NCBI RefSeq assembly: GCF_001467525.1
Contig: NZ_LNXS01000053.1
Location: 15,045-79,044 of the forward strand
Origin: Legionella anisa
GTDB taxonomy: Bacteria; Pseudomonadota; Gammaproteobacteria; Legionellales; Legionellaceae
DNA: 64,000 bases
Direction: 5' to 3'
Made by a program: the position numbers and the translations under genes. The notes under the pieces were generated by a model, which saw only the letters and a program-made list of their open reading frames with translations, did not search any database and had not been told where the DNA came from. This document shows positions 1 to 64,000 of this stretch, piece after piece. Position 1 is the first letter of the stretch. Each line of letters begins with the position of its first letter.

Positions 1-875
1 AATTTTTGAATATAAATATTTTCAAATTTAGTTAAAGCATCATAGGGCTGTATAAAATCTAAATTGCGGATAAAATGAGAGTGAATTACTTTATCATTTA
101 GTCGCATAAAAAATGTTTGACTAACTGAAGAACCAAAGTTTTCTGTGCCAATAAAAACAGTGCTATGGTTATTCATAATATTGGCAATTTTTGCTGATGC
201 TATTGCACCTGACAATAAAAAAACATATTGATATTTTCGTTCATTCAAAAAAATGCTCAATTTTCCCTCTATATCGCTGTCATTTTCTAGAAAATCAAAT
301 GTAGAATATTGTACGTGTTCCTTTTTTAGAATGCTGGAATACACTTCCTTATACTTTAGCATCTCATCACGGTTAATTTCCGTTATAAGCAACACGTTGT
401 TTATATTTTTATAGCGCTCATGTAAGTAGCTCATCATTTTTTCAGCTTGGTAATTATAGCTTGGCATAAAGATAAAAATATTCTTAGGTAATTGATCAGA
501 GTTGGTGGTGCTAGCGTAGGAAGTAAAAATAGGAATGGTGTCATTTTTCTGTTCTTTTACAGCTAATAACAAGTCTGATAGATATTCAAACCCAATAATT
601 GCAGAGCAAGAGTCATTTACCATTTGATTATAAATATGCATTGGCTCCAATGGTCTGTTATTATAAAAATAACTCTTAATCACAACTTTGTTAGAGAGAT
701 CATTTTCTTCTTTGGCAAGATATGCTGCATTTAAAAAAGACTGACCATATGATTTTAAATTTTCTACAATCCTACCGGTCAAACATATTTTAATTTTAGA
801 TTGTGCGTGAACAACAGGGGATATTAGTATAGAAAACAATAAGATGATTGCCTTAGAGCTATTTAATAAATTCAT
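1..875 (-). CDS. periplasmic binding protein (type 1 fold), C-terminus cut by window edge
   Basis: An open frame runs from an ATG at 875 off the left edge of the window, 291 codons seen. The first 24 residues form a clear signal peptide ending in VVHA|QSK, so the protein is exported. The mature part starts with IKICLTGRI and continues with alternating hydrophobic strands and helices (for example CSAIIGFEYL, YVFLLSGAI), the pattern of ABC-type branched amino acid or urea binding proteins with a periplasmic-binding type 1 fold. The ligand cannot be read from the sequence. The start lies 17 bases inside the 3' end of the upstream hydrolase gene, so the two are probably co-translated. A two-component or chemoreceptor partner further left is possible. 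Confidence 0.6.
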   Translation of the reverse strand, partial: MNLLNSSKAIILLFSILISPVVHAQSKIKICLTGRIVENLKSYGQSFLNAAYLAKEENDLSNKVVIKSYFYNNRPLEPMHIYNQMVNDSCSAIIGFEYLSDLLLAVKEQKNDTIPIFTSYASTTNSDQLPKNIFIFMPSYNYQAEKMMSYLHERYKNINNVLLITEINRDEMLKYKEVYSSILKKEHVQYSTFDFLENDSDIEGKLSIFLNERKYQYVFLLSGAIASAKIANIMNNHSTVFIGTENFGSSVSQTFFMRLNDKVIHSHFIRNLDFIQPYDALTKFENIYIQK

Positions 876-1752
876 TTAAAAGCTCACTAAAACGATCATT
901 CTCTTCTAGATGTGGGTAGTGAGACGATTTATTGAAAGTTATAATTTCATGAATGTTCGACAATGCTATTTGGTGTCCGTTCATGACAAAATCGTGAAAA
1001 CCATTTATCCATAATTTACGTATTTTAAGCTCATTAATATTAACAGAAAAATTGGCTTCTTTTGAATAAAGATCTTTTCTTACACTGATAAACGTGTTCA
1101 TATCCAATGGTAGATTGATCTTTTTCTGTGCATTTTGAACCAAATTATAATATTCTAAATTGGCCCAATATAAATAAGGTCTGTCTTTATTTTCTTGGAA
1201 AACTGGAGTTAATTGTTCTGATAGTTCCCAGATTTTATTAAGGTCAAGATTATTAATTTCATTTAATATTTTGTTATATAGCTCTAAATTACTTTTTTTC
1301 AGATAGGATAGGTCTAGCATTAAATTATTCAAACGAGGTGTTAGTATTGATTGAGCGGTAGAAACAAAAACGCCAGGGATGGTAGACTCATAATTTTTGT
1401 AGTAATCAAAAAGAAGTTTTGCACCATAACTATGTCCAATCAAAGCATGGATGTTAAGATTAAAATGGTCATCAAGGTATAGAATTATTTTTTGCAAATC
1501 ATTTATATTATCTTGCTGTAATACTAACTTTTTAATTTTATTAGATTTACCGCAATTTCGTTGATCATACAGAATAATATTGCACTGGAGAGAATTAAAT
1601 AAATTATGATGATCAATAAGATACTCTATGGTTCCACAATTGAGACCAGGGCCACCATGAATGAAAAGAGCATAAGGTAGACTCGAGCTTTTAGTAAATC
1701 TGATTATATAAAATTCTTGATGTGGCAAAATATCTTTTTTGTAAGCTTTCAT
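859..1752 (-). CDS. alpha/beta hydrolase, proline iminopeptidase-like
   Basis: This 297-residue protein is an alpha/beta-fold hydrolase. It has the oxyanion-hole motif HGGPG at residues 32-36, the nucleophile elbow GHSYG at 106-110 with Ser108 as the predicted nucleophile, and a C-terminal SSHYPH stretch near residue 279 that would supply the catalytic histidine. HGGPG followed by YDQRNCGKS is typical of the prolyl iminopeptidase family, but small amide or ester substrates, including lactones, are equally possible. No signal peptide is seen, so it is probably cytoplasmic. Its ATG overlaps the stop codon of the LvrR-like repressor gene (TAATG), which implies translational coupling to the regulator. 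The link to the exported binding protein downstream suggests a small-molecule sensing or uptake role; that is inference. Confidence 0.75.
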   Translation of the reverse strand: MKAYKKDILPHQEFYIIRFTKSSSLPYALFIHGGPGLNCGTIEYLIDHHNLFNSLQCNIILYDQRNCGKSNKIKKLVLQQDNINDLQKIILYLDDHFNLNIHALIGHSYGAKLLFDYYKNYESTIPGVFVSTAQSILTPRLNNLMLDLSYLKKSNLELYNKILNEINNLDLNKIWELSEQLTPVFQENKDRPYLYWANLEYYNLVQNAQKKINLPLDMNTFISVRKDLYSKEANFSVNINELKIRKLWINGFHDFVMNGHQIALSNIHEIITFNKSSHYPHLEENDRFSELLNEFIK

Positions 1753-2402
1753 TAGTAATTATTTTCTCGAAATATTCTGCGGATCCATACAATTGGGGCT
1801 GCAAATTTAATGGCGGTATTTTTTATTTCTTTTTTCACTAATGTAGTTTTTTCATTTAAACAAACTAAGTCATAGCGAGCTGGTTCTTGTCCATGCCTTA
1901 AGATCCTGACAAATACTTCATCATTGTCCGCAATAATAATACAATCTTTACCAATGGCACTCTCAATGTTGTTGACTATTATACCGCCAACATAATTCCC
2001 AGGGTATAAGAGAGGGATCATGCCATCATCTTTTATAACGGTGTCAATAGAGTGTTGTAGTTCTCTGAATAGTAGTAATTCTTTAGCTATGTGGCTTTCG
2101 TCACCCTCTTGGATATCTAAATCTTTTGTGATTTTTGTGGCATTTTTACCAATGCCATGCATTAACCATGATTCTGTGCAATAAATATTTAACTCTTTAG
2201 CTCGTTTAACGATTTTTACAGCCCCCTGCTGGGATAAACCTCCTCCCCATGCTAATTCCCATCCTTTTAATGATTGAGCAGTAAAATTAGAATCGCGACA
2301 AAAATCTTCTCGTGTAAAAGACAGGAGATGCTCGCGTATGAATCTTATTCTCTTGCCCCGAGACTCGGGGGATGAAACATTGTCTATTACAGGATTGCTC
2401 AT
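1752..2402 (-). CDS. lvrR: LvrR-like repressor: HTH plus degenerate S24-type domain
   Basis: The 216-residue protein has an N-terminal helix-turn-helix of the phage-repressor kind (about residues 15-80, including TREDFCRDSNFTAQSLKGWE) and a C-terminal domain that follows the LexA/CI S24 peptidase layout: DGMIPLLYPGNYVGG, then VFVRIL. In active S24 proteins the first segment carries Ser-Met and the second a catalytic Lys. Here Gly and Arg stand in those places, so self-cleavage is unlikely. It is divergent from the lvrA-like gene across 235 bases full of operator-like repeats, the expected position of the lvrR repressor in Legionella lvrR-lvrA-lvrB-csrT clusters. No good ribosome binding site precedes the ATG. 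The lvrR name rests on gene order and fold. Confidence 0.65.
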   Translation of the reverse strand: MSNPVIDNVSSPESRGKRIRFIREHLLSFTREDFCRDSNFTAQSLKGWELAWGGGLSQQGAVKIVKRAKELNIYCTESWLMHGIGKNATKITKDLDIQEGDESHIAKELLLFRELQHSIDTVIKDDGMIPLLYPGNYVGGIIVNNIESAIGKDCIIIADNDEVFVRILRHGQEPARYDLVCLNEKTTLVKKEIKNTAIKFAAPIVWIRRIFRENNY

Positions 2403-2637
2403 ATTTAAATAATTCAGTCAGGTGCATGTTTATTCTATGATATACCAAAATGGTTAATAAATCTTCGTAAGAATTTACCAAAAAAATAGTATAAAAAACA
2501 TCAAAATACAATGCGTTATAGCATATTAGGTATGACAAATCATTATAAATTTACCTTAATGGTAAAAAAATTATTGTAATTTTTACCATTGGCTGATAGT
2601 CTTATCTAATAAATTAGATAAATAAAAGGATTTGTTG
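2403..2637. promoter_or_regulatory. divergent lvrR/lvrA control region with operator-like repeats
   Basis: This spacer separates the repressor gene from the lvrA-like gene. It contains a perfect interrupted palindrome TTTACC-N5-GGTAAA at 2550-2566, a second dyad ACCA-AAA-TGGT at 2444-2454, and extra TTTACC half sites at 2474-2479 and 2582-2587. Repeated dyads around divergent promoters are the usual operator layout of CI/Cro-type repressors, so LvrR is the likely ligand. The site at 2550-2566 is about 70 bases upstream of the lvrA start, where it could block RNA polymerase. I cannot assign -10 and -35 boxes with confidence. Confidence 0.55.
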
Positions 2638-3615
2638 ATGAAGTTTGATGTTGAGTTATACATTAATGCTAGGAAACAAATAGAAAAAAAGTTTCAATTA
2701 TTACCCTATGGTCCTAGATTAATTATTTATGAACTATTAAATCTTGCAAATCCTCTTACGGGAATTGTATCTGACATTAGTTATCGTGATCTATCAAGAT
2801 CCTTAGAGATTAAAACCGCTCCAGGTCGAATCAACAGTGGTGTTCCATCTAAGCAAACCATCAGAAATTTCATAAAGTCTATAGAACATGAGTGTAGCGA
2901 ATACTTTCAAGTTATAACTGAAGGGCAAAATTTAAAATTTATATTCCCAGAGGTCCCTAAGATCTATAATCAATTGATTATAAAGAAAGAAGTTAACACA
3001 GATCTTAATTCACCTAAATCCCTTATAGATTCTGATAGAGAAGGAGATTCAGAGGGAAAATCTAACATAGAAGTTAACAGAGAAGCTAACACACTAAAGA
3101 GCTCTGCAAAGAATATTAATATATTTAATATAACTAACTCAAACAAACAAACTGAAATTGCGAGCAATGATTTTTGTTGCAGCAAAAAACCAATTTGCGA
3201 TGACTTTTACCCAAACACAAAAACCATCGAAATGGCATTTTCCATGGGACTAACCAAAGTAACTGACAAAGAAGAAATTCAGGCGTTTATCAAGCACAAC
3301 AAAAAACAAAACACTCTATGGGCTGACTTTAATCCAGTATTCATTAACTGGCTTGAGCGAGATGCCCAATACATGCAAAAACAACTACAAAAGGCACAAG
3401 GACAATTAAGGAGTCATCACAATGAGCGTGGTACAAATCAAAGCACTCTTAACCAAACAGCACTTGAGCGAGTCAGCGAACATCATGGCATTTCAATCGA
3501 CTCACTCTGGGACACCTCAGGCAATGAACTCAACTCCGGTTCATTTATCGAAGGAACACTTGTCCAGCCTCTGGATGAAGCTGACTGCAATATACGGGCA
3601 ACTTTTTATCAGTAA
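2638..3615 (+). CDS. lvrA: LvrA-like protein, winged-helix plus DnaT/phage-O-like domain
   Basis: The 325-residue product starts at the ATG at 2638, seven bases after AAAGGA; an upstream in-frame TTG is less likely. The N-terminal 100 residues (GPRLIIYELLNLAN, SYRDLSRSLEI, SKQTIRNFIKSIE) look like a winged-helix DNA-binding domain. A polar linker follows, then about residues 190-250 (FYPNTKTIEMAFSMGL, IQAFIKHNKKQN, WADFNPVFINWL) match the pattern of the DnaT-type DNA-binding domain found in primosomal and phage replication proteins. Its position beside the repressor and upstream of csrT is that of lvrA. The last 194 bases overlap the next gene in another frame, so the true C-terminus is uncertain. 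A role in starting element replication is inferred. Confidence 0.6.
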   Translation: MKFDVELYINARKQIEKKFQLLPYGPRLIIYELLNLANPLTGIVSDISYRDLSRSLEIKTAPGRINSGVPSKQTIRNFIKSIEHECSEYFQVITEGQNLKFIFPEVPKIYNQLIIKKEVNTDLNSPKSLIDSDREGDSEGKSNIEVNREANTLKSSAKNINIFNITNSNKQTEIASNDFCCSKKPICDDFYPNTKTIEMAFSMGLTKVTDKEEIQAFIKHNKKQNTLWADFNPVFINWLERDAQYMQKQLQKAQGQLRSHHNERGTNQSTLNQTALERVSEHHGISIDSLWDTSGNELNSGSFIEGTLVQPLDEADCNIRATFYQ

Positions 3616-4096
3616 GCATGGAGTGAATGATACAGGAGTTTGGTTTGCTGCACTTAAAGATTTAACTCCAAAAGCATTAGACAGTGGTGTGGAGCGATTA
3701 ATGACATTGAGTAAAGGCGACAAGTTTTGTGAATTTCCACCCAATTGCCTGCAGTTTCGAGCTTTGTGTCTTGGCTTTTATAGTGATTTGCGCCTGCCTT
3801 CTGCTGCCGAGGCGCATAGGGAGGTTTTAAACAGCGCTTATTCAACGAACCCAAACTGGAGTCATGCAGTGGTTAAATTTACTGCCAAAAGACTGGGGCT
3901 TAAATTTCTGGAAATTGATAATGAAGGCCATTCTTTTGCAGTATTTAAAGAGGCATATGAACGGGTATGTCATTTAATGAGACAAGGACACCAGATCCCG
4001 GAAATTAAAGAGAAGGTGCTGTGCACTTTGCCTCAATCAAAAGACATTGCAACAACACACCTTGCGAAAATTCGCCAGTTATTGGGAGTTGCATGA
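3422..4096 (+). CDS. lvrB: LvrB-like protein, phage replication P-like
   Basis: This 224-residue frame begins at an ATG eight bases after a strong AAGGAG, which supports this start in spite of the 194-base overlap with the lvrA-like gene. Residues 45-115 (SSLWMKLTAIYGQLF, LKDLTPKALDSGVERL, FPPNCLQFRALCLGF) follow the pattern of phage replication protein P, the helicase loader: a tryptophan, a helical pair, then a proline-bearing segment ending in FrxLC. With a DnaT/O-like protein just upstream, the pair looks like an O/P-type module that would load the replicative helicase onto the element. That role is inferred; by gene order the gene corresponds to Legionella lvrB. The stop overlaps the next start (ATGA). 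Confidence 0.6.
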   Translation: MSVVQIKALLTKQHLSESANIMAFQSTHSGTPQAMNSTPVHLSKEHLSSLWMKLTAIYGQLFISKHGVNDTGVWFAALKDLTPKALDSGVERLMTLSKGDKFCEFPPNCLQFRALCLGFYSDLRLPSAAEAHREVLNSAYSTNPNWSHAVVKFTAKRLGLKFLEIDNEGHSFAVFKEAYERVCHLMRQGHQIPEIKEKVLCTLPQSKDIATTHLAKIRQLLGVA

Positions 4097-4296
4097 TGAA
4101 ACAAATTCCATGTTTAAAACTGTTTACAAAGGAAGAGCTGTACTGTCTTTTAAACGCCTGCTCTGAGTCATTAGCTCTGGCCTATCAGGAAATCCCTGAA
4201 TGCGATTTCTGGCACATTGCAATGGAGGCACGATTGGCATGCGAAGCGCTTCGATTCGAGATTGATTCACAAAAAAAAGAATATTCAATTCACTAA
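4093..4296 (+). CDS. small conserved lvr-cluster protein
   Basis: A 67-residue product is predicted from the ATG at 4093, which overlaps the lvrB-like stop codon (ATGA); the second ATG at 4096 is better spaced from GGGAG at 4084-4088. An in-frame GTG at 4021 would lie deep within lvrB and has no ribosome site. The protein is mostly helical (FTKEELYCLLNACSES, CDFWHIAMEARLACEAL) and soluble. I do not recognise the family. Its tight packing between lvrB and csrT suggests it belongs to the same regulatory operon. Confidence 0.6.
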   Translation: MMKQIPCLKLFTKEELYCLLNACSESLALAYQEIPECDFWHIAMEARLACEALRFEIDSQKKEYSIH

Positions 4297-4315
4297 CCAA
4301 TAAAAGGAACACAGC

Positions 4316-4540
4316 ATGTTAATACTTACACGTAGAATAGGCGAAACCGTACTAATCAATGATGACATTTATATCACCGTGCTCGGTGTTAAGGGTAATC
4401 AAGTCCGCTTAGGGTTCGATGCACCACAAGATGTAATTATTCATCGTCAGGAAATACATCAAAAAATTAAAAAAGAACAATCTCTGTTTTTAAATAAGCC
4501 TGGTCAGTGGAAGGAAGCACGGGGCGTACAGACTCATTAA
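4316..4540 (+). CDS. csrT: CsrA-family RNA-binding regulator (CsrT type)
   Basis: The 74-residue protein aligns along its first 60 residues with Csr[27 protein letters not shown], then [12 protein letters not shown]. The RNA-contact residues known from CsrA, Leu4, Arg6, Arg7 and the Arg in the HRQEI motif (CsrA Arg44), are all present. A 14-residue basic tail extends past the usual 61. CsrA dimers bind GGA motifs in mRNA leaders and repress or stabilise the message. CsrA paralogues next to lvr genes and a type IV secretion cluster are described in Legionella as csrT (lvrC in older lvh nomenclature). It has a good AAAAGGAA ribosome site and precedes the tra operon by 38 bases, so the tra mRNAs are natural candidate targets. 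Confidence 0.85.
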
Positions 4541-4578
4541 CCATTCAAATCACCATACTAACGAGTTAAGGGAATAAT

Positions 4579-5331
4579 ATGAAACCATGCATTAACCAGA
4601 TACAAAAGGCAATTACCACTTTAGCTTTAACTGGATCTTTTGCCCTGTTGGTGAGCTGTGCTGCAACATCAACAGTGATCGAACATCGTAACTTAGAAAC
4701 AGATACAAAACTCAGCCAAACGATTTTTCTTGATCCTGTGGCTCAAAGTCAAAAAACGATTTACATCACAATTAAGAATACTTCTCAAGAGTCATTATCC
4801 ATTGATAAGTCACTAAAGCAGGCATTAGAAGAACATGGCTATAAAGTGGTTGGAAATCCATCCAAAGCCCATTACCTGCTGCAGGCCAATATTCTTAAGG
4901 TGGGAAAAATGAGCGCGTCTGCAAGCCAATCCGCGCTAGGTGGCGGGTATGGCAGTGCATTGGCAGGGGCAGCAACAGGAACTGCACTGGGTGCATTAAG
5001 CGGTCATTCAAGCACCATGATTGGTGCAGGTATTGGTGGGGGAATTATTGGTTTGGCTGCAGATTCTCTAGTCAAGGCAGTGAATTACACGATGATTACC
5101 GATGTACAAATTTCTGAGCGCGTTGGAAAAGGTACTGTTCATGAGCAGTTTAATTCCAACCTTCAAAATGGCACTGCATCTGGAACCACACAGACATTGA
5201 GCAAACACAGTGATTACCAACGCTATAGAACGCGGGTGGTATCCAATGCCGATAAAGTCAATCTGAGTTTTGCAGAAGCACGACCCGCATTGGAACAAGG
5301 TCTGGTAAAAACATTAGCGGGCATTTTTTGA
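4579..5331 (+). CDS. traT: TraT-like surface exclusion lipoprotein
   Basis: The 250-residue protein has a lipoprotein signal peptide with lipobox LVSC (Cys27) and a central glycine-rich hydrophobic stretch (about residues 115-160: GGGYGSALAGAATGTA and after) typical of TraT, an outer-membrane lipoprotein of about 243 residues in F. TraT reduces mating-pair formation with donors of the same element and was first noted for complement resistance. In F traT lies late, between traS and traD; here it opens the transfer operon, right after csrT, as in other Legionella F-type clusters. Assignment rests on lipobox, size, glycine-rich segment and context. Confidence 0.8.
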   Translation: MKPCINQIQKAITTLALTGSFALLVSCAATSTVIEHRNLETDTKLSQTIFLDPVAQSQKTIYITIKNTSQESLSIDKSLKQALEEHGYKVVGNPSKAHYLLQANILKVGKMSASASQSALGGGYGSALAGAATGTALGALSGHSSTMIGAGIGGGIIGLAADSLVKAVNYTMITDVQISERVGKGTVHEQFNSNLQNGTASGTTQTLSKHSDYQRYRTRVVSNADKVNLSFAEARPALEQGLVKTLAGIF

Positions 5332-5406
5332 TGCAGCCTGATTAGAGCTTCATGAAAAAAGTGCATAGGATTTAAAAAACAATAATGAGTTAAAGAGGGA
5401 ATAGTA

Positions 5407-5808
5407 ATGAGAATCAATGTAATAGCAGGACTTATCATCACCGCACTGGGTTCACCCTGTGCTGTTGCAACCAGTTCGAATCACTACGATTTAGAAAGAC
5501 CAATTTTTGATACGTCTTATCAACTCAACCAGATTGCCAAAGAAAACAATTCCGATTTATGTTCTGGAGATGTCGCAATTGCTGCAGCCTACCTGGAATC
5601 AGCAGGAGCCCAATTGCAGCATCATAAAAAAGACAGTGCAGTTGTTTCTATGGCTTATGGATACAATGAATTAAAAGCAATCAGCAATGTAAGAAGCTAC
5701 TGTACACATTTATCACCGAAGGTAAAACCCTATCTTGCACGAGTTATTGTGATGAAAAGTGAACTTGAGAACATCAACATACCAGAAACAGACCAAACAT
5801 CGGACTAA
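5407..5808 (+). CDS. small exported protein of the tra operon
   Basis: The 133-residue product begins after AGAGGGA and carries a signal peptide (about residues 1-22, ending near CAVATSS). The mature protein has two cysteines (DLCSG and SYCTH) that could form a disulfide in the periplasm, and is otherwise helical (AIAAAYLESAGAQL, MAYGYNELKAI). I recognise no family. Its place between traT and traA suggests an accessory role at the cell envelope. No F plasmid counterpart is apparent. Confidence 0.6.
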   Translation: MRINVIAGLIITALGSPCAVATSSNHYDLERPIFDTSYQLNQIAKENNSDLCSGDVAIAAAYLESAGAQLQHHKKDSAVVSMAYGYNELKAISNVRSYCTHLSPKVKPYLARVIVMKSELENINIPETDQTSD

Positions 5809-5851
5809 TTTTAAAAGCTTAAGTTCATAACAAAAATAAAAGGAGCGCTCA

Positions 5852-6223
5852 ATGAACCCAATTAAAACACTCATGCTGTCGATGACCCTCATCGTTGTGA
5901 GTGGAGTTATTCATGCAGAGCCCACAACACTGCCTGAAAACAATTTTAAGATTAATCAGAATCTGACTGCCGTTTCAACTGAAAATGATGAACAGGATGT
6001 CGAATATTTTAAACACATTCTTTCCAGTGGAGCGCTTTTTACGCTTTTGCTAGCAATGGATAAGGAGGTTCCTGACATAGCAAAAGCAGTTGAGTATGTG
6101 GCTTTGTTCAAAAAACTGGATTCTGCAAATCACCTACTGACGCAAATTTTAGTTGAACTTAAAAAGAACAACCACCTATTAAGTCAAAGCATGCTTGATA
6201 AAGGAGTAACCATGGATGGATAA
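5852..6223 (+). CDS. small exported protein of the tra operon
   Basis: The 123-residue protein starts after AAAAGGAGCG and has a signal peptide (LMLSMTLIVVSGVIHA, cleavage near residue 23). The mature part is acidic and helical, with a hydrophobic stretch (LSSGALFTLLLAM) and a C-terminal leucine-rich helix (ANHLLTQILVELKKNNHLLSQSML) that could be a coiled coil. I do not recognise the family. It lies just ahead of the pilin gene, so a role in pilus assembly or as a minor envelope factor is possible but unproven. Confidence 0.6.
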   Translation: MNPIKTLMLSMTLIVVSGVIHAEPTTLPENNFKINQNLTAVSTENDEQDVEYFKHILSSGALFTLLLAMDKEVPDIAKAVEYVALFKKLDSANHLLTQILVELKKNNHLLSQSMLDKGVTMDG

Positions 6224-6330
6224 GCGCTCTTTATAAAACCACAAAAACACGATTCATTAAATAAAAAGAATAAAAAATGAGCACAAATTGGGGCTCAGGG
6301 GGATTTTTTTAACCAAAAAAGGAGAATGTG
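6224..6330 (+). promoter_or_regulatory. traA leader with two GGA motifs
   Basis: The 107-base gap before the pilin gene is one of the larger gaps in the tra operon. It carries CAGGGGGATT at 6296-6305 and the ribosome site AAAAAAGGAG at 6315-6324, two GGA motifs about 18 bases apart, the second overlapping the Shine-Dalgarno. Such pairs are the classic CsrA-type repression layout. With csrT 2 kb upstream this is a plausible but untested target. I see no clear promoter or terminator hairpin here. Confidence 0.3.
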
Positions 6331-6642
6331 ATGAACTATAGAACAGCAATGAACGATTTGAGCATTAAAGGATATCTGTATGCCAGGCAGCTGCTCCCTT
6401 TTTTAATGATTGGTTTGGCACTGTTGTGTTTGATGCCAGACTCCTGTTTTGCTGCTGAGAATCGGCTTTCTGGATTAAAAGAGGAAGTAAAGGCAACCTT
6501 TGGAGCGGATTCAGATCTCCCTTATTTTCTTTTGTTAGCAGAAGGGCTTGCAGGGGCTTATGCCTACATCAAAACCAAAAATATCGCAGTCCTTGCGGGT
6601 GTTCCTGTATTGATGGTGTTTACTCACTGGGCATTGAAATAA
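6331..6642 (+). CDS. traA: TraA-like F-type conjugative pilin
   Basis: The start is taken at the ATG at 6331, six bases after AAAGGAG, rather than the adjacent GTG at 6328; this gives 103 residues. A long signal region (about 1-40, LLPFLMIGLALLCLMPDSCFAAE) is followed by a mature peptide of about 60 residues with two hydrophobic helices (PYFLLLAEGLAGAYAYI and IAVLAGVPVLMVFTHWAL) split by a short basic loop KTKN. That is the F-pilin architecture: a leader peptide, then two membrane helices exposing a cytoplasmic loop. Processed pilin would be stored in the inner membrane and polymerised by the Tra machinery. Context is decisive: traL starts within its stop codon. Confidence 0.8.
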   Translation: MNYRTAMNDLSIKGYLYARQLLPFLMIGLALLCLMPDSCFAAENRLSGLKEEVKATFGADSDLPYFLLLAEGLAGAYAYIKTKNIAVLAGVPVLMVFTHWALK

Positions 6643-6932
6643 TGGCTCGCAACTACCAAACCTTTATGCTCTCTGATGAGCCTAAAATTGCGGGTATTCC
6701 TGTTACCACAGGCCTGCCCATTTTTTTACTCACGGGAATTGGGCTTTTAACAGGACTTGCCTATCAGCTTTTTATGATAGGCGCAGCCCTAAGCGTTGCG
6801 ATGCATATCAAGTATGGAGGACTGCCTCTGCGGAGTCTGTTTGCCATCGTATACTGGTCGCTGCCTCACAGGTTAACGTCCCTTGTATTTCGAGCTTTTC
6901 CCGATTCTGCCAACCGAATTTATATCAGGTGA
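6642..6932 (+). CDS. traL: TraL pilus assembly protein
   Basis: This 96-residue protein overlaps the traA stop (TAATG). It has a hydrophilic N-terminus, two close hydrophobic segments (LPIFLLTGIGLLTGL and FMIGAALSVAMHI) and the C-terminal stretch LPLRSLFAIVYWSLPHRL, typical of the TraL/VirB3-like family. TraL is an inner-membrane component needed for F-pilus assembly. Length matches F TraL (91 residues) and the order traA-traL-traE is as in F. Confidence 0.9.
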   Translation: MARNYQTFMLSDEPKIAGIPVTTGLPIFLLTGIGLLTGLAYQLFMIGAALSVAMHIKYGGLPLRSLFAIVYWSLPHRLTSLVFRAFPDSANRIYIR

Positions 6933-6936
6933 TTTA

Positions 6937-7497
6937 ATGGATACTTCATTTCGTGATAATGCGATTGCAAAAAACAGACTGTTATTCAAGCTGACACTGA
7001 TTTGGGCGCTATCGAGTACGTTTGCAATTATTGTCCTTTGCGCCTTAAATTTTTATACCTTACTGCATAAGCAGGTTCACTGGCTTCCAGTGTGTACTGG
7101 TCTAGAGTTTAGCATTGGTGATAAAGGCTATTCACCCGAATACCTGAAAGAAATGACGCAGAAAGCTGCTGACTTACGCCTGACCTACAATCCTGAGACC
7201 ATTGATGCACGCTACACCATGCTGTCTCATCTGATTCCAGCGAAATACCAGGAATCGTTTTCCAAACTATTGGATGCCGAGCGAAAAACAGTACATGAAA
7301 AAAATGTAAGCTCAGTTTTTTATGTTGAAAAAGTATCCGTGGATGTCTCTAAAAATCAAGGTCAAATCGAAGGGCAATTGTATCGCACAAGCCATGGGCT
7401 TCAATTAAAGCCACAACACAAAATGTATCGAGTGCAGTTTTCACATCAATCAGGCCTTTTAAATCTTGTGTCCATTCAGGAGATACACCATGACTAA
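6937..7497 (+). CDS. traE: TraE pilus assembly / mating channel protein
   Basis: The start is the ATG at 6937, four bases after the traL stop, giving 186 residues; a longer in-frame version would begin inside traL. The layout is a short cytoplasmic N-terminus, one membrane helix (LIWALSSTFAIIVLCALNFYTLL, split here around residues 17-39) and a periplasmic domain. TraE is the F-type counterpart of VirB8, an inner-membrane scaffold of the secretion channel; F TraE has 188 residues. The 3' end overlaps traK. Confidence 0.9.
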   Translation: MDTSFRDNAIAKNRLLFKLTLIWALSSTFAIIVLCALNFYTLLHKQVHWLPVCTGLEFSIGDKGYSPEYLKEMTQKAADLRLTYNPETIDARYTMLSHLIPAKYQESFSKLLDAERKTVHEKNVSSVFYVEKVSVDVSKNQGQIEGQLYRTSHGLQLKPQHKMYRVQFSHQSGLLNLVSIQEIHHD

Positions 7498-8224
7498 CTC
7501 AATTTATGATCAAGTTAAAAAAAACATTCTTCTTATAAGTTGTTTGTGCTCAGGAATTGTTTGTGCAAGCACAGCTCCTTCGGTCATCGCTTTTGAAGAA
7601 GGAGAGCAGTTTAATCTGACCTTATCGAGTATTAACTTTAATCGTGTGTTTGTTGAAGGGGAATCGATCACTAAATTAAGTTACCCAGAGCATGCTATTA
7701 CAGTAGATAAAAGTGAGATGGATAACCCTGAAAGCACGGATTCTTCGGTGTATATAAAGCCCAATTTTCAAGTTCCCATTACCCTGTTCCTAACTACAGA
7801 TAAAGGACATCACGTATCACTTACCCTGACACCTGATGAATCGGTTGGAAAAACCTTAAGGCTTGTGCCGCGCGCTCAAACAAAATTGAAATTTGTGAAA
7901 CTGGATACCCCTGATGCCAGTGAAGTAGATGAGGCAATCGCTGCCATGAAAGCAGGGGAGACCCCCAAAGAATTTAATGAGAAACGAATTACTCCACGTT
8001 CTTTTTACATTAAAAAAAACATTAAGGTAACTCTTGAAAAACAATATCAGGGGAAGCGTTTCACCGGCTTTATCTATCGGTTAGAAAATACATCAAATCA
8101 TGAGCTGGCGCTTACAACCGCCTTATTTGCCCATAAGGACGCAGAATCCCTGTCATTAAGTGATGAGGCGCTCCCACCTAAAAAAATCGCTTATTTATAT
8201 GGGTTATACAGCAATCAGGGATAA
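7490..8224 (+). CDS. traK: TraK, VirB9-like secretin-type channel protein
   Basis: Translation is placed at the ATG at 7490, seven bases after CAGGAG and overlapping the traE stop, giving 244 residues. A signal peptide ends near residue 25 (SGIVCA|STAP). The mature protein is rich in beta strands (FNLTLSSINFNRVFVEGE, ITLFLTTDKG, TGFIYRLEN) as in TraK/VirB9, which forms the outer-membrane core ring of the channel with TraV and TraB. F TraK has 242 residues. Confidence 0.9.
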   Translation: MTNSIYDQVKKNILLISCLCSGIVCASTAPSVIAFEEGEQFNLTLSSINFNRVFVEGESITKLSYPEHAITVDKSEMDNPESTDSSVYIKPNFQVPITLFLTTDKGHHVSLTLTPDESVGKTLRLVPRAQTKLKFVKLDTPDASEVDEAIAAMKAGETPKEFNEKRITPRSFYIKKNIKVTLEKQYQGKRFTGFIYRLENTSNHELALTTALFAHKDAESLSLSDEALPPKKIAYLYGLYSNQG

Positions 8225-8264
8225 ACCAGAAGCTGCTTAAAATGAGTTGGAAGGAGAGTAGGTA

Positions 8265-9731
8265 ATGTTTAAAAAAATAAAACAATGGTTGACGCTAAAA
8301 CCTCAAAACGCCAATAAACTGGCCAAAAAGGAACAATTGAAGCACGCAGCCATTTTATTACTGGTGGGTGGGGCATCCTATGGATTTTATTGTTACTCAT
8401 CAGCTGAGAAAAAAAAACCAGTCCACCAGGAAGAAGCTCCGTTCGAGAGTATTTTTGAAAGTACTTTTAATCAGGGCAGTGACGAAGCACTCCTTCTGCA
8501 ACAGCAGCAACAAATTGATTCTTTAAAAGAGTTAGTGGCAGAACATCATAAAAAACAGCAGGAAGCAGCACCTGTGAAAACAGAAAATTCGGAAACAAAA
8601 GCTTTGATCCAGGCCATGAAAGAACAGCTTTCACACCTTGAAGAAGAAAATAAAAAAATGAACGAACAATTACAGGTTGCACTGGTTTCTACCCGTCAGG
8701 CAAGCCTGGTCACCGTTAGGCCGCCAACTCGTGAAGAAATGGAAGCACAGCAAAAGAAAAAGCATCAGGCAGAGCGCGAACTGCTCGCAAAATCAGGACT
8801 GGAAACAGTGCAATTTAACAACCGGAAGAAAAAAAACAAGGAAGTGCGAACCTCTAAAAATTATGTTTGGGCGGGAACCTTTGTTGAAGGGGTGTTGCTG
8901 ACTGGGGTTTTAGGTGATGCAGGAATAAACGGCTCAAAAAACATGGGAACTGCTTTAATCCGCCTTACCAGCGGAGGAATCATGCCCAACAATCAGCGTT
9001 CTCATCTGGAAGACTGTGTCGCCCTGGTATCCACTTATGGTGATTTATCAGGAAGTTCCGTGGTGATGCATTTAGAAACACTGTCTTGCGCAGGAAACAA
9101 CATCAATTTTGAACAAAAGGCCTACGGCTCTGTATTTGATTTGGATGCCATGCAGGATTTACGCGGAACATCCATTCTAAAAACAAAGCCGCTCTTAACC
9201 TATTCGGCAGCGGCAGGCATGCTGGCAGGATTTGGTGATGGCTTAAAGAATTTAAATACCGCTCAAACAATCAATCCGGGGGCTGGCACCATTACGACCT
9301 ACGGGCAGGCATCAACCCTTGCTCAATCGGCTGCTGGTGGTGCGCTTAGTAATCCTGCCAATCGTATTTCAGACTATGTAATGCGCATTGCTGATATTTA
9401 TCATCCACTGGTTGTGGCACGTGCTGGTCGTCGTGTGTCCGTTTTATTTACTAAAGGCTTTTGGATAGACAAAGAACATCAGGTGTACGAGTCAGGACGC
9501 GCTATCAATGAAGGACATGCCCAAAACGAGTCTGGGGTTACAACCACTGTAAGCCGTGCCTATGAATTAAATACACACCCTGTGAATGGCGCTTCATTGA
9601 TGCAGTCCAATAATCAAGAGCCCATGGTTCAAACCGTTAATCCTGTTGAGAATCCCCTCTTAAATCAACCAGGACAACCCTCTACCCCATTATTTTCAAC
9701 CGTACAAAATGAGGAGCCACTTCATGACTAA
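8265..9731 (+). CDS. traB: TraB, VirB10-like core protein spanning the envelope
   Basis: The 488-residue product has one membrane helix near residues 28-46 (HAAILLLVGGASYGFYCY), a long charged coiled-coil from about 65 to 180, and a C-terminal TrbI/VirB10-type beta-barrel domain from about 200 (FVEGVLLTGVLGD, SKNMGTALIRLTSGG, VVMHLETLSCAG). TraB links inner-membrane energetics to the TraK/TraV outer-membrane ring; F TraB has 475 residues. It starts after GGAGAG and its last codons overlap traV. Confidence 0.9.
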   Translation: MFKKIKQWLTLKPQNANKLAKKEQLKHAAILLLVGGASYGFYCYSSAEKKKPVHQEEAPFESIFESTFNQGSDEALLLQQQQQIDSLKELVAEHHKKQQEAAPVKTENSETKALIQAMKEQLSHLEEENKKMNEQLQVALVSTRQASLVTVRPPTREEMEAQQKKKHQAERELLAKSGLETVQFNNRKKKNKEVRTSKNYVWAGTFVEGVLLTGVLGDAGINGSKNMGTALIRLTSGGIMPNNQRSHLEDCVALVSTYGDLSGSSVVMHLETLSCAGNNINFEQKAYGSVFDLDAMQDLRGTSILKTKPLLTYSAAAGMLAGFGDGLKNLNTAQTINPGAGTITTYGQASTLAQSAAGGALSNPANRISDYVMRIADIYHPLVVARAGRRVSVLFTKGFWIDKEHQVYESGRAINEGHAQNESGVTTTVSRAYELNTHPVNGASLMQSNNQEPMVQTVNPVENPLLNQPGQPSTPLFSTVQNEEPLHD

Positions 9732-9951
9732 ACCTCTATTTTTATTGAGTACCCTTTTCTTAGTGTCGCAGTTATGTGCCTGCTCGAAATCCATCCTCGA
9801 CAATCAGGATGCAAGATGTCCTTTTTCTGACAGGGGTGGTTGTCAAAGTATGGAAATGGTGAATCGTATGGTGCAGGAAAAACGCTATACACCCGATGGT
9901 CAATTCGTGCAGCAGGCAAGAATTCAAGATCTGTATTCAGATTATAAATAG
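9724..9951 (+). CDS. traV: TraV-like lipoprotein, short form
   Basis: A 75-residue lipoprotein is predicted from the ATG at 9724, overlapping the traB stop. The signal peptide ends in a lipobox QLCAC (Cys20), and the mature part is short and polar (PFSDRGGCQSMEMVNRMV). The position between traB and traC is that of traV, the VirB7-like outer-membrane lipoprotein of the core complex. F TraV has 171 residues, so this one keeps little more than the lipid anchor and a TraK-contact peptide. Identity rests mainly on position. Confidence 0.75.
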   Translation: MTKPLFLLSTLFLVSQLCACSKSILDNQDARCPFSDRGGCQSMEMVNRMVQEKRYTPDGQFVQQARIQDLYSDYK

Positions 9952-9979
9952 GCGCTGGCACGAATACAGGAGAGAAGCA

Positions 9980-12529
9980 ATGCTTACAAACGCTATAGAA
10001 TGGGTTCAAGATACTTATCAGTTGCTAAAGGAGACCTGGAATGACAAAGGGCTAGCCGATAACGGAGCCGCTTTTGACCTCAAGGCGCATCAATATCCTT
10101 CTTTTACTGAGGAGCTATTACCTTATCAATATTTTGATGAGGAATCGAAGCTGTTTTTTAATGAACACAATGCGGGTTTAATTTATCGCATTGTCCCTTT
10201 AACGGGTGCGAATGAACACATAGCAGAGCAGCTGGATGCGCTGCTTCAATCTAAAGTGTCTCATGAGTTCACCTTGCAGTTGATTTGCGTCAAACACAAT
10301 CAGGTAGGGAAAGATATTGAGGCATTTACTTCGCAGTTCACAAAAAGCGAATTTGAAAATTTAAGCCTGTTAGGAGAGAACCTTAAGGCATTTTATCAAA
10401 AAGCCGCCATACACGGTTTTAAAACCAACACGATGCTTGCACCTCGATTAACGCATACGGATTGCTATATCGTCATTGATAAAATCAAAAAAGAATCTGA
10501 GAACGATTTAAAAGCCTGTTTTGGCCAGTTTCGCGTTTCATTTGAAGCATCCTTAAGTGCTGCAAAAATTGGATTTAAGCAAGCAGATGCGACTGATTTT
10601 TTGCATTTGCTTCAGTTTTATCTGGATAATTGCCCTGATGCAATTACCCCACGCCCTGTTATATACGACAAAACCAAATTACTTAAAGAGCAGGCACTGT
10701 CTCATGACTTTGATATTGAAATTAAAAACAATGAAGTAGTAATTCAAGGGGCTAATGAAACTGGACATGCTTATGAAACAGCTGTATCTGTTCTGACCAT
10801 TGATCGCCTCCCTCGTCAGTATTGTTTATGGGAGAACATCAATAATACCAGCAACATTTTTCATCCTGATAAAAGAATATCCTGTAATCACATCATCTCG
10901 GTCATCTATCTGGTTGAAGAGCAGGGACGTGCTCAGGGTAGAGCGAACCGCAAGACCCGTGATTTGGATAAAAAATCTAAAAGTGATTATGCCTTGAATG
11001 TAGCGGGAACTGAGGAGCAGGCAAGAGTATGGCGTACTTTTCGAGATGATTTATCCTCACAGAAGACTCGTTCTGTAAAGATGCTTTATAACGTGGTTCT
11101 TTTTTCAAGACCTCATGAAAAAGAGCGTGATGTGGAGGCTGCTCGCACGGTATTTGCGTTCAATGACATTAAATTGGCATTGTGTAAACGTATGCAATGT
11201 CCGTATTTTTTAGTCTCGATGCCGTTTTTTTTCACAGGAAATCTGGCTAAGGATTTTTCTCTTCCAACCATGATGTGGCCAATTTCTTCATGGAATGCAA
11301 CCCAATACATGCCAATTCTTTCTGACTGGCGCGGGGTGGGCAAGGGTATTTTGTTGCCCACCATGCGCGATCAGTTTGCCTGCATCGATCCTTTCTCGGG
11401 TGCATTTGGCAGCAATTACAATATGGCTGTAACCGGAACATCGGGCGGTGGTAAAAGTTTTTTCATTCAGATGCTGATGCTCAATATTTTATTTAATGGC
11501 GGGGATATTTTTATTATTGATGTAGGTGGAAGCTACAGAAAACTGTGTGAGGCGCTTGGTGGGACTTATCTTGAATACAGCAATTTGGCGATGAATCCCT
11601 TTACCCATGTTACGGACATTTTACGAGAGATTGATGACATTATTGCCTTGTTTGAATTATTAACTTGCCCGACCAGCGGTGCTACAGATGACGACAGAGG
11701 CACTTTAAGAGAAGCCATTTTAACCGCTTTTGGAACAACTCAGAATCAAACGCGCATTGATGAGGTTGCAGGAGTCTTATTGTCATTGTACGAGCACGAC
11801 CGCGAAACCTATCCTACAGCGCGCATTTTGTCTAAAAACCTTCAGCGTTACTGTTCTGCCTCAGAGCATGGAAAGGCGTTTAATGAACCATCCCAGTTAT
11901 CGCCTGATGCCCGCATAATTGTAGTTGATTTGAAGGAAATTGAAGACAATCAAAGCATTCGCGCACCGGTTCTCCTGTCCGTTATTTCTCAGTTTCAAAG
12001 ACGTATGTTCAACTCGGACAGGAACAAACAAAAGATGTGCATCATTGATGAAGCCTGGTCTTTTTTTACAGGGGATTTAATTGCAGTGAACTTTATTACC
12101 AAAGGCTTTCGTACTGGTCGGCGGCATAAAGCATCATTTGTCACGATTACTCAGGGGATTGAGGATTATTTTGAATTTTCAGAAGCTCGTGCCGCATGGG
12201 AGAACTCCGCTTTAAAGCTTGTTTTTTTACAAGAAGAATCACCGCTTTTAGAGCATCAAAAAAAGCATGAGACTTTTTCGGACTACGAGATGACTATTCT
12301 GAAATCATTCCCAATAGCGAAAGAAGCTGGTTTTTCGCAAGTTTTGTTGCGCGCCAACGGTATTTCCTCCTTTCATCGCTTGTTCGTTGATCCATTTACT
12401 CGCGTGCTTTTATCTTCTGATGGAGATGATTATCAGGCGGTCATTAATTATGTGGCACAAGGGATTGCATTTCTTGATGCGGTATCGCATGTCGCAGAAC
12501 TGCATTATGGGAGGGGTTATGCCATTTAA
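9980..12529 (+). CDS. traC: TraC, VirB4-family assembly ATPase
   Basis: The ATG at 9980 follows AGGAGAG and gives 849 residues, against 875 for F TraC. The N-terminal half is the TraC/VirB4 structural domain. The C-terminal half is a RecA-like ATPase with Walker A GTSGGGKS near residue 484 and Walker B MCIIDEAW near 685. TraC is a peripheral inner-membrane hexamer that powers pilus assembly. The 3' end overlaps trbI by 11 bases. All key motifs look intact. Confidence 0.95.
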   Translation: MLTNAIEWVQDTYQLLKETWNDKGLADNGAAFDLKAHQYPSFTEELLPYQYFDEESKLFFNEHNAGLIYRIVPLTGANEHIAEQLDALLQSKVSHEFTLQLICVKHNQVGKDIEAFTSQFTKSEFENLSLLGENLKAFYQKAAIHGFKTNTMLAPRLTHTDCYIVIDKIKKESENDLKACFGQFRVSFEASLSAAKIGFKQADATDFLHLLQFYLDNCPDAITPRPVIYDKTKLLKEQALSHDFDIEIKNNEVVIQGANETGHAYETAVSVLTIDRLPRQYCLWENINNTSNIFHPDKRISCNHIISVIYLVEEQGRAQGRANRKTRDLDKKSKSDYALNVAGTEEQARVWRTFRDDLSSQKTRSVKMLYNVVLFSRPHEKERDVEAARTVFAFNDIKLALCKRMQCPYFLVSMPFFFTGNLAKDFSLPTMMWPISSWNATQYMPILSDWRGVGKGILLPTMRDQFACIDPFSGAFGSNYNMAVTGTSGGGKSFFIQMLMLNILFNGGDIFIIDVGGSYRKLCEALGGTYLEYSNLAMNPFTHVTDILREIDDIIALFELLTCPTSGATDDDRGTLREAILTAFGTTQNQTRIDEVAGVLLSLYEHDRETYPTARILSKNLQRYCSASEHGKAFNEPSQLSPDARIIVVDLKEIEDNQSIRAPVLLSVISQFQRRMFNSDRNKQKMCIIDEAWSFFTGDLIAVNFITKGFRTGRRHKASFVTITQGIEDYFEFSEARAAWENSALKLVFLQEESPLLEHQKKHETFSDYEMTILKSFPIAKEAGFSQVLLRANGISSFHRLFVDPFTRVLLSSDGDDYQAVINYVAQGIAFLDAVSHVAELHYGRGYAI

Positions 12530-12884
12530 TCGCTTAAACACCACATATTGGGTCATTGCAGGAGTTTGTGGGTTCATTGGAGTCCTGGCGGGTATGTTTA
12601 TGATGTGGCCTAAGCCGTTACCTCTTTTGGTGGTTGATATGAATCGTGCCATAGAGGCACCTTCGGTGCTGCTTGCCCGTTCTAAACTGACTCATGAAGA
12701 ACAATTAAACATTATGGATCGCTTTTCACGAGCCCTTCCAGAAGTCATCAAGGACTATGGAAGGTCTCACCGGGTAACCTTAGTCAGTGCACCTGTATTG
12801 ACTGGTTACAAACCCTCCCAAGTGGATGTAACAGACGAGCTCATTGCTTTGACCATAGCAAGGATAAAGCATGAAGCGCACTAA
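12519..12884 (+). CDS. trbI: TrbI-like inner-membrane protein
   Basis: This 121-residue protein starts at the ATG at 12519 after GAGGGG, inside the end of traC. It has one N-terminal membrane helix (YWVIAGVCGFIGVLAGMFM), then a periplasmic part with MNRAIEAPSVLLA, a motif shared by F-type TrbI proteins. F TrbI (128 residues) affects pilus extension and retraction. The order traC-trbI-traW is as in F. The end overlaps traW by 14 bases. Confidence 0.85.
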   Translation: MPFNRLNTTYWVIAGVCGFIGVLAGMFMMWPKPLPLLVVDMNRAIEAPSVLLARSKLTHEEQLNIMDRFSRALPEVIKDYGRSHRVTLVSAPVLTGYKPSQVDVTDELIALTIARIKHEAH

Positions 12885-13506
12885 CAAACGGTTTTTAGCC
12901 CTGATTCTTGGTCTGGCCTTCTTATTAGAGCCTGTAAGTCATGCAAAAAATATTGGTCAGTATGGCCAGACATTCCCTGTTAGAGAAGAGGATATAAGAA
13001 AAGTCATTATGAACAAACTCAATGCATTACAGCAAAGTGGTGATTTAGAGCATGTTCAGCGTGATTTAGAGCAGAAAGCAGCGCGTCAGGCGATGAGACC
13101 ACACCCTTTGGCATTGAGCACGACTCGCACGCCTAAGACGTTTCGCATCTCACCGGCAGTGACTGTATCTCATGATATCTGGACTCCTGATGGGTATTTA
13201 ATTGCAAAAGCAGGAACGCGGATAAACCCATTTGAGCGCGTTCACTTCCTCAAAACCCTGATTTTCTTTAATGCGGATGATGCAAGACAGGTTGCCTGGG
13301 TTAAGAACCATTACACCGATTTTAAGCACGTTAAGTTCATTTTAACCGGTGGTGATGTTCGAGTTGCTGCAGAGCTTTTTGGTCGAATTTATTTTGATGT
13401 GAACGGCATCATTTCATCTCGGCTGCAGCTTCAACACGTTCCAAGCATAGTCAGTCAGGTAGGTCTTGATTGGCAAATTAAAGAAATTGGAGTGAATGAT
13501 GAATAA
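12871..13506 (+). CDS. traW: TraW periplasmic pilus assembly protein
   Basis: The 211-residue protein has a signal peptide (cleavage near SHA|KNIG, residue 25) directly followed by GQYGQTFPVREEDI, a stretch typical of TraW. The C-terminal half (GTRINPFERVHFLKTLIFFN, split near residue 115, and FILTGGDV) also matches the family. TraW works with TraU and TrbC in the periplasm during pilus assembly and mating-pair stabilisation. F TraW has 210 residues. Confidence 0.95.
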   Translation: MKRTNKRFLALILGLAFLLEPVSHAKNIGQYGQTFPVREEDIRKVIMNKLNALQQSGDLEHVQRDLEQKAARQAMRPHPLALSTTRTPKTFRISPAVTVSHDIWTPDGYLIAKAGTRINPFERVHFLKTLIFFNADDARQVAWVKNHYTDFKHVKFILTGGDVRVAAELFGRIYFDVNGIISSRLQLQHVPSIVSQVGLDWQIKEIGVNDE

Positions 13507-14476
13507 ACGACTTTTCTGTTCAATTGCTGCAGGCTTATTCTTCATCTGTTCATTGCACGCATCGCAGTGTAAAGGGCATTTTGTCAATCCTATTACCGAC
13601 ATTTGCTGGGATTGTTTGTTCCCTTTAACCATTGGTTCCTCCGAAGTAGTAAAAAGCCAGTATCCTGATACTAAAAATCCTGGGAACCCTATCTGTTCCT
13701 GCCCAAACAAATTACAACTTTTAGGAGTTACTATAGGTTATTGGGAACCCTTTGCGTTAGTCGATGTGACACGAAAGCCATATTGCATGGTGAATCTTGG
13801 GGTGCAACTACATATTAAAGACCAGGGTCTTGGTGGTTCACAAATGCCCGATACGGATGGGCGAGGCGCATTTTATTACGTGCATTGGTACAAATACCCT
13901 CTGATGTATTGGCTGCAGGTACTTACATCCATCGGCTGTATGGAGACAGAAGATTTTGATGTGATGTATTTGAGTGAACTTGATCCAACATGGAATGACT
14001 CTGAGTTTGCTTTTGTTCTTAATCCAGAGGCCACCTTATTTACCACATCGCCAGTACGGGCGTCTTGTGCAGCAGATGCAACCAAAGCATTGGCAGGAAC
14101 GGCCATGGATTCTCTATTCTGGTGCCAGGGCGCTCAAGGATCTACCTATCCGCTCAATGGTTTTGTGGCAAATCAGGCAAGTCCCATCAGTGCCGCAACG
14201 CTCCTGGCAGAACGCACCGACTTTAAGCTTCATCGCCTTGGAGCAATTAAAGATTCGGTCGGTAAAGATTGGCCTGCACTTTGTCGCACCTATCACTCTT
14301 CCATTTTGCCTAAAAGCCGGTATCGCTACCAGTTAGTCAATACATTACCTGATGCGAAACGCTGCCAGCCCTTTGGCCGTTCAGTCATTACCTGGGAGGC
14401 CGGACATACCTACCCTGGAGATGGGGATAATTTTGGCTTCATGATTTGGCGCAAGAGAAATTGTTGTTTTTTATAA
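13499..14476 (+). CDS. traU: TraU periplasmic mating channel protein
   Basis: Two ATGs stand at 13496 and 13499; the second is better spaced from GGAG at 13489-13492 and gives 325 residues. The signal peptide ends near SLHA|SQCKG. The mature protein is cysteine-rich and starts with KGHFVNPITDICWDCLFPL, the family hallmark. TraU is needed for DNA transfer more than for pilus growth and depends on disulfide formation, consistent with the thioredoxin-like gene downstream. F TraU has 330 residues. Confidence 0.95.
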   Translation: MNKRLFCSIAAGLFFICSLHASQCKGHFVNPITDICWDCLFPLTIGSSEVVKSQYPDTKNPGNPICSCPNKLQLLGVTIGYWEPFALVDVTRKPYCMVNLGVQLHIKDQGLGGSQMPDTDGRGAFYYVHWYKYPLMYWLQVLTSIGCMETEDFDVMYLSELDPTWNDSEFAFVLNPEATLFTTSPVRASCAADATKALAGTAMDSLFWCQGAQGSTYPLNGFVANQASPISAATLLAERTDFKLHRLGAIKDSVGKDWPALCRTYHSSILPKSRYRYQLVNTLPDAKRCQPFGRSVITWEAGHTYPGDGDNFGFMIWRKRNCCFL

Positions 14477-14487
14477 GGAGGCCTTTA

Positions 14488-15153
14488 ATGGCGCACTACA
14501 TTAAAATCATTATCCTGTTTCTGACCGGGATTGGCGGATGTTTTGCAAACACTAATGATGAATTAAGGCAGTATCAAGAGGAGGGGGCTCACCAAGTATC
14601 AACCATTTCGAGTAAGACAATCGAAATGCTAAATCGTACGTCCTCACGGAATCAATCAGAGCACCAATCATTGATTGATACACTCATGCAACGCAGCGCG
14701 GACGGTTTACAAAGCAATCAAAAACCGCAGAGAGTAGAAGGTGCCATTTTATTTGTATCCTTTTCCATGCCCGACTCACTTCTATTTGCATTGAGCGATG
14801 AAGCAGCACGGTTTCATATTCCCGTGGTCATTAATGGCTTAGTGGATGGTGATTTTAAACAAACCATAGAAACATTTAAACGCCTTAATAGCGAAGCTCA
14901 AAAGCAGCATTTAAACTTTAAGGGAATTTCTATTGATCCGGTCTGGTTTAGTCAATTCCACATTACAACGGTTCCAGCGCTTGTAGTCACAGAGCCCTCC
15001 AAGTCTTGCGGTTCAGGGCAGTTCTGTGCCAATCAACCCTTTGATGTAGTCTATGGCAATGCAAGCATAAAAAAAGGACTGGAGCTCATCGCCCAGAAAG
15101 GAGATGCAGGAGCCACATTAGCGGCCACCATATTGGAGAAAGGCCATGTTTAG
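14488..15153 (+). CDS. trbC: TrbC periplasmic pilus assembly protein
   Basis: Translation from the ATG at 14488 (after AAGGAGG) gives 221 residues with a signal peptide ending near GCFA|NTND. Residues 85-190 contain ILFVSFSMPDSLL and FHITTVPALVV, a thioredoxin-like fold region typical of F-type TrbC. F TrbC has 212 residues and interacts with TraW. A CGSGQFC segment near the C-terminus may form a disulfide. The 3' end overlaps traN. Confidence 0.9.
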   Translation: MAHYIKIIILFLTGIGGCFANTNDELRQYQEEGAHQVSTISSKTIEMLNRTSSRNQSEHQSLIDTLMQRSADGLQSNQKPQRVEGAILFVSFSMPDSLLFALSDEAARFHIPVVINGLVDGDFKQTIETFKRLNSEAQKQHLNFKGISIDPVWFSQFHITTVPALVVTEPSKSCGSGQFCANQPFDVVYGNASIKKGLELIAQKGDAGATLAATILEKGHV

Positions 15154-16957
15154 ATGCATGTTGGCCATCGTCTGTATTTTTGGATTTGGCACGTTCTCAG
15201 CTGCCAATACAACAGCGCAGGACTTTCAGAAATTAAAAGAATACGCAAAATCTTTGGGGAATCAGCCACTGAGCGCCATGAATGAATTTAAGCCCCAGAA
15301 TACCTTCAAAGACTATACGGAAAATCCCTCGCAATCGCTTCATTATCAGGGGGTTGAAACTGAAAAAACGGATTTAAGTACCTTGGCTGCGAATGCCTTA
15401 AAAAATGATGCCGGTGGACATACTGTGACCGAGCATTTTGGTCAGCGCCAGTTTGAAATCAATACTAAAAATGAAGCGATTAAAAACGCCAAATTAATTG
15501 AAGAAGAAAGTTATGCGATTACCCATGGACAATCTAATGAGCGGATTAAATGCGATGAAAAGCCACAGGCTTGTGAGATTAAGTCGCATGAGGAAATCTG
15601 TCATACATCAAGGCAATTACCAGAACAACAGTGTTTAAAAAAACGCAAAGTAACCGTGAACACAGAACGATGGAGTCAAAGAGCTGACTTTGAGGTATGG
15701 GTTCATAAAAAATGGACTGGACTCATAGCGGTTAATCTTATAACGGGTGCGATGACCAATAGCGCAGGAGGACATTTAACCAATCCTGTTAAATTAAATC
15801 ATCCCTGCGAGGAGATGAAAGCCACAGTACACTCCATTCTAAATAATGGTGGTTCTGCTCATTGGGTGCGTGTTGTGGGACTTCCAACCTGCCAGAATGG
15901 AGGAGTAATCACCCTGTATATTTCAGATAAGTTCAGTCGCTATTACCCAATTCAAGTGGCATTGACGATTAATGCTCATTCTAAATCCTATGTGGAAGAA
16001 GAGCACTGGGATAATGAATGCGCTGCTCTTGAGACAAACAACCTATGTCAAAAAACACAAGAGCAGTGTACTGATTCCAATCCAACCCGTGTCATTAATG
16101 GCCTGCCCGTCACCCGCGATTGCTGGGAGCTTAATGCACGATATCAATGCGCATCCGCTGCAGCTGATGAATGTAAAACGCAACGTGAAAAAGGATGCTT
16201 ACAGGCAAGCTCGCGCTGTACATTAATGAACAATAATGCCTGTTCACTCTATGAGCAGGTATATCGTTGCGATGAGACAGTCTGCCCACAGCCTGTGGCT
16301 TGTGTGCGTGATCTCTTTTGTGCCGATGGAGACTGCACGGAACATGCTGCGACTCAGAATGATGGTTTTGGAGAGGCCATGGCACCCATGGCCGTTGCAG
16401 GAGCTGCTGGCGCTGAGTTTGGTAAAACGCAGGCCACCTTATTTTCAGGCCATCCCGTTCAGTGCAAAATCTGGGTTTGGGACATTATTGATTGTTGTTC
16501 GAATGAAGGCTGGGCTGACAAACTCCATATCGATTTGTGTCGTGAAGAAGATAAGGCTTTAGGCAAAGCCAAACTCAATTATCTGGCTCATTACGTAGGC
16601 GAATTCTGCAGTCAGAAAGATCCCATTTTTGGCACCTGTCTGGAGCACAAACGCACCTATTGTGTCTTTGACAGCAAAATGGCGCGCATTATCCAGGCCG
16701 AAGGACGTTTAAGACAATTAAATCCCAATGCTTTAGGAGATGCGGAGCATACACGCTGCGCGGGGCTCAGTGTGAATGAATTACAAAGCCTTGACATGGG
16801 GCGCATCGATTTTTTAAACCCTGTCTATCCATTTCCCCAAGGACAACCAACAAAAGAAGCAGGAATTGTAGGCGATGTCGTTTTAAATAGCCCCGACGCT
16901 TCAAAAGCAATGGATGAAATCAAACGGCGAGTCCAGAAAAAGGCAGAACAAAAATGA
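15146..16957 (+). CDS. traN: TraN outer-membrane mating-pair stabilisation protein
   Basis: The 603-residue protein has a signal peptide (about residues 1-19) and a very high cysteine content, with clusters such as IKCDEKPQACEIKSHEEIC and CAALETNNLCQKTQEQC. TraN is the donor outer-membrane adhesin that contacts recipient outer-membrane proteins and stabilises mating pairs; its many disulfides fit with the TrbB- and TraF-like partners here. The length equals that of F TraN (602). Its variable receptor-contact region cannot be assigned to a recipient protein from sequence alone. Confidence 0.9.
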   Translation: MFRCMLAIVCIFGFGTFSAANTTAQDFQKLKEYAKSLGNQPLSAMNEFKPQNTFKDYTENPSQSLHYQGVETEKTDLSTLAANALKNDAGGHTVTEHFGQRQFEINTKNEAIKNAKLIEEESYAITHGQSNERIKCDEKPQACEIKSHEEICHTSRQLPEQQCLKKRKVTVNTERWSQRADFEVWVHKKWTGLIAVNLITGAMTNSAGGHLTNPVKLNHPCEEMKATVHSILNNGGSAHWVRVVGLPTCQNGGVITLYISDKFSRYYPIQVALTINAHSKSYVEEEHWDNECAALETNNLCQKTQEQCTDSNPTRVINGLPVTRDCWELNARYQCASAAADECKTQREKGCLQASSRCTLMNNNACSLYEQVYRCDETVCPQPVACVRDLFCADGDCTEHAATQNDGFGEAMAPMAVAGAAGAEFGKTQATLFSGHPVQCKIWVWDIIDCCSNEGWADKLHIDLCREEDKALGKAKLNYLAHYVGEFCSQKDPIFGTCLEHKRTYCVFDSKMARIIQAEGRLRQLNPNALGDAEHTRCAGLSVNELQSLDMGRIDFLNPVYPFPQGQPTKEAGIVGDVVLNSPDASKAMDEIKRRVQKKAEQK

Positions 16958-17736
16958 GATTATTTACTATTATTTTAATGTTACTTTCCATGCCGGCCAT
17001 GGCTGATTTAGTAAGTCCACCTGCTCATGGGTTTCATTGGTACAGTACAGAAAACAAAGAACCTCAGATGAAACCTGTTCAAATTCCAAAGGTGTCAAAG
17101 CCTGCGCTGACTCCATATGAAGAGCTCATGGAAGTCCGCAAAGCCACCATGAATAAGCTCGCAACGGCATTAATTGCCCCATCATTTGATGCAACCTATG
17201 AGTACATGAAAGCCCAGCAGGTGTATGCCAAAAACAATCAGAAATTTGTCCAGTACTGGCAACAGGTGCTGTTGTCTCATCCTGAGCTGGATCATTCCTT
17301 AAATTTTCCAACTGACAATACGGCTGTGGCCATTCGCAATGATTCAATGAATCTTTTAATGGAGAGGGTAGTCCGAGAAGGGGCTAAACGTTATGGATTA
17401 ATCCTTTTTTACAAAGGGAACAGTTCCATTTCGCAAAAATTCATCACTCATCTTGTGCCATTCGTCAATCAGACCCACTTTTCAATGATTTCGGTCACAA
17501 CAGATGGACAACCCATTGAAGGTTTGCCTAATCCTAAAAACATACCTCTTCATGAAATACAAAAAACAATGAATTTACAGTCACGCTACATGCCCGCACT
17601 GTTTCTTGTTGATTTAAAAACACAAAAAATGTCGCCTTTATCTTATGGTTTCGTCTCCACAACCGAGTTAAAAGAACGCCTGCTGGATGTGGCGACTCAT
17701 TACAAACGATACAGCTATGAGGGGTTTGAAGCATGA
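16954..17736 (+). CDS. traF: TraF periplasmic pilus assembly protein
   Basis: The 260-residue product begins at an ATGA overlap with traN. A signal peptide ends near AMA|DLVSPP, followed by GFHWYSTENKE, the typical WY-containing start of mature TraF. The C-terminal half has a thioredoxin-like fold (RYGLILFYKGNSS, MPALFLVDLK) without the CxxC pair, as in F TraF (247 residues), which is structurally thioredoxin-like but not itself a classic oxidoreductase. Confidence 0.9.
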   Translation: MRLFTIILMLLSMPAMADLVSPPAHGFHWYSTENKEPQMKPVQIPKVSKPALTPYEELMEVRKATMNKLATALIAPSFDATYEYMKAQQVYAKNNQKFVQYWQQVLLSHPELDHSLNFPTDNTAVAIRNDSMNLLMERVVREGAKRYGLILFYKGNSSISQKFITHLVPFVNQTHFSMISVTTDGQPIEGLPNPKNIPLHEIQKTMNLQSRYMPALFLVDLKTQKMSPLSYGFVSTTELKERLLDVATHYKRYSYEGFEA

Positions 17737-18227
17737 TTGTCCGCATCATTTTTTTACTGCTTTGTTCTGTAATTAATCCATTGCACGCCAATGTGGCAGT
17801 TGAAGAACTCAATGCACTGTTATTGAAAAAGCAAGCCCCTAAAGCTTTTGCACAGAAGGAATCAGCTGAAGCTAAAGATTTATCCCAAAATTATTATTTT
17901 GCATTTATTTATCGAAGCACCTGCCCACATTGTAAAAAATTCTCCCCTGTTTTAAAGGATTTTTCAGAAACATTCCATATTAAGGTTCGTGCTTTTAGCC
18001 TGGATGGAGAGTCCCTGGATGGACTCGATACCACACCATTAACACCTGAGCTTTTTCAAACATTCTATGTATCAGGAGGGTATAAGCCTACGGTTCCCGC
18101 CTTGTTTTTAGTCAATCGACATACCCTGGAGGCCTACGCTGTCTTGTTTGGAGAAGCAACTCCTTATCAGCTGGCACAAAGAGTACATGAATTAAAGCAA
18201 CACATTGAGGAGAAATTTAATGATTAG
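17733..18227 (+). CDS. trbB: TrbB-like thioredoxin-fold disulfide enzyme
   Basis: The 164-residue protein overlaps traF (ATGA), has a signal peptide (about residues 1-19, NPLHA|NVAV) and an active-site motif CPHC at residues 64-67 within FIYRSTCPHCKKFSP. CPHC is the DsbA-like active site; TrbB of F is a periplasmic disulfide isomerase that helps fold TraN, TraU and other cysteine-rich Tra proteins. It overlaps traH at the 3' end. Confidence 0.9.
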   Translation: MIVRIIFLLLCSVINPLHANVAVEELNALLLKKQAPKAFAQKESAEAKDLSQNYYFAFIYRSTCPHCKKFSPVLKDFSETFHIKVRAFSLDGESLDGLDTTPLTPELFQTFYVSGGYKPTVPALFLVNRHTLEAYAVLFGEATPYQLAQRVHELKQHIEEKFND

Positions 18228-19602
18228 AGCTCTTGTGCTAACCGTTGTTGCGTCTTTTACTTGCGTGACAGGAAATGGTGTTCATGCATCAGCCAGTGCC
18301 GATTTAAATCATTTTTTTAATAATCTTGGTTATTCTGCGAATGTCACGGGTAGCCATTCCTATGAATCACAGGCAGCAGGATTTGCATCATTAGGCTCTG
18401 TCTATGCCAGAAATCAGGTGCGTTCCATTCAGATAGCTCACGTTGATGTACCTGGGTTTCGCTCAGGATGTGGCGGAATTGATATTTTTGCAGGTGGTTT
18501 TTCCTTTATTAAATCAGAGCAGATTGTTTCCTTCATGCAGAATATTTTAAGTAACGGGGCAGGCTATGCAATGAACCTTGCACTGGAGACCGAGCTGCCT
18601 GAAATTGCTCATGCCATGCAATACATGCAAAAGCTGGCAAATGACATTAATGGGACAAATTTTAATTCGTGTGAGATGGGAGAAAACCTGACTGCAGCGC
18701 TTTATCCCAAAAATAGAGCGGCACATCAGCGTTTGTGTGAGGACATCGGGCGTAATCGTAATGTATACACCGATTGGGCAGAAGCCCGACATAAATGTTC
18801 GACAGGAGGGGAGATTGAAAAGCGATTGGAACAGGCAAAAAACGATTCAGAATATAAAGACAGGGCTCTTTTGAATACCAACGTAGTTTGGGATGCATTA
18901 CAACTGAATGAATTCATCAAATCAGATACAGAAATTTCAGAAGTCTATATGTCGATTTCAGGAACACTGGTATTTGATGCCAAAGGAGGGATGCAAACGT
19001 ATCCCTCTTTAGCGACTAATCAGGATTTTGTAAAAGCCTTGCTCTATGGAGGCAAATTACCCAGCTATAAGTGCACTGATTCAAACAAACCCATAAAATG
19101 TGTTGCCATCAATGTGAAAGGAAGCCAGGAGATCAGCAGCAAAGATGCTCTGGTTTCTCAGGTACAAGCCATCCTGCAGGGAGTTTATGAGAATATCAAA
19201 TCAGGGACGGCCTTAACGCCACAACAAAAAGGGTTAATTGAACTAACCCAGCCGTCTGTATTTCAGCTCATTTCAGCCAGTGCACAACAGAATATCGGCA
19301 TACAAAGCAGTTATGAACTTGCTCAGAGTGTAGCAACGGATTTGCTTGCCCAGTATCTTGCAAATTCACTTGAAGTGATTCGAGCATCCCTTGCAGGGCG
19401 TGATTTAGGTAGTGATCATGAAGAGAAATTATTTAAAAACCTGCAGGTAGCCCAACAATTTGTAGATAATTTTAATAGCGAATCACGAGCACGTTTTAAT
19501 GCCGCACTGACCACCAATCAATTGGTTCAAAACAACGTGAAGCAGGCGCTTAATGCCCTTAATCCCATCTTAAGAAAATCATATACCGGAGGGGCACAAT
19601 GA
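18220..19602 (+). CDS. traH: TraH pilus assembly protein
   Basis: Start at the ATG at 18220 after GAGGAG, giving 460 residues with a signal peptide ending near GVHA|SASA. The mature region contains GCGGIDIFAGGFSFI, a strongly conserved TraH segment, and C-terminal helices with coiled-coil character. TraH acts in the periplasm or outer membrane in pilus assembly. F TraH has 458 residues. The 3' end overlaps traG. Confidence 0.95.
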   Translation: MIRALVLTVVASFTCVTGNGVHASASADLNHFFNNLGYSANVTGSHSYESQAAGFASLGSVYARNQVRSIQIAHVDVPGFRSGCGGIDIFAGGFSFIKSEQIVSFMQNILSNGAGYAMNLALETELPEIAHAMQYMQKLANDINGTNFNSCEMGENLTAALYPKNRAAHQRLCEDIGRNRNVYTDWAEARHKCSTGGEIEKRLEQAKNDSEYKDRALLNTNVVWDALQLNEFIKSDTEISEVYMSISGTLVFDAKGGMQTYPSLATNQDFVKALLYGGKLPSYKCTDSNKPIKCVAINVKGSQEISSKDALVSQVQAILQGVYENIKSGTALTPQQKGLIELTQPSVFQLISASAQQNIGIQSSYELAQSVATDLLAQYLANSLEVIRASLAGRDLGSDHEEKLFKNLQVAQQFVDNFNSESRARFNAALTTNQLVQNNVKQALNALNPILRKSYTGGAQ

Positions 19603-22436
19603 GCCCATTATTAATCTACACCCCACAAAATGGGATTTATTTAAAAGAGTTGCTTGATGGTATGGCCGCTTTGCTTACTGAATCTACCTTTAGTACGGCG
19701 TGTGACATTATCATGATTCTATCCGTTGGTATGGTCGGTTATCAGTACGTGATGGGGAAAAAGCTCGAATCATTAACTCGCTTTGTGCTGACCACCTTTT
19801 TAGTCATGTATTGCGTGCTAGGCATTAAAGTGCCTGTGGCTATAATTGACATGCAGACAGCCGAAGGAGCAGGAGAGGCCTTAACAGTTGATCATGTGCC
19901 TTTAGGTGTTGCATTACCTGCAGCAGTCATTAGTGGCATGGGGTACGGAATAACAACTGCTTTTAGTGATGTATTTCACATGCCAGATAGCCTGGAGTAC
20001 AACAAAACCGGAATGATTTTTGGTGCAAGAACCTGGCTTGCGGCAACCCAGACAAGGCTCTCCATGTCGCCTGATTTGGCACAAGACCTATCGTCCTATA
20101 TCCGTCAATGCGTGTTTACGGCAAAACTTTTGGCAAGTCACCAATTAAGCCCTCAGGAGCTTACCCAAAGTGCTCATCTATCTAAAACCTATTTTGAGAG
20201 CCCATCGCCTATTTATCGGGTGATTCTGCACAATGGAGACAATTTAAGTTGTGCTGATGCAGCAGCCAATTTAAAAACTCGATTGCCCGTTGCAGCCAAA
20301 TTAGAGTTGGAGCGTCTTAATCATCTGGTAACCACAGGTGCTTTAGGATCACGCAACACGGACAGCAGTTCTTTACCAGGCGAAAAGACTTTTGGTGACC
20401 GGCTGCAAGCTGCTCACAAATATTACATGAACATTACCGAAGATGCGGCTGAAACACTTACGCAGAATATCTTAATTAATGCGACCCGAGATGCTGCTGC
20501 CGATGCTTTTGCTTTTTCAGGAGCTGATGCGGCACTCATGAATTACACCAATACGGACAGCACTCAAAAAATGCACATTGCCGAAGCCAATAGCTTTTGG
20601 CTTGCAGGATTTCGCCTGCCTTACTATATGACCGTGATGTGGATGCTAACGCTGTGTATTTTTCCATTAGTTGTTTTAATTTCATTTTTCCCGACCCTGA
20701 GTAACGCTTATTTCTTGTGGGTACAATCTCAAATCTACCTTTGGTCATGGCCGCCGATGTTTATTATTTTTCATTGGTTTGTTTCTATGGCCTCAAGTAC
20801 TACCATTACTTTGTTTGGTCAAAAAACCGGAGGTGTGACCTTCTCTAATATCGATTCATTAGCGAGCATGCACAGTAATTTCGCCTATACGGCAGGCGCA
20901 TTGGCGGCAAGTGTTCCTGTTATTGCCCTGTACATCACGAAAGGATTGGGACAGATTTTAAGTACCTCCTCCCAGCATTTTGGTGGTATGGCACAATCTT
21001 TGTCAGTCAGTGAAGCACAATCTGCAGCTGCAGGTAACATCTCAATGGCAAGTTACAGCGGTTGGAATATGAACTATGAAAATACCAGCGCCAATAATGT
21101 TTCGGCTAACAAGCACGATACCAATTGGACGAACATGCATGGGATGCACACGGAACAATTGGGAAGTGGAGTGCTTAAGACGACCACAGGCCATGGAGAT
21201 GCTGTTTTTGATGTAAGTCCTGGGATGTCACGAGGACCCGTACACATTTCAGATACAAAGGCCTTAAGTGGCTCTTTAAATCAGGCTTTTGAGGAATCCA
21301 GGCAGGCTGCAGCCAATGAAAGCCAGCATTATCAAACGTCCTTATCCAGTTTTGCGCACAGTGCCGTACAATTATCGAAAATGCAGGGACATGATATGCG
21401 TTTAGGCGATGGAGTATCTGAAAGCGAATCCGGTCAATACAGCCAGGCCTTATCGACCATGACGCATATTGCCTCGGATGTAGCTAAGCGCGAAGGGATA
21501 AGCCAAGAGGATGCGCTGGCTCATATGACCTCAGCTGGATTAAATGCCCACGTCGGAGTCGCAAGTGAAAAAAGTATGCTGGGAAGTATTGGGCGATTTG
21601 CTTTTGGAGCAACAGGAGGTGCTGATAGTCATGCCAAGTTCGATAGGTCATCAACGAGTAGTGATCGTTACCATGAGGGTACGGACAGCAGCATGTCAGC
21701 GAAGGAAGCAGAAGACTTTAATCAGGCGCTTAATTACGTGAGCCAGTTTGCACAAAACCATCATTTTGATAACAGCCATTCGGAAGGGGCAAGCCTTTCG
21801 AATCAAATGGGTACTGACTTGCGGGAAGCACAAACGGCAAGTCAAAACTACGATGCCTCGATGTCTAAAGCCGCTCGCATTAGCACGGCCAGGAGTTATG
21901 TGGAATCAAACTCCGATCAGATTACAACCGATCTTAATCAGGCATTTCCTGGCTTTGTGGCACACCGCATTGGAGAAAAGGCACGAGATGAATTGTATTC
22001 TAATCCTTCAGATCTGGCTTCATTAAAACAATTACAAATGCTAGCTAATGAGTTTATCAGTGAACAACGAGAAGGTTTAATCGCACGATACGGCAATGCT
22101 TCTAAAAATGCTCGGATTGACTCCTTTTATCAGGATGCAGCAAATCCATTAAGTACCAAAGAGTCACAAATGAGAGCGGACTACCACAAAAACAGTAATG
22201 CATTGGAGGATTCTGGAAGGACTCTGGGAGTTGGCATGGATGCATCAAGAGCCGAAAGCATGCAGCAAAAAATTAATAATCAGGTCGATGCGGCGGTAAA
22301 TAAAACAAGCAGTGGAGGAGGGCGTTTAAAGAGTCAATACCAGCAAGCGGTTGAAACAACGAACAACGATGTAGGCGAGGGGAAAAAACTGGGGCAAAGT
22401 AACGTCAACGCAGTTATACCTCGCCTATTTTACTAA
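19599..22436 (+). CDS. traG: TraG mating-pair stabilisation and pilus protein
   Basis: The 945-residue protein starts at an ATGA overlap with traH. The N-terminal part is membrane-bound, with hydrophobic segments near residues 35-75 and 340-460, and corresponds to the TraG_N domain needed for pilus assembly. The C-terminal half (about 470-945) is polar, rich in Ser, Ala, Gln and Asn, and predicted helical; in F this part stabilises mating pairs and interacts with the entry exclusion protein TraS. F TraG has 938 residues. The next gene stands at the traS position. Confidence 0.9.
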   Translation: MSPLLIYTPQNGIYLKELLDGMAALLTESTFSTACDIIMILSVGMVGYQYVMGKKLESLTRFVLTTFLVMYCVLGIKVPVAIIDMQTAEGAGEALTVDHVPLGVALPAAVISGMGYGITTAFSDVFHMPDSLEYNKTGMIFGARTWLAATQTRLSMSPDLAQDLSSYIRQCVFTAKLLASHQLSPQELTQSAHLSKTYFESPSPIYRVILHNGDNLSCADAAANLKTRLPVAAKLELERLNHLVTTGALGSRNTDSSSLPGEKTFGDRLQAAHKYYMNITEDAAETLTQNILINATRDAAADAFAFSGADAALMNYTNTDSTQKMHIAEANSFWLAGFRLPYYMTVMWMLTLCIFPLVVLISFFPTLSNAYFLWVQSQIYLWSWPPMFIIFHWFVSMASSTTITLFGQKTGGVTFSNIDSLASMHSNFAYTAGALAASVPVIALYITKGLGQILSTSSQHFGGMAQSLSVSEAQSAAAGNISMASYSGWNMNYENTSANNVSANKHDTNWTNMHGMHTEQLGSGVLKTTTGHGDAVFDVSPGMSRGPVHISDTKALSGSLNQAFEESRQAAANESQHYQTSLSSFAHSAVQLSKMQGHDMRLGDGVSESESGQYSQALSTMTHIASDVAKREGISQEDALAHMTSAGLNAHVGVASEKSMLGSIGRFAFGATGGADSHAKFDRSSTSSDRYHEGTDSSMSAKEAEDFNQALNYVSQFAQNHHFDNSHSEGASLSNQMGTDLREAQTASQNYDASMSKAARISTARSYVESNSDQITTDLNQAFPGFVAHRIGEKARDELYSNPSDLASLKQLQMLANEFISEQREGLIARYGNASKNARIDSFYQDAANPLSTKESQMRADYHKNSNALEDSGRTLGVGMDASRAESMQQKINNQVDAAVNKTSSGGGRLKSQYQQAVETTNNDVGEGKKLGQSNVNAVIPRLFY

Positions 22437-22483
22437 ATGGGTTGATCATCATGATAAATCAGCCCCAAAGAAGGAGCTTATCC

Positions 22484-23107
22484 ATGAATAATGAAGAAAT
22501 GAATTCACAAGAATTAAAAGAGGCCATCGCCTTGGATATAGAAACATTAAAAACATTGGACGTGGATATTATGCCGGCCAAGGAGTATTACCAGGCGAAC
22601 AGGCGTTTGTTTTTGCATGTTTTTTTTAAACTATATGGAACAATACTTCTAGGATTTTTACTTCCACTCCCTTTTTATTGGAACGTATTGATGGTGGAGA
22701 TTTCAACGCACGAGCTCATCTACATGTTTTTCTGGCTGCCATTAATGGCTCTAGGACTATGCCTTTTTGTTTTTCTATTCATTTACAGCACATTAAATCA
22801 ATACATTTTGATTGACTATCAATTGAAACACAAACTAAGAACAGGCTCATTGATTGTAAAACAAATAAGAAGGGCTGGAACTATAGCCTATCGAATATTT
22901 GCGGGGATTGTTTTGATTCCTTCACTGTTCTTGTTTCCCAGTGCTGCCTTCTTCATATCCTTTGGCGCGTTTTTCATCAGCGGGATTTTAACGAGCATCC
23001 TTGTTGAAATGGAGCTCAATAGGATAGGCATCAGCGTGCTGTTTACTCTCATAAAGAATTATTTTGATAAGGACAAAAATGCCAGTGCGGCAATACCCTT
23101 AAAATAA
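22484..23107 (+). CDS. membrane protein at the traS position, candidate entry exclusion factor
   Basis: Translation at the ATG at 22484 (after AAGGAG) gives 207 residues. The N-terminal 50 residues are polar, then there are four hydrophobic segments (LYGTILLGFLLPLPFYW, FFWLPLMALGLCLFVFLF, IFAGIVLIPSLFLF, FFISFGAFFISGILTSI). I recognise no sequence family. In F the gene between traG and traD is traS, a small inner-membrane protein that blocks redundant DNA entry by acting on TraG of the incoming donor. Those proteins are very divergent, so position and topology are the only support. Confidence 0.5.
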   Translation: MNNEEMNSQELKEAIALDIETLKTLDVDIMPAKEYYQANRRLFLHVFFKLYGTILLGFLLPLPFYWNVLMVEISTHELIYMFFWLPLMALGLCLFVFLFIYSTLNQYILIDYQLKHKLRTGSLIVKQIRRAGTIAYRIFAGIVLIPSLFLFPSAAFFISFGAFFISGILTSILVEMELNRIGISVLFTLIKNYFDKDKNASAAIPLK

Positions 23108-23196
23108 ACAAAACACATCAAAAAGAATAATTTTTAACCACAAATACAAGCAGTGGAAGCCGCTGCTTTGCCCAAAACAAGCTGGAGGAAGATATA

Positions 23197-25050
23197 ATGC
23201 GCCATGAATCCAATTACAAACATTATACACGGGGCGGCCAGATCTCATTCCATAATCTGCGGATGTGGTTTCAGATTAACAAAGCGCTCTTTCATGTTTA
23301 CTTATTCATTTGGGCAGGGTTAAGCATTGTAATGACCTGTATCTTTGCGCCACATGGAATGATAAGACAGACTGTGTCCTATCATGCGGCTCATTTTTAT
23401 CACCTGGCAGGGGTGCCACATGTATTTTCTATCCCTGTTAAAGGGGGGTATGCATCACAAACTGTCGAACAGCTTCTCCACAATCACTATTTTTCTGCTA
23501 CCTCCGATCGTTTACTGACACTCCTGTTACAGTCAACTCTATGGAGTTTTCCCCTATCGTTGATTGTGGCACTTTTGGTGAGCCGATATTTCATTTATCG
23601 AGGAAAGGTACAAACACAAAACCAATTTATACGAGGGGCTAGTTTAGTCCCATCAGAAACACTTAAAAAACAGATCATAAAGCAAAGAAAAGCATCTGAT
23701 TTACATCTTGATGGATTTCCCCTGTTGCAAGGTGCAGAGGTGCAGCATTTATTGGTTCATGGCACGGTTGGGATGGGGAAAAGTCAGTTCATTATGAAAT
23801 TGATGGATTGTTTACGTGCACGAGGCGACCGAGTCATTGTCTATGACAAGGGATGCACGTTTACTCAGGCTTATTTTCAGGAAGATCATGATGTTTTACT
23901 TAATCCTTTTGATGCACGCTGTGCTAATTGGGATTTATGGCTGGAAGCCCCAAAAGATGAATTACTGGAAAACATGGCAGAAAGCCTCATCCCCATGCAT
24001 GGAGAAAACGATCCATTTTGGGTTAATGCAGCACGCACCGTGTTTGCCTGTCTTGCAAGTCAAATGCGTGAGGATAAGGAACGTTCCCTATCCAAGCTGT
24101 TAGGGTTACTGGTAACGGGCGAGTTTAGTGAGTTGGAACCTTATCTCAACGGCACGGCTGCAGCGACTTTGGTCAGTAATAAAATAGAAAAAACAGCCAT
24201 CTCCATTCGCTCCGTCATCACAACCTACCTTAAATCAATGCAGTCGTTAAGTGGGCTTGATGAATCTGGTAAGCCTTCCTTTTCCATTCGTGATTATCTG
24301 TTAAATAAAGATTTGGAGGGCTGGCTTTTTATATCAAGCAATGGGGAACAGCATAAATCTTTAAAACCATTGATTTCGATGTGGATTGCCATGGCATCCC
24401 TGACACTTTTGAGCTTGCCAGAAGATGCGAACAGGCGAATTTGGTTTATTTGTGATGAATTACCAAGCCTGCACAAATTACCCTTATTGGGTGAAACCAT
24501 TGCTGAAGTCAGGAAATTTGGCGGCTGTTTTCTGCTGGGAATGCAGAGCTTTAGTCAATTGGAGAAGGTATATGGGCGTAGTGGGGCGGCTGAAATTTTT
24601 GACTTGCTGAATACCCGAGCCTTTTTTGCAAGTCCAAGTCATGAAATGGCGCAACTTGTCAGTAAGGAACTTGGGGATGAGGAAATTGATGATACCCGAG
24701 AAAATTATTCTTATGGAGCTAACTCCATTCGTGATGGGATTTCCTTAGGAAAAAACCGTATTACACGACCCTTGGTGACTTATCCTGAAATTATGGGGCT
24801 TGATCCGCTTACTTGTTATCTGCGATTGCCAGGTCAATATCCTATAACAAAATTGGAGCTTCATTATCAAAAAAGAAGCGCGAAGGCTTCAGGTTTTCTA
24901 CCTCGTGCCATACCGTCTCTTCCTGTTTCTAATACCAGCATTAAACATGTGCCTGTTGTTAATGAGTCCTCAGACAGTCGCTTTAATGCGCAAGAGTCGA
25001 CTAATTCCAAGCGTTTCCAAGGTGAATACGAGATTGAATCTATTTTTTGA
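23197..25050 (+). CDS. traD: TraD type IV coupling protein
   Basis: The 617-residue protein has two N-terminal membrane helices (about 28-48 and 105-125), then an FtsK/VirD4-type motor domain with Walker A GTVGMGKS near residue 188 and Walker B IWFICDELP near 415. It docks the relaxosome to the secretion channel and pumps the T-strand. F TraD has 717 residues; the shorter C-terminus lacks the long TraM-binding tail repeat but still ends in a charged, low-complexity stretch. It lies 15 bases before traI. Confidence 0.95.
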   Translation: MRHESNYKHYTRGGQISFHNLRMWFQINKALFHVYLFIWAGLSIVMTCIFAPHGMIRQTVSYHAAHFYHLAGVPHVFSIPVKGGYASQTVEQLLHNHYFSATSDRLLTLLLQSTLWSFPLSLIVALLVSRYFIYRGKVQTQNQFIRGASLVPSETLKKQIIKQRKASDLHLDGFPLLQGAEVQHLLVHGTVGMGKSQFIMKLMDCLRARGDRVIVYDKGCTFTQAYFQEDHDVLLNPFDARCANWDLWLEAPKDELLENMAESLIPMHGENDPFWVNAARTVFACLASQMREDKERSLSKLLGLLVTGEFSELEPYLNGTAAATLVSNKIEKTAISIRSVITTYLKSMQSLSGLDESGKPSFSIRDYLLNKDLEGWLFISSNGEQHKSLKPLISMWIAMASLTLLSLPEDANRRIWFICDELPSLHKLPLLGETIAEVRKFGGCFLLGMQSFSQLEKVYGRSGAAEIFDLLNTRAFFASPSHEMAQLVSKELGDEEIDDTRENYSYGANSIRDGISLGKNRITRPLVTYPEIMGLDPLTCYLRLPGQYPITKLELHYQKRSAKASGFLPRAIPSLPVSNTSIKHVPVVNESSDSRFNAQESTNSKRFQGEYEIESIF

Positions 25051-25064
25051 TAGAGGAATAAATT

Positions 25065-28000
25065 ATGTTAAGTCTGCGAGTTAAACCGATTAAAATGCCA
25101 GGTTATTATTTTGATAAGGAAAATTATTACTTTTCAAATCAATTGACCACCGAATGGGTGGGGTTAAGTGCTGAGCGACAAAACCTTTCTGGAGAGGTTA
25201 ACGTACTATCCCTTGAGGCCGTTGTTCGTGGTGCATTACCGAGCGGCGATGTCATTGGCCTCAAAACCCAATCCGGCGAAATCAAGCATCGTGGCGGATA
25301 TGATCTGACCTTCTCCGCGCCTAAATCGGTGTCCTATCTTGGTTTGGTTTGTGGCCATAAAGAGTTTATTGATTTGCATTTAAATGCCGTAAAAACGGTA
25401 TTAAAACTCATTGAGAAGGAAGCTGCCGAAGCACGCAAATCAGGAAAAGAGGGTATGGAGTATGAAAAGACTGGCAATCTGTGTTTTGCGACCATCCTCC
25501 ATGACACCTCCCGAGAGCTTGATCCTCAGCTCCATGTGCATGCACTTTTGATGAATTTTACTGAACGTCTTGATGGCAAGTGGCGTGCTTTAGCCTCTGA
25601 TATCAGTCGTAATCACGGCACTATGGAATGGATTATGGACAACCAAATCTTTTTAGGGCTTGTGTACCGGTCTGAAATTGCTCTTGGTTTAAAAGAAATG
25701 GGGCTCGAAATAGAACATACAGGCGATGCCCATGGTTTATTTGAAATCAAACATTTTGATAAGACATTGCTGGAACGAATGTCTAAACGCCGTACCCAGG
25801 TTGAAGAACACATTAAAGGGATGCACTCAAATTCGTTAAAAGCATATGACAGAGCAACTCTGGATTCAAGAAAGTCAAAGGAAGTGGTTTCCCCAGAGGA
25901 ATTACGCATGCGATGGAAAGCAGAAAGTGAAGCGCTGGGAGTAAATCCTGCCACCTATCTGGCCACTTTAAAGGATAAAACCAAAGAATCGCATACGCCT
26001 AAAGAAGCCATGTCCAATAATCAAGAACTCGATAGAAGTGTTCTTGATGCAATTGCGCATTTAGAAGAGAAAAAACTTACATTTACCTATCAGGAAGTGT
26101 TACAGACAAGTCTCTATTTTTCCTTAGGTGAACAGGGCTTTGAAGCGCTGATGTCACGGATTGATCAAGAAATTGATGCACAAAATCTGATTGCTCTTAA
26201 TGCAGAAAACTCCTCTTTTACAACGAGTAAGCTCATTAACAAAGAACAAGAGCTCATAAAAAAAATCGTGAACTTCACACACCAAAAAAAAGGCATCGAA
26301 CGAAATATGGATAAAGTGTGCAAACTCACCGATAATGAGTCCATTCAAAAGGCAGTAACTCAAGCCTTATTTAATAAAGATGGAGTTGTACGCATCAAGC
26401 AGCAAAGCGCTACCTCGCGTGAGCTTTTAAGTACTTTAATTGATTATTCACAGGATTCCAAAATAATTCGTATCCTTTGTCCCTCTGCTTTTTCTGCCAA
26501 TACAATCAATAAGGATATGGCCAAATCAGCGCCTACACTGTGGCAATGGATTTTATCTATTGGGAAACAGGATTTGTGTGAAACAGTAGCAGGCTTTAAT
26601 TATCGTCATGGTTCAGAACATAAATTGCCCTTTTTTCATAGTAAAAAGGAGCGCGAAGTACTGATTGTGGATGAAGCACAGCGCCTGGCTCCTGACGAGA
26701 TGAATACTTTATTATCTATTGCCGATAAGCGATGTGCCAAGGTCATTTTTCTGGAAAAATCACAATCTCTGTCTGGCTTTAAATCCGATATTCCCGACTT
26801 GCTTGATAAAGCCTGTATAAAATCATTTGAGGTTGATGACAGAAAGGTGCCGGCCACCAGCATCAATCTTATAGAAGCCCAAACCGTTGAGGGACGTATT
26901 CTTAAAACAGCGCAAATGTACTGTAACTTGCCAGTAATCCAGAGGCAAAATACAAAAGTCTTTACTGTCTCAAAGCTCGAAGCTAAAGAAGTCAATGAAG
27001 CAATCCGTACTCAGTTAAAAGAGCAGGGAGAGATTTCATCAGATGAAAAGACTATAAATACATTAACCCGTATTCCCTTGACCCTCAGTGAAAAAAAACT
27101 GGCTAAAAGTTATCAGTCCAATTGGATATTAATCCATAACACCCGTACGGAATCAAAAAAATTCACGGTACTCGGTATTAATGAAAAAGACAATCAATTG
27201 ATTGTTCGTAATTCCAATGGGGCAAGATCACTACTTGCTGCTAAAAATATTACAGATTCCATGCAGATTTATGAACAAACACCTTTATCGGTAGGAATCG
27301 GGGATCAATTAGTGGCCACTGCCAGTTTATCCTTTGAAGGATTAAAAATAGGAAACCAATATGAGGTTACTGCATTTACCCGACATGGAATAAAAATAAG
27401 AGATGGGAAAAGAAGCATTCATCTTATCACGAGTAACGAAAAGCATTTCCCATTGAGCCATGCCTATGCCAAAACCATGTATTCCGATGATCTTAAACCC
27501 GTGAAACAAACCATTATGACACTGCCAGCCTATGCGCTCAAACAAAATACCATGTCGCTTTTATGCGAATCCAGTAAAGAAAACGTAATGATTATTACGG
27601 ATAATGTGGACAAGGCAAATCGATTTGCCATGAAAAGTGCGACAAAATCCTCCGCGATATCGCTGACTTTGGATGCCGCCAAAACAAATCATGGTGCACA
27701 GATTATTGACCATAGAACCACGAGTGATCTACTCAGTTCACTAGAGCAGGCCTTAACCCTATTAACCGCTAAAAAACCCCAAAAAAGTGATGCGGAAAAA
27801 GCGCTGCACTTTGCAATTGCTCACCTTTCAGAACGAGAGGCAGCCTTTACTCGATCAGATTTACTTGAAGTGGCCGTTCATCAGGCTATTGGAAAAGCAG
27901 GTCTTAATGAAATAGATAACGTCCTGGGTAATGCCATAAACAGTGGCGACTTAATATCTGGAGGGAACGAGTTTTTGACCACCAAAGAAGCGGTGGCATT

Positions 28001-30899
28001 TGAAGAATCGATTATAAAGAATGTTAAAGCGGGTATTAACATTCTTAAGCCATTGATGAGCAGTGATGAAGCGCAAAAACAACTAGAACTGACAGATCTT
28101 ACCAAAGGCCAAAAAGAAGCTTGTGAGTTAATCACGACTACATCCGATCAGTTTATTATGATTCAGGGGTATGCAGGAACTGGAAAAACAACCATGACTC
28201 GCAGTGCTATTGATACCATCAAGCATGCCCAATCAATGACTCATGAAGAGGTTGAACTAATTGCGGTTGCGCCCACTCACCAGGCTGTAAAAGAAATGAG
28301 GGCTCTGGGAATTGAAGCCCAAACATTAAAGAGTTTCCTTATTGAACAAGAACAGGAATCGACATTAAGCAAAAAAACACTTGTTCTTATCGATGAATCA
28401 TCCATGGTCTCTAATCGAGATTGCGCAAACCTCATGCAAAAAATTCATCATTCTGGCGCTCGTTGTGCAATGCTTGGCGATATTAGCCAACATCAAAGTA
28501 TTGAAAGCGGTAAGCCAAGTAAGATATTAATTCAAGAGGGAAGCATCAGGGTGGCCTGTATGGATGATTTGGTAAGACAACAAGTTATCGAATACAAAAA
28601 AGCAATCGAAACATTAATCGCCGGTGATATTGACAAGGCCTTAGCTCAGTTAGCCAATCAACCCTTAGACTCAATCACCCGCACTAAAGCGGATAGTCCT
28701 TACCATAGCATTACCTCTTCAATTATTGAAACAGGCGATTCGACCAAAGACTACCTGCAACTGGAAAACACACAACAGCAATCAATAGATCCATTCCAGG
28801 AAGAATTAAAGCAAAAGAACCCCATCGAAATGGCTGTAGGAGATTATTTATCTCGTACACCATCATGCCGTGATAACACGATTGTTATCATTCATGAAAA
28901 TAAAAAACGGGAAGTTGCAAATGGTTTGATAAGAGATGCCCTTATGAAAGAATCTACTTTAGGCTCCGAAAACAAAGAATTTCCGAGACTGTTAAGCACT
29001 AATTACACTACTGCAGAGCTTTATTATTGCGAAACATATCGGGATTGCTTAAAAAAGCAAGAGGAGTATTTTTTAAAGAAAGCGGAGCACTATTTCAAAG
29101 TGGTTTCAGTAGATGAATCAGCGAAAGTGGTAGTATTAAACGATGCGAAAGGAAATAAATGCCTCTTTGTTCCTGAAAAAGAAAATAAAGACTGGAAAAT
29201 TGAATTGTTTCAATCGATGCCAGGAAGGGTTTCAGTTGGTGAAAAAATTCATTTTAAAAAATCCGATAAGACTCTAGGTCGATTCGCTAATGAAAGGGTA
29301 CAGGTGACGGCGGTAAATAATGAGTCATTTACCGTAAAAGACAGTAGTGGTGTGGAACACGTGCTGCAAAAAAAATTGATGAGCGACTCCCATTGGGATT
29401 ATAGTTATACGGCTACCAGCTATTCAATTCAAGGAGCTTCATCCCCATTTGTTATTGGGGTTGCTGAGACTAAAAATGCGCAAGTAAATCACCTGCGGTC
29501 GTTTTATATTATGGTAACGCGAGGCTCCTTGCAGGCAATGATTTATACAGACGATCATAAAAAGCTGCAAAAACAACTTCGCGTTACTCCTGAGAAAACT
29601 TCTGCATTGGAATCACTTAACCATCTGAATGTCCAAACAAAGCCCCCAATACCCAATGCACCATCAACATCACTCAAAGCAGCGCAAAGAATGCCCATAA
29701 TGAAGAACCAGGAGCCTCGTTATGATGCGAATATGCTGTCACAACACTTATCCGAGCAGGCAGAGCTGGTAATAGAATCATTGCTAGGGCAGCCTAATCA
29801 AGCGCTTTCTTCCAAAACAGAATATCGATATGGTACTCACGGCAGCTTAAGCCTCTGTTTAAGCGGAGAAAAAAGAGGAGTTTGGCATAACTTTGAAACA
29901 CAAGAAAAAGGAAACATGCTTCATTTGATCCAAAAAACATTGAATCTAAATTTTAAAGAAAGCCTTGAATATGCCGCCAAATTAACAGGTGATGACCTAA
30001 AGGAACGTATTAAAATAGCAAACAAAAACCCCAATAATTTTCAAGTGAAAGACACTGATAAGAAAAGAAAAACATCAGATTATGGTTTGCAATTGGTGCG
30101 AGAATCCAAACCTATATCAGGCACTATAGCAGAAAGGTATTTAAAAGAAATTAGAAAGATACATAATGTATCTGGGGAAAATATTCGATTTCATCCTAAT
30201 GTCTATACCAAAGATACTGAGGAAGTACGCTACAGGCCAGCACTGTTAAATATTGCACGAGACAAAGACAATAAAGTGGCCTGCGTTGAAGTGGTATACC
30301 TGGATAATGAAACAGCAAATAAAGCAATAATGAAGATAAAACCCAAGAAATCTTATGGCTCAAAAGCAGGCGTTGGCGTCGTTTTAAGCGAGGGTAAAGG
30401 ACATGAAAGTGTCACCTACATTACAGAAGGGGTGGAAACCGGATTAAGCGTTAGAGATGCAGTTCAAAATGAACGGGTTATAGCGACTCTTGGGAAAGAA
30501 AATTTTGTAAATATCGATATGGCATTACTTACAGATAAAATAGTCATTTGTATGGATAATGATGGCAAATCAATTAAAGAAGATAAGGTAATCATTCAAA
30601 CCATTGAACGATTAAAACAGCATGGAAAAACTGTAGAAATTGCCATTCCGTTACATCAAAAAGACTTTAATGATGTGAATAAAAGCAGTGGGGTTCAAGG
30701 AGTGGTAGATATATTAAATAAAGCAACGAATGTCGATAAATTTATTGGCTGCCCTAATAAAATAGATATGAATCAAGATCAAATTAAGAAGTGTCTTGAG
30801 AGCATTTCTCGACAAATGAATCTCGAACTTCCTGAAAATAAAAATAATCCAATTGAGAAACTGAAAACCCTGCAGCGAGGAGAAATGGAAATATATTAA
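25065..30899 (+). CDS. traI: TraI relaxase-helicase with C-terminal primase/TOPRIM domain
   Basis: The 1944-residue protein starts with the TrwC/TraI relaxase domain: paired tyrosines Y14-Y15 and Y21-Y22, and the metal-binding histidines in ILHDTSREL and QLHVHALL. A degenerate first RecD-like helicase follows (VLIVDEAQRL near 533), then an active one with Walker A GYAGTGKTT near 1034 and Walker B LVLIDESSM. From about 1580 it departs from F TraI: GVWHNFETQEKGNMLHLI, then TYITEGVETGLSV near 1785 and IVICMDNDGKS near 1826 form a DNA-primase/TOPRIM module. It should nick oriT, stay bound to the 5' end, unwind the strand, and may prime synthesis in the recipient. F TraI has 1756 residues and lacks this tail. 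Confidence 0.9.
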   Translation: MLSLRVKPIKMPGYYFDKENYYFSNQLTTEWVGLSAERQNLSGEVNVLSLEAVVRGALPSGDVIGLKTQSGEIKHRGGYDLTFSAPKSVSYLGLVCGHKEFIDLHLNAVKTVLKLIEKEAAEARKSGKEGMEYEKTGNLCFATILHDTSRELDPQLHVHALLMNFTERLDGKWRALASDISRNHGTMEWIMDNQIFLGLVYRSEIALGLKEMGLEIEHTGDAHGLFEIKHFDKTLLERMSKRRTQVEEHIKGMHSNSLKAYDRATLDSRKSKEVVSPEELRMRWKAESEALGVNPATYLATLKDKTKESHTPKEAMSNNQELDRSVLDAIAHLEEKKLTFTYQEVLQTSLYFSLGEQGFEALMSRIDQEIDAQNLIALNAENSSFTTSKLINKEQELIKKIVNFTHQKKGIERNMDKVCKLTDNESIQKAVTQALFNKDGVVRIKQQSATSRELLSTLIDYSQDSKIIRILCPSAFSANTINKDMAKSAPTLWQWILSIGKQDLCETVAGFNYRHGSEHKLPFFHSKKEREVLIVDEAQRLAPDEMNTLLSIADKRCAKVIFLEKSQSLSGFKSDIPDLLDKACIKSFEVDDRKVPATSINLIEAQTVEGRILKTAQMYCNLPVIQRQNTKVFTVSKLEAKEVNEAIRTQLKEQGEISSDEKTINTLTRIPLTLSEKKLAKSYQSNWILIHNTRTESKKFTVLGINEKDNQLIVRNSNGARSLLAAKNITDSMQIYEQTPLSVGIGDQLVATASLSFEGLKIGNQYEVTAFTRHGIKIRDGKRSIHLITSNEKHFPLSHAYAKTMYSDDLKPVKQTIMTLPAYALKQNTMSLLCESSKENVMIITDNVDKANRFAMKSATKSSAISLTLDAAKTNHGAQIIDHRTTSDLLSSLEQALTLLTAKKPQKSDAEKALHFAIAHLSEREAAFTRSDLLEVAVHQAIGKAGLNEIDNVLGNAINSGDLISGGNEFLTTKEAVAFEESIIKNVKAGINILKPLMSSDEAQKQLELTDLTKGQKEACELITTTSDQFIMIQGYAGTGKTTMTRSAIDTIKHAQSMTHEEVELIAVAPTHQAVKEMRALGIEAQTLKSFLIEQEQESTLSKKTLVLIDESSMVSNRDCANLMQKIHHSGARCAMLGDISQHQSIESGKPSKILIQEGSIRVACMDDLVRQQVIEYKKAIETLIAGDIDKALAQLANQPLDSITRTKADSPYHSITSSIIETGDSTKDYLQLENTQQQSIDPFQEELKQKNPIEMAVGDYLSRTPSCRDNTIVIIHENKKREVANGLIRDALMKESTLGSENKEFPRLLSTNYTTAELYYCETYRDCLKKQEEYFLKKAEHYFKVVSVDESAKVVVLNDAKGNKCLFVPEKENKDWKIELFQSMPGRVSVGEKIHFKKSDKTLGRFANERVQVTAVNNESFTVKDSSGVEHVLQKKLMSDSHWDYSYTATSYSIQGASSPFVIGVAETKNAQVNHLRSFYIMVTRGSLQAMIYTDDHKKLQKQLRVTPEKTSALESLNHLNVQTKPPIPNAPSTSLKAAQRMPIMKNQEPRYDANMLSQHLSEQAELVIESLLGQPNQALSSKTEYRYGTHGSLSLCLSGEKRGVWHNFETQEKGNMLHLIQKTLNLNFKESLEYAAKLTGDDLKERIKIANKNPNNFQVKDTDKKRKTSDYGLQLVRESKPISGTIAERYLKEIRKIHNVSGENIRFHPNVYTKDTEEVRYRPALLNIARDKDNKVACVEVVYLDNETANKAIMKIKPKKSYGSKAGVGVVLSEGKGHESVTYITEGVETGLSVRDAVQNERVIATLGKENFVNIDMALLTDKIVICMDNDGKSIKEDKVIIQTIERLKQHGKTVEIAIPLHQKDFNDVNKSSGVQGVVDILNKATNVDKFIGCPNKIDMNQDQIKKCLESISRQMNLELPENKNNPIEKLKTLQRGEMEIY

Positions 30900-30931
30900 T
30901 TACTTGAACGCAGTGCATCTAGGAATTTTAT

Positions 30932-31354
30932 ATGAAAAAAATGTTTGGAGTAATTTCTCTTTTATTGATAAATGGATCATCGGTCTACCTCATTTATCTC
31001 TATGTTTCAATAGCGTGCTCCACCAAAGTGAATAACCTGCTTCAGGTTGCTTATGAGCCATCTGGAATGCAAATGATTTTTTACTTTATATCGTTTCCAA
31101 TTTTTATGGTTTTAGCAATATTAAGTCGTATTCATTGCTATTATTTTAATGTAAAAAATGGATTGACTTTATGTTTATTTTTAATCTGGTTCTTGTATTT
31201 TATGTTTATCATATACATTGATCGAATAGTTCATTTTCCTAAAGGGAATGAACTATTTTATTATGGTAGTTTGGCTATTTCATTAGTGGCATTTGCTTTA
31301 ATTGGATTGACAACATATTTCCAGATGAAACAATTAATGACTTATTCAGAGTAA
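30932..31354 (+). CDS. small membrane protein downstream of traI
   Basis: The 140-residue protein has four predicted membrane helices (FGVISLLLINGSSVYLIYLY, MIFYFISFPIFMVLAIL, LTLCLFLIWFLYFMFIIYI, LAISLVAFALIGLTTYF) with short loops. It begins 32 bases after traI with an AGGA ribosome site, so it is probably the last gene of the transfer operon. I recognise no family. It could be an exclusion or pilus-acetylation type accessory, but there is no motif to support either. Confidence 0.55.
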   Translation: MKKMFGVISLLLINGSSVYLIYLYVSIACSTKVNNLLQVAYEPSGMQMIFYFISFPIFMVLAILSRIHCYYFNVKNGLTLCLFLIWFLYFMFIIYIDRIVHFPKGNELFYYGSLAISLVAFALIGLTTYFQMKQLMTYSE

Positions 31355-31419
31355 AATTTGAAGCTTAAAATAAGCCATATTATTTTTAAATTTAACTGGT
31401 AAATACCATTAATACTAAC

Positions 31420-31788
31420 TTAATTATTGATATATCCTTCAATGAAATTATCTACTTTCTTCTTAAGTTCTGCGATATGTTCTTCGGCATTATTTGATTC
31501 ACCTGAAAGTTTATTTTTATCATAAACACAGCGAAAAATATCAGCACTTATTCCCAGTAATCTTAAAAGATGAGTCGTGTGTTGACGATTCAATTCCTCC
31601 TCTTTTTCTAAGCGTCTTTTTTCATCTTCGCTGATTACTGGATTATCTTTATTGTGTAGGTATACCTTAATTCCTAATTCGATCATTTCTTTCATGGTTT
31701 GGGATGATGAATCATGTCCTTCATCTTTTTTAATTGTTTCGAGCTGATCAATGATTCTTTGATTTAGATAACAATAAGCCTTGGGCAT
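31420..31788 (-). CDS. traM: TraM-like relaxosome DNA-binding protein
   Basis: The ATG at 31788 follows AGAGGA and gives 122 residues; an upstream in-frame ATG at 31827 has no ribosome site. The N-terminus MPKAYCYLNQRIIDQLETI and MKEMIELGIKVY match the ribbon-helix-helix region of F TraM, and LLRLLGISADIF plus the final helix HIAELKKKVDNFIEGYI match its tetramerisation domain. F TraM has 127 residues. TraM binds sites in oriT, stimulates TraI nicking, and contacts the TraD tail. It lies between traI and the predicted nick, facing traI. Identification is by residue pattern, size and position. Confidence 0.75.
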   Translation of the reverse strand: MPKAYCYLNQRIIDQLETIKKDEGHDSSSQTMKEMIELGIKVYLHNKDNPVISEDEKRRLEKEEELNRQHTTHLLRLLGISADIFRCVYDKNKLSGESNNAEEHIAELKKKVDNFIEGYINN

Positions 31789-31827
31789 ACAATCCTCTTT
31801 TAAATTTATAATGCAGGTTCTGTGCAT

Positions 31828-32247
31828 TGTTTTTACCTGGTTTAGAATAATTGTATCATTTAATAATGGGTGTCGAATAGGTGTGTATATTCGTTCAATA
31901 GATATTTTTTACTCATTCAATAGGTGTGGATTAGGTGTTGATATTTTATAACTTATTGATTATTATTAAAGAGTGGATGCACACCTATATAAAATAGGGG
32001 TGTTAGCAGATCTTAAAATGCCAATCCGCACGTAAGCTACTGAATAATAATAAAATGTTTTAAGCAATAAACATTGCGAGGGGTGTGTTCTTTTTTATTT
32101 GGTTTTGCTTTTTTTGTGTGTGTTTCACTGGCCATTTTAGTATAGTTTATTTAAATTAATATTTTGGGAAGCGCATAATAATTGCGTACTTGTGATTCAC
32201 GGATTCTCTTATCTATAATCGTGTCACTGAACAGGGATATTTATATC
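31828..32247. promoter_or_regulatory. origin of transfer region (oriT), F-like
   Basis: This gene-free 420 bases holds five TAGGTGTG-like boxes: 31876-31885, 31919-31928, 31930-31939, an inverted copy at 31980-31987 and a variant ATAGGGGTGT at 31994-32003. To their right is a hairpin GCAAT-AAAC-ATTGC at 32064-32077 joined directly to GAGGGGTGTG, the same layout as the F oriT (inverted repeat followed by GTGGGGTGTG). The boxes are probable TraM sites, as the TraM-like gene lies next to them. The region also must hold promoters for traM (leftward) and for the first leading-region gene (rightward). I see no other structure right of 32100. Confidence 0.75.
32078..32090 (+). other. nic: predicted nic site of TraI
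   Basis: The plus strand reads TTGCGAGGGGTGTG at 32074-32087. F nic is TTGCGTGGGGTGT/GG, cut after the final T, so the cut here is predicted between 32086 and 32087. The TraI-bound 5' end would then be at 32087 and transfer would run rightward, with the tra genes entering last, as in F. The match is 13 of 14 bases around the cut; bases 3' of the cut (TTC for GTG) differ. Confidence 0.7.
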
Positions 32248-32550
32248 ATGGGCATATTAAAAAAAATTCTGAAAAAAATTGCTAAAATCATTCATTTTCG
32301 ACCATATAGCGAATGGACTGAAAATGAAAAAGCAAAGTATGCTAAACAGAATTCTTTTCGTTCTTGCTCCAAATCAAATAATACAGAAATTAATCCTGCT
32401 ACAGGATTACCAATGATTGGAGCTTTAGACAGCATGGGAAATTCTTTTGGTTCCAGTGCATCCGATAGAGACAATTATTGGAATAATGATTATCATCATT
32501 ATTCAACGTACAATAGCAGCAATTATGATCCATTTAACAATCGTTATTAA
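32248..32550 (+). CDS. leading-region protein of unknown function
   Basis: A 100-residue protein is predicted from the ATG at 32248. It begins with an amphipathic basic helix (MGILKKILKKIAKII) and ends with an unusual Asn-, Tyr- and Ser-rich tail (DNYWNNDYHHYSTYNSS). Such tails are often disordered. It is the first gene to the right of the predicted nick, so it would enter a recipient first. I recognise no family; membrane or nucleic-acid contact through the basic helix is conceivable. Confidence 0.5.
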   Translation: MGILKKILKKIAKIIHFRPYSEWTENEKAKYAKQNSFRSCSKSNNTEINPATGLPMIGALDSMGNSFGSSASDRDNYWNNDYHHYSTYNSSNYDPFNNRY

Positions 32551-32586
32551 AAGACACTAATTTTTATATTAAATTGAGGATTTATT

Positions 32587-32796
32587 ATGGCTTTAATCAG
32601 CGCAAGAAAAGCACCTGAAACTGAAAAAATTAAGATCGAAATCAGTAAAGATATTTACTCAGAAATAAAAGAATACTGCTTATGGGCTGGTATTGATAAC
32701 ATTAGCCATTTTTTTGAAGAATCATCTACGATGATTTTCTCTAAAGACAAAGAATGGAAGCAATACAGAAAAGAGAAAAAATTAACTTTAGCATAA
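32587..32796 (+). CDS. small leading-region protein, possible ribbon-helix-helix
   Basis: The 69-residue protein starts after TGAGGA. KIKIEISKDIYSEIKEYCLWAGI followed by NISHFFEESSTMI has the strand-helix-helix rhythm of a ribbon-helix-helix DNA-binding unit. That assignment is from pattern only. It lies in an apparent operon with the next two genes and could regulate them. Confidence 0.5.
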   Translation: MALISARKAPETEKIKIEISKDIYSEIKEYCLWAGIDNISHFFEESSTMIFSKDKEWKQYRKEKKLTLA

Positions 32797-32819
32797 TCAA
32801 TTTAAAAAAGGATATTCAA

Positions 32820-33458
32820 GTGAAAAACAGTATTAAAAAAACGTGTAAATACATAGTACCCATAGCTATTATTAGCATATTTGTTTTTCACTCTTATTCA
32901 GTCCAATCAAAACTAGAGCAGAAAGAAAAACAAACCTATATTACTATAAAAGAGTTATCCGAACTTGCCGCGAAAAATCGAGGTGTTGAGCCAACTTTTC
33001 TGGATAAGGCAGTAATTGCTATTATGGATTGGCTCATCCCTGTCGCTTTTATTAATAAGAATGAATATCTCAAATTACTGTCTGAACATAAAAAAGAAAT
33101 TACCTCAGAATCAAAAAAAATTTATGTGCCATCAAGCAAGATGGGGGAAGTTGTAGTCATCAAAAAATTTAAATTTTCAACACCGGAGATTAAGGAATCA
33201 AAATCCATACCTATGGGCAAAATTTTTAGTGCATTTGTCATCGCTCCCTTTCATGATTCTGATAGTCCTAATCAATTACAGTTTAAAATAAATATCAACC
33301 CCATTTCGTGCACCGCAATCTCTGATTCCATTTTAAAAACTGATTATAAATCAGGGAAAATAGTCGCAAAAATTAGCGAGATAAAGTGTGCTGATGATGA
33401 GTCGAAAATCATACCTTTAGAAGCAGTCGCACTTGTGTCAGGTAGGGTATTATCCTAA
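32820..33458 (+). CDS. membrane-anchored leading-region protein
   Basis: The best start is the GTG at 32820, preceded by AAAAAGGA, giving 212 residues; an in-frame ATG at 32754 lies inside the previous gene. One membrane helix (about 12-28, YIVPIAIISIFVFHSY) is followed by an extracytoplasmic domain with a repeated pattern of beta strands. Two cysteines (SCTAI, IKCADD) may pair. No family is recognised. Position suggests a leading-region operon of at least four genes. Confidence 0.5.
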   Translation: MKNSIKKTCKYIVPIAIISIFVFHSYSVQSKLEQKEKQTYITIKELSELAAKNRGVEPTFLDKAVIAIMDWLIPVAFINKNEYLKLLSEHKKEITSESKKIYVPSSKMGEVVVIKKFKFSTPEIKESKSIPMGKIFSAFVIAPFHDSDSPNQLQFKININPISCTAISDSILKTDYKSGKIVAKISEIKCADDESKIIPLEAVALVSGRVLS

Positions 33459-33460
33459 AA

Positions 33461-33742
33461 ATGAATATTCGATCTCTTCAAATAAAAGCACATTCTATAG
33501 TCTTATGTTTTTCTTTAATTAAACGGAAGTTGGCGTTTCTTTTATTCATTGTTTTTCTGATAAATAGTAAAGCTATTTTTTCTTACATAAAGAGCTCTTT
33601 AACTGTAATCATTAACAAATTGGATGTTCTTATTTTAGATCACCAAATTTTTTATTATTTGGTGATCTTATCAATCAACATTCTATTAATTATCAAAGCA
33701 TATTCAAGGTATAAAACTAACAAGATGAGGCATAAAGACTAG
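33461..33742 (+). CDS. small membrane protein of the leading region
   Basis: The 93-residue protein follows the previous gene after two bases. It has two predicted membrane helices (LAFLLFIVFLINSKAIF and FYYLVILSINILLII) and basic ends. No ribosome site is clear, so it may be translationally coupled. Function unknown. Confidence 0.4.
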   Translation: MNIRSLQIKAHSIVLCFSLIKRKLAFLLFIVFLINSKAIFSYIKSSLTVIINKLDVLILDHQIFYYLVILSINILLIIKAYSRYKTNKMRHKD

Positions 33743-33762
33743 CAAAAAACACCTCTTGCAAT

Positions 33763-34026
33763 TCAAAGTAATTCCCAATCTCCAAAGTATCCCTCTTTGG
33801 TTTTGATTAAATCCTCATAAACGCACATTTCTAAACCATTCCCTAATTCATCCCACCCCGTTAAATCCATGGCCTCCTTCAATGCGCTCTCAGTAACAAA
33901 AAAGATCCTTGGTACTCCATAAGTCCATATAATCACATCAACATCATTAAGGGTTGCGCCTTCAAATCCCCAATCATCCATTTCTTGTTCTGGGGTATTG
34001 CGTCCATGATATAATCTTAATTTCAT
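33763..34026 (-). CDS. conserved mobile-element hypothetical protein
   Basis: An 87-residue acidic protein starting MKLRLYHGRNTPEQEMDDWGF and ending EGYFGDWELL. Small proteins with this YHGR...DDWGF start and GYFGDWE end occur on many plasmids and conjugative elements, often near DUF932 genes; I recall the pattern but no function. No cysteine pair or membrane helix. It is downstream of, and co-oriented with, the DUF932 gene. Confidence 0.6.
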   Translation of the reverse strand: MKLRLYHGRNTPEQEMDDWGFEGATLNDVDVIIWTYGVPRIFFVTESALKEAMDLTGWDELGNGLEMCVYEDLIKTKEGYFGDWELL

Positions 34027-34109
34027 AATTGTCCTTTAAAATTGATTGATTTGCTTGTCATCCGTAGAATGATGAACAAAGGAATACTCCTTTGCTCATC
34101 AATGCCTGC

Positions 34110-34913
34110 TTATCTTTTTATTTCCATCATTTTTTCAGTAAGAGTCCATAACGCACGATTTAATTTCACATTTTGATCAATGGCTTTTACTTCTCTGGTT
34201 TTGGTTCGAGTGGTGTAACCGTATTTATTTAAACGATGGCCACGGATCCCACCTTTAATTAAGTTTTCTTGCAGGACATTAAACACGGTAAACAAATCAT
34301 TATCTTTTTGATCTACATAACGCCTTGGTTGCAATAAACTCTTAGGATTAACGATAATACCCCCCTCTGTATCAGAGAATTTTAGTGAGTGAGCAGCTTC
34401 TGCAAAAATCATTTTTTCATCGTCATTCAAGTGAATGGAAGCCATATCATCGGATACATCAAGCATGTTATTTGCTGTCTCAATCACTTTGTAGGTGCCT
34501 TCAATGACATTCCCAAGAACATCCCCCTGATGTTTAATTCTAATTTCGTTATACGCTTGTCCAGCGATCATTCCATTACTGCACACAACCCGAAAAAGAC
34601 CCGCCATTAAGCGATAAGAAGACAAACCATCATGAGAGTTAATAAGAACCAATTCGGGATAAAGCCCCTGATTATTTTGCAGGACATCATGGCGTTGAAA
34701 ACGGAGCATGTGTTTTGCAAATACTTTCGCTTCTTGGTTCTGGCTTTTGGTCTGGGTTGCCCAAGTGGGGAAAAAACCTTCTGACATTAATTTATCAATG
34801 ATTTGCTCGGTTGAAATGGGCGAGTACTTGGTACTCGTTTTATAAGAGCTGGCTTGTGTGAATATGGATGGCGCTAATTTGAATAATTTATCTTTTGATA
34901 ATACTGGTAACAT
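34110..34913 (-). CDS. DUF932 plasmid/phage protein
   Basis: The 267-residue protein matches the DUF932 family of plasmid and phage proteins: FFPTWATQTKSQ, HMLRFQR, PELVLINSHDGLSSYRLMAGLFRVVCSNGM and the C-terminal NVLQENLIKGGIRG. The segment NSHDGLSSYRL...RLVCSNG is the usual family core. Its function is unknown, though such genes are frequent in the leading region of conjugative plasmids, where they are suspected to help establishment. Its 5' leader is an inverted near-copy of that of the gene at 35103. Confidence 0.8.
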   Translation of the reverse strand: MLPVLSKDKLFKLAPSIFTQASSYKTSTKYSPISTEQIIDKLMSEGFFPTWATQTKSQNQEAKVFAKHMLRFQRHDVLQNNQGLYPELVLINSHDGLSSYRLMAGLFRVVCSNGMIAGQAYNEIRIKHQGDVLGNVIEGTYKVIETANNMLDVSDDMASIHLNDDEKMIFAEAAHSLKFSDTEGGIIVNPKSLLQPRRYVDQKDNDLFTVFNVLQENLIKGGIRGHRLNKYGYTTRTKTREVKAIDQNVKLNRALWTLTEKMMEIKR

Positions 34914-34939
34914 GTTGTTCTCCTATGTTTTTACTATTG
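34911..34939 (-). repeat. left arm of a 29-bp inverted repeat forming two gene leaders
   Basis: Read on the minus strand, this segment runs from upstream into the start codon of the DUF932 gene. It matches the reverse complement of 35077-35105 at 28 of 29 positions (one T/C difference next to the ATG). It contains TAGGAGAACA, the ribosome site. The identical leaders suggest the two divergent genes share a translational or transcriptional control. Confidence 0.85.
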
Positions 34940-35076
34940 TTCTCAAGGAACAAATACAGTATCGCAAAAAACCGACCCAAGGTCAAAATTATTTATAAAT
35001 TTTCTTTATAAACTTTATTTATTACAAATGTTGATATTTTAAGATGCACTTGTTATACTGTTCTTGTCTTAGTGAC

Positions 35077-35105
35077 CAATAGTAAAAACATAGGAGAACA
35101 GCATG
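35077..35105 (+). repeat. right arm of the 29-bp inverted repeat
   Basis: This copy ends in the ATG of the gene at 35103 and contains the same ribosome site. The arms are 137 bases apart, with a further palindrome TTGTTC-N5-GAACAA at 34937-34953 just beside the left arm, which may be an operator. The spacer is very AT-rich and must hold the divergent promoters. Confidence 0.85.
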
Positions 35106-35426
35106 ACTATTCCAGAAATTATCCAACGCCAATTACTGCACACAAATAAAGCGATCGTCTGGTCGTGGGGTGTGTCCAAATGGTATAAAGTATCCAATAC
35201 AATGCTTGCAATACGAGTTCATGCACACCGCCTCAATGGGTTTGTATGCATCACATTGGATGAGGCACATGATTTGTATAACATTACTTTTTATTCAAAT
35301 AAAACAGTTCCAGAGATGCTTAAGCATCCTGTTTCTGCATATGAGGCGATAGAAGGGGTTTATTGCGATCAACTCGTTGAGTTCATTGATAATATAATCG
35401 AAAGAATACCAAACTATAAATATTAA
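35103..35426 (+). CDS. conserved leading-region hypothetical protein
   Basis: The 107-residue protein (SWGVSKWYKVSNTML, CITLDEAHDLYNITFY, AIEGVYCDQLVEFIDN) resembles small plasmid and phage proteins that often accompany DUF932 genes and end in a GVYxxQL motif. No catalytic motif is seen. It is divergent from the DUF932 gene and shares its leader sequence, so the two products are likely made together. Confidence 0.6.
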   Translation: MTIPEIIQRQLLHTNKAIVWSWGVSKWYKVSNTMLAIRVHAHRLNGFVCITLDEAHDLYNITFYSNKTVPEMLKHPVSAYEAIEGVYCDQLVEFIDNIIERIPNYKY

Positions 35427-35478
35427 ACCTTATCCAGCCTCCAATCGCTGGGGGCTAGAAATCATTTGAGGTGATTTA

Positions 35479-36297
35479 ATGAAAAAATTATCATTTGCCG
35501 TTAAGGCAAACATGAATAAACCCCCTAGAGTTCATGTGCAATCAGCAGATAAAAAAACAACCTATGGTTCATTTCAAGCCAATAACTGTGATGAATTTGA
35601 TGCCTGGAATAAATTAAGCCCAGAAGAAACCATTGAATTAAAGCATTATATGAACAATATGTCGGCTATTGAGCATTACTTTTCTACAAAGGCTCTGTCC
35701 GAACAAAAAGATTTTAGAATCAAATTACCCAACAGTTTTATAGGTACTATAGATGAAATAAGCAAGCTATGCTCTGAGGAAGACATCAACTTAAATGTTT
35801 ATGATGCCATGATTAGTGCAGCCATTGGGCAGCTTAAAATCAAGACAGCAAGCCTTCCTGATGACAAAAAGCAGCAAGCCCTGATGCTCCTTAATCAACT
35901 CGGACTATCTGAAAATGTAAAATCGGATGTTTCCTTAAAAATACAAGCGGTATTCTCTGAATTATTGTCCATTCATAATAAATCAGAAAAACTGCACCAA
36001 AAATCCATAGTCCTTTTTAATAAAGATAAAAGTATTTCTCCGAAAACCATTGAAGAAATCGCAAAAGGTGATTTATCAACCTCCAAATGGTTAGTATCTT
36101 GTGCCATAGAGATTTTACTGGAAGAAAAACCAGATATTGTGCAAAAAATATTATCTGATAACGATATCTTGTTTTTGTGGGCGACTCCTTCACTAAAAAA
36201 TAATAGGCCAATCAAGGAATTACTCGATAAATTAGGGTCTTTGAATAACTCCGAAATGTTAAGCAGCAAACTAAATTCCATGACAGACTTTAGTTAA
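35479..36297 (+). CDS. hypothetical protein of the mobile element
   Basis: The 272-residue protein begins after TGAGGTG. It is soluble and mainly helical, with a helix-rich middle (SVDEISKLCSEEDINLN-like region around 95-110, then KKQQALMLLNQLGLSENVKS) and no cofactor motif. I do not recognise the family. Start of MKKLSFAVKANMNKPP suggests a basic disordered N-terminus. It lies between the leading-region pair and a toxin-antitoxin pair. Confidence 0.5.
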   Translation: MKKLSFAVKANMNKPPRVHVQSADKKTTYGSFQANNCDEFDAWNKLSPEETIELKHYMNNMSAIEHYFSTKALSEQKDFRIKLPNSFIGTIDEISKLCSEEDINLNVYDAMISAAIGQLKIKTASLPDDKKQQALMLLNQLGLSENVKSDVSLKIQAVFSELLSIHNKSEKLHQKSIVLFNKDKSISPKTIEEIAKGDLSTSKWLVSCAIEILLEEKPDIVQKILSDNDILFLWATPSLKNNRPIKELLDKLGSLNNSEMLSSKLNSMTDFS

Positions 36298-36335
36298 AGA
36301 CTTTCCAAAATATCACATTTATGCTATAAATTACT

Positions 36336-36689
36336 ATGAGAATAAAATTTTACCAAAAACAATCAGGCAAAAACCCTGTGGCGGAATTCCTAAATGATTT
36401 GCCATCCGATGAAATCGCGCGACTTGCCGGTTGTTTAAAGAATGTTGAAGAGCTTGGTTTTGATAGCCCAAGGGTACAATTCAGGCAAATAAAAGGCTCG
36501 CTTTGGGAAATTAAGATTAAAACATCACGCAGTGGTTATCGTTTTTTTTATGTGTGTATTCAAAAGGAAATCATTGTTCTTTTACATGCTTACAAAAAGC
36601 AGTCACAAAAAGCGCCAAAGCAAGAAATTGAACTGGCTGAAAAACGAATGATGGAGGTATACGACCATGAAAGCACTTACCTTAAATGA
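36336..36689 (+). CDS. higB: HigB-like toxin (Gp49/RelE superfamily)
   Basis: The 117-residue protein has the Gp49/HigB pattern: FYQKQSGKNPVAEFLNDLP, FRQIKGSLWEIKI and YRFFYVCIQKEIIVLLHAYKKQSQKAPKQEI-type C-terminal segments. Members are ribosome-dependent mRNA interferases. The toxin gene comes first and the antitoxin second, the typical hig order. It overlaps the antitoxin by 23 bases. No strong ribosome site is visible. Confidence 0.85.
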   Translation: MRIKFYQKQSGKNPVAEFLNDLPSDEIARLAGCLKNVEELGFDSPRVQFRQIKGSLWEIKIKTSRSGYRFFYVCIQKEIIVLLHAYKKQSQKAPKQEIELAEKRMMEVYDHESTYLK

Positions 36690-36957
36690 GTTTATTGACG
36701 ACAAAATCAATAAGGACGAAGAATTTGCCAAGCACTATGAGCGTGAGCAAATCATTAATAACATTGCCGTCATGATTGTGAATGCCCGTAAAAAGCGGCA
36801 TATGACTCAATCCGAGTTGGCCAATAAAATTGGAACCAAGCAATCGGTTATTTCTCGTCTTGAAAGCGGCAATAGCTCCTTTATTCCCTCATTAGAAACG
36901 TTGGTAAAGGTCGCTGATGCGCTCAACATGCACTTAAAATTGCAATTACAAGCCTAA
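36667..36957 (+). CDS. higA: HigA-like antitoxin (XRE helix-turn-helix)
   Basis: The 96-residue protein has an XRE-type helix-turn-helix in its C-terminal two thirds: ARKKRHMTQSELANKIG, KQSVISRLESG, SLETLVKVADAL. It would neutralise the HigB-like toxin and repress the operon. The N-terminal helix (LNEFIDDKINKDEEFAKHYE) probably wraps the toxin. A GGAGG site within the toxin gene precedes its start. Confidence 0.9.
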   Translation: MKALTLNEFIDDKINKDEEFAKHYEREQIINNIAVMIVNARKKRHMTQSELANKIGTKQSVISRLESGNSSFIPSLETLVKVADALNMHLKLQLQA

Positions 36958-37005
36958 TAAACATTTGGCCAACATCAAATAACAGTACTTTTTAAAGGAT
37001 ATAAA

Positions 37006-39504
37006 ATGGCATTAGATTTTTCCAAACTGAGTACAGGACAAACTGTTGATACAGTCTTAAAGCCAAGAGAAATTTTTAGCGCCTTACCAAATAAAAAACC
37101 AAACAAATTCCATTACCCCCGCGATGTGCAATCTCAAGTATGGAGCAAATGGTTTGACCGCAAAGAAGAACGCAACCTGGTTATAAAAATGAATACTGGT
37201 GGCGGTAAAACAGTGGTTGGCCTTTTAATTTTAAAAAGTTGCTTGAATGAGAAGAAAGGGCCTGTAGTTTATATAGTTCCAGATAATTTTTTAGTAGAAC
37301 AAGTGTTATCCGAAGCCAAAGATCTTGGATTAAATGCCGTTGATAACCCTGAAAATGAGAGTTTTTTAAAAGGAAAAGCAATTCTAGTAACTAATATATA
37401 TAAATTAATTAACGGGAAATCAGTATTTGGTGTTGGCGATGAGGGAGCAAAAATACCCATTAAGACACTCCTTATTGATGATGCTCATGCGTGCGTAAAC
37501 ACAGTCGAAGAACAATTCACTTTGAACGTGTCATCATCTAACCCAGCATATAAAAAATTATTTAGTCTTTTTGAAGAAGCAATGAAAAGGCAGTCGGAAG
37601 CAAAATATTTGGAGATTGAAGCGGGAGACCCCTTTGCTTACATTCTGATCCCATATTGGAACTGGCAAGAAAATCTAAGTAAGGTAATGCAGGTTTTAAT
37701 TGAAAACAAAAATCATGAAGACATAAAATTTAAATGGCCATTAATAAAAGAAAATTTAGAGCGATGCAGTTGCGTTATTAGTAAGCATTCCATTGAAATT
37801 ACTAGTAATTGTATTCCAATTGATGTGATTCCTTCTATTAGTAATGCATCAAGAAAAATATTTATGACCGCGACATTATCAGACGATAGCGTCTTAACGA
37901 CCCATTTTGGTGTTAGCTCTCAATATCTTAATAACCCTATCACTCCAGATTCAGCGGGAGATGTAGGTGATCGATTAATCCTATTACCACAAGCTCTCAA
38001 CACAAATATGTTTGATAGTGATGTTAAAGAATTATGTTTGAAATTATCCAAAGAATATAACGTGGTAGTTATTGTCCCATCTAACAAACGATTGGAGTTT
38101 TGGGAGGATGCAGCTGATCTCATTTTAAAAAAAGACACTATCCTTCAAGGAGTTGAACAACTTAAAACAACTCATATTGGCTTAACAATTTTAGTTAACA
38201 AATATGATGGGATTGATTTGCCCGAAAATGCTTGTCGATTGTTAGTTATAGATGGATTACCAGCCGCTCGAAATAATATTGATAAAATTCGCCAGAGCGA
38301 GCTTGCGGGTAGTTCGAACAAAGTAAATCAAATCGTTCATAAAGTAGAACAGGGGATGGGGAGAGGTGTTAGATCTAATGATGATTATTGCGTCATTTTT
38401 CTTATGGGAAAAGATCTTACTTCTCAGCTTTATACGGGCGAAACTTTAGAACTATTTTCACCGGCGACAAAGGCTCAACTAGAATTGTCAGAAAGGGTAG
38501 CAGATCAAATAAAAGATAAAGGAGTTGAGGAAATTAGATCCGTAATAAACTACTGTCTAAAAAGAGACCCGCAATGGGTTGAGTTAAGTAGAGGTATTAT
38601 GGCTAACCTAAATTACTCCAATAAAAATACATCTGACTCAATAAAAATCGCTTTAAGAGAAGCTTACGATTTAGATCGCTCAGGGAAACCACAAGAAGCA
38701 GCAAACAGAATTTTACATGAAATCAATAACTCAACCGATGATCTTTTATTAAAAGGCGTATTAAAACAATACATGTCGGAGTATATAAACAAGTACGATA
38801 AGGTGGAATCGCAAAAAACCCAACTATCCGCTATTTCTGATAATTTGAGAGTTCTTAAACCAATCGAAGGCATCAGTTATAAACCATTAAAAACCCATAC
38901 AGGATCACAAGCAATACGATGTTCTACCTATTTAAAAGACAAATTTAAAGATGGAAACAAACTTATTATCTATACAGAGGGAGTATTTTCAAAACTTATA
39001 TTTAGTGAAGGTACTGCAAATATATTTGAGGATGCTTTTAACGAGTTAGCATACCTTCTTGGCTTTATAGGCCAACGCCCCGAAAATGATTATGGAAAAG
39101 GACCAGATAATCTCTGGCTGTTGGATGATTTAAAATTTTTAGTTATTGAATGTAAAAATGGTGCAACCACCGATTTTATTTGCAAACACGATTGTAATCA
39201 GCTGAATGGTTCTGAAATTTGGTTTAATAATAATTATGGCAATGGTGCTAAATGTGTACCTATTATGATTCATTTATCTACTTGTTTTGAGTATGCGTGT
39301 CCTCCAAGTAACAATATAAAAATAATAAATAAGAGCTTATTAGAAAAGCTAGTTAATAACGCCCGTAAATTTATACGATCTATAGCCACTGAAAATAAGT
39401 TTGAAGACAGTCAAGCTGTCAAACAACATCTGGCACAATACAAGTTAGAGGCTAATGATATTATCGCCAACTATACAACTGCTTTTAAAACAAAAAAAAC
39501 CTGA
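37006..39504 (+). CDS. DEAD/DEAH-like helicase fused to a PD-(D/E)xK-type nuclease
   Basis: The 832-residue protein has superfamily 2 helicase motifs: Walker A MNTGGGKT (62-69), DDAH (158-161) as Walker B, MTATLS (about 286-291) and a motif VI-like GMGRGVRSND (about 450). About residues 560-640 are helical and may link. The C-terminal part (about 670-760) carries FEDAFNELAYLLGF, GPDNLWLL and FLVIECKNG, the E...PD...ExK spacing of a restriction-type nuclease fold. A helicase-nuclease fusion between toxin-antitoxin pairs on a mobile element suggests single-gene anti-phage or anti-plasmid defence; I do not match it to a named system. Confidence 0.7.
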   Translation: MALDFSKLSTGQTVDTVLKPREIFSALPNKKPNKFHYPRDVQSQVWSKWFDRKEERNLVIKMNTGGGKTVVGLLILKSCLNEKKGPVVYIVPDNFLVEQVLSEAKDLGLNAVDNPENESFLKGKAILVTNIYKLINGKSVFGVGDEGAKIPIKTLLIDDAHACVNTVEEQFTLNVSSSNPAYKKLFSLFEEAMKRQSEAKYLEIEAGDPFAYILIPYWNWQENLSKVMQVLIENKNHEDIKFKWPLIKENLERCSCVISKHSIEITSNCIPIDVIPSISNASRKIFMTATLSDDSVLTTHFGVSSQYLNNPITPDSAGDVGDRLILLPQALNTNMFDSDVKELCLKLSKEYNVVVIVPSNKRLEFWEDAADLILKKDTILQGVEQLKTTHIGLTILVNKYDGIDLPENACRLLVIDGLPAARNNIDKIRQSELAGSSNKVNQIVHKVEQGMGRGVRSNDDYCVIFLMGKDLTSQLYTGETLELFSPATKAQLELSERVADQIKDKGVEEIRSVINYCLKRDPQWVELSRGIMANLNYSNKNTSDSIKIALREAYDLDRSGKPQEAANRILHEINNSTDDLLLKGVLKQYMSEYINKYDKVESQKTQLSAISDNLRVLKPIEGISYKPLKTHTGSQAIRCSTYLKDKFKDGNKLIIYTEGVFSKLIFSEGTANIFEDAFNELAYLLGFIGQRPENDYGKGPDNLWLLDDLKFLVIECKNGATTDFICKHDCNQLNGSEIWFNNNYGNGAKCVPIMIHLSTCFEYACPPSNNIKIINKSLLEKLVNNARKFIRSIATENKFEDSQAVKQHLAQYKLEANDIIANYTTAFKTKKT

Positions 39505-39683
39505 GCACTACATACTAGGTAAAAAGATAAAAATCAGCATTTCGATAGAATACTTGTTGGGATTATTTTACTAACCTTTGAATTGGTTGAACAAGTATCG
39601 GCTTATCTCAAAATAAAGATCATCTCGATTAATTCGTATTCCATAGAGATCGGTATTGCGACAGAGAGTAACACCTTTAGAAC

Positions 39684-39965
39684 TCACCCAAACAAATCAC
39701 TATGTGATCCTGTTCGTGATAATCGCAGCAATTGTATGCGATCATCTTTAATGGTCTTATAAATTAATAACCAATCGGGGGTAATGTGACATTCACGATA
39801 ACCATCCCAATTTACGGAAAGACTGTGATCCTTATGCTTTGGATCCAGGGGTTCTTCCTTTTGCAATTGCTCTACAATAGAGTCTAAGAGCGTCCTTCTT
39901 TTCCCTTGCTTCGTAATCTTTTTCAAATCACGCTTAAACTGTGTCGCCAACTCTAATTCAAGCAT
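39684..39965 (-). CDS. yafQ: YafQ-family mRNA interferase toxin
   Basis: The 93-residue protein matches YafQ of the RelE superfamily: LATQFKRDLKKITKQGK, DHSLSVNWDGYRECHITPDWLLIYK and IQLLRLSRTGSHSDLFG. The conserved His in ECHI, Asp in TPDW and the C-terminal His of GSHSDLF correspond to the catalytic residues of YafQ. It overlaps the DinJ-like antitoxin by eight bases and would cut mRNA in the ribosome when freed. Confidence 0.95.
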   Translation of the reverse strand: MLELELATQFKRDLKKITKQGKRRTLLDSIVEQLQKEEPLDPKHKDHSLSVNWDGYRECHITPDWLLIYKTIKDDRIQLLRLSRTGSHSDLFG

Positions 39966-40218
39966 TATCTACAGAATCCCATACATCCTTCATTGTTTTA
40001 AATCGCTCGCCTTTTCCTGATTCCAGCTCTGCCATGGCCTCTCTTGTCTCTTTGTTCGGTATTTTTACCTCAAAAGGCAGGCCATTTTGGAGACAGACCT
40101 GGCTATAGAACAGTCGAATCGCCTCGGCTGTAGATAAGCCTACCTTATGCAAAATCGCTTCTGCCTGCATTTTAAGAGCAGGCTCAATACGAGCATTAAT
40201 TGTTGCCGCCTTATTCAT
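39958..40218 (-). CDS. dinJ: DinJ/RelB-family antitoxin
   Basis: The ATG at 40218 follows GGGAG by eight bases; an ATG at 40233 would place that site inside the gene. The 86-residue protein has an N-terminal ribbon-helix-helix (ATINARIEPALKMQAEAIL, LSTAEAIRLFYSQV) that binds DNA and a C-terminal toxin-binding tail. Upstream, 40219-40430 is AT-rich and holds both divergent promoters. Confidence 0.9.
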   Translation of the reverse strand: MNKAATINARIEPALKMQAEAILHKVGLSTAEAIRLFYSQVCLQNGLPFEVKIPNKETREAMAELESGKGERFKTMKDVWDSVDNA

Positions 40219-40430
40219 CTTAGTAACTCCCAAAATACTGATATTTTAATTGTATAACAAATGCATTACATTTTCAATTTTTCTATTTTATATGGGCTAT
40301 CAATAAAGTACACCCTTGTGATAAATTTTGCCTTGCCTTTAAATCCCTTGTTTTTCATATCAATAGAATCTGATTTTTATTTATGATAATGTACTATCAC
40401 TAATTTTAAATATTATTGATAGGAAAATTC

Positions 40431-41315
40431 ATGGCGCTTGTTGGTTATGCCCGCGTATCTACAATTGACCAAAATTTGGACATTCAACTTGATGCTTTAA
40501 AATGCGCTGGATGTAAAAAGATCTTTTCCGAGAAAAAAAGTGGTACTTCAAAAAAAAACCGAACCGCACTGGATGAATGCATGGAGTATATTCGTGAAGG
40601 CGATACCTTGGTAGTTACACGAATTGACCGCTTAACCCGCAGTATTCTGGATTTACAGACTTTACTGCATTATTTAAAAGAGAAAGAGATCCACCTAAAA
40701 GCATTGGAGCAACCTGTGGATACCTCTAATGCCTCAGGTAAATTCTTTTTGGATATGCTGGGTGTCTTTGCTGAGTTTGAAACCAACCTTCGCCGTGAGC
40801 GGCAACTGGAAGGTATTGAGCGCGCAAAACGCGAAGGCAAATACAAAGGGAGAAAACCCACAGCACGCTCAAAAACTAATGAGGTCATGGAGTTAATCAA
40901 TCAGGGATACACACGCACCGCTATTGCTAAAAAACTTAATATGGGTATTGCCAGTGTTTATCGTATTCTTAAAACCCAACGACAGGATAATCCAGAAAAA
41001 TCAATTCCAGGCAGCCAGGGAACTCAAAAAATTGCCGTGGTTGAAGTTTGGCTGCGCGTAGAAAACAACAATAAGTTTGTGCGTGGAAAAAATGAATCCA
41101 GGCGGCAAATCGAGCAATACTGCTTTTCAGCCTTTGATATGGTGAAAAAAGACAAGGATGGATGGGAATACAGTCTTAAAATTCCCTATACCAGTGATAA
41201 GGATCTGGATGAAACTATCTATGACTTAATGCATGAAGCCGAATCGATTGCCGGCTGTCGCAATGGATTTACAGAAATGAGTATCACGGAACCTGCAACC
41301 GGTAAATCTTGGTGA
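40431..41315 (+). CDS. serine recombinase (resolvase/invertase) with extra C-terminal domain
   Basis: Start at the ATG at 40431 after AGGAAA, 294 residues. Residues 1-140 are a serine recombinase catalytic domain: GYARVSTIDQNLDIQL with nucleophile Ser10, VTRIDRLTRS, and FFLDMLGVFAEFETNLRRERQLEG. Residues 150-185 (GYTRTAIAKKLNMGIASVYRIL) are the usual helix-turn-helix. Normal resolvases end there near 185-200 residues; this one has about 100 more (AVVEVWLRVENNNKFVRGK, AESIAGCRNGFTEMSI), an alpha-beta region I do not recognise. A dyad TGATA-N6-TATCA at 40384-40399 just upstream may be its own site. The WGR-like frame follows at once. Confidence 0.9.
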   Translation: MALVGYARVSTIDQNLDIQLDALKCAGCKKIFSEKKSGTSKKNRTALDECMEYIREGDTLVVTRIDRLTRSILDLQTLLHYLKEKEIHLKALEQPVDTSNASGKFFLDMLGVFAEFETNLRRERQLEGIERAKREGKYKGRKPTARSKTNEVMELINQGYTRTAIAKKLNMGIASVYRILKTQRQDNPEKSIPGSQGTQKIAVVEVWLRVENNNKFVRGKNESRRQIEQYCFSAFDMVKKDKDGWEYSLKIPYTSDKDLDETIYDLMHEAESIAGCRNGFTEMSITEPATGKSW

Positions 41316-41318
41316 TGA

Positions 41319-41768
41319 TTCCCCTGGTTCACCACCCTGCCATGGGTTCATTACCTTAATTTTAAACCCAAGGAATGTTATCATGCCGTCCGTTTTGAAA
41401 AGGCAACGCGCTATTACGTCATTCGCCTGGAACAGGATTTATTGGGTGACTGGACACTCTGCGCATCCAATGGACGTATCAAGTCCAGATTTGGGCAAAG
41501 CCATATTATTGCCTTTGCAAGTTTTTCTGATGCCTTGAAGCACTTTTGCGTCATGGTGAAAGAACGAAACCAACGCGGTTATTATCTGATCTCTTATCAA
41601 ACCCATGATGTTCTATACCAACAAATACTACCATGGGCCTGCTTTATGGAGGATCCAGCACCTATGAAAAAGAGACCTCGGAAAAAGCAAGTTCGATCAT
41701 TGCTGAATCAAAACTCAACCATTCAATCCCAATCTCAGGACTCTCAGCAAATGCTGCTTATTTTTTAA
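41319..41768 (+). pseudogene. WGR-domain-like frame without a usable start codon
   Basis: The open frame is closed by TGA at 41316-41318 and has no ATG, GTG or TTG before 41442, yet the coding pattern starts earlier: RFEKATRYYVIRLEQDLLGDWTL and FGQSHIIAFASFSDAL resemble the WGR domain (short, with ...W..W.R.G...). A ribosome site AAGGA (41370-41374) is followed by ATG at 41383 in the +1 frame, so a one-base shift near 41383-41400 would restore the gene. The TTG at 41442 would cut the domain. It is either frameshifted or uses a rare start. The recombinase stop is at its left border. Confidence 0.5.
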
Positions 41769-41876
41769 CGAGTACCACCTTCCAATTATAAAAAAAGAGA
41801 ATAATTATTTTCCACAATCAGAATAATTTGTCTTTAGATATAGGATATATTATATTATATATAGATGGAGATAATG

Positions 41877-42110
41877 ATGAATAAAGTTTTAATATCAATA
41901 CCCGATCAAATCGCTTCTAGAATGAGAGCAGCAATACCTCAGCGACAACGCAGCAAGGTGATTGCTCATCTTATTGAAAAAGAAATTGAACGACGTGAAA
42001 AAGCGCTCTATGAATGCGCTTTAGCTGTTGAAAATGATCATGGTTTACAAAATGAAATGAACGATTGGGATATAACGGTTCAAGATGGATTAACTGATGA
42101 ATCGTGGTGA
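41877..42110 (+). CDS. mazE: MazE-like antitoxin
   Basis: A 77-residue protein from the ATG at 41877, six bases after GGAG; earlier in-frame ATGs at 41865 and 41874 are worse placed. NKVLISIPDQIASRMRAAI and QRSKVIAHLIEKEIERRE look like a ribbon-helix-helix, followed by an acidic tail (NDWDITVQDGLTDESW) of the sort that fills MazF-type toxin grooves. It overlaps the toxin gene by 14 bases. Confidence 0.85.
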   Translation: MNKVLISIPDQIASRMRAAIPQRQRSKVIAHLIEKEIERREKALYECALAVENDHGLQNEMNDWDITVQDGLTDESW

Positions 42111-42417
42111 TGTATATTGGGTAAACCTCGACCCTACTACAGGCTCTGAAATCAACAAACTCAGACCTTGCGTTTTAGTTGGAGCAACACCGATTAATCA
42201 AGCAAGACGCACTGTTGTCGTCGTTCCTCTTTCAAGCTCTGCTACAGCCAGACCACCAATTACCATCACTGTTTCTTGTCTTGGCAAACAAGTTACCGCA
42301 GTTTGTGATCAAATAAGAACGATTGATAAAAGTCGTTTAAAAAAAGTGGCAGGAAACCTTTCAGATAAAGATTTAAATGCCTTGGATGATGGGTTACGAC
42401 AAGTTTTATGCCTTTGA
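42097..42417 (+). CDS. mazF: MazF/PemK-family endoribonuclease toxin
   Basis: The 106-residue protein has the family signature RGDVYWVNLDPTTGSEINK at the N-terminus, RPCVLV, VVVVPLSS and VCDQIRTIDKSRL, including the conserved Arg and Thr-Ser residues of the active site. It would cleave free mRNA at short motifs. Complete and intact. Confidence 0.95.
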   Translation: MNRGDVYWVNLDPTTGSEINKLRPCVLVGATPINQARRTVVVVPLSSSATARPPITITVSCLGKQVTAVCDQIRTIDKSRLKKVAGNLSDKDLNALDDGLRQVLCL

Positions 42418-42854
42418 TTAAAACTTAATCTACTCCAAACCTTTAATGTTACGCCGTTATTCTGTCATGAACTCATAAAATAACCTTGCACCAATACCAG
42501 AGAGACTGATAAGGATTCTAAGCAACCACTTAAAAGGAAATGACATGGGTTGCGAATGCTATCAAGCTGCTATCGGAGCAGATAGAAAGGTGCTCTGTAT
42601 GTAATAAAAGAAACATTTGAAATTCTGGGTGAAACTCATAAAGCACATCTTGAATCCAAGAAAAATTGATAGCAAGTCGGGAGAACTCATCAAGCAATCA
42701 GGCAATTTAAAAAATAGGTAATTTATCTCAACGCCACTGCAAATTAGAGTTTTCCTAGTGTAACTGTTAAGAAAATCAATCTTAATATACAGAGTAATTA
42801 AATTTTAAATAGTTTGCTCAATTATCGGCTTACTTGATTTAACTAGAACGTCTA
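42418..42854. other. gene-free spacer, decayed DNA
   Basis: No gene above 60 codons is seen. A 19-codon frame starts at 42545 (MGCECYQAAIG...) after AAAAGGAA, and a second short frame (KETFEILGETHKAHLE) runs nearby in another phase, so this may be the wreck of a small gene. There is no inverted repeat or RNA gene that I can recognise. Confidence 0.4.
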
Positions 42855-43343
42855 TCAAATAAAATCTAAATAGGAAAATCGATTGGGTTTAACATAAGCA
42901 GAAAGAACAACAAACCCTCCTTCCCCATAGCCTGGTTTACTCTCCTCTGGCGTTAATATAGTATCAACAGGAGAGAATAAAGTTTGATAAATTGCTTCTT
43001 CTTTAAAATTAATTTCATGAAGCAATTCAAAGACCTCCTGTACCGAATAAAAATGAGCGTATCGATAAAACAGATTATCTTGCTTGGTGGCCTCATATTG
43101 CTGTCCAATCATCGAATGTTTATCAATCATACCAATAATAAGCTTACCATTGGGCTTTAAAACCCGTTTTGCTTCAAGAAGTGCTACTAAAGGTAAATTC
43201 AAAAAACACAATACTGTATTGAATAAGACAAAATCAAATTGTTGTTCATACTTAGGAATCTCAATGTTAAATCGGGACAGGAGTGTTGGTAAAATATAAA
43301 CAACCAAGGTGCTAAGGTGACACTGGATGCTATTTCGAGACAC
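42855..43343 (-). pseudogene. truncated SAM-dependent methyltransferase
   Basis: Residues from about 30 onward (YEQQFDFVLFNTVLCFLN, ALLEAKRVLKPNGKLIIG, HFYSVQEVFELLHEINFK) match the C-terminal two thirds of a class I methyltransferase of the UbiE/arsenite-methylase kind. The SAM-binding glycine motif that should precede them is missing; the frame starts with a GTG and unrelated residues (SRNSIQCHLSTLVV). The gene is cut at its 5' end about where the IS91-type element begins, so the insertion probably destroyed it. The remaining product would be inactive. Confidence 0.75.
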
Positions 43344-43399
43344 ACTATGTCGGATTAAATTAAGTCAATACGCTTAAAGTTATAAAATAATTCCAAATT

Positions 43400-44659
43400 T
43401 TAGATAGATCTATCCTGGGAACGCCTATGCAACCAGCCTTTTTCTTTGTGCCAGTTTCTCGTGATTTTCATAAAAAACGCAGCGTTAGCACCAATTTTGC
43501 GATAAGCAAGTTCCATTTCGCTATGACATAGAATGCATTCCTTAGGATTAATCCCAAAGGTCTTTTGCATCAACTATGGGTATTTGAGATTGTAGGTTTT
43601 GGGCTCAGGTTCTTACCCCAATAAAGCACGAACTAATGGTAATTTCTCTCTCCGTACTCTATTTACAAGAAATCCATAATAGCGCAACATCCTGAAATGC
43701 TTTTTAGGGATATGTTGTACCAGTCTACGGATAAACTCCTCCGTAGAGCAGTGAAAATCTTCGTGTTGATTCGTCTTATGATTCAGGAAGTTAAAGGTTA
43801 CATTTTGGCCATTGTAATGCCGTAACCTGCTGTGGCCAATCGGTGGCCTACGAATATAACGCCCAAGATAATTAATTGACGCCTGTGGGTTTTTTTGTGG
43901 TTTGGCCACATGAACTATCCACGGTTTGTTGAGTCTACGATTGAGCCAAGCGCTAAAATGACCCTGTGTCGGGCATAGGGCATTTAATACTTCAGGAAGA
44001 ACAAGAACTCCTTCTCTATAGGCTTTTTTCAACATCTGTATCACACGATAACGCCACATCTCCATAATCACTTTCTTTTTGAAGTAGAACGTGACAAAAC
44101 GTGTCTCTTTATCATTTATCCCTCCTTGGGTAGTCGAGATATGCACGTGCGGATTGAACTTTAAATCTCAGCCAAAGCTATGAAGCGCTGCAAACATTCC
44201 GGGTAAGACTCCTTTATGACTCGCTAACCGCAGCAAAATAGAAGCTGCTACTGGCAGCAGCCAACCTAACAAAATCCAGTTTTCTTTGAAAAACCTCCAT
44301 AATTCCCGTGGCATCGTAAACGTAATATGCTGCCAGTCACAACTGGGTAACAGATGAATTTGTTTGCTTATCCAATTCTCGGTGGCTTTCTTCCCACACT
44401 TCGAGCAAAACCGATTATGGCAGGTAAACGCAACTTTTTTGCTATGAGTGCATTTAGGGTTGGGGCAGTCATAACAGGAAAATCCTCGCAAGGTGCTCCC
44501 GCAACTTAAAATGTTCGAGATTGTTTCCAAAACCTCATGGCGTAGCGTGTCTTTATACTTCTGGAAATAGTGATACCAGGAGTTATCTTTGAGCAACAAG
44601 TCCTTCAGGCTTCTCTTTTGTTCGCAGTCCAACTCTTTTTTACTTACAGCATAAAGCAT
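43400..44659 (-). pseudogene. IS91-family transposase with three in-frame stop codons
   Basis: A single frame of 420 codons is read through TGA at 44168-44170, TAA at 43613-43615 and TAG at 43574-43576. The N-terminal part has the zinc-finger YDCPNPKCTHSKKVAFTCH and NRFCSKCGKKATENW, then DWQHITFTMPRELW; the middle has FNPHVHIST, SINYLGRYIRRPPIG; the end has CILCHSEMEL. These are features of the IS91/IS801 Y2 transposases. Each stop would arise from an Arg or Gln codon by one C to T change on the coding strand. No active enzyme can be made. Confidence 0.85.
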
Positions 44660-44730
44660 TTACAAAGGCCAACCTCTTAATAAATTATCCTGATATAATC
44701 ATTCATCTATCTATCCTTAATCGCTCTATA

Positions 44731-45012
44731 ATGAAGACTCAAAAGAAACCACAAAAGCAAATCGATAAACTCCATGCAAAAAATCAAGGGCGCTGCTCCA
44801 TATGTAAAATAGACTTTGGTGATGACTTTGCATCTTATACCTGGACTGGTTATGATTCTATAGGGCGTTTGCAAGTCACAAGCTAATGTTGTCATGAAAA
44901 AATAAGACGGCTCGTAAACATCGGATTATGTGGGTTTATTGATCCTGATGAGTTCAATGAAGCAATTAAAAAGCATCCTTTGTATGAACAGTTTTATAAT
45001 GTCATTTTGTAA
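44731..45012 (+). pseudogene. small zinc-finger-like gene with premature stop
   Basis: From the ATG at 44731 the frame reads KTQKKPQKQIDKLHAKN, GRCSICKIDFGDD and LQVTS, then TAA at 44884-44886, then continues CCHEKIRRLVNIGLCGFIDP to a stop at 45010-45012. A CxxC pair before the stop and CC after it would make a small treble-clef or HNH-like zinc site. The stop would come from CAA by one C to T change. A minus-strand frame of 62 codons opposite it is a shadow. Confidence 0.6.
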
Positions 45013-45131
45013 TGAATTCTAAAGAAGGATTTTATTGCGCTGAGAGATGAATAATAATTTACGGTCTTATGATGATTAGAACTCCAATGCTTCTTTACCC
45101 CTGCCAACGCATTTGGCTCTGAGCGAAGCGC

Positions 45132-45158
45132 CTTGAAAACTGCGTAATTTGCCCCGAT
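45132..45158 (+). promoter_or_regulatory. sigma-32-type heat-shock promoter
   Basis: CTTGAAA at 45132-45138 and CCCCGAT at 45152-45158 are separated by 13 bases, very close to the sigma-32 consensus CTTGAAA-N(11-16)-CCCCATnT. It lies 93 bases before a small heat-shock gene, which fits its expected use. Confidence 0.8.
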
Positions 45159-45250
45159 ATTGGCTATTAAGTAATAAAATTAGAGCTATGAAACTTTGTG
45201 TAAAACGGTGACTAGAGTTTTTGATAAGCCAATCTTGAAAGGAGATTTAG

Positions 45251-45838
45251 ATGAAAAAGAAACTACTTCCTATTTTAATCTCTGTTCCTCTTATCACTAT
45301 GATGTCAGCAGGAGCCATAGCACTTGAAGCGAAACAAAATAATCAAGTACAAAAGAGTAAAGATTTATTAGCCTTAGATCCATTTGATAACGATCCCTTT
45401 TTTCAATCACCTTATGATGTTTTGAAGCAAATGGAAAAAATGCAACAGGCTATGGACCAGTTTATGAAGAGTCAATTCTCACAAATGCACACTAACCTTC
45501 TAAAACAACCCAATCAAATGCTCTTTGGTAATACAAATAATGTTGAAATTAAAGAAAGTAAAAATGAGCTTGTTTATAAAATAAAATTACCTAAAGGTGG
45601 GGATAGTAAAGTTGATGTTTCTGTTAAAGAGGGACAATTAGTGGTTAGTTCAAATATAACGCAAAAAATCACTCGTGAACAGGATAATAGTAAAAGTGTA
45701 AGCTATTCTCAGAGTAATTACAGTCAAACATTCCAATTACCACAGGGCTATGATCCCAATTCTATGAGCTCAAAAGTGAAAGATTCAAATTTAATTGTGA
45801 CATTTAAAAAATCACTTTCGACATCTTCAATACTCTAA
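45251..45838 (+). CDS. exported Hsp20/alpha-crystallin protein
   Basis: The 195-residue protein has a signal peptide (LLPILISVPLITMMSAGAIA, cleavage near 25), then an acidic and Met/Gln-rich linker (QMEKMQQAMDQFMKSQ) and an alpha-crystallin domain from about 95 (NNVEIKESKNELVYKIKLP, VDVSVKEGQLVVSSN, YSQTFQLPQGYDP, SKVKDSNLIVTFKK). Small heat-shock chaperones are normally cytoplasmic, so a periplasmic form is unusual. It is preceded by a sigma-32-like promoter and AAAGGAG. It should hold unfolding envelope proteins in a soluble state. Confidence 0.85.
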   Translation: MKKKLLPILISVPLITMMSAGAIALEAKQNNQVQKSKDLLALDPFDNDPFFQSPYDVLKQMEKMQQAMDQFMKSQFSQMHTNLLKQPNQMLFGNTNNVEIKESKNELVYKIKLPKGGDSKVDVSVKEGQLVVSSNITQKITREQDNSKSVSYSQSNYSQTFQLPQGYDPNSMSSKVKDSNLIVTFKKSLSTSSIL

Positions 45839-45985
45839 GGGATTGAGATTTTAAGCGTTGTAACGCCACATATCGATTTTGCAGATGATTGTTTTGTAAT
45901 GTAATTGACTTGACAAAATGAGGTTGTGAGTCCAACTTTATAATCAGTCAGAAATGACAAACGTATCAATTTAAGGAGTGAAACG

Positions 45986-46477
45986 ATGAGTAAATTAATA
46001 AAATGGAAAAAAGAAACCCCGATTGCCATTGAGCATACACATAATCCGTTCTTAAGACTTCAAAATGAAATAGATCGTGTATTTCATGATTTTAATGATT
46101 TTTTTTCGCCCTCTCGATTCAATTGGGAATTTGATAATCTAAATCTTGCCCCATCAATGGATGTTGTGGAAGATAAAGATCATTACAGTATTGAGCTTGA
46201 GATGCCCGGTATGGATGAAAAAGATATCAAGGTTTCTTTAGCGGATAATATATTGACCATTTCTGGTGAAAAGTCGACTTCTAAAAAGAATGAAGACAAA
46301 AAATATCTTTCTCGAGAAATTAGCTATGGGAAGTATGAGCGTTCTATTTCATTGCCTTCAACAATAGATGTTGATAAGGCTAAGGCAACTTTTAAAAAAG
46401 GAACACTTTGCATTGAGTTGCCGAAAAAAGAAGAGGCTAAAAAAAGTACTCGTGATATCAAAGTAGAAAAAGCGTAG
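45986..46477 (+). CDS. Hsp20-family small heat-shock protein, GspA-like
   Basis: The 163-residue cytoplasmic chaperone has an alpha-crystallin domain from about 60: APSMDVVEDKDHYSIELEMPG, KVSLADNILTISGEKS, YERSISLPSTID and KGTLCIELPKK. Length and sequence style fit GspA, the macrophage-induced global stress protein of Legionella. It has AAGGAG before its ATG. TTGACA at 45910 and TATAAT at 45939 are 23 bases apart, too far for a normal sigma-70 pair; CTTGACA may be a weak sigma-32 -35 box. A paralogue of the exported one upstream. Confidence 0.9.
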   Translation: MSKLIKWKKETPIAIEHTHNPFLRLQNEIDRVFHDFNDFFSPSRFNWEFDNLNLAPSMDVVEDKDHYSIELEMPGMDEKDIKVSLADNILTISGEKSTSKKNEDKKYLSREISYGKYERSISLPSTIDVDKAKATFKKGTLCIELPKKEEAKKSTRDIKVEKA

Positions 46478-46484
46478 TCTATTG

Positions 46485-46503
46485 GCCCTGTAGCTAACAG
46501 GGC
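46485..46503 (+). terminator. hairpin after the small heat-shock gene
   Basis: GCCCTGT-AGCTA-ACAGGGC is a perfect seven-pair GC-rich stem with a five-base loop, eight bases after the stop codon. No T run follows, so it is either a weak terminator or an mRNA-stabilising hairpin. Confidence 0.5.
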
Positions 46504-47037
46504 AACACCTTGAGCGGATTACATCATACTCCTCTTCTTCCAGTGCAGTATACATATATTTGCTTTTTTCATCGACGTCTTGGTTTTTATTTAGAAAATT
46601 GACATTTATTTTTTTTCATTGCCAATGCGTTCAATGATTGCATGATTTGTATTGCTCATAAGAATTTCCTTATAAAGAGAAATTATCCTTTCTTCCTTAT
46701 TGATCTAGAAATCAACAAATCTCAAAGAAAACATCATCAGAAAAGAACAAGAAACTCAATTACCTTACTTTTCTTATATTTATTGATGTATTTGAGAGAT
46801 TTTTATTTATTAACTGTTGCAGAATTAATTATGCGAAGGCCAATAAGTTCTTTTTATTTTCCATGTGATATCTAATACGATATACAAATAATATTAAAAA
46901 ATTTAAATTATTTTATGAACTTATTTTTAAGGACTTCTAAATAACTTCCCACATCATATTGATATTTTAGAAGCCCCTGATTTATTTTTAATATGCTTGT
47001 ACTTCTGAGTGAATGTTATGATCACTAAGAGTGAAAG
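46504..47037. other. gene-free AT-rich stretch
   Basis: About 530 bases with very high A+T. A 77-codon frame at 46642-46875 has no ribosome site and low-complexity residues, so I do not call it. I see no other structure before the IS3-type inverted repeat. Confidence 0.5.
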
Positions 47038-47102
47038 TGATCTTCTCTCGAATAGCCGGACACCTTGTTTAAGAGATATAATCTCATCAACAAGGAGTAA
47101 TC

Positions 47103-47405
47103 ATGGTAAGACAAGTTTATACAAAAGAGTTCAAAATTAAAGCTATTGAACTACTGGAATCAAGTAATAAGCCCTTAAGACAAGTAGCCAGAGAGCTTGT
47201 TGTAGCAGAAAATAACCTATATAACTGGCGCAAACAATACCTTCTCAAACAAGAGAAAGTATTCCCAAATCAATCTCAATTAAATGAAAAAGACTTAGAA
47301 TTAAAGCGATTGAAAGCGCGTGTAGCGGAGCTGGAAGAAGAGCGAGAAATCTTAAAAAAGGCGGCAGCGTTTTTCGCCAAGGAAGGCCAGCGAAATATGC
47401 GGTAA
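47103..47405 (+). CDS. IS3-family OrfA
   Basis: The 100-residue protein has an N-terminal helix-turn-helix (YTKEFKIKAIELLES, LRQVARELVVAENNLYNWRKQ) and a leucine-zipper (LELKRLKARVAELEEERE). AAAAAAG at 47354-47360 sits in frame as A AAA AAG, the usual -1 frameshift signal that makes the OrfAB transposase. OrfA itself is complete, but its partner is not. Confidence 0.9.
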   Translation: MVRQVYTKEFKIKAIELLESSNKPLRQVARELVVAENNLYNWRKQYLLKQEKVFPNQSQLNEKDLELKRLKARVAELEEEREILKKAAAFFAKEGQRNMR

Positions 47406-48122
47406 TAAAAGAACAATCGGCTTTTCATCGTGTACAAAAGCTTTGTTAGGCATTAGGCGTATCCAGTAGCGATTACAACAGGCATTGCGTAAGTTGGGTA
47501 AATATCATGGGAAAGCGAGGATCAAACGCTTAATGCAGCAGGAAGAACTCAAACCTAAAGCGGCAAGGCGTTTTAAAGTGACAACAGATAGTCGCCACTC
47601 AAAGCATGTGGCCGAAAATATCTTGGGAAGACCATTTAATCCTGTTGCTATTAACACCGTTTGGGCGTCTGATATAACCTACATTCAAACTGATGAGGGC
47701 TGGCTTTATCTAGCATAGATTTATTCAATCGACAGATTGTCGGTTGGAGCATGGGAACTCGGTTGGTTACAAGCCTTATTGAAGATGCTCTTATCATGGC
47801 GATTCACCGCAATAACCCACCTAATGGCGTTATTCATCATTCTGATATAGGATCTCAATATTGCAGTAATGCTTATCAATCGCTTCTCAAAGAACATGAT
47901 TTTATTTGCTCCATGAGTGGCTCGGGTAACTGTTATGACAATGCAGTTATGGAAAGTTTCTATCATACTTTGAAAGTCGAAATGATTTATGGGGAACAAT
48001 ATAAAACTAGAAAGGATGCTCGATTAGCTCTATTCGATTACATTGAAGTGTTTTACAATCGTCAGCGCATCCATTCAACTTTAGGGTTTCAGACCCCGAA
48101 TGACTTTGGGTTGGTTGCATAA
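47393..48122 (+). pseudogene. IS3-family OrfB transposase, broken
   Basis: In the -1 frame KYAVIKEQSAFHRVQKLC is stopped by TAG at 47447-47449 (one C to T change from CAG). Near 47474-47480 about 30 codons are lost, then LRKLGKYHGKARIKRLMQ and INTVWASDITYIQTDEGWLYLA continue in a new frame to a stop at 47716-47718, where six or so bases before IDLFNRQIVGWSM are missing. The last part (47751-48122, VIHHSDIGSQYCSNAY, NCYDNAVMESFYHTLK, VFYNRQRIHSTLG) is the C-terminal half of the DDE core. Not functional. Confidence 0.9.
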
Positions 48123-48193
48123 TGTTGGTGTCCTGTTTTTTCGAGGAAAGATCAAATGTGGCGTATTTTGAGGCGACTATAGGCATTTGTTCA

Positions 48194-48388
48194 TTATTCT
48201 ACGGGTGCTTTTTTAAAATGTCGAACTACCTTTGTCGTCGCATTGTCAATTATTTCGCCTCTAATGTCGCCGGGTGTATCACTAACTTCGGCTAACATCC
48301 AAATATATAATTTCTCAATATCATCGCCAGACTTATATTGTATTATTTTCTCATTGGAATAAATTCGTGCGGTATATTGTTGATTCAT
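48194..48388 (-). CDS. small hypothetical protein
   Basis: The 64-residue protein starts after GGAGAATGAG. MNQQYTARIYSNEKIIQYK and VSDTPGDIRGEIIDNATTKVVRHF suggest a small beta-rich domain. No family is recognised. The ribosome site and regular residue composition argue that it is real. Confidence 0.5.
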   Translation of the reverse strand: MNQQYTARIYSNEKIIQYKSGDDIEKLYIWMLAEVSDTPGDIRGEIIDNATTKVVRHFKKAPVE

Positions 48389-48743
48389 ATCTCATTCTCC
48401 ATTCAAGATATTGCTCAATAAATCCATTTCACAATTTCATCTTGAAAGACCTTCTTTTAAGCAAAATCTTATTATAAATTATAGCCTAGTTGGGGTGCTC
48501 GTTGAGATGTTTTGATACGTTTTGCTTGTCCTATTTGTTTAATCAGATATTCGTCAAGGAATCGGCGGTTTAACAAACCAGTCAAGAGCTCGCAGATTGA
48601 TTGAGAATGCAGTATGGGGTAAGTCAGGATACGTGTGCAAAATGGGTCACTTCATTTTTATAGAGACCCATAACCCTTGCCGTGTATGGGTTGTAGCCTT
48701 TTGCCATAGAAATGGTTTTTAAGATAAAAATTAGAGTAAACTA
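48389..48743. other. spacer with a start-less open frame
   Basis: On the plus strand a 59-codon frame at 48543-48722 (RQGIGGLTNQSRARRLIEN, GKSGYVCKMGHFIFIET) looks protein-like but has no early start and ends in TAA; it may be a gene remnant. ACCCATA at 48664-48670 and TATGGGT nearby form a long inverted repeat with GGGTC/GACCC arms around 48644-48668, possibly a hairpin. I see no RNA gene. Confidence 0.35.
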
Positions 48744-49175
48744 TTACTGCTCCCATGGTGGCTTTGGTGTGATTGTCAATGGGGTAGAACTATCATCTTT
48801 TTTCATTTCCTCCTGATTTGCAGTAAGATCAAGAGCGTTATGTCGCATTGTTGTTTTAAAATTTTGCATTCTTTCACGTGCTGCTAATAATTCTTCCTCT
48901 GATGGTTGCAGTGTAACCGATGACAACTGACTTTGCTCATCTTTATTGTATGGTTTATCAGCGCAAACAAATGGAAGTGCCTGGTTAGTTATAACATGAA
49001 TTGTTGATAATTCATTATGCCCACTTGGTAGTGATATTAACTCAACATTATACCCGTTTCTTTGTAATTCTTGAGGGAATCTTTGGTTAGCTTCAAGTCG
49101 AGTTTCGCCTGTAACATTATATTTGATTTGGTTAGCAGGTGTTTGTCTCAGGGTTTCTAATTGGCCAATAGACAT
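48744..49175 (-). CDS. hypothetical protein, possibly 5'-truncated
   Basis: From the ATG at 49175 this gives 143 residues; a TTG at 49187 is also in frame. The frame stays open upstream to a TAG near 49208 and reads YSPQGLNIFMSIGQLETLR, which looks like continued coding, so the natural start may be lost. The body (VTGETRLEANQRFPQELQRNG, VELISLPSGHNELSTIHVI) is alpha-beta, with a disordered Pro-rich tail (PLTITPKPPWEQ). No family recognised. Confidence 0.45.
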   Translation of the reverse strand: MSIGQLETLRQTPANQIKYNVTGETRLEANQRFPQELQRNGYNVELISLPSGHNELSTIHVITNQALPFVCADKPYNKDEQSQLSSVTLQPSEEELLAARERMQNFKTTMRHNALDLTANQEEMKKDDSSTPLTITPKPPWEQ

Positions 49176-49452
49176 GAAAATATTCAAGCCTTGTGGTGAA
49201 TAAATCTATTTTTTATCATTTGAAATAATCAAGTAGGAAGAAATGGACGAGTAAGTTGCTTTAGTTACCATCGGAACAGGTAGTATTGATACAGCTGTAT
49301 GTCAGGAGATGTAAAAAATCGAATTATCAAATTTCATTGATTGTTATTTCAAAGAAGGCAATCATGGACCAATAACCATGGCGCGCAAGCGCGGATTGTC
49401 CTTAGGACATGGCATTAACCCAAATTTTTATTGGAAAAAATGCAATGTTATT

Positions 49453-50577
49453 TCATGTAGAAAGAAGGACAATCCTTTTGCGAAAATACATTAATGTGGT
49501 CATGAAAAAAATAGAGCCTATTATTGCAAGCGTCAGAAATTGCGGCCACACGATACCAAACCCTGCCCCTCTAAATAAAATCGATTGAGCAAGCATCACA
49601 AAGTGAGTGTTAGGCGCAACCAGCATCATGGTCTGGACAAATTCAGGCATGCTCTCACGAGGGGTCAATCCACCTGAAAGCATTTCTAGCGGGAGAAGTA
49701 CCAGAATCAATAAGATACCAAATTGAGGCATGGAGCGGGTGATGGTTCCCATAAAAATACCTATTGACGTTGTAGCGAACAAATTGATTGCCGCACCAAG
49801 CAAAAACAGAAGAATTGAACCCTCAATGGGGGCAGAGAGTAACCCTTGTACCACTGTAATAAGCGAAACAGCACAAACGATGAGTACAATGGAAGCCATT
49901 GCCCAAATTTTGCTGGCCATGATTTCAAATGGCGTGACTGGCATCACTAATAAATGTTCAATTGTTCCATGTTCGCGCTCCCGAAGTAATGCGGCACCCG
50001 TTAGCACAATGGATAACATCGTTACATTATTAATCAACTCCATTAAGGCACCAAACCAGATCTTAGTTAATGTCGGGTTAAATCGAACGCGGACTGCAAG
50101 ATCAACAGGCGGAGTTTCCACAGAACGATAATGTTCGACAAATTCATTGATCTCCCTCTCAATAATAGTTTGAATGTAGGCTGTTCCTGTGAACGCCTGA
50201 CTCATGCGTGTAGCATCAATATTCAGTTGAAGGGTTGGCTTTCGCCCGGACAAAAGATTCCGTTGAAAATCAGGCGGGATATTTAAACCAAAGGTATATA
50301 AGCCTTCATCCATGCCCGAATCCATCTTTGCTTGTGAGGTGGTCACGTATTTTATAAATTGTGGGGGATAAAAAGCATCCCTGATACGTTGTGAAACAGC
50401 GGATTGATCGAGATCAACAATGACAATCGGTGCTTTGTGCAGCATTTCGGGCATGGCTGTGGCTGTTGTATAGATTTGTACAGTAAATGCAAAGACGATC
50501 AGTGCTATCATAATTGGGTCACGAAGCAAACTTCGATATTCCTTAAACCCAAGTTGCACAATATTACTTATTGTCAC
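49453..50577 (-). CDS. yhhJ: ABC-2 type permease, YhhJ-like
   Basis: The 374-residue protein has one N-terminal membrane helix, a large extracytoplasmic domain (IVIVDLDQSAVSQRIRDAF, LNIDATRMSQAFTGTAYI) and five C-terminal helices including EREHGTIEHLLVMPVTPFEIM, the ABC-2 signature. It starts with GTG directly after the RbbA stop, with AGGAGCGC as ribosome site. Together with the RbbA-like and HlyD-like genes it forms the yhiI-rbbA-yhhJ type exporter, probably of lipophilic or drug-like substrates. Length as in E. coli YhhJ (375). Confidence 0.85.
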   Translation of the reverse strand: MTISNIVQLGFKEYRSLLRDPIMIALIVFAFTVQIYTTATAMPEMLHKAPIVIVDLDQSAVSQRIRDAFYPPQFIKYVTTSQAKMDSGMDEGLYTFGLNIPPDFQRNLLSGRKPTLQLNIDATRMSQAFTGTAYIQTIIEREINEFVEHYRSVETPPVDLAVRVRFNPTLTKIWFGALMELINNVTMLSIVLTGAALLREREHGTIEHLLVMPVTPFEIMASKIWAMASIVLIVCAVSLITVVQGLLSAPIEGSILLFLLGAAINLFATTSIGIFMGTITRSMPQFGILLILVLLPLEMLSGGLTPRESMPEFVQTMMLVAPNTHFVMLAQSILFRGAGFGIVWPQFLTLAIIGSIFFMTTLMYFRKRIVLLST

Positions 50578-53349
50578 TTAGCGCTCCTGTTTTTTTAAAA
50601 ATAAAAGACAACACCCAAGCAATACCGGCAAGGTGATGAGTAAATATAAAAAAGGATGGAGCAAATCTTGAAAACTCAGTGCCTTGGAAAAAGTACCTCG
50701 CGAAATCGTAAGAAAATGCGTTACCGGATAGATTTGGCCTATCATTGCTCCCAATCCTTCCAAAGAGGATACCGGCTCTATCATGCCAGAAAACTGGGTG
50801 GCTGGAAGAAGCGTCAGTATTGCAGTTCCAAACAATGCCGCCACTTGGCTTTTCATAAAAGTGGAGATTAGAAATCCCATCGAAGTGGAAAGAGTAACGT
50901 AGATTAAAGCACTAAAGAAAAGGATGGAAAAACTTCCTTTGATCGGTACATCAAATAAATAAATGGACAAGGCGATTAGCAATAGAAAATTAAATACGGC
51001 CAAAATCACATAAGGTATCAATTTTCCCAAAAGAAACTCAAGTTTAGTAATGGGCGTCACGTATAAATTAACGATGGATCCCAGCTCTTTTTCTCGCACC
51101 ACAGAAAGTGCCATCAACATCGCCGGGATTAACATCAATAGGATAGGAATGACGGCTGGAACCATGGCAGGTAAACTTTTCACATCCGGGTTATAACGAA
51201 AACGAGGCTCAATATTGAAGAACTCCTCCGATTTTTGATGAGTCAAATAAGGCCAACTATTCACTAACCAATGCTGATGCATTCCATACACATAACTCTG
51301 AATGGTTTCTGCACGGGTAGGCATTGCTCCATCAATCCATGCCCCAACTTGTACGGGAGTCTCTTTATTGATGTCACGGGCAAACCCACTTGGGATTTCC
51401 AATGCCAAGCTTAATTTTCCGCTTCGCATACGTTGATCCATTTCTTTATAATCCAAGATGGGAGGGAGTTCTTTAAAATAGTGCGAGCTGGCTATATTAA
51501 GAACATAAGCGTGGCTGGCATTCGTTTGATCCCGATCAAGAACTGCAAAGGTTAACTGTTCGATATCCAGAGTAACTCCATAACTCATAATGATCATCAG
51601 TAGAATGCTTCCCAAAAGCGCAAGAGTTGCACGAATTGGATCGCGTATCAGTTCGAGCGCTTCACGACGGCTGTAGCTGAACATGCGTCTGATGTTGAAA
51701 TATTTTTTTGCAGGAATGATTTTGGGGTGTTCAGATAAAGAGCTCATGATTGGTTTTGCAGGATGTTGCCCTGAAGGATTCACCTCCTTCTTCTTCATGG
51801 CCTCTTCTAGATAGCTGATAAAGGCTTCTTCTAGCGAAGAGGCTTGTCTTTGTTGGATGAGTTTGACTGGATTTTCACTAACCAATACTTTACCGGCATG
51901 CATCAGCGAAATGCGATCGCAACGTTCTGCCTCATTCATGAAATGGGTAGAAATAAAAATGGTTACTTTATCCTGTCGGGATAAATCAAGCATTAATTGC
52001 CAAAATATATCGCGAGCAACCGGATCAACACCAGAAGTCGGTTCATCAAGAATGAGTATATCGGGTTGATGGATAATGGCTACAGCAAGAGAAAGCCTTT
52101 GACGAAGACCTAGTGGTAATGAGTCAGGCCGTTCATTTTCATAGTCAGACAAAGAGAATTTTTCGAGCAATTGTTTGATGCGTTTGGGAATGCTATGGGC
52201 GGGCAAACGAAACAATTTGGCATGCAACATGAGATTTTGATGAACCGTTAATTCCGTGTACAGCGAAAAAGATTGGGACATATAGCCAATGCGTTGACGT
52301 ATCATCAGATCGTTTGAATCAACAGATTGTCCAAATAGCGAAGCTTGACCCTCGCTGGCAGGAAGCAGACCGGTTAATATTTTCATAACCGTTGTTTTGC
52401 CACAACCATTCGAGCCAAGAAACCCAAAAATTTCGCCACGCTCTATACAAAAATTGACGTGGTCTACTGCGACAAAATCACCAAAGCGTTTGGTCAAACC
52501 GGTTGCTTCAATAGCTACTTCCGATTTTTGAGTGGATGAGCGGGGTTCTATTACCATGGGGTGCATTTGTCGCTGCTGCTCGGGTAAGAGGGCAACAAAC
52601 GCTTCTTCCAGAGAATGAGTACGACTTTGCCTCAACAGGTCACTCATAGTCCCTGAAGCCAAGACTTTTCCAGCATTCATTGCAACCAGCCAATCAAAAC
52701 ACGCCGCTTCCTCCATGTATGCAGTGGCCACCAGAACACTCATTTTCGGCATTTCAGCACGCAACGTCTCAATGAGCTCCCAGAATTGACGCCTTGAAAG
52801 GGGATCCACTCCTGTCGTAGGCTCATCCAGAATTAACAGATCGGGAGTGTGAATCAGAGCACAACATAATCCAAGTTTCTGCTTCATCCCTCCAGACAGC
52901 TTACCTGCTGGCCTGTCTCGAAAAGGGAATAACCCTGTTCTATCCAACAAACGGGTAATGTAGTATTGTCGCACTTCACGGCTATGGCCAAAAAGACTCC
53001 CAAAGAAATCGATGTTTTCAAATACTGAAAGGGTAGGATACAGATTTTTCCCCAAGCCTTGAGGCATATAAGCAATGCGCGTGCAGAGGGCTTCACGATG
53101 AGAGCTACTCGCCATATTGCCACCAAGAACAAAAATTTGTCCGCGTTGAATGACGCGGGCTCCAGCAATGAGTGAAAACAGACTGGATTTTCCAACACCA
53201 TCTGGCCCAATGAAGCCAACAATACAACCAGAAGGCAGTTTAAGAGTAATGTTATCCAGGGCACAAGTTTTACCATACCACAAACTCAGGTTATTGATTT
53301 CACAAACCGGTTTTTCAACCCCATTATTGGAGGCCTTGTTATTTGACAT
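50578..53349 (-). CDS. rbbA: RbbA-like fused ABC transporter: two ATPase domains plus permease
   Basis: The 923-residue protein has two ABC ATPase domains (about 10-240 and 285-510) with Walker [10 protein letters not shown] and GSNGCGKTT, signatures LSGGMKQKL and LPLGLRQRL, and Walker [12 protein letters not shown] and [11 protein letters not shown]. From about 560 there is an ABC-2 permease with a large periplasmic loop and five or six helices. This fusion is the layout of E. coli RbbA/YhiH (911 residues), reported as ribosome-associated, yet its gene context here is that of an exporter. It overlaps the HlyD gene by 11 bases. Confidence 0.9.
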
Positions 53350-54418
53350 TTATTTTAACTTCCAACGCCGCGGGCCATTTGCTTTTGGGATCTAATTGAA
53401 CATAAGCCATCCCTGGCAGCCCTGTCTTGACTAAGGCGATATATTTTTTCAGCAATTCAGGTGCAATACGGGCTTTAACACGGAACATCAGTTTTTCTCG
53501 TTCACTGGCCGTTTCTACGGCTTTAGGTGTGAATTGCGCCACACTGGCGACAAAAGTCACCTTAGCCGGTATCACATAGTTGGGTGCCGCATCAAGAATT
53601 AAATGAACTGGTGCGCCGATTTGTACTTTACCTGCTTGCTCTGTTGGAAGAAAAAAAACCATATACACATCACTTAAGTCAACCATGTTCAATACTCTGC
53701 CTCCTGCGCTGAGCACTTCTCCTGGTTGCGCAACCCGAAACTGGATACGTCCATCACAGGGAGCGATTAAAGTGCTGTCGTTGATATCTGCTGATATACG
53801 CTCGATGGTCGCTTGGGTCGCATCGACAGAGGACTCTACGGCGACAACTTCTGCCTCAGCAGTTGCAATCGATGCATCAGCGGAAGCAACATGCGCTTTG
53901 GCAGCATGGAGAGTGGCTTGTGCGCTATAGAAATGAGCACGGGCCTCATCAAGACTATCCAGTGACGCAGCCCCTTTAGTGACCAATTTTTCAGTACGGG
54001 AAAGGCGTTTTTGCGCCAAATCGAGCTCTGCTTCGCGTTGAGCAACGGTAGCTAATGCGGCTTCTTTTTCACTTTTTCGTTGAATGACCTGATTTTTGGC
54101 ACTAATGACTTTGCTCTTGGCTTCTTTATTCTGTGCTTTGGCTTCTCTAAGCTGTGCTTCTAATACTTCCGTATCCATTTTAGCCAGAACTTGACCTGAT
54201 TTTACAAAGTCACCTTCATCCACCAGGATGGTTTCTATTCGTCCAGGAATTTTGGTTGCAATATCAATCTCTACGGCTTCAATACGCCCATTACCACTGG
54301 CAAAACCTTCTCCCATTGGATTGGGGTGATAATAATACCAAAAAATGGGTATTAGCATAAGGCATAAACCGCCAATAACAATTCCCCATAACCATTTTTG
54401 TTTCCTTCCGACGGCCAT
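53339..54418 (-). CDS. yhiI: HlyD-family periplasmic adaptor, YhiI-like
   Basis: The ATG at 54418, five bases after AAGGA, gives 359 residues; a TTG at 54436 is also in frame. One N-terminal membrane helix ([21 protein letters not shown] region) is followed by a lipoyl half ([36 protein letters not shown]), a long coiled-coil (about 80-210), and the second lipoyl/beta-barrel part ([17 protein letters not shown]). It would link the ABC permeases to an outer-membrane factor. First gene of the three-gene operon. Confidence 0.9.
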
Positions 54419-54555
54419 GTTCATCCTTATTTTCAATAATCTCTTTTAATGTACCGGTATGAGGTGCATTCCAAAGTCCGCACGTTGTTTGGCATAAAAC
54501 TGATTTAAGTTATTTTTGCTATATTAAAATTAATTCACTTAATGATTTAAGACAA

Positions 54556-55401
54556 ATGTATTTTACACTCATTATGATTATTATAGGGATTTTTTTCCTT
54601 TTAGGAGGAGCCATCGTGGTTTGGCCGCTTATCAAAAAAGCATCGTATTATCATTACCAATGGATAGCCAATCTTGTGCTTATTTGTTTTTTTATAGGCA
54701 GTTTTCTTTTTGCCATTGTCTACACCCTTTTGATTAATGAGTTTTTTACGAATTATTTTTACGCCACCCTTTTTTTATTAGGGGGTTTTTATGTGTTTTG
54801 GATGAGTTATTTGAGTTCAAAAACGATTGAAAAAATCAAAACCATGGATAATTTGAAGTTAGAATATGAAAAAATTCGTTATAATGCAGAACACGATAAA
54901 CTCACCGGATGCTTCAATCGTCATTATTTAATGGAAATTTTGGACAATCGCTTTAGAAAAATCAAATTAAACACTGGACAGTTAACGGTCATGTTTGTTG
55001 ATTTAGATGGGTTTAAGAAAATCAATGATGAATATGGCCATGATTTCGGGGACCAAATCTTACAGCGCTTTGGTCAATTATTAAAACAACAACTTCGAGA
55101 AGAAGACATCATTGCCCGCTATGGTGGCGATGAATTTGTGGTATTGGTTGAAAACATCCCCTTAACTAAAGCCAAGTCTATCGGACAGAAAATCATTCAA
55201 ACGACTTCTCGGATTACCAAAGAAAAACTCCCTAATCATTCATCACTTGGTTGTTCTGTGGGCATCACCCAATTAACCAAGAACTCGTTATCCATCAATA
55301 GCGTGCTAAAAAAAGCGGACGACGCCTGCTACAAGGCTAAAAAAAATCATGGCAATACCATTTGGGTCGATGACAACATGACCTCTTCATTTCTTGACTG
55401 A
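54556..55401 (+). CDS. membrane-bound diguanylate cyclase (GGDEF)
   Basis: The 281-residue protein has three predicted membrane helices in the first 90 residues, a short linker helix, then a GGDEF domain: DKLTGCFNRHYLM, MFVDLDGFKKINDEYGHDFGD, ARYGGDEFVVL with GGDEF at 190-194. REED at 181-184 is an RxxD inhibitory site, so product inhibition is likely. It makes cyclic di-GMP from two GTP. No sensor domain other than the membrane part is seen. It is divergent from the exporter operon. Confidence 0.95.
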   Translation: MYFTLIMIIIGIFFLLGGAIVVWPLIKKASYYHYQWIANLVLICFFIGSFLFAIVYTLLINEFFTNYFYATLFLLGGFYVFWMSYLSSKTIEKIKTMDNLKLEYEKIRYNAEHDKLTGCFNRHYLMEILDNRFRKIKLNTGQLTVMFVDLDGFKKINDEYGHDFGDQILQRFGQLLKQQLREEDIIARYGGDEFVVLVENIPLTKAKSIGQKIIQTTSRITKEKLPNHSSLGCSVGITQLTKNSLSINSVLKKADDACYKAKKNHGNTIWVDDNMTSSFLD

Positions 55402-55443
55402 TAACCCATGACAAATAACATTGATTAATAATCAAGTAGAAAT

Positions 55444-56394
55444 TTAAAAAAGAAAATATCCTCCTACAGCGAAGATGAGATATAAAAAAACCAAGACGCC
55501 GCCCATCCATCGTGATATCCGCTGTGTTAACATAAAAAGAGAGATTATGACCATGGTGAACAAGCAAAAAGGCAGATAGAAAATTAATGTTTGCTGATTG
55601 ACCTTCACGGGTTTTATCATGGCAATAATACCTGCATTAAATAAAAAAAATGCAAAAATTGAACCGACCACATTACCAAAACTAATTTCCGCTCTTCCTT
55701 TAAGTGCTGCAGGCAATTCCCTGGCTATTTCCTCAATACTGACTAAAAAAGCAAGAATAATCATTCCGAAAAAGGTGCCGGAAAGTCCAAAATATCGAAT
55801 CATGGTTTTAGATGCCATAACGATGAGCTCACTCCCCACAAGAATGGCTACTAGAGAGAAGAGAAGTAATCCTAAAGATTTCCACCGTTCTTCTTTTTTG
55901 ACCGAGTCTATGGTTTCAGAAAGTTCATGAGATGGCTTGATGTCATACCCTTTTTTATGGAGCCATAAGAGGTAAAAGACTGAAAGGATAAAGCTTACAA
56001 ATAAAATCAAGCCATCGATTCTCGAAAGTTCCCCATCTAATGCGAATAGCCCCCATAGAAGAATAGCTAGGTTAGGTAAAATAAGAATACGTTTTGGTGT
56101 TTGCTTAAATGTCATCGGTGCAATTAATGCGGTGATGCCAAAGGCTAGTGCAATCGCGACCATGGTGGCACCGATGATTGAACCTAAGGCAATGCCTGCC
56201 ATTTCGTTAAACGCACCGACGGCTCCAATGGCTAAGTTTTCTGGGTCGAAACCAATAAAAACAACGCTGATGAAAAAAGTAGAAACTCCAAAACTGGCCG
56301 AAGTTCCCACGGCTCCTTTCACCAGTTTCTCAGCAAAACAAATCACCAATAGAAGTCCTATGATAAAGAGCCCTATGGCCAGAAAAATATTCAA
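55444..56394 (-). CDS. CaCA-family cation/calcium antiporter
   Basis: The 316-residue protein starts at a TTG with TGGAG seven bases upstream. It has about ten membrane helices and two inverted repeats with the alpha motifs: FIGFDPENLAIGAVGAF...GIALGSIIGA in the first half and FLVSIEEIARELPAALKG...SFGNVVGSIFAF in the second. These are Na+/Ca2+ exchanger-type signatures. The likely role is Ca2+ or Na+ efflux against protons. It faces the GGDEF gene, with 42 bases between. Confidence 0.9.
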   Translation of the reverse strand: MNIFLAIGLFIIGLLLVICFAEKLVKGAVGTSASFGVSTFFISVVFIGFDPENLAIGAVGAFNEMAGIALGSIIGATMVAIALAFGITALIAPMTFKQTPKRILILPNLAILLWGLFALDGELSRIDGLILFVSFILSVFYLLWLHKKGYDIKPSHELSETIDSVKKEERWKSLGLLLFSLVAILVGSELIVMASKTMIRYFGLSGTFFGMIILAFLVSIEEIARELPAALKGRAEISFGNVVGSIFAFFLFNAGIIAMIKPVKVNQQTLIFYLPFCLFTMVIISLFMLTQRISRWMGGVLVFLYLIFAVGGYFLF

Positions 56395-56967
56395 TTTGTT
56401 GCTCCAGCAATGGAATTAGGTGTTGCCTTTTCGAGAAAATAAAGAGTTAATTCTTGTTCTATCACTGCAACTTGTGAATAAATTCTCTAATCGCAGCCAC
56501 CTTGCATCATAGCTTACTTAATCCAAATAAATAAAGCTTTGCGGAGAAAGAAGAAGCCATCCGCTCTAATTCACTAATTGAGATAATATTTTAAGCGCTT
56601 ATCCTCTATCGCTTGATTTTAATTTATGTTAGCATGCTAATTATTAGTTTGTTAATTGGTTTTTGGAAATGAGGCGCTTCACTCTGTTAGTGCATGAAAT
56701 TAGCCTTGGTTGGCTCTATTTGCTCGATACAATCTCAAAACAGTTGAATTTTGGTCAGGCCCATCGAGCCTGGCTATTCCCCTTCTTAAGGGTAAAAAAT
56801 CCATTGCTCCTTACGCAGCATCCTACCCTCTTTGAGACGTCAATTAAGCGACTCAGAGTAGGGCAGGTCATGAATAAATCGTACTTAAAACCTGCTGGGG
56901 CAACATCCCTTGATTGTAAGAGAATCCCTATCCACCCTGTGTCCTCCAGATTGAAATGGAGAAGCAT
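56395..56967. promoter_or_regulatory. efflux-operon control region with MarR-type palindrome
   Basis: This 573-base gap lies before the efflux outer-membrane factor. TTAGCATGCTAA at 56629-56640 is a perfect 12-base palindrome, with a second imperfect copy TTAGTTTGTTAA at 56644-56655. Such AT-rich palindromes are typical MarR operators and a MarR gene is in the same gene set. Downstream, a 100-codon frame (from 56669) runs into the next gene without recognisable features. Confidence 0.55.
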
Positions 56968-58395
56968 ATGAAATCCGCTTACCACAAGTTGATTGGGTTA
57001 ACAGGGGCAATGGCTTTATGCTCATGCACTGTTGGGCCTGATTTTGTAAGACCCTCACCATTAAGAAACCAAGCCTACACCTCTAAATCAACATATCAAT
57101 TGGGCAATCAACACGTAGCACTGAAGAATAAAACGTCACGAACCTGGTGGAAAGAATTTCATTCCCCAGCGCTCAATCACCTGATGGAGCAAGGCATCCA
57201 GCATAATTATTCTCTGGCGGCCATGCGAGAATCCTTGGCACAAGCCAAAGAGTTGGTTGCGGCCTCCCAAGGCCAGTTATGGCCTCAAGCCGGGCTCAAT
57301 GCGACCGTCGGAAGGCAACAATATGGTCCTGCCACATTTGGACCCGTTAATCTCCGAATTGAACCCTTTTCCTATTATCAAATAGGTCCTAATGCTTCTT
57401 ATACGCTCGATGTCTTTGGTGGAACACGTCGCACCATTGAAAAGCAAAAGGCATTAGCTTTATATCAACAACATGAGCTGGATGCCGCATTTTTGACATT
57501 AACCGGTAACATCGCCACAACGTCTTTAACCCTTGCGACAATAAAAGCACGCATCGATGTACTTAAGGACATTATCCAGGATGACAAGAAAAATCTACAG
57601 CTGATTCAAAAATCCTTTAGTGTGGGTTCGTCTTCTCGAAGTGATGTTTTAAGCGCGCAAAGCCAGTTAACCAATGATGAAACTTTATTGCCCTCTCTCT
57701 ATCAACAACTTCGTGTTGCACAAAACACACTCAATGTTCTTTTAGGTACACTGCCACCGCGTTCACAGAAGGATTTAGTTTTTCAGTTAAAAGACTTTAC
57801 TTTGCCTAAAAAACTGCCATTAGAACTGCCATCAACGCTTGCTCATAAAAGGCCGGATATCCTCGCTGCGGAAGCGAGTTTGCATGCAGCCAGTGCGGAT
57901 GTTGGAATCGCTACGGCACGTCTTTATCCCAACATCACCCTTTCTGCCACACTCTTACAGGAGGGAGTAATTCCCAGCGCTCTATCAAGTATTTCTCCTA
58001 ATGCATGGAGTCTTTTGAGTAATTTAACAACTCCTGTTTTTTCTGGAGGGACATTGCGTGCACAACGCCGAGCCTCCATCCATGCCTACCAATCGGTTTT
58101 GGCTCAATACCAACACATAGTACTTAAAGCATTTTATCAAGTGAGCGACCTGTTGTATGCCTTAAAACACGATGCAGAGGAACTTGCATTACAGAAAAAA
58201 GCGGTGCTGACCGCCAAAGAGTCTCTACGTGTGGCCAGATTGAGCTTTACTGCAGGCGTGGTTGGCGTTTTAGAAGTGCTTGATGCGGAACGATTGTATG
58301 CTCAATCGCGTTTGGGCTATGTCAATGCTCAAGCACAAAGGTATCAAGACACCATTCAACTGTATCTTGCTTTAGGTGGAGGGCTCTATCCTTAA
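56968..58395 (+). CDS. NodT-family efflux outer-membrane lipoprotein
   Basis: The ATG at 56968, six bases after GGAG, gives 475 residues with lipobox LCSC (Cys20) followed by TVGPDFVRP, the NodT hallmark. The two TolC-like repeats are visible (WWKEFHSPALNHLMEQGIQHN, then PLELPSTLAHKRPDILAAEASL; and LLSNLTTPVFSGGTLRAQ). It forms the outer-membrane tunnel for the EmrAB pump encoded downstream. Gap to marR 157 bases. Confidence 0.9.
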   Translation: MKSAYHKLIGLTGAMALCSCTVGPDFVRPSPLRNQAYTSKSTYQLGNQHVALKNKTSRTWWKEFHSPALNHLMEQGIQHNYSLAAMRESLAQAKELVAASQGQLWPQAGLNATVGRQQYGPATFGPVNLRIEPFSYYQIGPNASYTLDVFGGTRRTIEKQKALALYQQHELDAAFLTLTGNIATTSLTLATIKARIDVLKDIIQDDKKNLQLIQKSFSVGSSSRSDVLSAQSQLTNDETLLPSLYQQLRVAQNTLNVLLGTLPPRSQKDLVFQLKDFTLPKKLPLELPSTLAHKRPDILAAEASLHAASADVGIATARLYPNITLSATLLQEGVIPSALSSISPNAWSLLSNLTTPVFSGGTLRAQRRASIHAYQSVLAQYQHIVLKAFYQVSDLLYALKHDAEELALQKKAVLTAKESLRVARLSFTAGVVGVLEVLDAERLYAQSRLGYVNAQAQRYQDTIQLYLALGGGLYP

Positions 58396-58552
58396 ACCTC
58401 GTGCACCTTGTTTATTAGGAATCAATGAGGTGGATTAATGAACTAGCAAAAATAAGGAATGTGCAAAAAATGGGGGTCATTCGCTCTGTGAATGAATTGA
58501 AATACTTTTTCCTTTTTTAACTAAGTCAGAGAAAATTTTAGAATTAAATGAA

Positions 58553-59017
58553 ATGAGTTACAAATCATTAGTTAACAACGGGCTATACAATATGAACGCG
58601 TTCCCTATGGTATTATATGAAACCGCAGCCACTTGGCGAAATTTACTTGATAAACGCTTAAAACCATTAGGCCTTAGCCAGGCAAAATGGCGGGCATTGC
58701 TCCTTCTCTCCATGACGAAATACCCATTGACACAAATCCAACTTGCTAAAAAGCTAGGCATTGAGGCGCCGACTATTGTCGGTTTAATCGATCGCCTCAC
58801 TAAAGAAGGATGGGTGATTCGACAAGATGCAGACTACGATCGCCGCGTCAAAGTCATCTGCCTTACTGAAAAAGCCACATTGACTCTTGACCAGATACAA
58901 AATACCGCAGAGGAACTTTCTAAGGAATTACTTGCTCCTTTATCTGAAGCAGAATTAGAAGCATGTATTGCCACACTACAAAAAATTAAGAAAACCGCCG
59001 AGGAATCTTATGAATAA
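58553..59017 (+). CDS. MarR-family transcriptional regulator
   Basis: 154 residues from the ATG at 58553; an ATG at 58592 (141 residues) is an alternative, as neither has a strong ribosome site. It has the MarR winged-helix: LSQAKWRALLLLSM, LTQIQLAKKLGIEAPTIVGLIDRLTKEGWV, and the wing DADYDRRVKVICLTEKA. The helix layout is near SlyA/EmrR. It likely represses the efflux genes by binding the palindrome upstream of the outer-membrane factor and is released by ligands. It overlaps emrA by eight bases. Confidence 0.9.
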   Translation: MSYKSLVNNGLYNMNAFPMVLYETAATWRNLLDKRLKPLGLSQAKWRALLLLSMTKYPLTQIQLAKKLGIEAPTIVGLIDRLTKEGWVIRQDADYDRRVKVICLTEKATLTLDQIQNTAEELSKELLAPLSEAELEACIATLQKIKKTAEESYE

Positions 59018-59933
59018 CCCAACCCTTCTGAAGAAATCAATCCTGCACAAGTGGCGCAATAAAACGCATTCATGGAAACGTTTTCTAATCGTCTTAAGTC
59101 TCACATTAATCACCTTAGCCAGCATTTATTTCTGGACTCTTGCTCAACGGTATGTCAGTACAGAAGATGCCTATATTAATGGAAATGTAGTCCAAATTGC
59201 ATCCCGAGTAACCGGCCCGGTAAAACACCTCTATGTGGAGAACAATCAATTTGTTGAAAAAGGGCAACTGCTGTTTGAGTTAGACCGCACGCCTTTTGAA
59301 GTCGCAGTGGAACAAGCTGAGGCCCAATATCTCATTGATAAGACCAATCTGCAACATGCCGAAGCCACTTCCATTCGAACCCGAGAGTTAGTCAAAAGCG
59401 AAGTGATGTCTCGTCAAGCCGGAGATGATGTTAAAGCAAAACTTAAAAGCGCCAAAGCAGCTTTGAGACTTTCAGAAGCCAAACTCAAAGAAGCCAAATT
59501 GAGACTATCCTATGCCCGTGTGCTCGCTCCAACAAGTGGTTGGGTGAGCAACCTGTCTCTCAGGGTGGGCAATGTCGTTTCAGAAAACCAGCCCCTGTTT
59601 GCGATGATTGATGACACCACCTTTTGGGTGGATGCTAATTTTAAAGAAACAGAACTGGAACACATCCAACCAAATCAACGAGCAACCATTAAAATCGACA
59701 TGTATCCCCATAAACAATTCATTGGGGTGGTCAACAGCATTAGCGGTGGAAGCGGCACGGCGTTTTCATTAATGCCACCACAAAATGCCACTGGAAACTG
59801 GGTCAAAGTAACACAACGCGTCCCTGTCCGCGTGCAAATCATCAAACCGGACTCCCAATATCCTTTGCGCCTGGGCACTTCAGCCAAGGTATCCATCGAT
59901 TTACAGTCCAAGCAAGTGAGTAAAACCTCATGA
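59010..59933 (+). CDS. emrA: EmrA-like membrane fusion protein
   Basis: Start at the ATG at 59010 after GAGGA, 307 residues. One N-terminal membrane helix (FLIVLSLTLITLASIYFW), then YVSTEDAYINGNVVQIASRVTG-type EmrA start, a short coiled-coil (about 105-175) and the C-terminal lipoyl and barrel parts (VLAPTSGWVSNLSLRVGN, TFWVDANFKETEL). It joins the MFS pump to the outer-membrane factor. Slightly shorter than E. coli EmrA (390). Confidence 0.9.
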   Translation: MNNPTLLKKSILHKWRNKTHSWKRFLIVLSLTLITLASIYFWTLAQRYVSTEDAYINGNVVQIASRVTGPVKHLYVENNQFVEKGQLLFELDRTPFEVAVEQAEAQYLIDKTNLQHAEATSIRTRELVKSEVMSRQAGDDVKAKLKSAKAALRLSEAKLKEAKLRLSYARVLAPTSGWVSNLSLRVGNVVSENQPLFAMIDDTTFWVDANFKETELEHIQPNQRATIKIDMYPHKQFIGVVNSISGGSGTAFSLMPPQNATGNWVKVTQRVPVRVQIIKPDSQYPLRLGTSAKVSIDLQSKQVSKTS

Positions 59934-61459
59934 ATAATCCTTCGGACTCTTTATCCGCCTCACAACGCTGGATAATTACCGTAGCCATCATGGCAGCTAC
60001 CCTGATGCAAGTATTGGACACGACCATAGTTAATGTCGCACTGCCTCATATGCAGGGTTCATTAGGCGCAAGCCCCGATGAAATAACCTGGACCTTAACC
60101 AGTTATTTAGTAGCTTCTGCCATTTTCATGCCTTTAACCGGTTATTTTACAGATAGGTTTGGCCGAAAAGCCTACCTTCTTTTATCAATTATAGGGTTTA
60201 CCCTTACCTCCGCTTTGTGTGGTGCAGCAACCTCTATCGTACAAATGGTGGTATTTAGATTGCTTCAAGGCATTTTTGGTGCTGGGTTGGTTCCTTTATC
60301 CCAAGCCATTTTGACTGACATTTTTCCAGATAATGAACGCGGTAAAGCCATGGCCATTTGGGGTATGGGCGTCATGGTAGGCCCTATCTTAGGTCCGTCG
60401 CTGGGTGGGTATCTTACTGACATTGCCAGTTGGCGATGGACATTTTATGTCAATATTCCATTTGGGATTGCGGCAACACTGATGGTATTCCATTTTGTTC
60501 CGGATACTCTTAAAAAGGAACGCAAGATGGATTGGATTGGCATGATACTCATTGCGTTGGCAGTAGGCTCCATTCAATATGTTCTTGATCGCGGCAATCA
60601 AATGGATTGGTTTGCCGCCTTGGATATTCGCACTGCCACATTTTTAGGTCTCATCAGTTTATGTGGATTCATAGCGTACAGCATCAAAAACAAATCCAAT
60701 GCCCTCTTTGACCTTTCTATTTTTCAAGATCGTAATTTTGTTCTTTCCAGTCTATTACTGGCCATCTTGGGATTGGGTATGTATGGAACAATGGTTATCC
60801 AACCCCAAATGCTACAAGGTTTACTGAATTATCCCGTTTTAATCGCAGGATTAATCATGGCGCCCCGCGGGATTGCCAGTATGTTCAGCATGATGATTGT
60901 TGGTAAATTAATTAATCAAGTTCAACCTCGCTGGTTAATTTCGATAGGAGTGTTACTCAGTGCTTCCGGGATTTATATCACGACTCATTACTCCCAAGAG
61001 GTTAGTCTAGCCTGGCTCATTTGGCCATTAATACTCCAAGGATTTGGATTGGGCTTGATTTTCGTTCCATTATCCTCTGTAGCATTTTCAACCTTACCGG
61101 TTTCTTCTCGTGCCGAAGCGGCTGGACTGTACAGCCTATTACGTACCATAGGCTCTTCTGTAGGGATTTCCATTACTATCACCTTCTTAAGTCGCCACAC
61201 TCAAATGGCCTGGAATCAAATCGCAGGCTCAATTCAACCCTACAATCCAGCATTAATGGAATACCTACGCCCCTGGCATCTTAAAGCCACGGATCCACAA
61301 GCCGCTGCCTTATTATTGAATGAGCTAGGTAAACAATCGCTAATGCTCTCTTATATCAATACATTCGCGTTTATCATGTGGAGTTTTCTGATTATGTTAC
61401 CTTTTGTATTATTGTTGAAACAAAATAATTCGCCAGCTACCTCTATTGTCAGCGAGTGA
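59930..61459 (+). CDS. emrB: EmrB-like MFS multidrug exporter (DHA2, 14 helices)
   Basis: The 509-residue protein overlaps emrA (ATGA) and has about 14 membrane helices. LDTTIVNVALPHM is the DHA2 motif D1, GYFTDRFGRKAYLL is motif A, and GMGVMVGPILGPSLGGYL is motif C, the antiporter signature. It pumps hydrophobic drugs or uncouplers out, driven by protons, through EmrA and the NodT-type channel. Confidence 0.95.
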   Translation: MNNPSDSLSASQRWIITVAIMAATLMQVLDTTIVNVALPHMQGSLGASPDEITWTLTSYLVASAIFMPLTGYFTDRFGRKAYLLLSIIGFTLTSALCGAATSIVQMVVFRLLQGIFGAGLVPLSQAILTDIFPDNERGKAMAIWGMGVMVGPILGPSLGGYLTDIASWRWTFYVNIPFGIAATLMVFHFVPDTLKKERKMDWIGMILIALAVGSIQYVLDRGNQMDWFAALDIRTATFLGLISLCGFIAYSIKNKSNALFDLSIFQDRNFVLSSLLLAILGLGMYGTMVIQPQMLQGLLNYPVLIAGLIMAPRGIASMFSMMIVGKLINQVQPRWLISIGVLLSASGIYITTHYSQEVSLAWLIWPLILQGFGLGLIFVPLSSVAFSTLPVSSRAEAAGLYSLLRTIGSSVGISITITFLSRHTQMAWNQIAGSIQPYNPALMEYLRPWHLKATDPQAAALLLNELGKQSLMLSYINTFAFIMWSFLIMLPFVLLLKQNNSPATSIVSE

Positions 61460-61541
61460 GGCGGCTCATTTCTCTTTCGTTGATTGTGAGCAAACAAAAT
61501 GGCTTTGAAAAGCGGAATTGGATACATATTTTTATAGTCCA

Positions 61542-62708
61542 TTACCTATGGTTCTCTAATAAAAGAGTAATGGTCATTGTTTGGTTATGTAATTCACAAT
61601 TGCCAACGGTCAATGGTGACAATTCACCATAAGAGTAAAAGCCAATTTGAGTTGATCCCTTGGGCATTGATTGCAATGTAGTTTCTGTTTCTTCCTCAGT
61701 GCGCTCACCTAATAGTAGTCTTCTGCCAACACAACTAATATCAATTGCCAAAACGGGCTCTTCTTTTAAGTCCCTATTTTCAAAAAGAAGATTATTAGCG
61801 CTTTCACTTGCATCATTCGCACTTTCAATGAGTCTATCAAAATTGGCACGCATTAATCGAGCATGGTATCCTTGAGGTACGTCTCCAGCAAAAACTAAGG
61901 ATTGGCTGTTTTCATCAATACCCAAAATAGTGCGTACAATATACTGAGAATCTGGATCAAAATAATTACGGATAGCAAGTGGGTAAAGCAAACCAGAAGC
62001 CGGTAATTCAGAAGCCCTCTCACCAAGATAAGCTTTATAGAGTTTTAATGCCGGTTGATGGTCTAATTCATAAAGAATATTTCCTTTAGAGTGGGTAATG
62101 AATCTTTCTGGACCAAAAATATCCCAACCGCCTTGCGACCCATATCCTATGTGGATTTGCTCGCCATAAAACCCTATGGCTGCAATGCAGTGGTCAACGA
62201 TTTGTCCTTCATAGATAAGCCAGGTATTTTTAAAATCAGCACCGTCACCAGCAAGTCCTCCAGTAATAATGACTTCTTTAGCTGAGTGTTTGTTTAAGCC
62301 CTTGATTAATTCGGAACCATTAACATGTAAGCCGTCAGACAAAATAAAAATACCCTTGGGTTTCTGATGTTGATGCAATAATTTTGCCAATTGGGCACCG
62401 GCCTCGTAAGAATCTTCAGTTCTTTTTACTTCAGCCTTTGCGAGCTGTAGTTTTGTGGATTCAAATTGAACCACAGCAACGGAAATACTGTTATCAAAAA
62501 TATTAGGCCCCAAAATTTCCCCTGCGGTGGAACAACCTATGATTTTTGATTTTTTATAAGCTTGGGCTAATTGTTCAATTGGTTTTGCATTATTTCTAAA
62601 GTTTGGACTGGCAAAAACTAAAACGAATGTACTTTCGGAGTCCAGTTCAGGAAATTTCTGAATGCTCCATCCCAGATTTTGGATGTATTGAAAAGATTGA
62701 ATTTTCAT
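61542..62708 (-). CDS. FIST-domain sensory protein
   Basis: The 388-residue soluble protein has a FIST_N domain (STFVLVFASPNF, SKIIGCSTAGEI, FILSDGLHVNGSELIKGLN, GGLAGDGADF) and a FIST_C domain (ALKLYKAYLGERASELPASG, YPLAIR, GDVPQGYHARLMRANFDRLI, GVFSYGE-like GFYSYGELSP). FIST proteins are thought to bind small ligands such as amino acids in signal transduction. No kinase, GGDEF or methyl-accepting domain is attached. It lies downstream of emrB in the opposite direction. Confidence 0.9.
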   Translation of the reverse strand: MKIQSFQYIQNLGWSIQKFPELDSESTFVLVFASPNFRNNAKPIEQLAQAYKKSKIIGCSTAGEILGPNIFDNSISVAVVQFESTKLQLAKAEVKRTEDSYEAGAQLAKLLHQHQKPKGIFILSDGLHVNGSELIKGLNKHSAKEVIITGGLAGDGADFKNTWLIYEGQIVDHCIAAIGFYGEQIHIGYGSQGGWDIFGPERFITHSKGNILYELDHQPALKLYKAYLGERASELPASGLLYPLAIRNYFDPDSQYIVRTILGIDENSQSLVFAGDVPQGYHARLMRANFDRLIESANDASESANNLLFENRDLKEEPVLAIDISCVGRRLLLGERTEEETETTLQSMPKGSTQIGFYSYGELSPLTVGNCELHNQTMTITLLLENHR

Positions 62709-62971
62709 TATACTAATGTCATTTCAATTTAACTTTCGAATAATCAATTATAGCCCATTTTAAAATATATTAATAAAATGAGATATTCAAAATTAGATAT
62801 TCGAAAGACCCTTCGGTAACATTCACTTATGAGGCAATAGGCGAACCCCACTTGCAGGAATTGCGGGTTGCTGATTTGCTTAAGATGTAATCCAAACCAT
62901 CTATTTTTCCCAAAATTAATTCTTCTGTTAGATTAAAATAATAAGTCTGTACTTGATACCCACGTAGTTAA

Positions 62972-63418
62972 GAAAAACCAATCGACACACACAATGCAAA
63001 TGATAAAAAAACTTTCTATGACATCCAAATACCTGAATTTTTAAATTTAAAGTTTACGGCATATTGGTACAATGATACTTATTTAAAACAACACTTAAGA
63101 GAATACAATTCCAAAGGCGAACCAGTTATGTTTTTTAAAAGAAACAATGACACCGACTTGAAGGGAGTCATGATAGAAAATGCCTTTATAAAAGGAAATG
63201 AAAATTATTATCTTTTTCTTGGATTTGAAATCGATACTAAACTTACAAAAAAAGACACACCTTCAATTGTATTTCCAGGAGGATTTGAACATACCACAAT
63301 TAGCTTAGACCACAAACAAGATACATCTTTCTTGACGCTAACATACTCTACAAATGAAAACTATTATAATTTAATTAACGAAATAGGCACCGTAGACATT
63401 CAATATCCTCTTTTTTAA
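62972..63418 (+). pseudogene. start-less hypothetical gene remnant
   Basis: The frame is open from 62972 (after TAA at 62969-62971) and reads FYDIQIPEFLNLKFTAYWYND and EYNSKGEPVMFFKRNND without a start codon before the ATG at 63128. The protein-like part upstream of that ATG suggests a 5'-truncated gene of about 148 codons; otherwise a 96-residue protein starts at 63128. No family recognised. The spacer 62709-62971 has only a 30-codon frame (TYEAIGEPHLQELRVADLL) of unknown origin. Confidence 0.4.
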
Positions 63419-63648
63419 AGCAAATTATGTATAAAAAATGACGTAGTTTCATAGATTTGACCACGTCACCTATGATTTATTACCGCCATCTACAAATTAA
63501 CCCAATCTGCGCCAATGAATTGAAACATGCTTTACTAAAGTCCGTTGAATGCGCTGTAAAGGATATTTAATCTTTAATATACTCTGAATTCAGTTCATCT
63601 TCGTATATAATTCACGCCCTGTTATGACTCGGGTATATAACGATCACT

Positions 63649-63933
63649 ATGGACAGAATATTAACTATTTCTTTACTCATTTTTATTCACATTTCCACGG
63701 CATGTGCAGAATTAACCAAAAAATACATTAGTCATAATGTAGAAGATTTTAATAGCACAATAACTGCGACAATGAATCGAACAAACTTTGATGAATGTAA
63801 AAGTCTTGGAAGAGAGTTTGTTGCAGATTTTAATAAAGCACACAAAACATTTCTCGATGGTCAATACATCAAAGCAACTATTAATGTATTAAATATTGTA
63901 GAAAAGCAAATGAGTCATATGGATTTTCTTTAA
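63649..63933 (+). CDS. small exported hypothetical protein
   Basis: The 94-residue protein has a signal peptide (ILTISLLIFIHISTACA, cleavage near residue 20 before ELTKKY) and a short helical mature part (RTNFDECKSLGREFVADFNKAHKTF). No family or ribosome site is evident. The last 67 bases of the window hold no gene I can see. Confidence 0.5.
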   Translation: MDRILTISLLIFIHISTACAELTKKYISHNVEDFNSTITATMNRTNFDECKSLGREFVADFNKAHKTFLDGQYIKATINVLNIVEKQMSHMDFL

Positions 63934-64000
63934 GTCTAACTCTTGCGAACAGCAATCAGCTTTAACCGCAGTTGCTTTTCAATTTCAAGCACAGCAAAAA

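What the first reader, a model, noticed from the sequence alone, without database searches (positions are those of the whole stretch)
32061..32100. F-like nic site and hairpin in a Legionella-type element
The hairpin GCAAT-AAAC-ATTGC leads straight into GAGGGGTGTG, the same layout as the F plasmid nic (inverted repeat, then GTGGGGTGTG). It lies where an oriT should be: beyond traI and a TraM-like gene. The match around the cut is 13 of 14 bases. The divergence just 3' of the cut (TTC for GTG) makes a shifted relaxase specificity plausible.
Basis: partly seen in the sequence, partly recalled or inferred. Interest (0 to 1): 0.75.

Follow-up and report, generated by a model that had tools for sequence, protein, structure and literature searches.

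The report
F-like transfer origin on Legionella plasmid
The sequence looks like the spot where a Legionella plasmid is cut to start its transfer to another cell, built on the plan of the classic F plasmid's start site; comparing relatives suggests which two amino acids of the cutting enzyme read which two bases.

Summary
Hairpin GCAAT-AAAC-ATTGC (32064-32077) runs into GAGGGGTGT|G (predicted cut 32086/32087), 13 of 14 bases as in F, about 300 nt upstream of a TraM-like gene behind traD-traI of an F-type operon on a plasmid. In 143 Legionellaceae genomes the exact 14-mer occurs 26 times, each time beside a TraM-like gene. Relatives show compensatory hairpin changes, 11-bp-phased RGGTGT repeats and, in 21 of 29, an IHF consensus. 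I call it the nic/oriT of a MOBF/MPF_F plasmid; nicking is not shown. "Shifted specificity" from bases 3' of the cut is not supported: they vary among relatives, and the window's TraI has F's Q193/R201. The core difference from F is A for T at -8. Across 76 relaxase-nic pairs (duplicates included; 49 clusters) residue 193 tracks base -7 and residue 201 base -5. Side finds: an element about 85 nt 3' of the nick (43 of 56 Legionellales sites), and in the same genome an island without MOBF relaxase but with an oriT-like site. Bench tests with Legionella parts are referred.

The parts
32064..32077 (+). inverted repeat (hairpin) GCAAT-AAAC-ATTGC, arm ends 9 nt before the predicted cut
   Evidence: sequence; compensatory changes in relatives: GCCAT/ATGGC, GCAG/CTGC, GCAAC/GTTGC
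32078..32087 (+). nic core GAGGGGTGT|G; predicted cut between 32086 and 32087, 5' end leading to the right
   Evidence: 13/14 match to F incl. arm; 26 of 26 genomic copies of the 14-mer beside a TraM-like match; cut position by homology with F, not shown experimentally
31420..31788 (-). TraM-like relaxosome protein, 122 aa
   Evidence: Pfam Tra_M E 4.6e-5, 23.9 bits, below cut-off 27.7; profile of 11 relatives hits pED208 TraM 3on0, E 0.0032; match in 33 of 143 Legionellaceae genomes
31868..31884 (+). repeat pair RGGTGT (31868-31873, 31879-31884), 11 bp apart; candidate TraM-like binding sites
   Evidence: at least one 11-bp-spaced pair in 29 of 29 distinct oriT sequences given; binding inferred
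31922..31938 (+). second RGGTGT pair (31922-31927, 31933-31938), 54 bp from the first
   Evidence: both members at -165/-154 or -166/-155 in 21 of 29
31949..31961 (-). IHF consensus (WATCAANNNNTTR, recalled, on the - strand)
   Evidence: at -138/-139 from the cut in 21 of 29, with the N4 varying; absent in 8; 4.6% of shuffles of the window stretch have one anywhere
31981..31986 (-). inverted copy of the repeat (ACACCT on +)
   Evidence: present in part of the relatives
31998..32003 (+). further GGGTGT copy
   Evidence: present in part of the relatives
32171..32197 (+). leading-edge element GCGCATAATAATTGCGTACTTGTGATT, 84 nt 3' of the cut
   Evidence: up to 3 substitutions allowed, 43 of 56 distinct Legionellales nic sites, 0 of 16 from outside, 0.05 expected from letter shuffles; function unknown
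25065..30899 (+). traI, MOBF relaxase-helicase, 1944 aa, with C-terminal DUF7146/Toprim_3
   Evidence: TIGR02760 1197.6 bits over cut-off 929.85; TrwC E 6.4e-68; Q193/R201 as in F
23197..25050 (+). traD coupling protein; C-terminus ...EYEIESIF
   Evidence: TIGR02759 755.5 bits over cut-off 521.35; tail
4579..22436 (+). 13 recognised F-type mating genes (TraT, TraA, TraL, TraK, TrbI/TraB-like, TraC, TraU, TrbC, TraN, TraF, second TraF-like, TraH, TraG); TraE, TraV, TraW not recognised, not every ORF scanned
   Evidence: Pfam and NCBIfam hits; TraL 24.0 bits just under its cut-off 24.4; NCBIfam TraG 598.1 just under 600, Pfam TraG_N well over
32248..32550 (+). first gene of the leading side, TraS-like C-terminal domain
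   Evidence: Pfam TraS E 2e-7, 31.2 bits over cut-off 27.4; no NCBIfam hit

Best explanation
32064-32087 is the nic site of the plasmid's own oriT (about 31789-32200). Shown by sequence: an F-type operon with a MOBF relaxase, a TraM-like gene, and beside it a hairpin 9 nt 5' of GGGTGT|G conserved with its surroundings. Inferred: IHF and the TraM-like protein bind the phased sites and bend and open the DNA; TraI's N-terminal domain binds the hairpin arm and the 9-nt single strand, its tyrosine cuts between 32086 and 32087 and stays on the 5' end; TraM-TraD docking brings the complex to the F-type channel; the + strand from 32087 rightwards (leading side) enters first and the tra genes last; TraI rejoins the ends at the same site in the recipient. 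Specificity is of F type at the two positions where F and R100 differ (G at -7, G at -5), which residues 193 and 201 most likely read.
For: Motif, hairpin and spacing; same 9-nt arm-to-cut spacing in the F, R100 and R388 records; relaxase, coupling protein and mating genes; all 26 genomic copies of the 14-mer beside TraM-like matches, reversed control 1; 36 of the 39 TraM-like places have this or a variant nic; compensatory arms; phased repeats and IHF consensus; DUF932 gene on the leading side as in F; traM-to-cut distance about 300 nt, about 320 in F; residue-base covariation, with the sites of L117 and L120 found after their relaxase residues had been read.
Against: No nicking or transfer data. 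The TraM-like protein is under the curated cut-offs, its model is poor and the fold search found nothing. No TraY or TraJ hit among 29 window proteins scanned with Pfam. The hairpin's energy is ordinary. Arm pair 5 is open in 4 of 16 distinct hairpins and pair 2 in one. One relative has C at +1 (L034); one has A at -7 with Q193 (G054). Of the 39 TraM-like places, L030 (broken gene) shows no nic, L042 ends 94 nt upstream of the gene, and a fragment in G050:C1 was not looked at.
Confidence: 0.93

Rival explanations
1. The stretch is oriT, but the cut is at another base, or the GGGTGT there is mainly one more accessory-protein repeat (the upstream array consists of RGGTGT copies).
For: Same hexamer in the array.
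Against: This copy has the hairpin, the 9-nt spacing and the near-invariant GCGAGGGGTGTG; its bases -7 and -5 follow relaxase residues 193/201 across relatives.
Confidence: 0.05
2. A decayed oriT or a regulatory site (operator/terminator) between divergent genes that only resembles nic.
For: It lies between divergently read genes (31788 and 32248).
Against: Identical region on four named plasmids; TraM-like matches in 12 of 33 genus labels and the exact 14-mer in 7; compensatory arms; open relaxase, coupling protein and mating genes.
Confidence: 0.02
3. Shifted relaxase specificity because of the bases just 3' of the cut.
For: +2 to +4 differ from F.
Against: These positions vary among relatives with like relaxases; PMC4176350 and PMC12117103 place recognition 5' of the cut plus 1-2 nt; Q193/R201 are F's.
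Confidence: 0.05

Closest known systems
F plasmid oriT (NC_002483) and TraI/TraM
   Same: hairpin, 9-nt spacing, GGGTGT|G, TraM gene about 300 nt away on the hairpin side, orientation, relaxase-helicase of the same family, Q193/R201
   Different: A for T at -8; 5-bp instead of 8-bp arms; oriT lies behind traD-traI with the TraM-like gene reading backwards; RGGTGT repeat array instead of F's sbm/sby sites; no TraY/TraJ found; leading-edge element not found in F; TraI 26% identical to F over 1687 columns, with Toprim C-terminus
R100 oriT (NC_002134)
   Same: same layout of hairpin and cut
   Different: nic GTAGTGTGT and R193/Q201; the window follows F, not R100
R388 oriT/TrwC
   Same: hairpin with 4-nt loop, 9 nt to the cut, purine at +1
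   Different: nic GTATTGTCT|A, TrwC T/N at the positions of 193/201; MPF_T
pED208 TraM (3on0)
   Same: best PDB profile match of the TraM-like protein
   Different: weak, E 0.0032, profile positions 1-76 only
Piscirickettsia salmonis plasmid (NZ_CP039077)
   Same: traD, traI, then reverse-strand small genes and a hairpin + GTGATGTGT|A in the next intergenic stretch
   Different: Q193/N201, T at -5

Membership tests
MOBF (TraI/TrwC) conjugative relaxase | relaxase domain, double tyrosine, HUH | tested here: met
   TIGR02760 and TrwC above cut-offs; YY and H157/H159 aligned with F
F-type (MPF_F) transfer system | F-type pilus and mating-pair genes with TraD | tested here: met
   13 mating genes, TraD, TraI recognised; TraE, TraV, TraW not recognised; MOB-suite types the plasmid with the identical stretch conjugative, MOBF, MPF_F
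F-like oriT | inverted repeat 9 nt 5' of a G-rich GTGT|G cut site | tested here: met
F-like oriT | cut by TraI at that base | not testable with these tools
   needs nick mapping; referred
F-like oriT | IHF site near nic | tested here: inconclusive
   consensus at -138 in 21 of 29, within the repeat array and farther from nic than F's IHFa (about +43 in PMC12117103, passages); binding not shown
F-like oriT | TraM gene and TraM-bound repeats | tested here: inconclusive
   TraM-like under cut-offs, PDB profile E 0.0032; repeats present, binding not shown
F-like oriT | TraY and its sites | tested here: inconclusive
   no TraY among 29 window proteins scanned; other and shorter ORFs not scanned
iOriT (oriT-only integrative element; PMC11389934, passages) for the island at G000:C54 | integrase, oriT, no relaxase, no mating system | tested here: inconclusive
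   integrases, AbiEi-like cargo, nic-like site and leading-edge block; no MOBF relaxase on this contig and none among the 10 of 17 ORFs of L286 scanned; other relaxase families not searched; excision and transfer not shown

The most novel reading that the evidence does not exclude
In TraI-type relaxases nic specificity can largely be read from two residues: position 193 (F numbering) sets base -7 (Q:G, K:C/T, R/N/I/V/H:A) and position 201 sets base -5 (R:G; M/N/E/T:T). The window's plasmid and the chromosomal F-type element of the same genome (H193, GAAAGGTGT) would then not serve each other's oriT, and relaxase-less islands in Legionella carry oriT copies of the second type and ride on such elements, which would give a route for Legionella islands that transfer without a known relaxase (PMC3864950, passages).
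Probability: 0.6. Interest if true: 0.7.

Novelty: new variant of a known kind. Interest (0 to 1): 0.52.

Why it matters
It places the transfer start of a plasmid family whose oriT is identical in several Legionella species, which gives the predicted cut strand, transfer direction and leading genes. The residue-base table turns the single F/R100 comparison into a rule that can be tested across wild relaxases and used to guess which relaxase serves which oriT, including sites with no relaxase nearby. The tra region of such plasmids is known (PMC2824747, passages); the rows listed by my searches of the held library showed no paper describing this oriT or such a table. Only the top rows of each search were seen and most subscription papers are not held, so this is weak.

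Tried and rejected
Residue 18 as reader of base -8 (top column): rejected, the N-terminal alignment is shifted there. Columns 177 (base -8) and 250-255 (base -6) score high but may only follow clades; left as leads. Base -5 has only 2 close pairs that differ and 201 is not the top column there, so its support rests on distant clades and on the F/R100 work. Hairpin energy as evidence: rejected. AlphaFold model of the TraM-like protein (mean pLDDT 67.5, pTM 0.30) and fold search: uninformative. Hairpin pairing inside the leading-edge block: inconclusive, arms were not parsed reliably. Loose nic pattern in 143 genomes: 44 places, 31 beside TraM-like matches, 13 elsewhere (reversed control 5 places); four of the 13 were looked at (L125-L128) and lie in or opposite long reading frames; nine were not looked at. 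Loose pattern in the own genome: 11 places, reversed control 1; eight were not looked at.

Rows and limits of the covariation: of 80 relaxase loci 30 had a strict candidate, 32 candidates against a mean of 2.2 in 10 shuffled sets. For L200 and L203, with two candidates each, I kept the one downstream of traI on its strand. L137, L144 and L205 came in through a looser scan, whose off-pattern hits were dropped. G015's nic (L041) and TraI lie on different contigs and were not paired. Main-clade nic sites were found with a motif that favours GAGGGGTGT, so those rows are less independent. The 76 pairs contain the same element fetched twice (for example L083 and L133). Test loci: 39 fetched (L211-L249), 38 with a relaxase, 21 with a candidate, 17 without. 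Of the 21, L225 and L216 have the same relaxase as first-set loci L196 and L153, and the nic sites of L230 and L236 had been seen; 17 were new, most of them relatives of first-set clades. Against a strict rule: A193 goes with T in L175 but with A in L287 (after the table was made).

Full report
What is there. The window is part of a 157 kb contig of a Legionellaceae genome. The stretch 31792-32247 is 100% identical on plasmids of L. sainthelensi, L. longbeachae (two) and L. anisa, and 82.7% (all of it), 78.0% (67% of it) and 86.5% (16% of it) identical on three more Legionella plasmids. Left of it lie F-type mating genes, traD and traI, reading right, then a small unknown gene, then a TraM-like gene reading left. 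Right of it, on the leading side, a TraS-like gene and further on a DUF932 gene follow; F also has a DUF932 gene on its leading side.

The site. GCAAT-AAAC-ATTGC then GAGGGGTGT|G at 32064-32087. F reads GCAAAAAC-TT-GTTTTTGC GTGGGGTGT|G, R100 the same arms and GTAGTGTGT|G, R388 a hairpin and GTATTGTCT|A (cut position from PMC4176350). In all, the arm ends 9 nt before the cut. In F and here the hairpin is on the traM side and the cut strand runs away from traM.

More than chance. TraM-like matches occur in 33 of 143 Legionellaceae genomes, 39 places. The exact 14-mer occurs at 26 places in 25 genomes, all beside those matches; reversed control 1. In all 36 of 39 places have it or a variant (GACGGG, GATGGG, GAAGGG, GTGGTG and others); L030 (broken gene) has none, L042 ends too early, one fragment was not looked at. 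Arms change in step: pair 3 A-T to C-G, pair 4 A-T to G-C, pair 5 T-A to C-G; but among 16 distinct hairpins pair 5 is open in 4 and pair 2 in 1. Of 29 distinct oriT sequences given, all have at least one pair of RGGTGT repeats 11 bp apart, 21 have the pair at -165/-154 (or one base off), and 21 have an IHF consensus at -138/-139. These relatives are close, so they are not 29 independent cases.

Specificity. Passages in PMC3245843 name F TraI E153D/Q193R/R201Q, after Harley and Schildbach 2003, as lowering affinity for the F/R1 nic; PMC7826260 says a double mutant switched F TraI to R100's target; that the two are 193 and 201 is recall (the 2003 paper is not held). In the records F has Q193/R201 with G at -7 and -5, R100 R193/Q201 with A and T; the window has F's pair and F's bases. 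I aligned relaxase domains with their nic sites. In 76 pairs, duplicates included: Q193 with G at -7 in 46 of 47; K with C or T in 10 of 10; R, N, I, V, H with A in 18 of 18; A with T in 1; R201 with G at -5 in 57 of 57; M, N, E, T with T in 16 of 16; Q with T or A (1 each), H with G (1). With one representative per 90% cluster (49): Q:G 26 of 26, K:C/T 9 of 9, R/N/I/V/H:A 13 of 13, A:T 1; R:G 38 of 38, M/N/E/T:T 9 of 9, Q:A 1, H:G 1. Among 248 columns (249 at 60%), 193 ranks first for -7 and 201 first for -5 at 90%, 75% and 60% clustering (49, 27 and 16 clusters) (all). Among 235 pairs 50-97% identical, 193 again ranks first for -7 (phi 0.62; 46 pairs differ at both, 24 at the residue only, 12 at the base only); -5 has 2 differing pairs only. 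Co-switches among relatives: F/R100 (92% identical), the window against L090 (61%), and three pairs of MAG contigs labelled Alphaproteobacteria, Defluviicoccus, Binatia or Deltaproteobacteria (68-80%), which need not be independent of one another.

Test. Rules were written down and then tried on new loci. Leaving out four of 21 that were not new (see Tried and rejected): Q gives G 8 of 8, V/I gives A 5 of 5, M gives a non-G at -5 7 of 7, R gives G 9 of 9; H (A, 4 of 4) and T201 (T, 1 of 1) had no rule. Later, L287 (A193/R201) gave A at -7 and G at -5: the R201 rule holds, A193 has no fixed partner. R388's TrwC (T, N; A at -7, T at -5) fits at -5; T193 had no rule.

Second system in the same genome. 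The chromosomal TraI (H193/R201) has the same relaxase sequence as G110's, whose site lies 11.6 kb downstream; GCAAC-CA-GTTGC GAAAGGTGT|G was then found at that distance, at G000:C1:227303. The two systems of this genome thus differ at -7 and -6.

Leading-edge element. A block like GCGCA-N4-AATTGCG-N3-TTGTGATT lies 73-90 nt 3' of the nick in 43 of 56 distinct Legionellales sites, 0 of 16 from outside, 0.05 expected from letter shuffles. By nic type: GAGGGG 23 of 24, GAAGGG 1 of 2, GTGGTG 8 of 12, GAAAGG 9 of 11, GATAGG and GTAAGG 1 of 1 each; GACGGG 0 of 3, GATGGG 0 of 1, GACAGG 0 of 1. Its role is open; I think a single-strand priming or promoter site in the recipient most likely (about 0.4, inference), a protein site next.

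Orphan sites. Searching for this element gave 21 places in 18 of 143 genomes, reversed control 0: 15 are oriTs of the window's type, G036 and G082 have a MOBF relaxase on the contig, and four have none on the contig or near: G000:C54, G058:C20, G002:C72 (18 kb contig) and G054:C1 (core altered; nearest relaxase 1.3 Mb away). Nic GCGAAAGGTGT plus block together: 6 places in 6 of 143, reversed control 0, two of them (G002, G058) without relaxase on the contig. At G000:C54 a GAAAGGTGT|G site with a 4-bp hairpin lies between two integrase genes, with AbiEi-like and other cargo. This fits an oriT-only island as defined in PMC11389934 (passages). Only MOBF relaxases were searched. PMC3864950 (passages) reports Legionella islands without a recognised relaxase or oriT, transfer of one of which was shown; whether these are the same islands was not tested.

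Verdict. The oriT is a new variant of the F-like kind: same nic logic, other layout, other accessory array, an added leading-edge element. Not shown: nicking, protein binding, transfer.

Noticed in passing
G000:C54:7750-7885 (L264, L286): Island between two integrase genes, without MOBF relaxase, carries GCAT-9nt-ATGC GAAAGGTGT|G and the leading-edge block, with AbiEi-like cargo: candidate oriT-only mobile island.
   Followed up: partly
G000:C1:227303-227324: Predicted nic of a second, chromosomal F-type element of the same genome (GAAAGGTGT), whose TraI has H193/R201.
   Followed up: partly
window 32171-32197: Element conserved 73-90 nt 3' of the nick in most but not all nic types of Legionellales; function unknown.
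   Followed up: partly
L288 (G058:C20), - strand: A second nic-like site (GTAAGGTGT) with a block-like sequence 73 nt downstream, besides the + strand one.
   Followed up: no
window 32248-32550: Leading-side gene with a TraS (entry exclusion) C-terminal match over the Pfam cut-off.
   Followed up: no
window 30078-30692 (traI C-terminus): TraI ends in DUF7146 plus Toprim_3, primase-like; the BLAST alignment with F's TraI stops before it, while the NCBIfam TraI model spans it.
   Followed up: no
window 37006-39504: Helicase matching PADLOC defence candidate PDC-S28 over nearly its whole length, 1093 bits.
   Followed up: no
window 24970-25050 (traD C-terminus): TraD tails of four Legionella plasmids are acidic and end in Phe or Phe-Gln, like F's DDF end; a role in TraM docking is recalled.
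   Followed up: no
relaxase alignment columns 177 and 250-255 (F numbering): Associate with bases -8 and -6, possibly only by clade.
   Followed up: no
G054:C2 (L019, L081): Only exception among 47 to Q193 with G at -7: GAAGGGTGT with Q193/R201.
   Followed up: no
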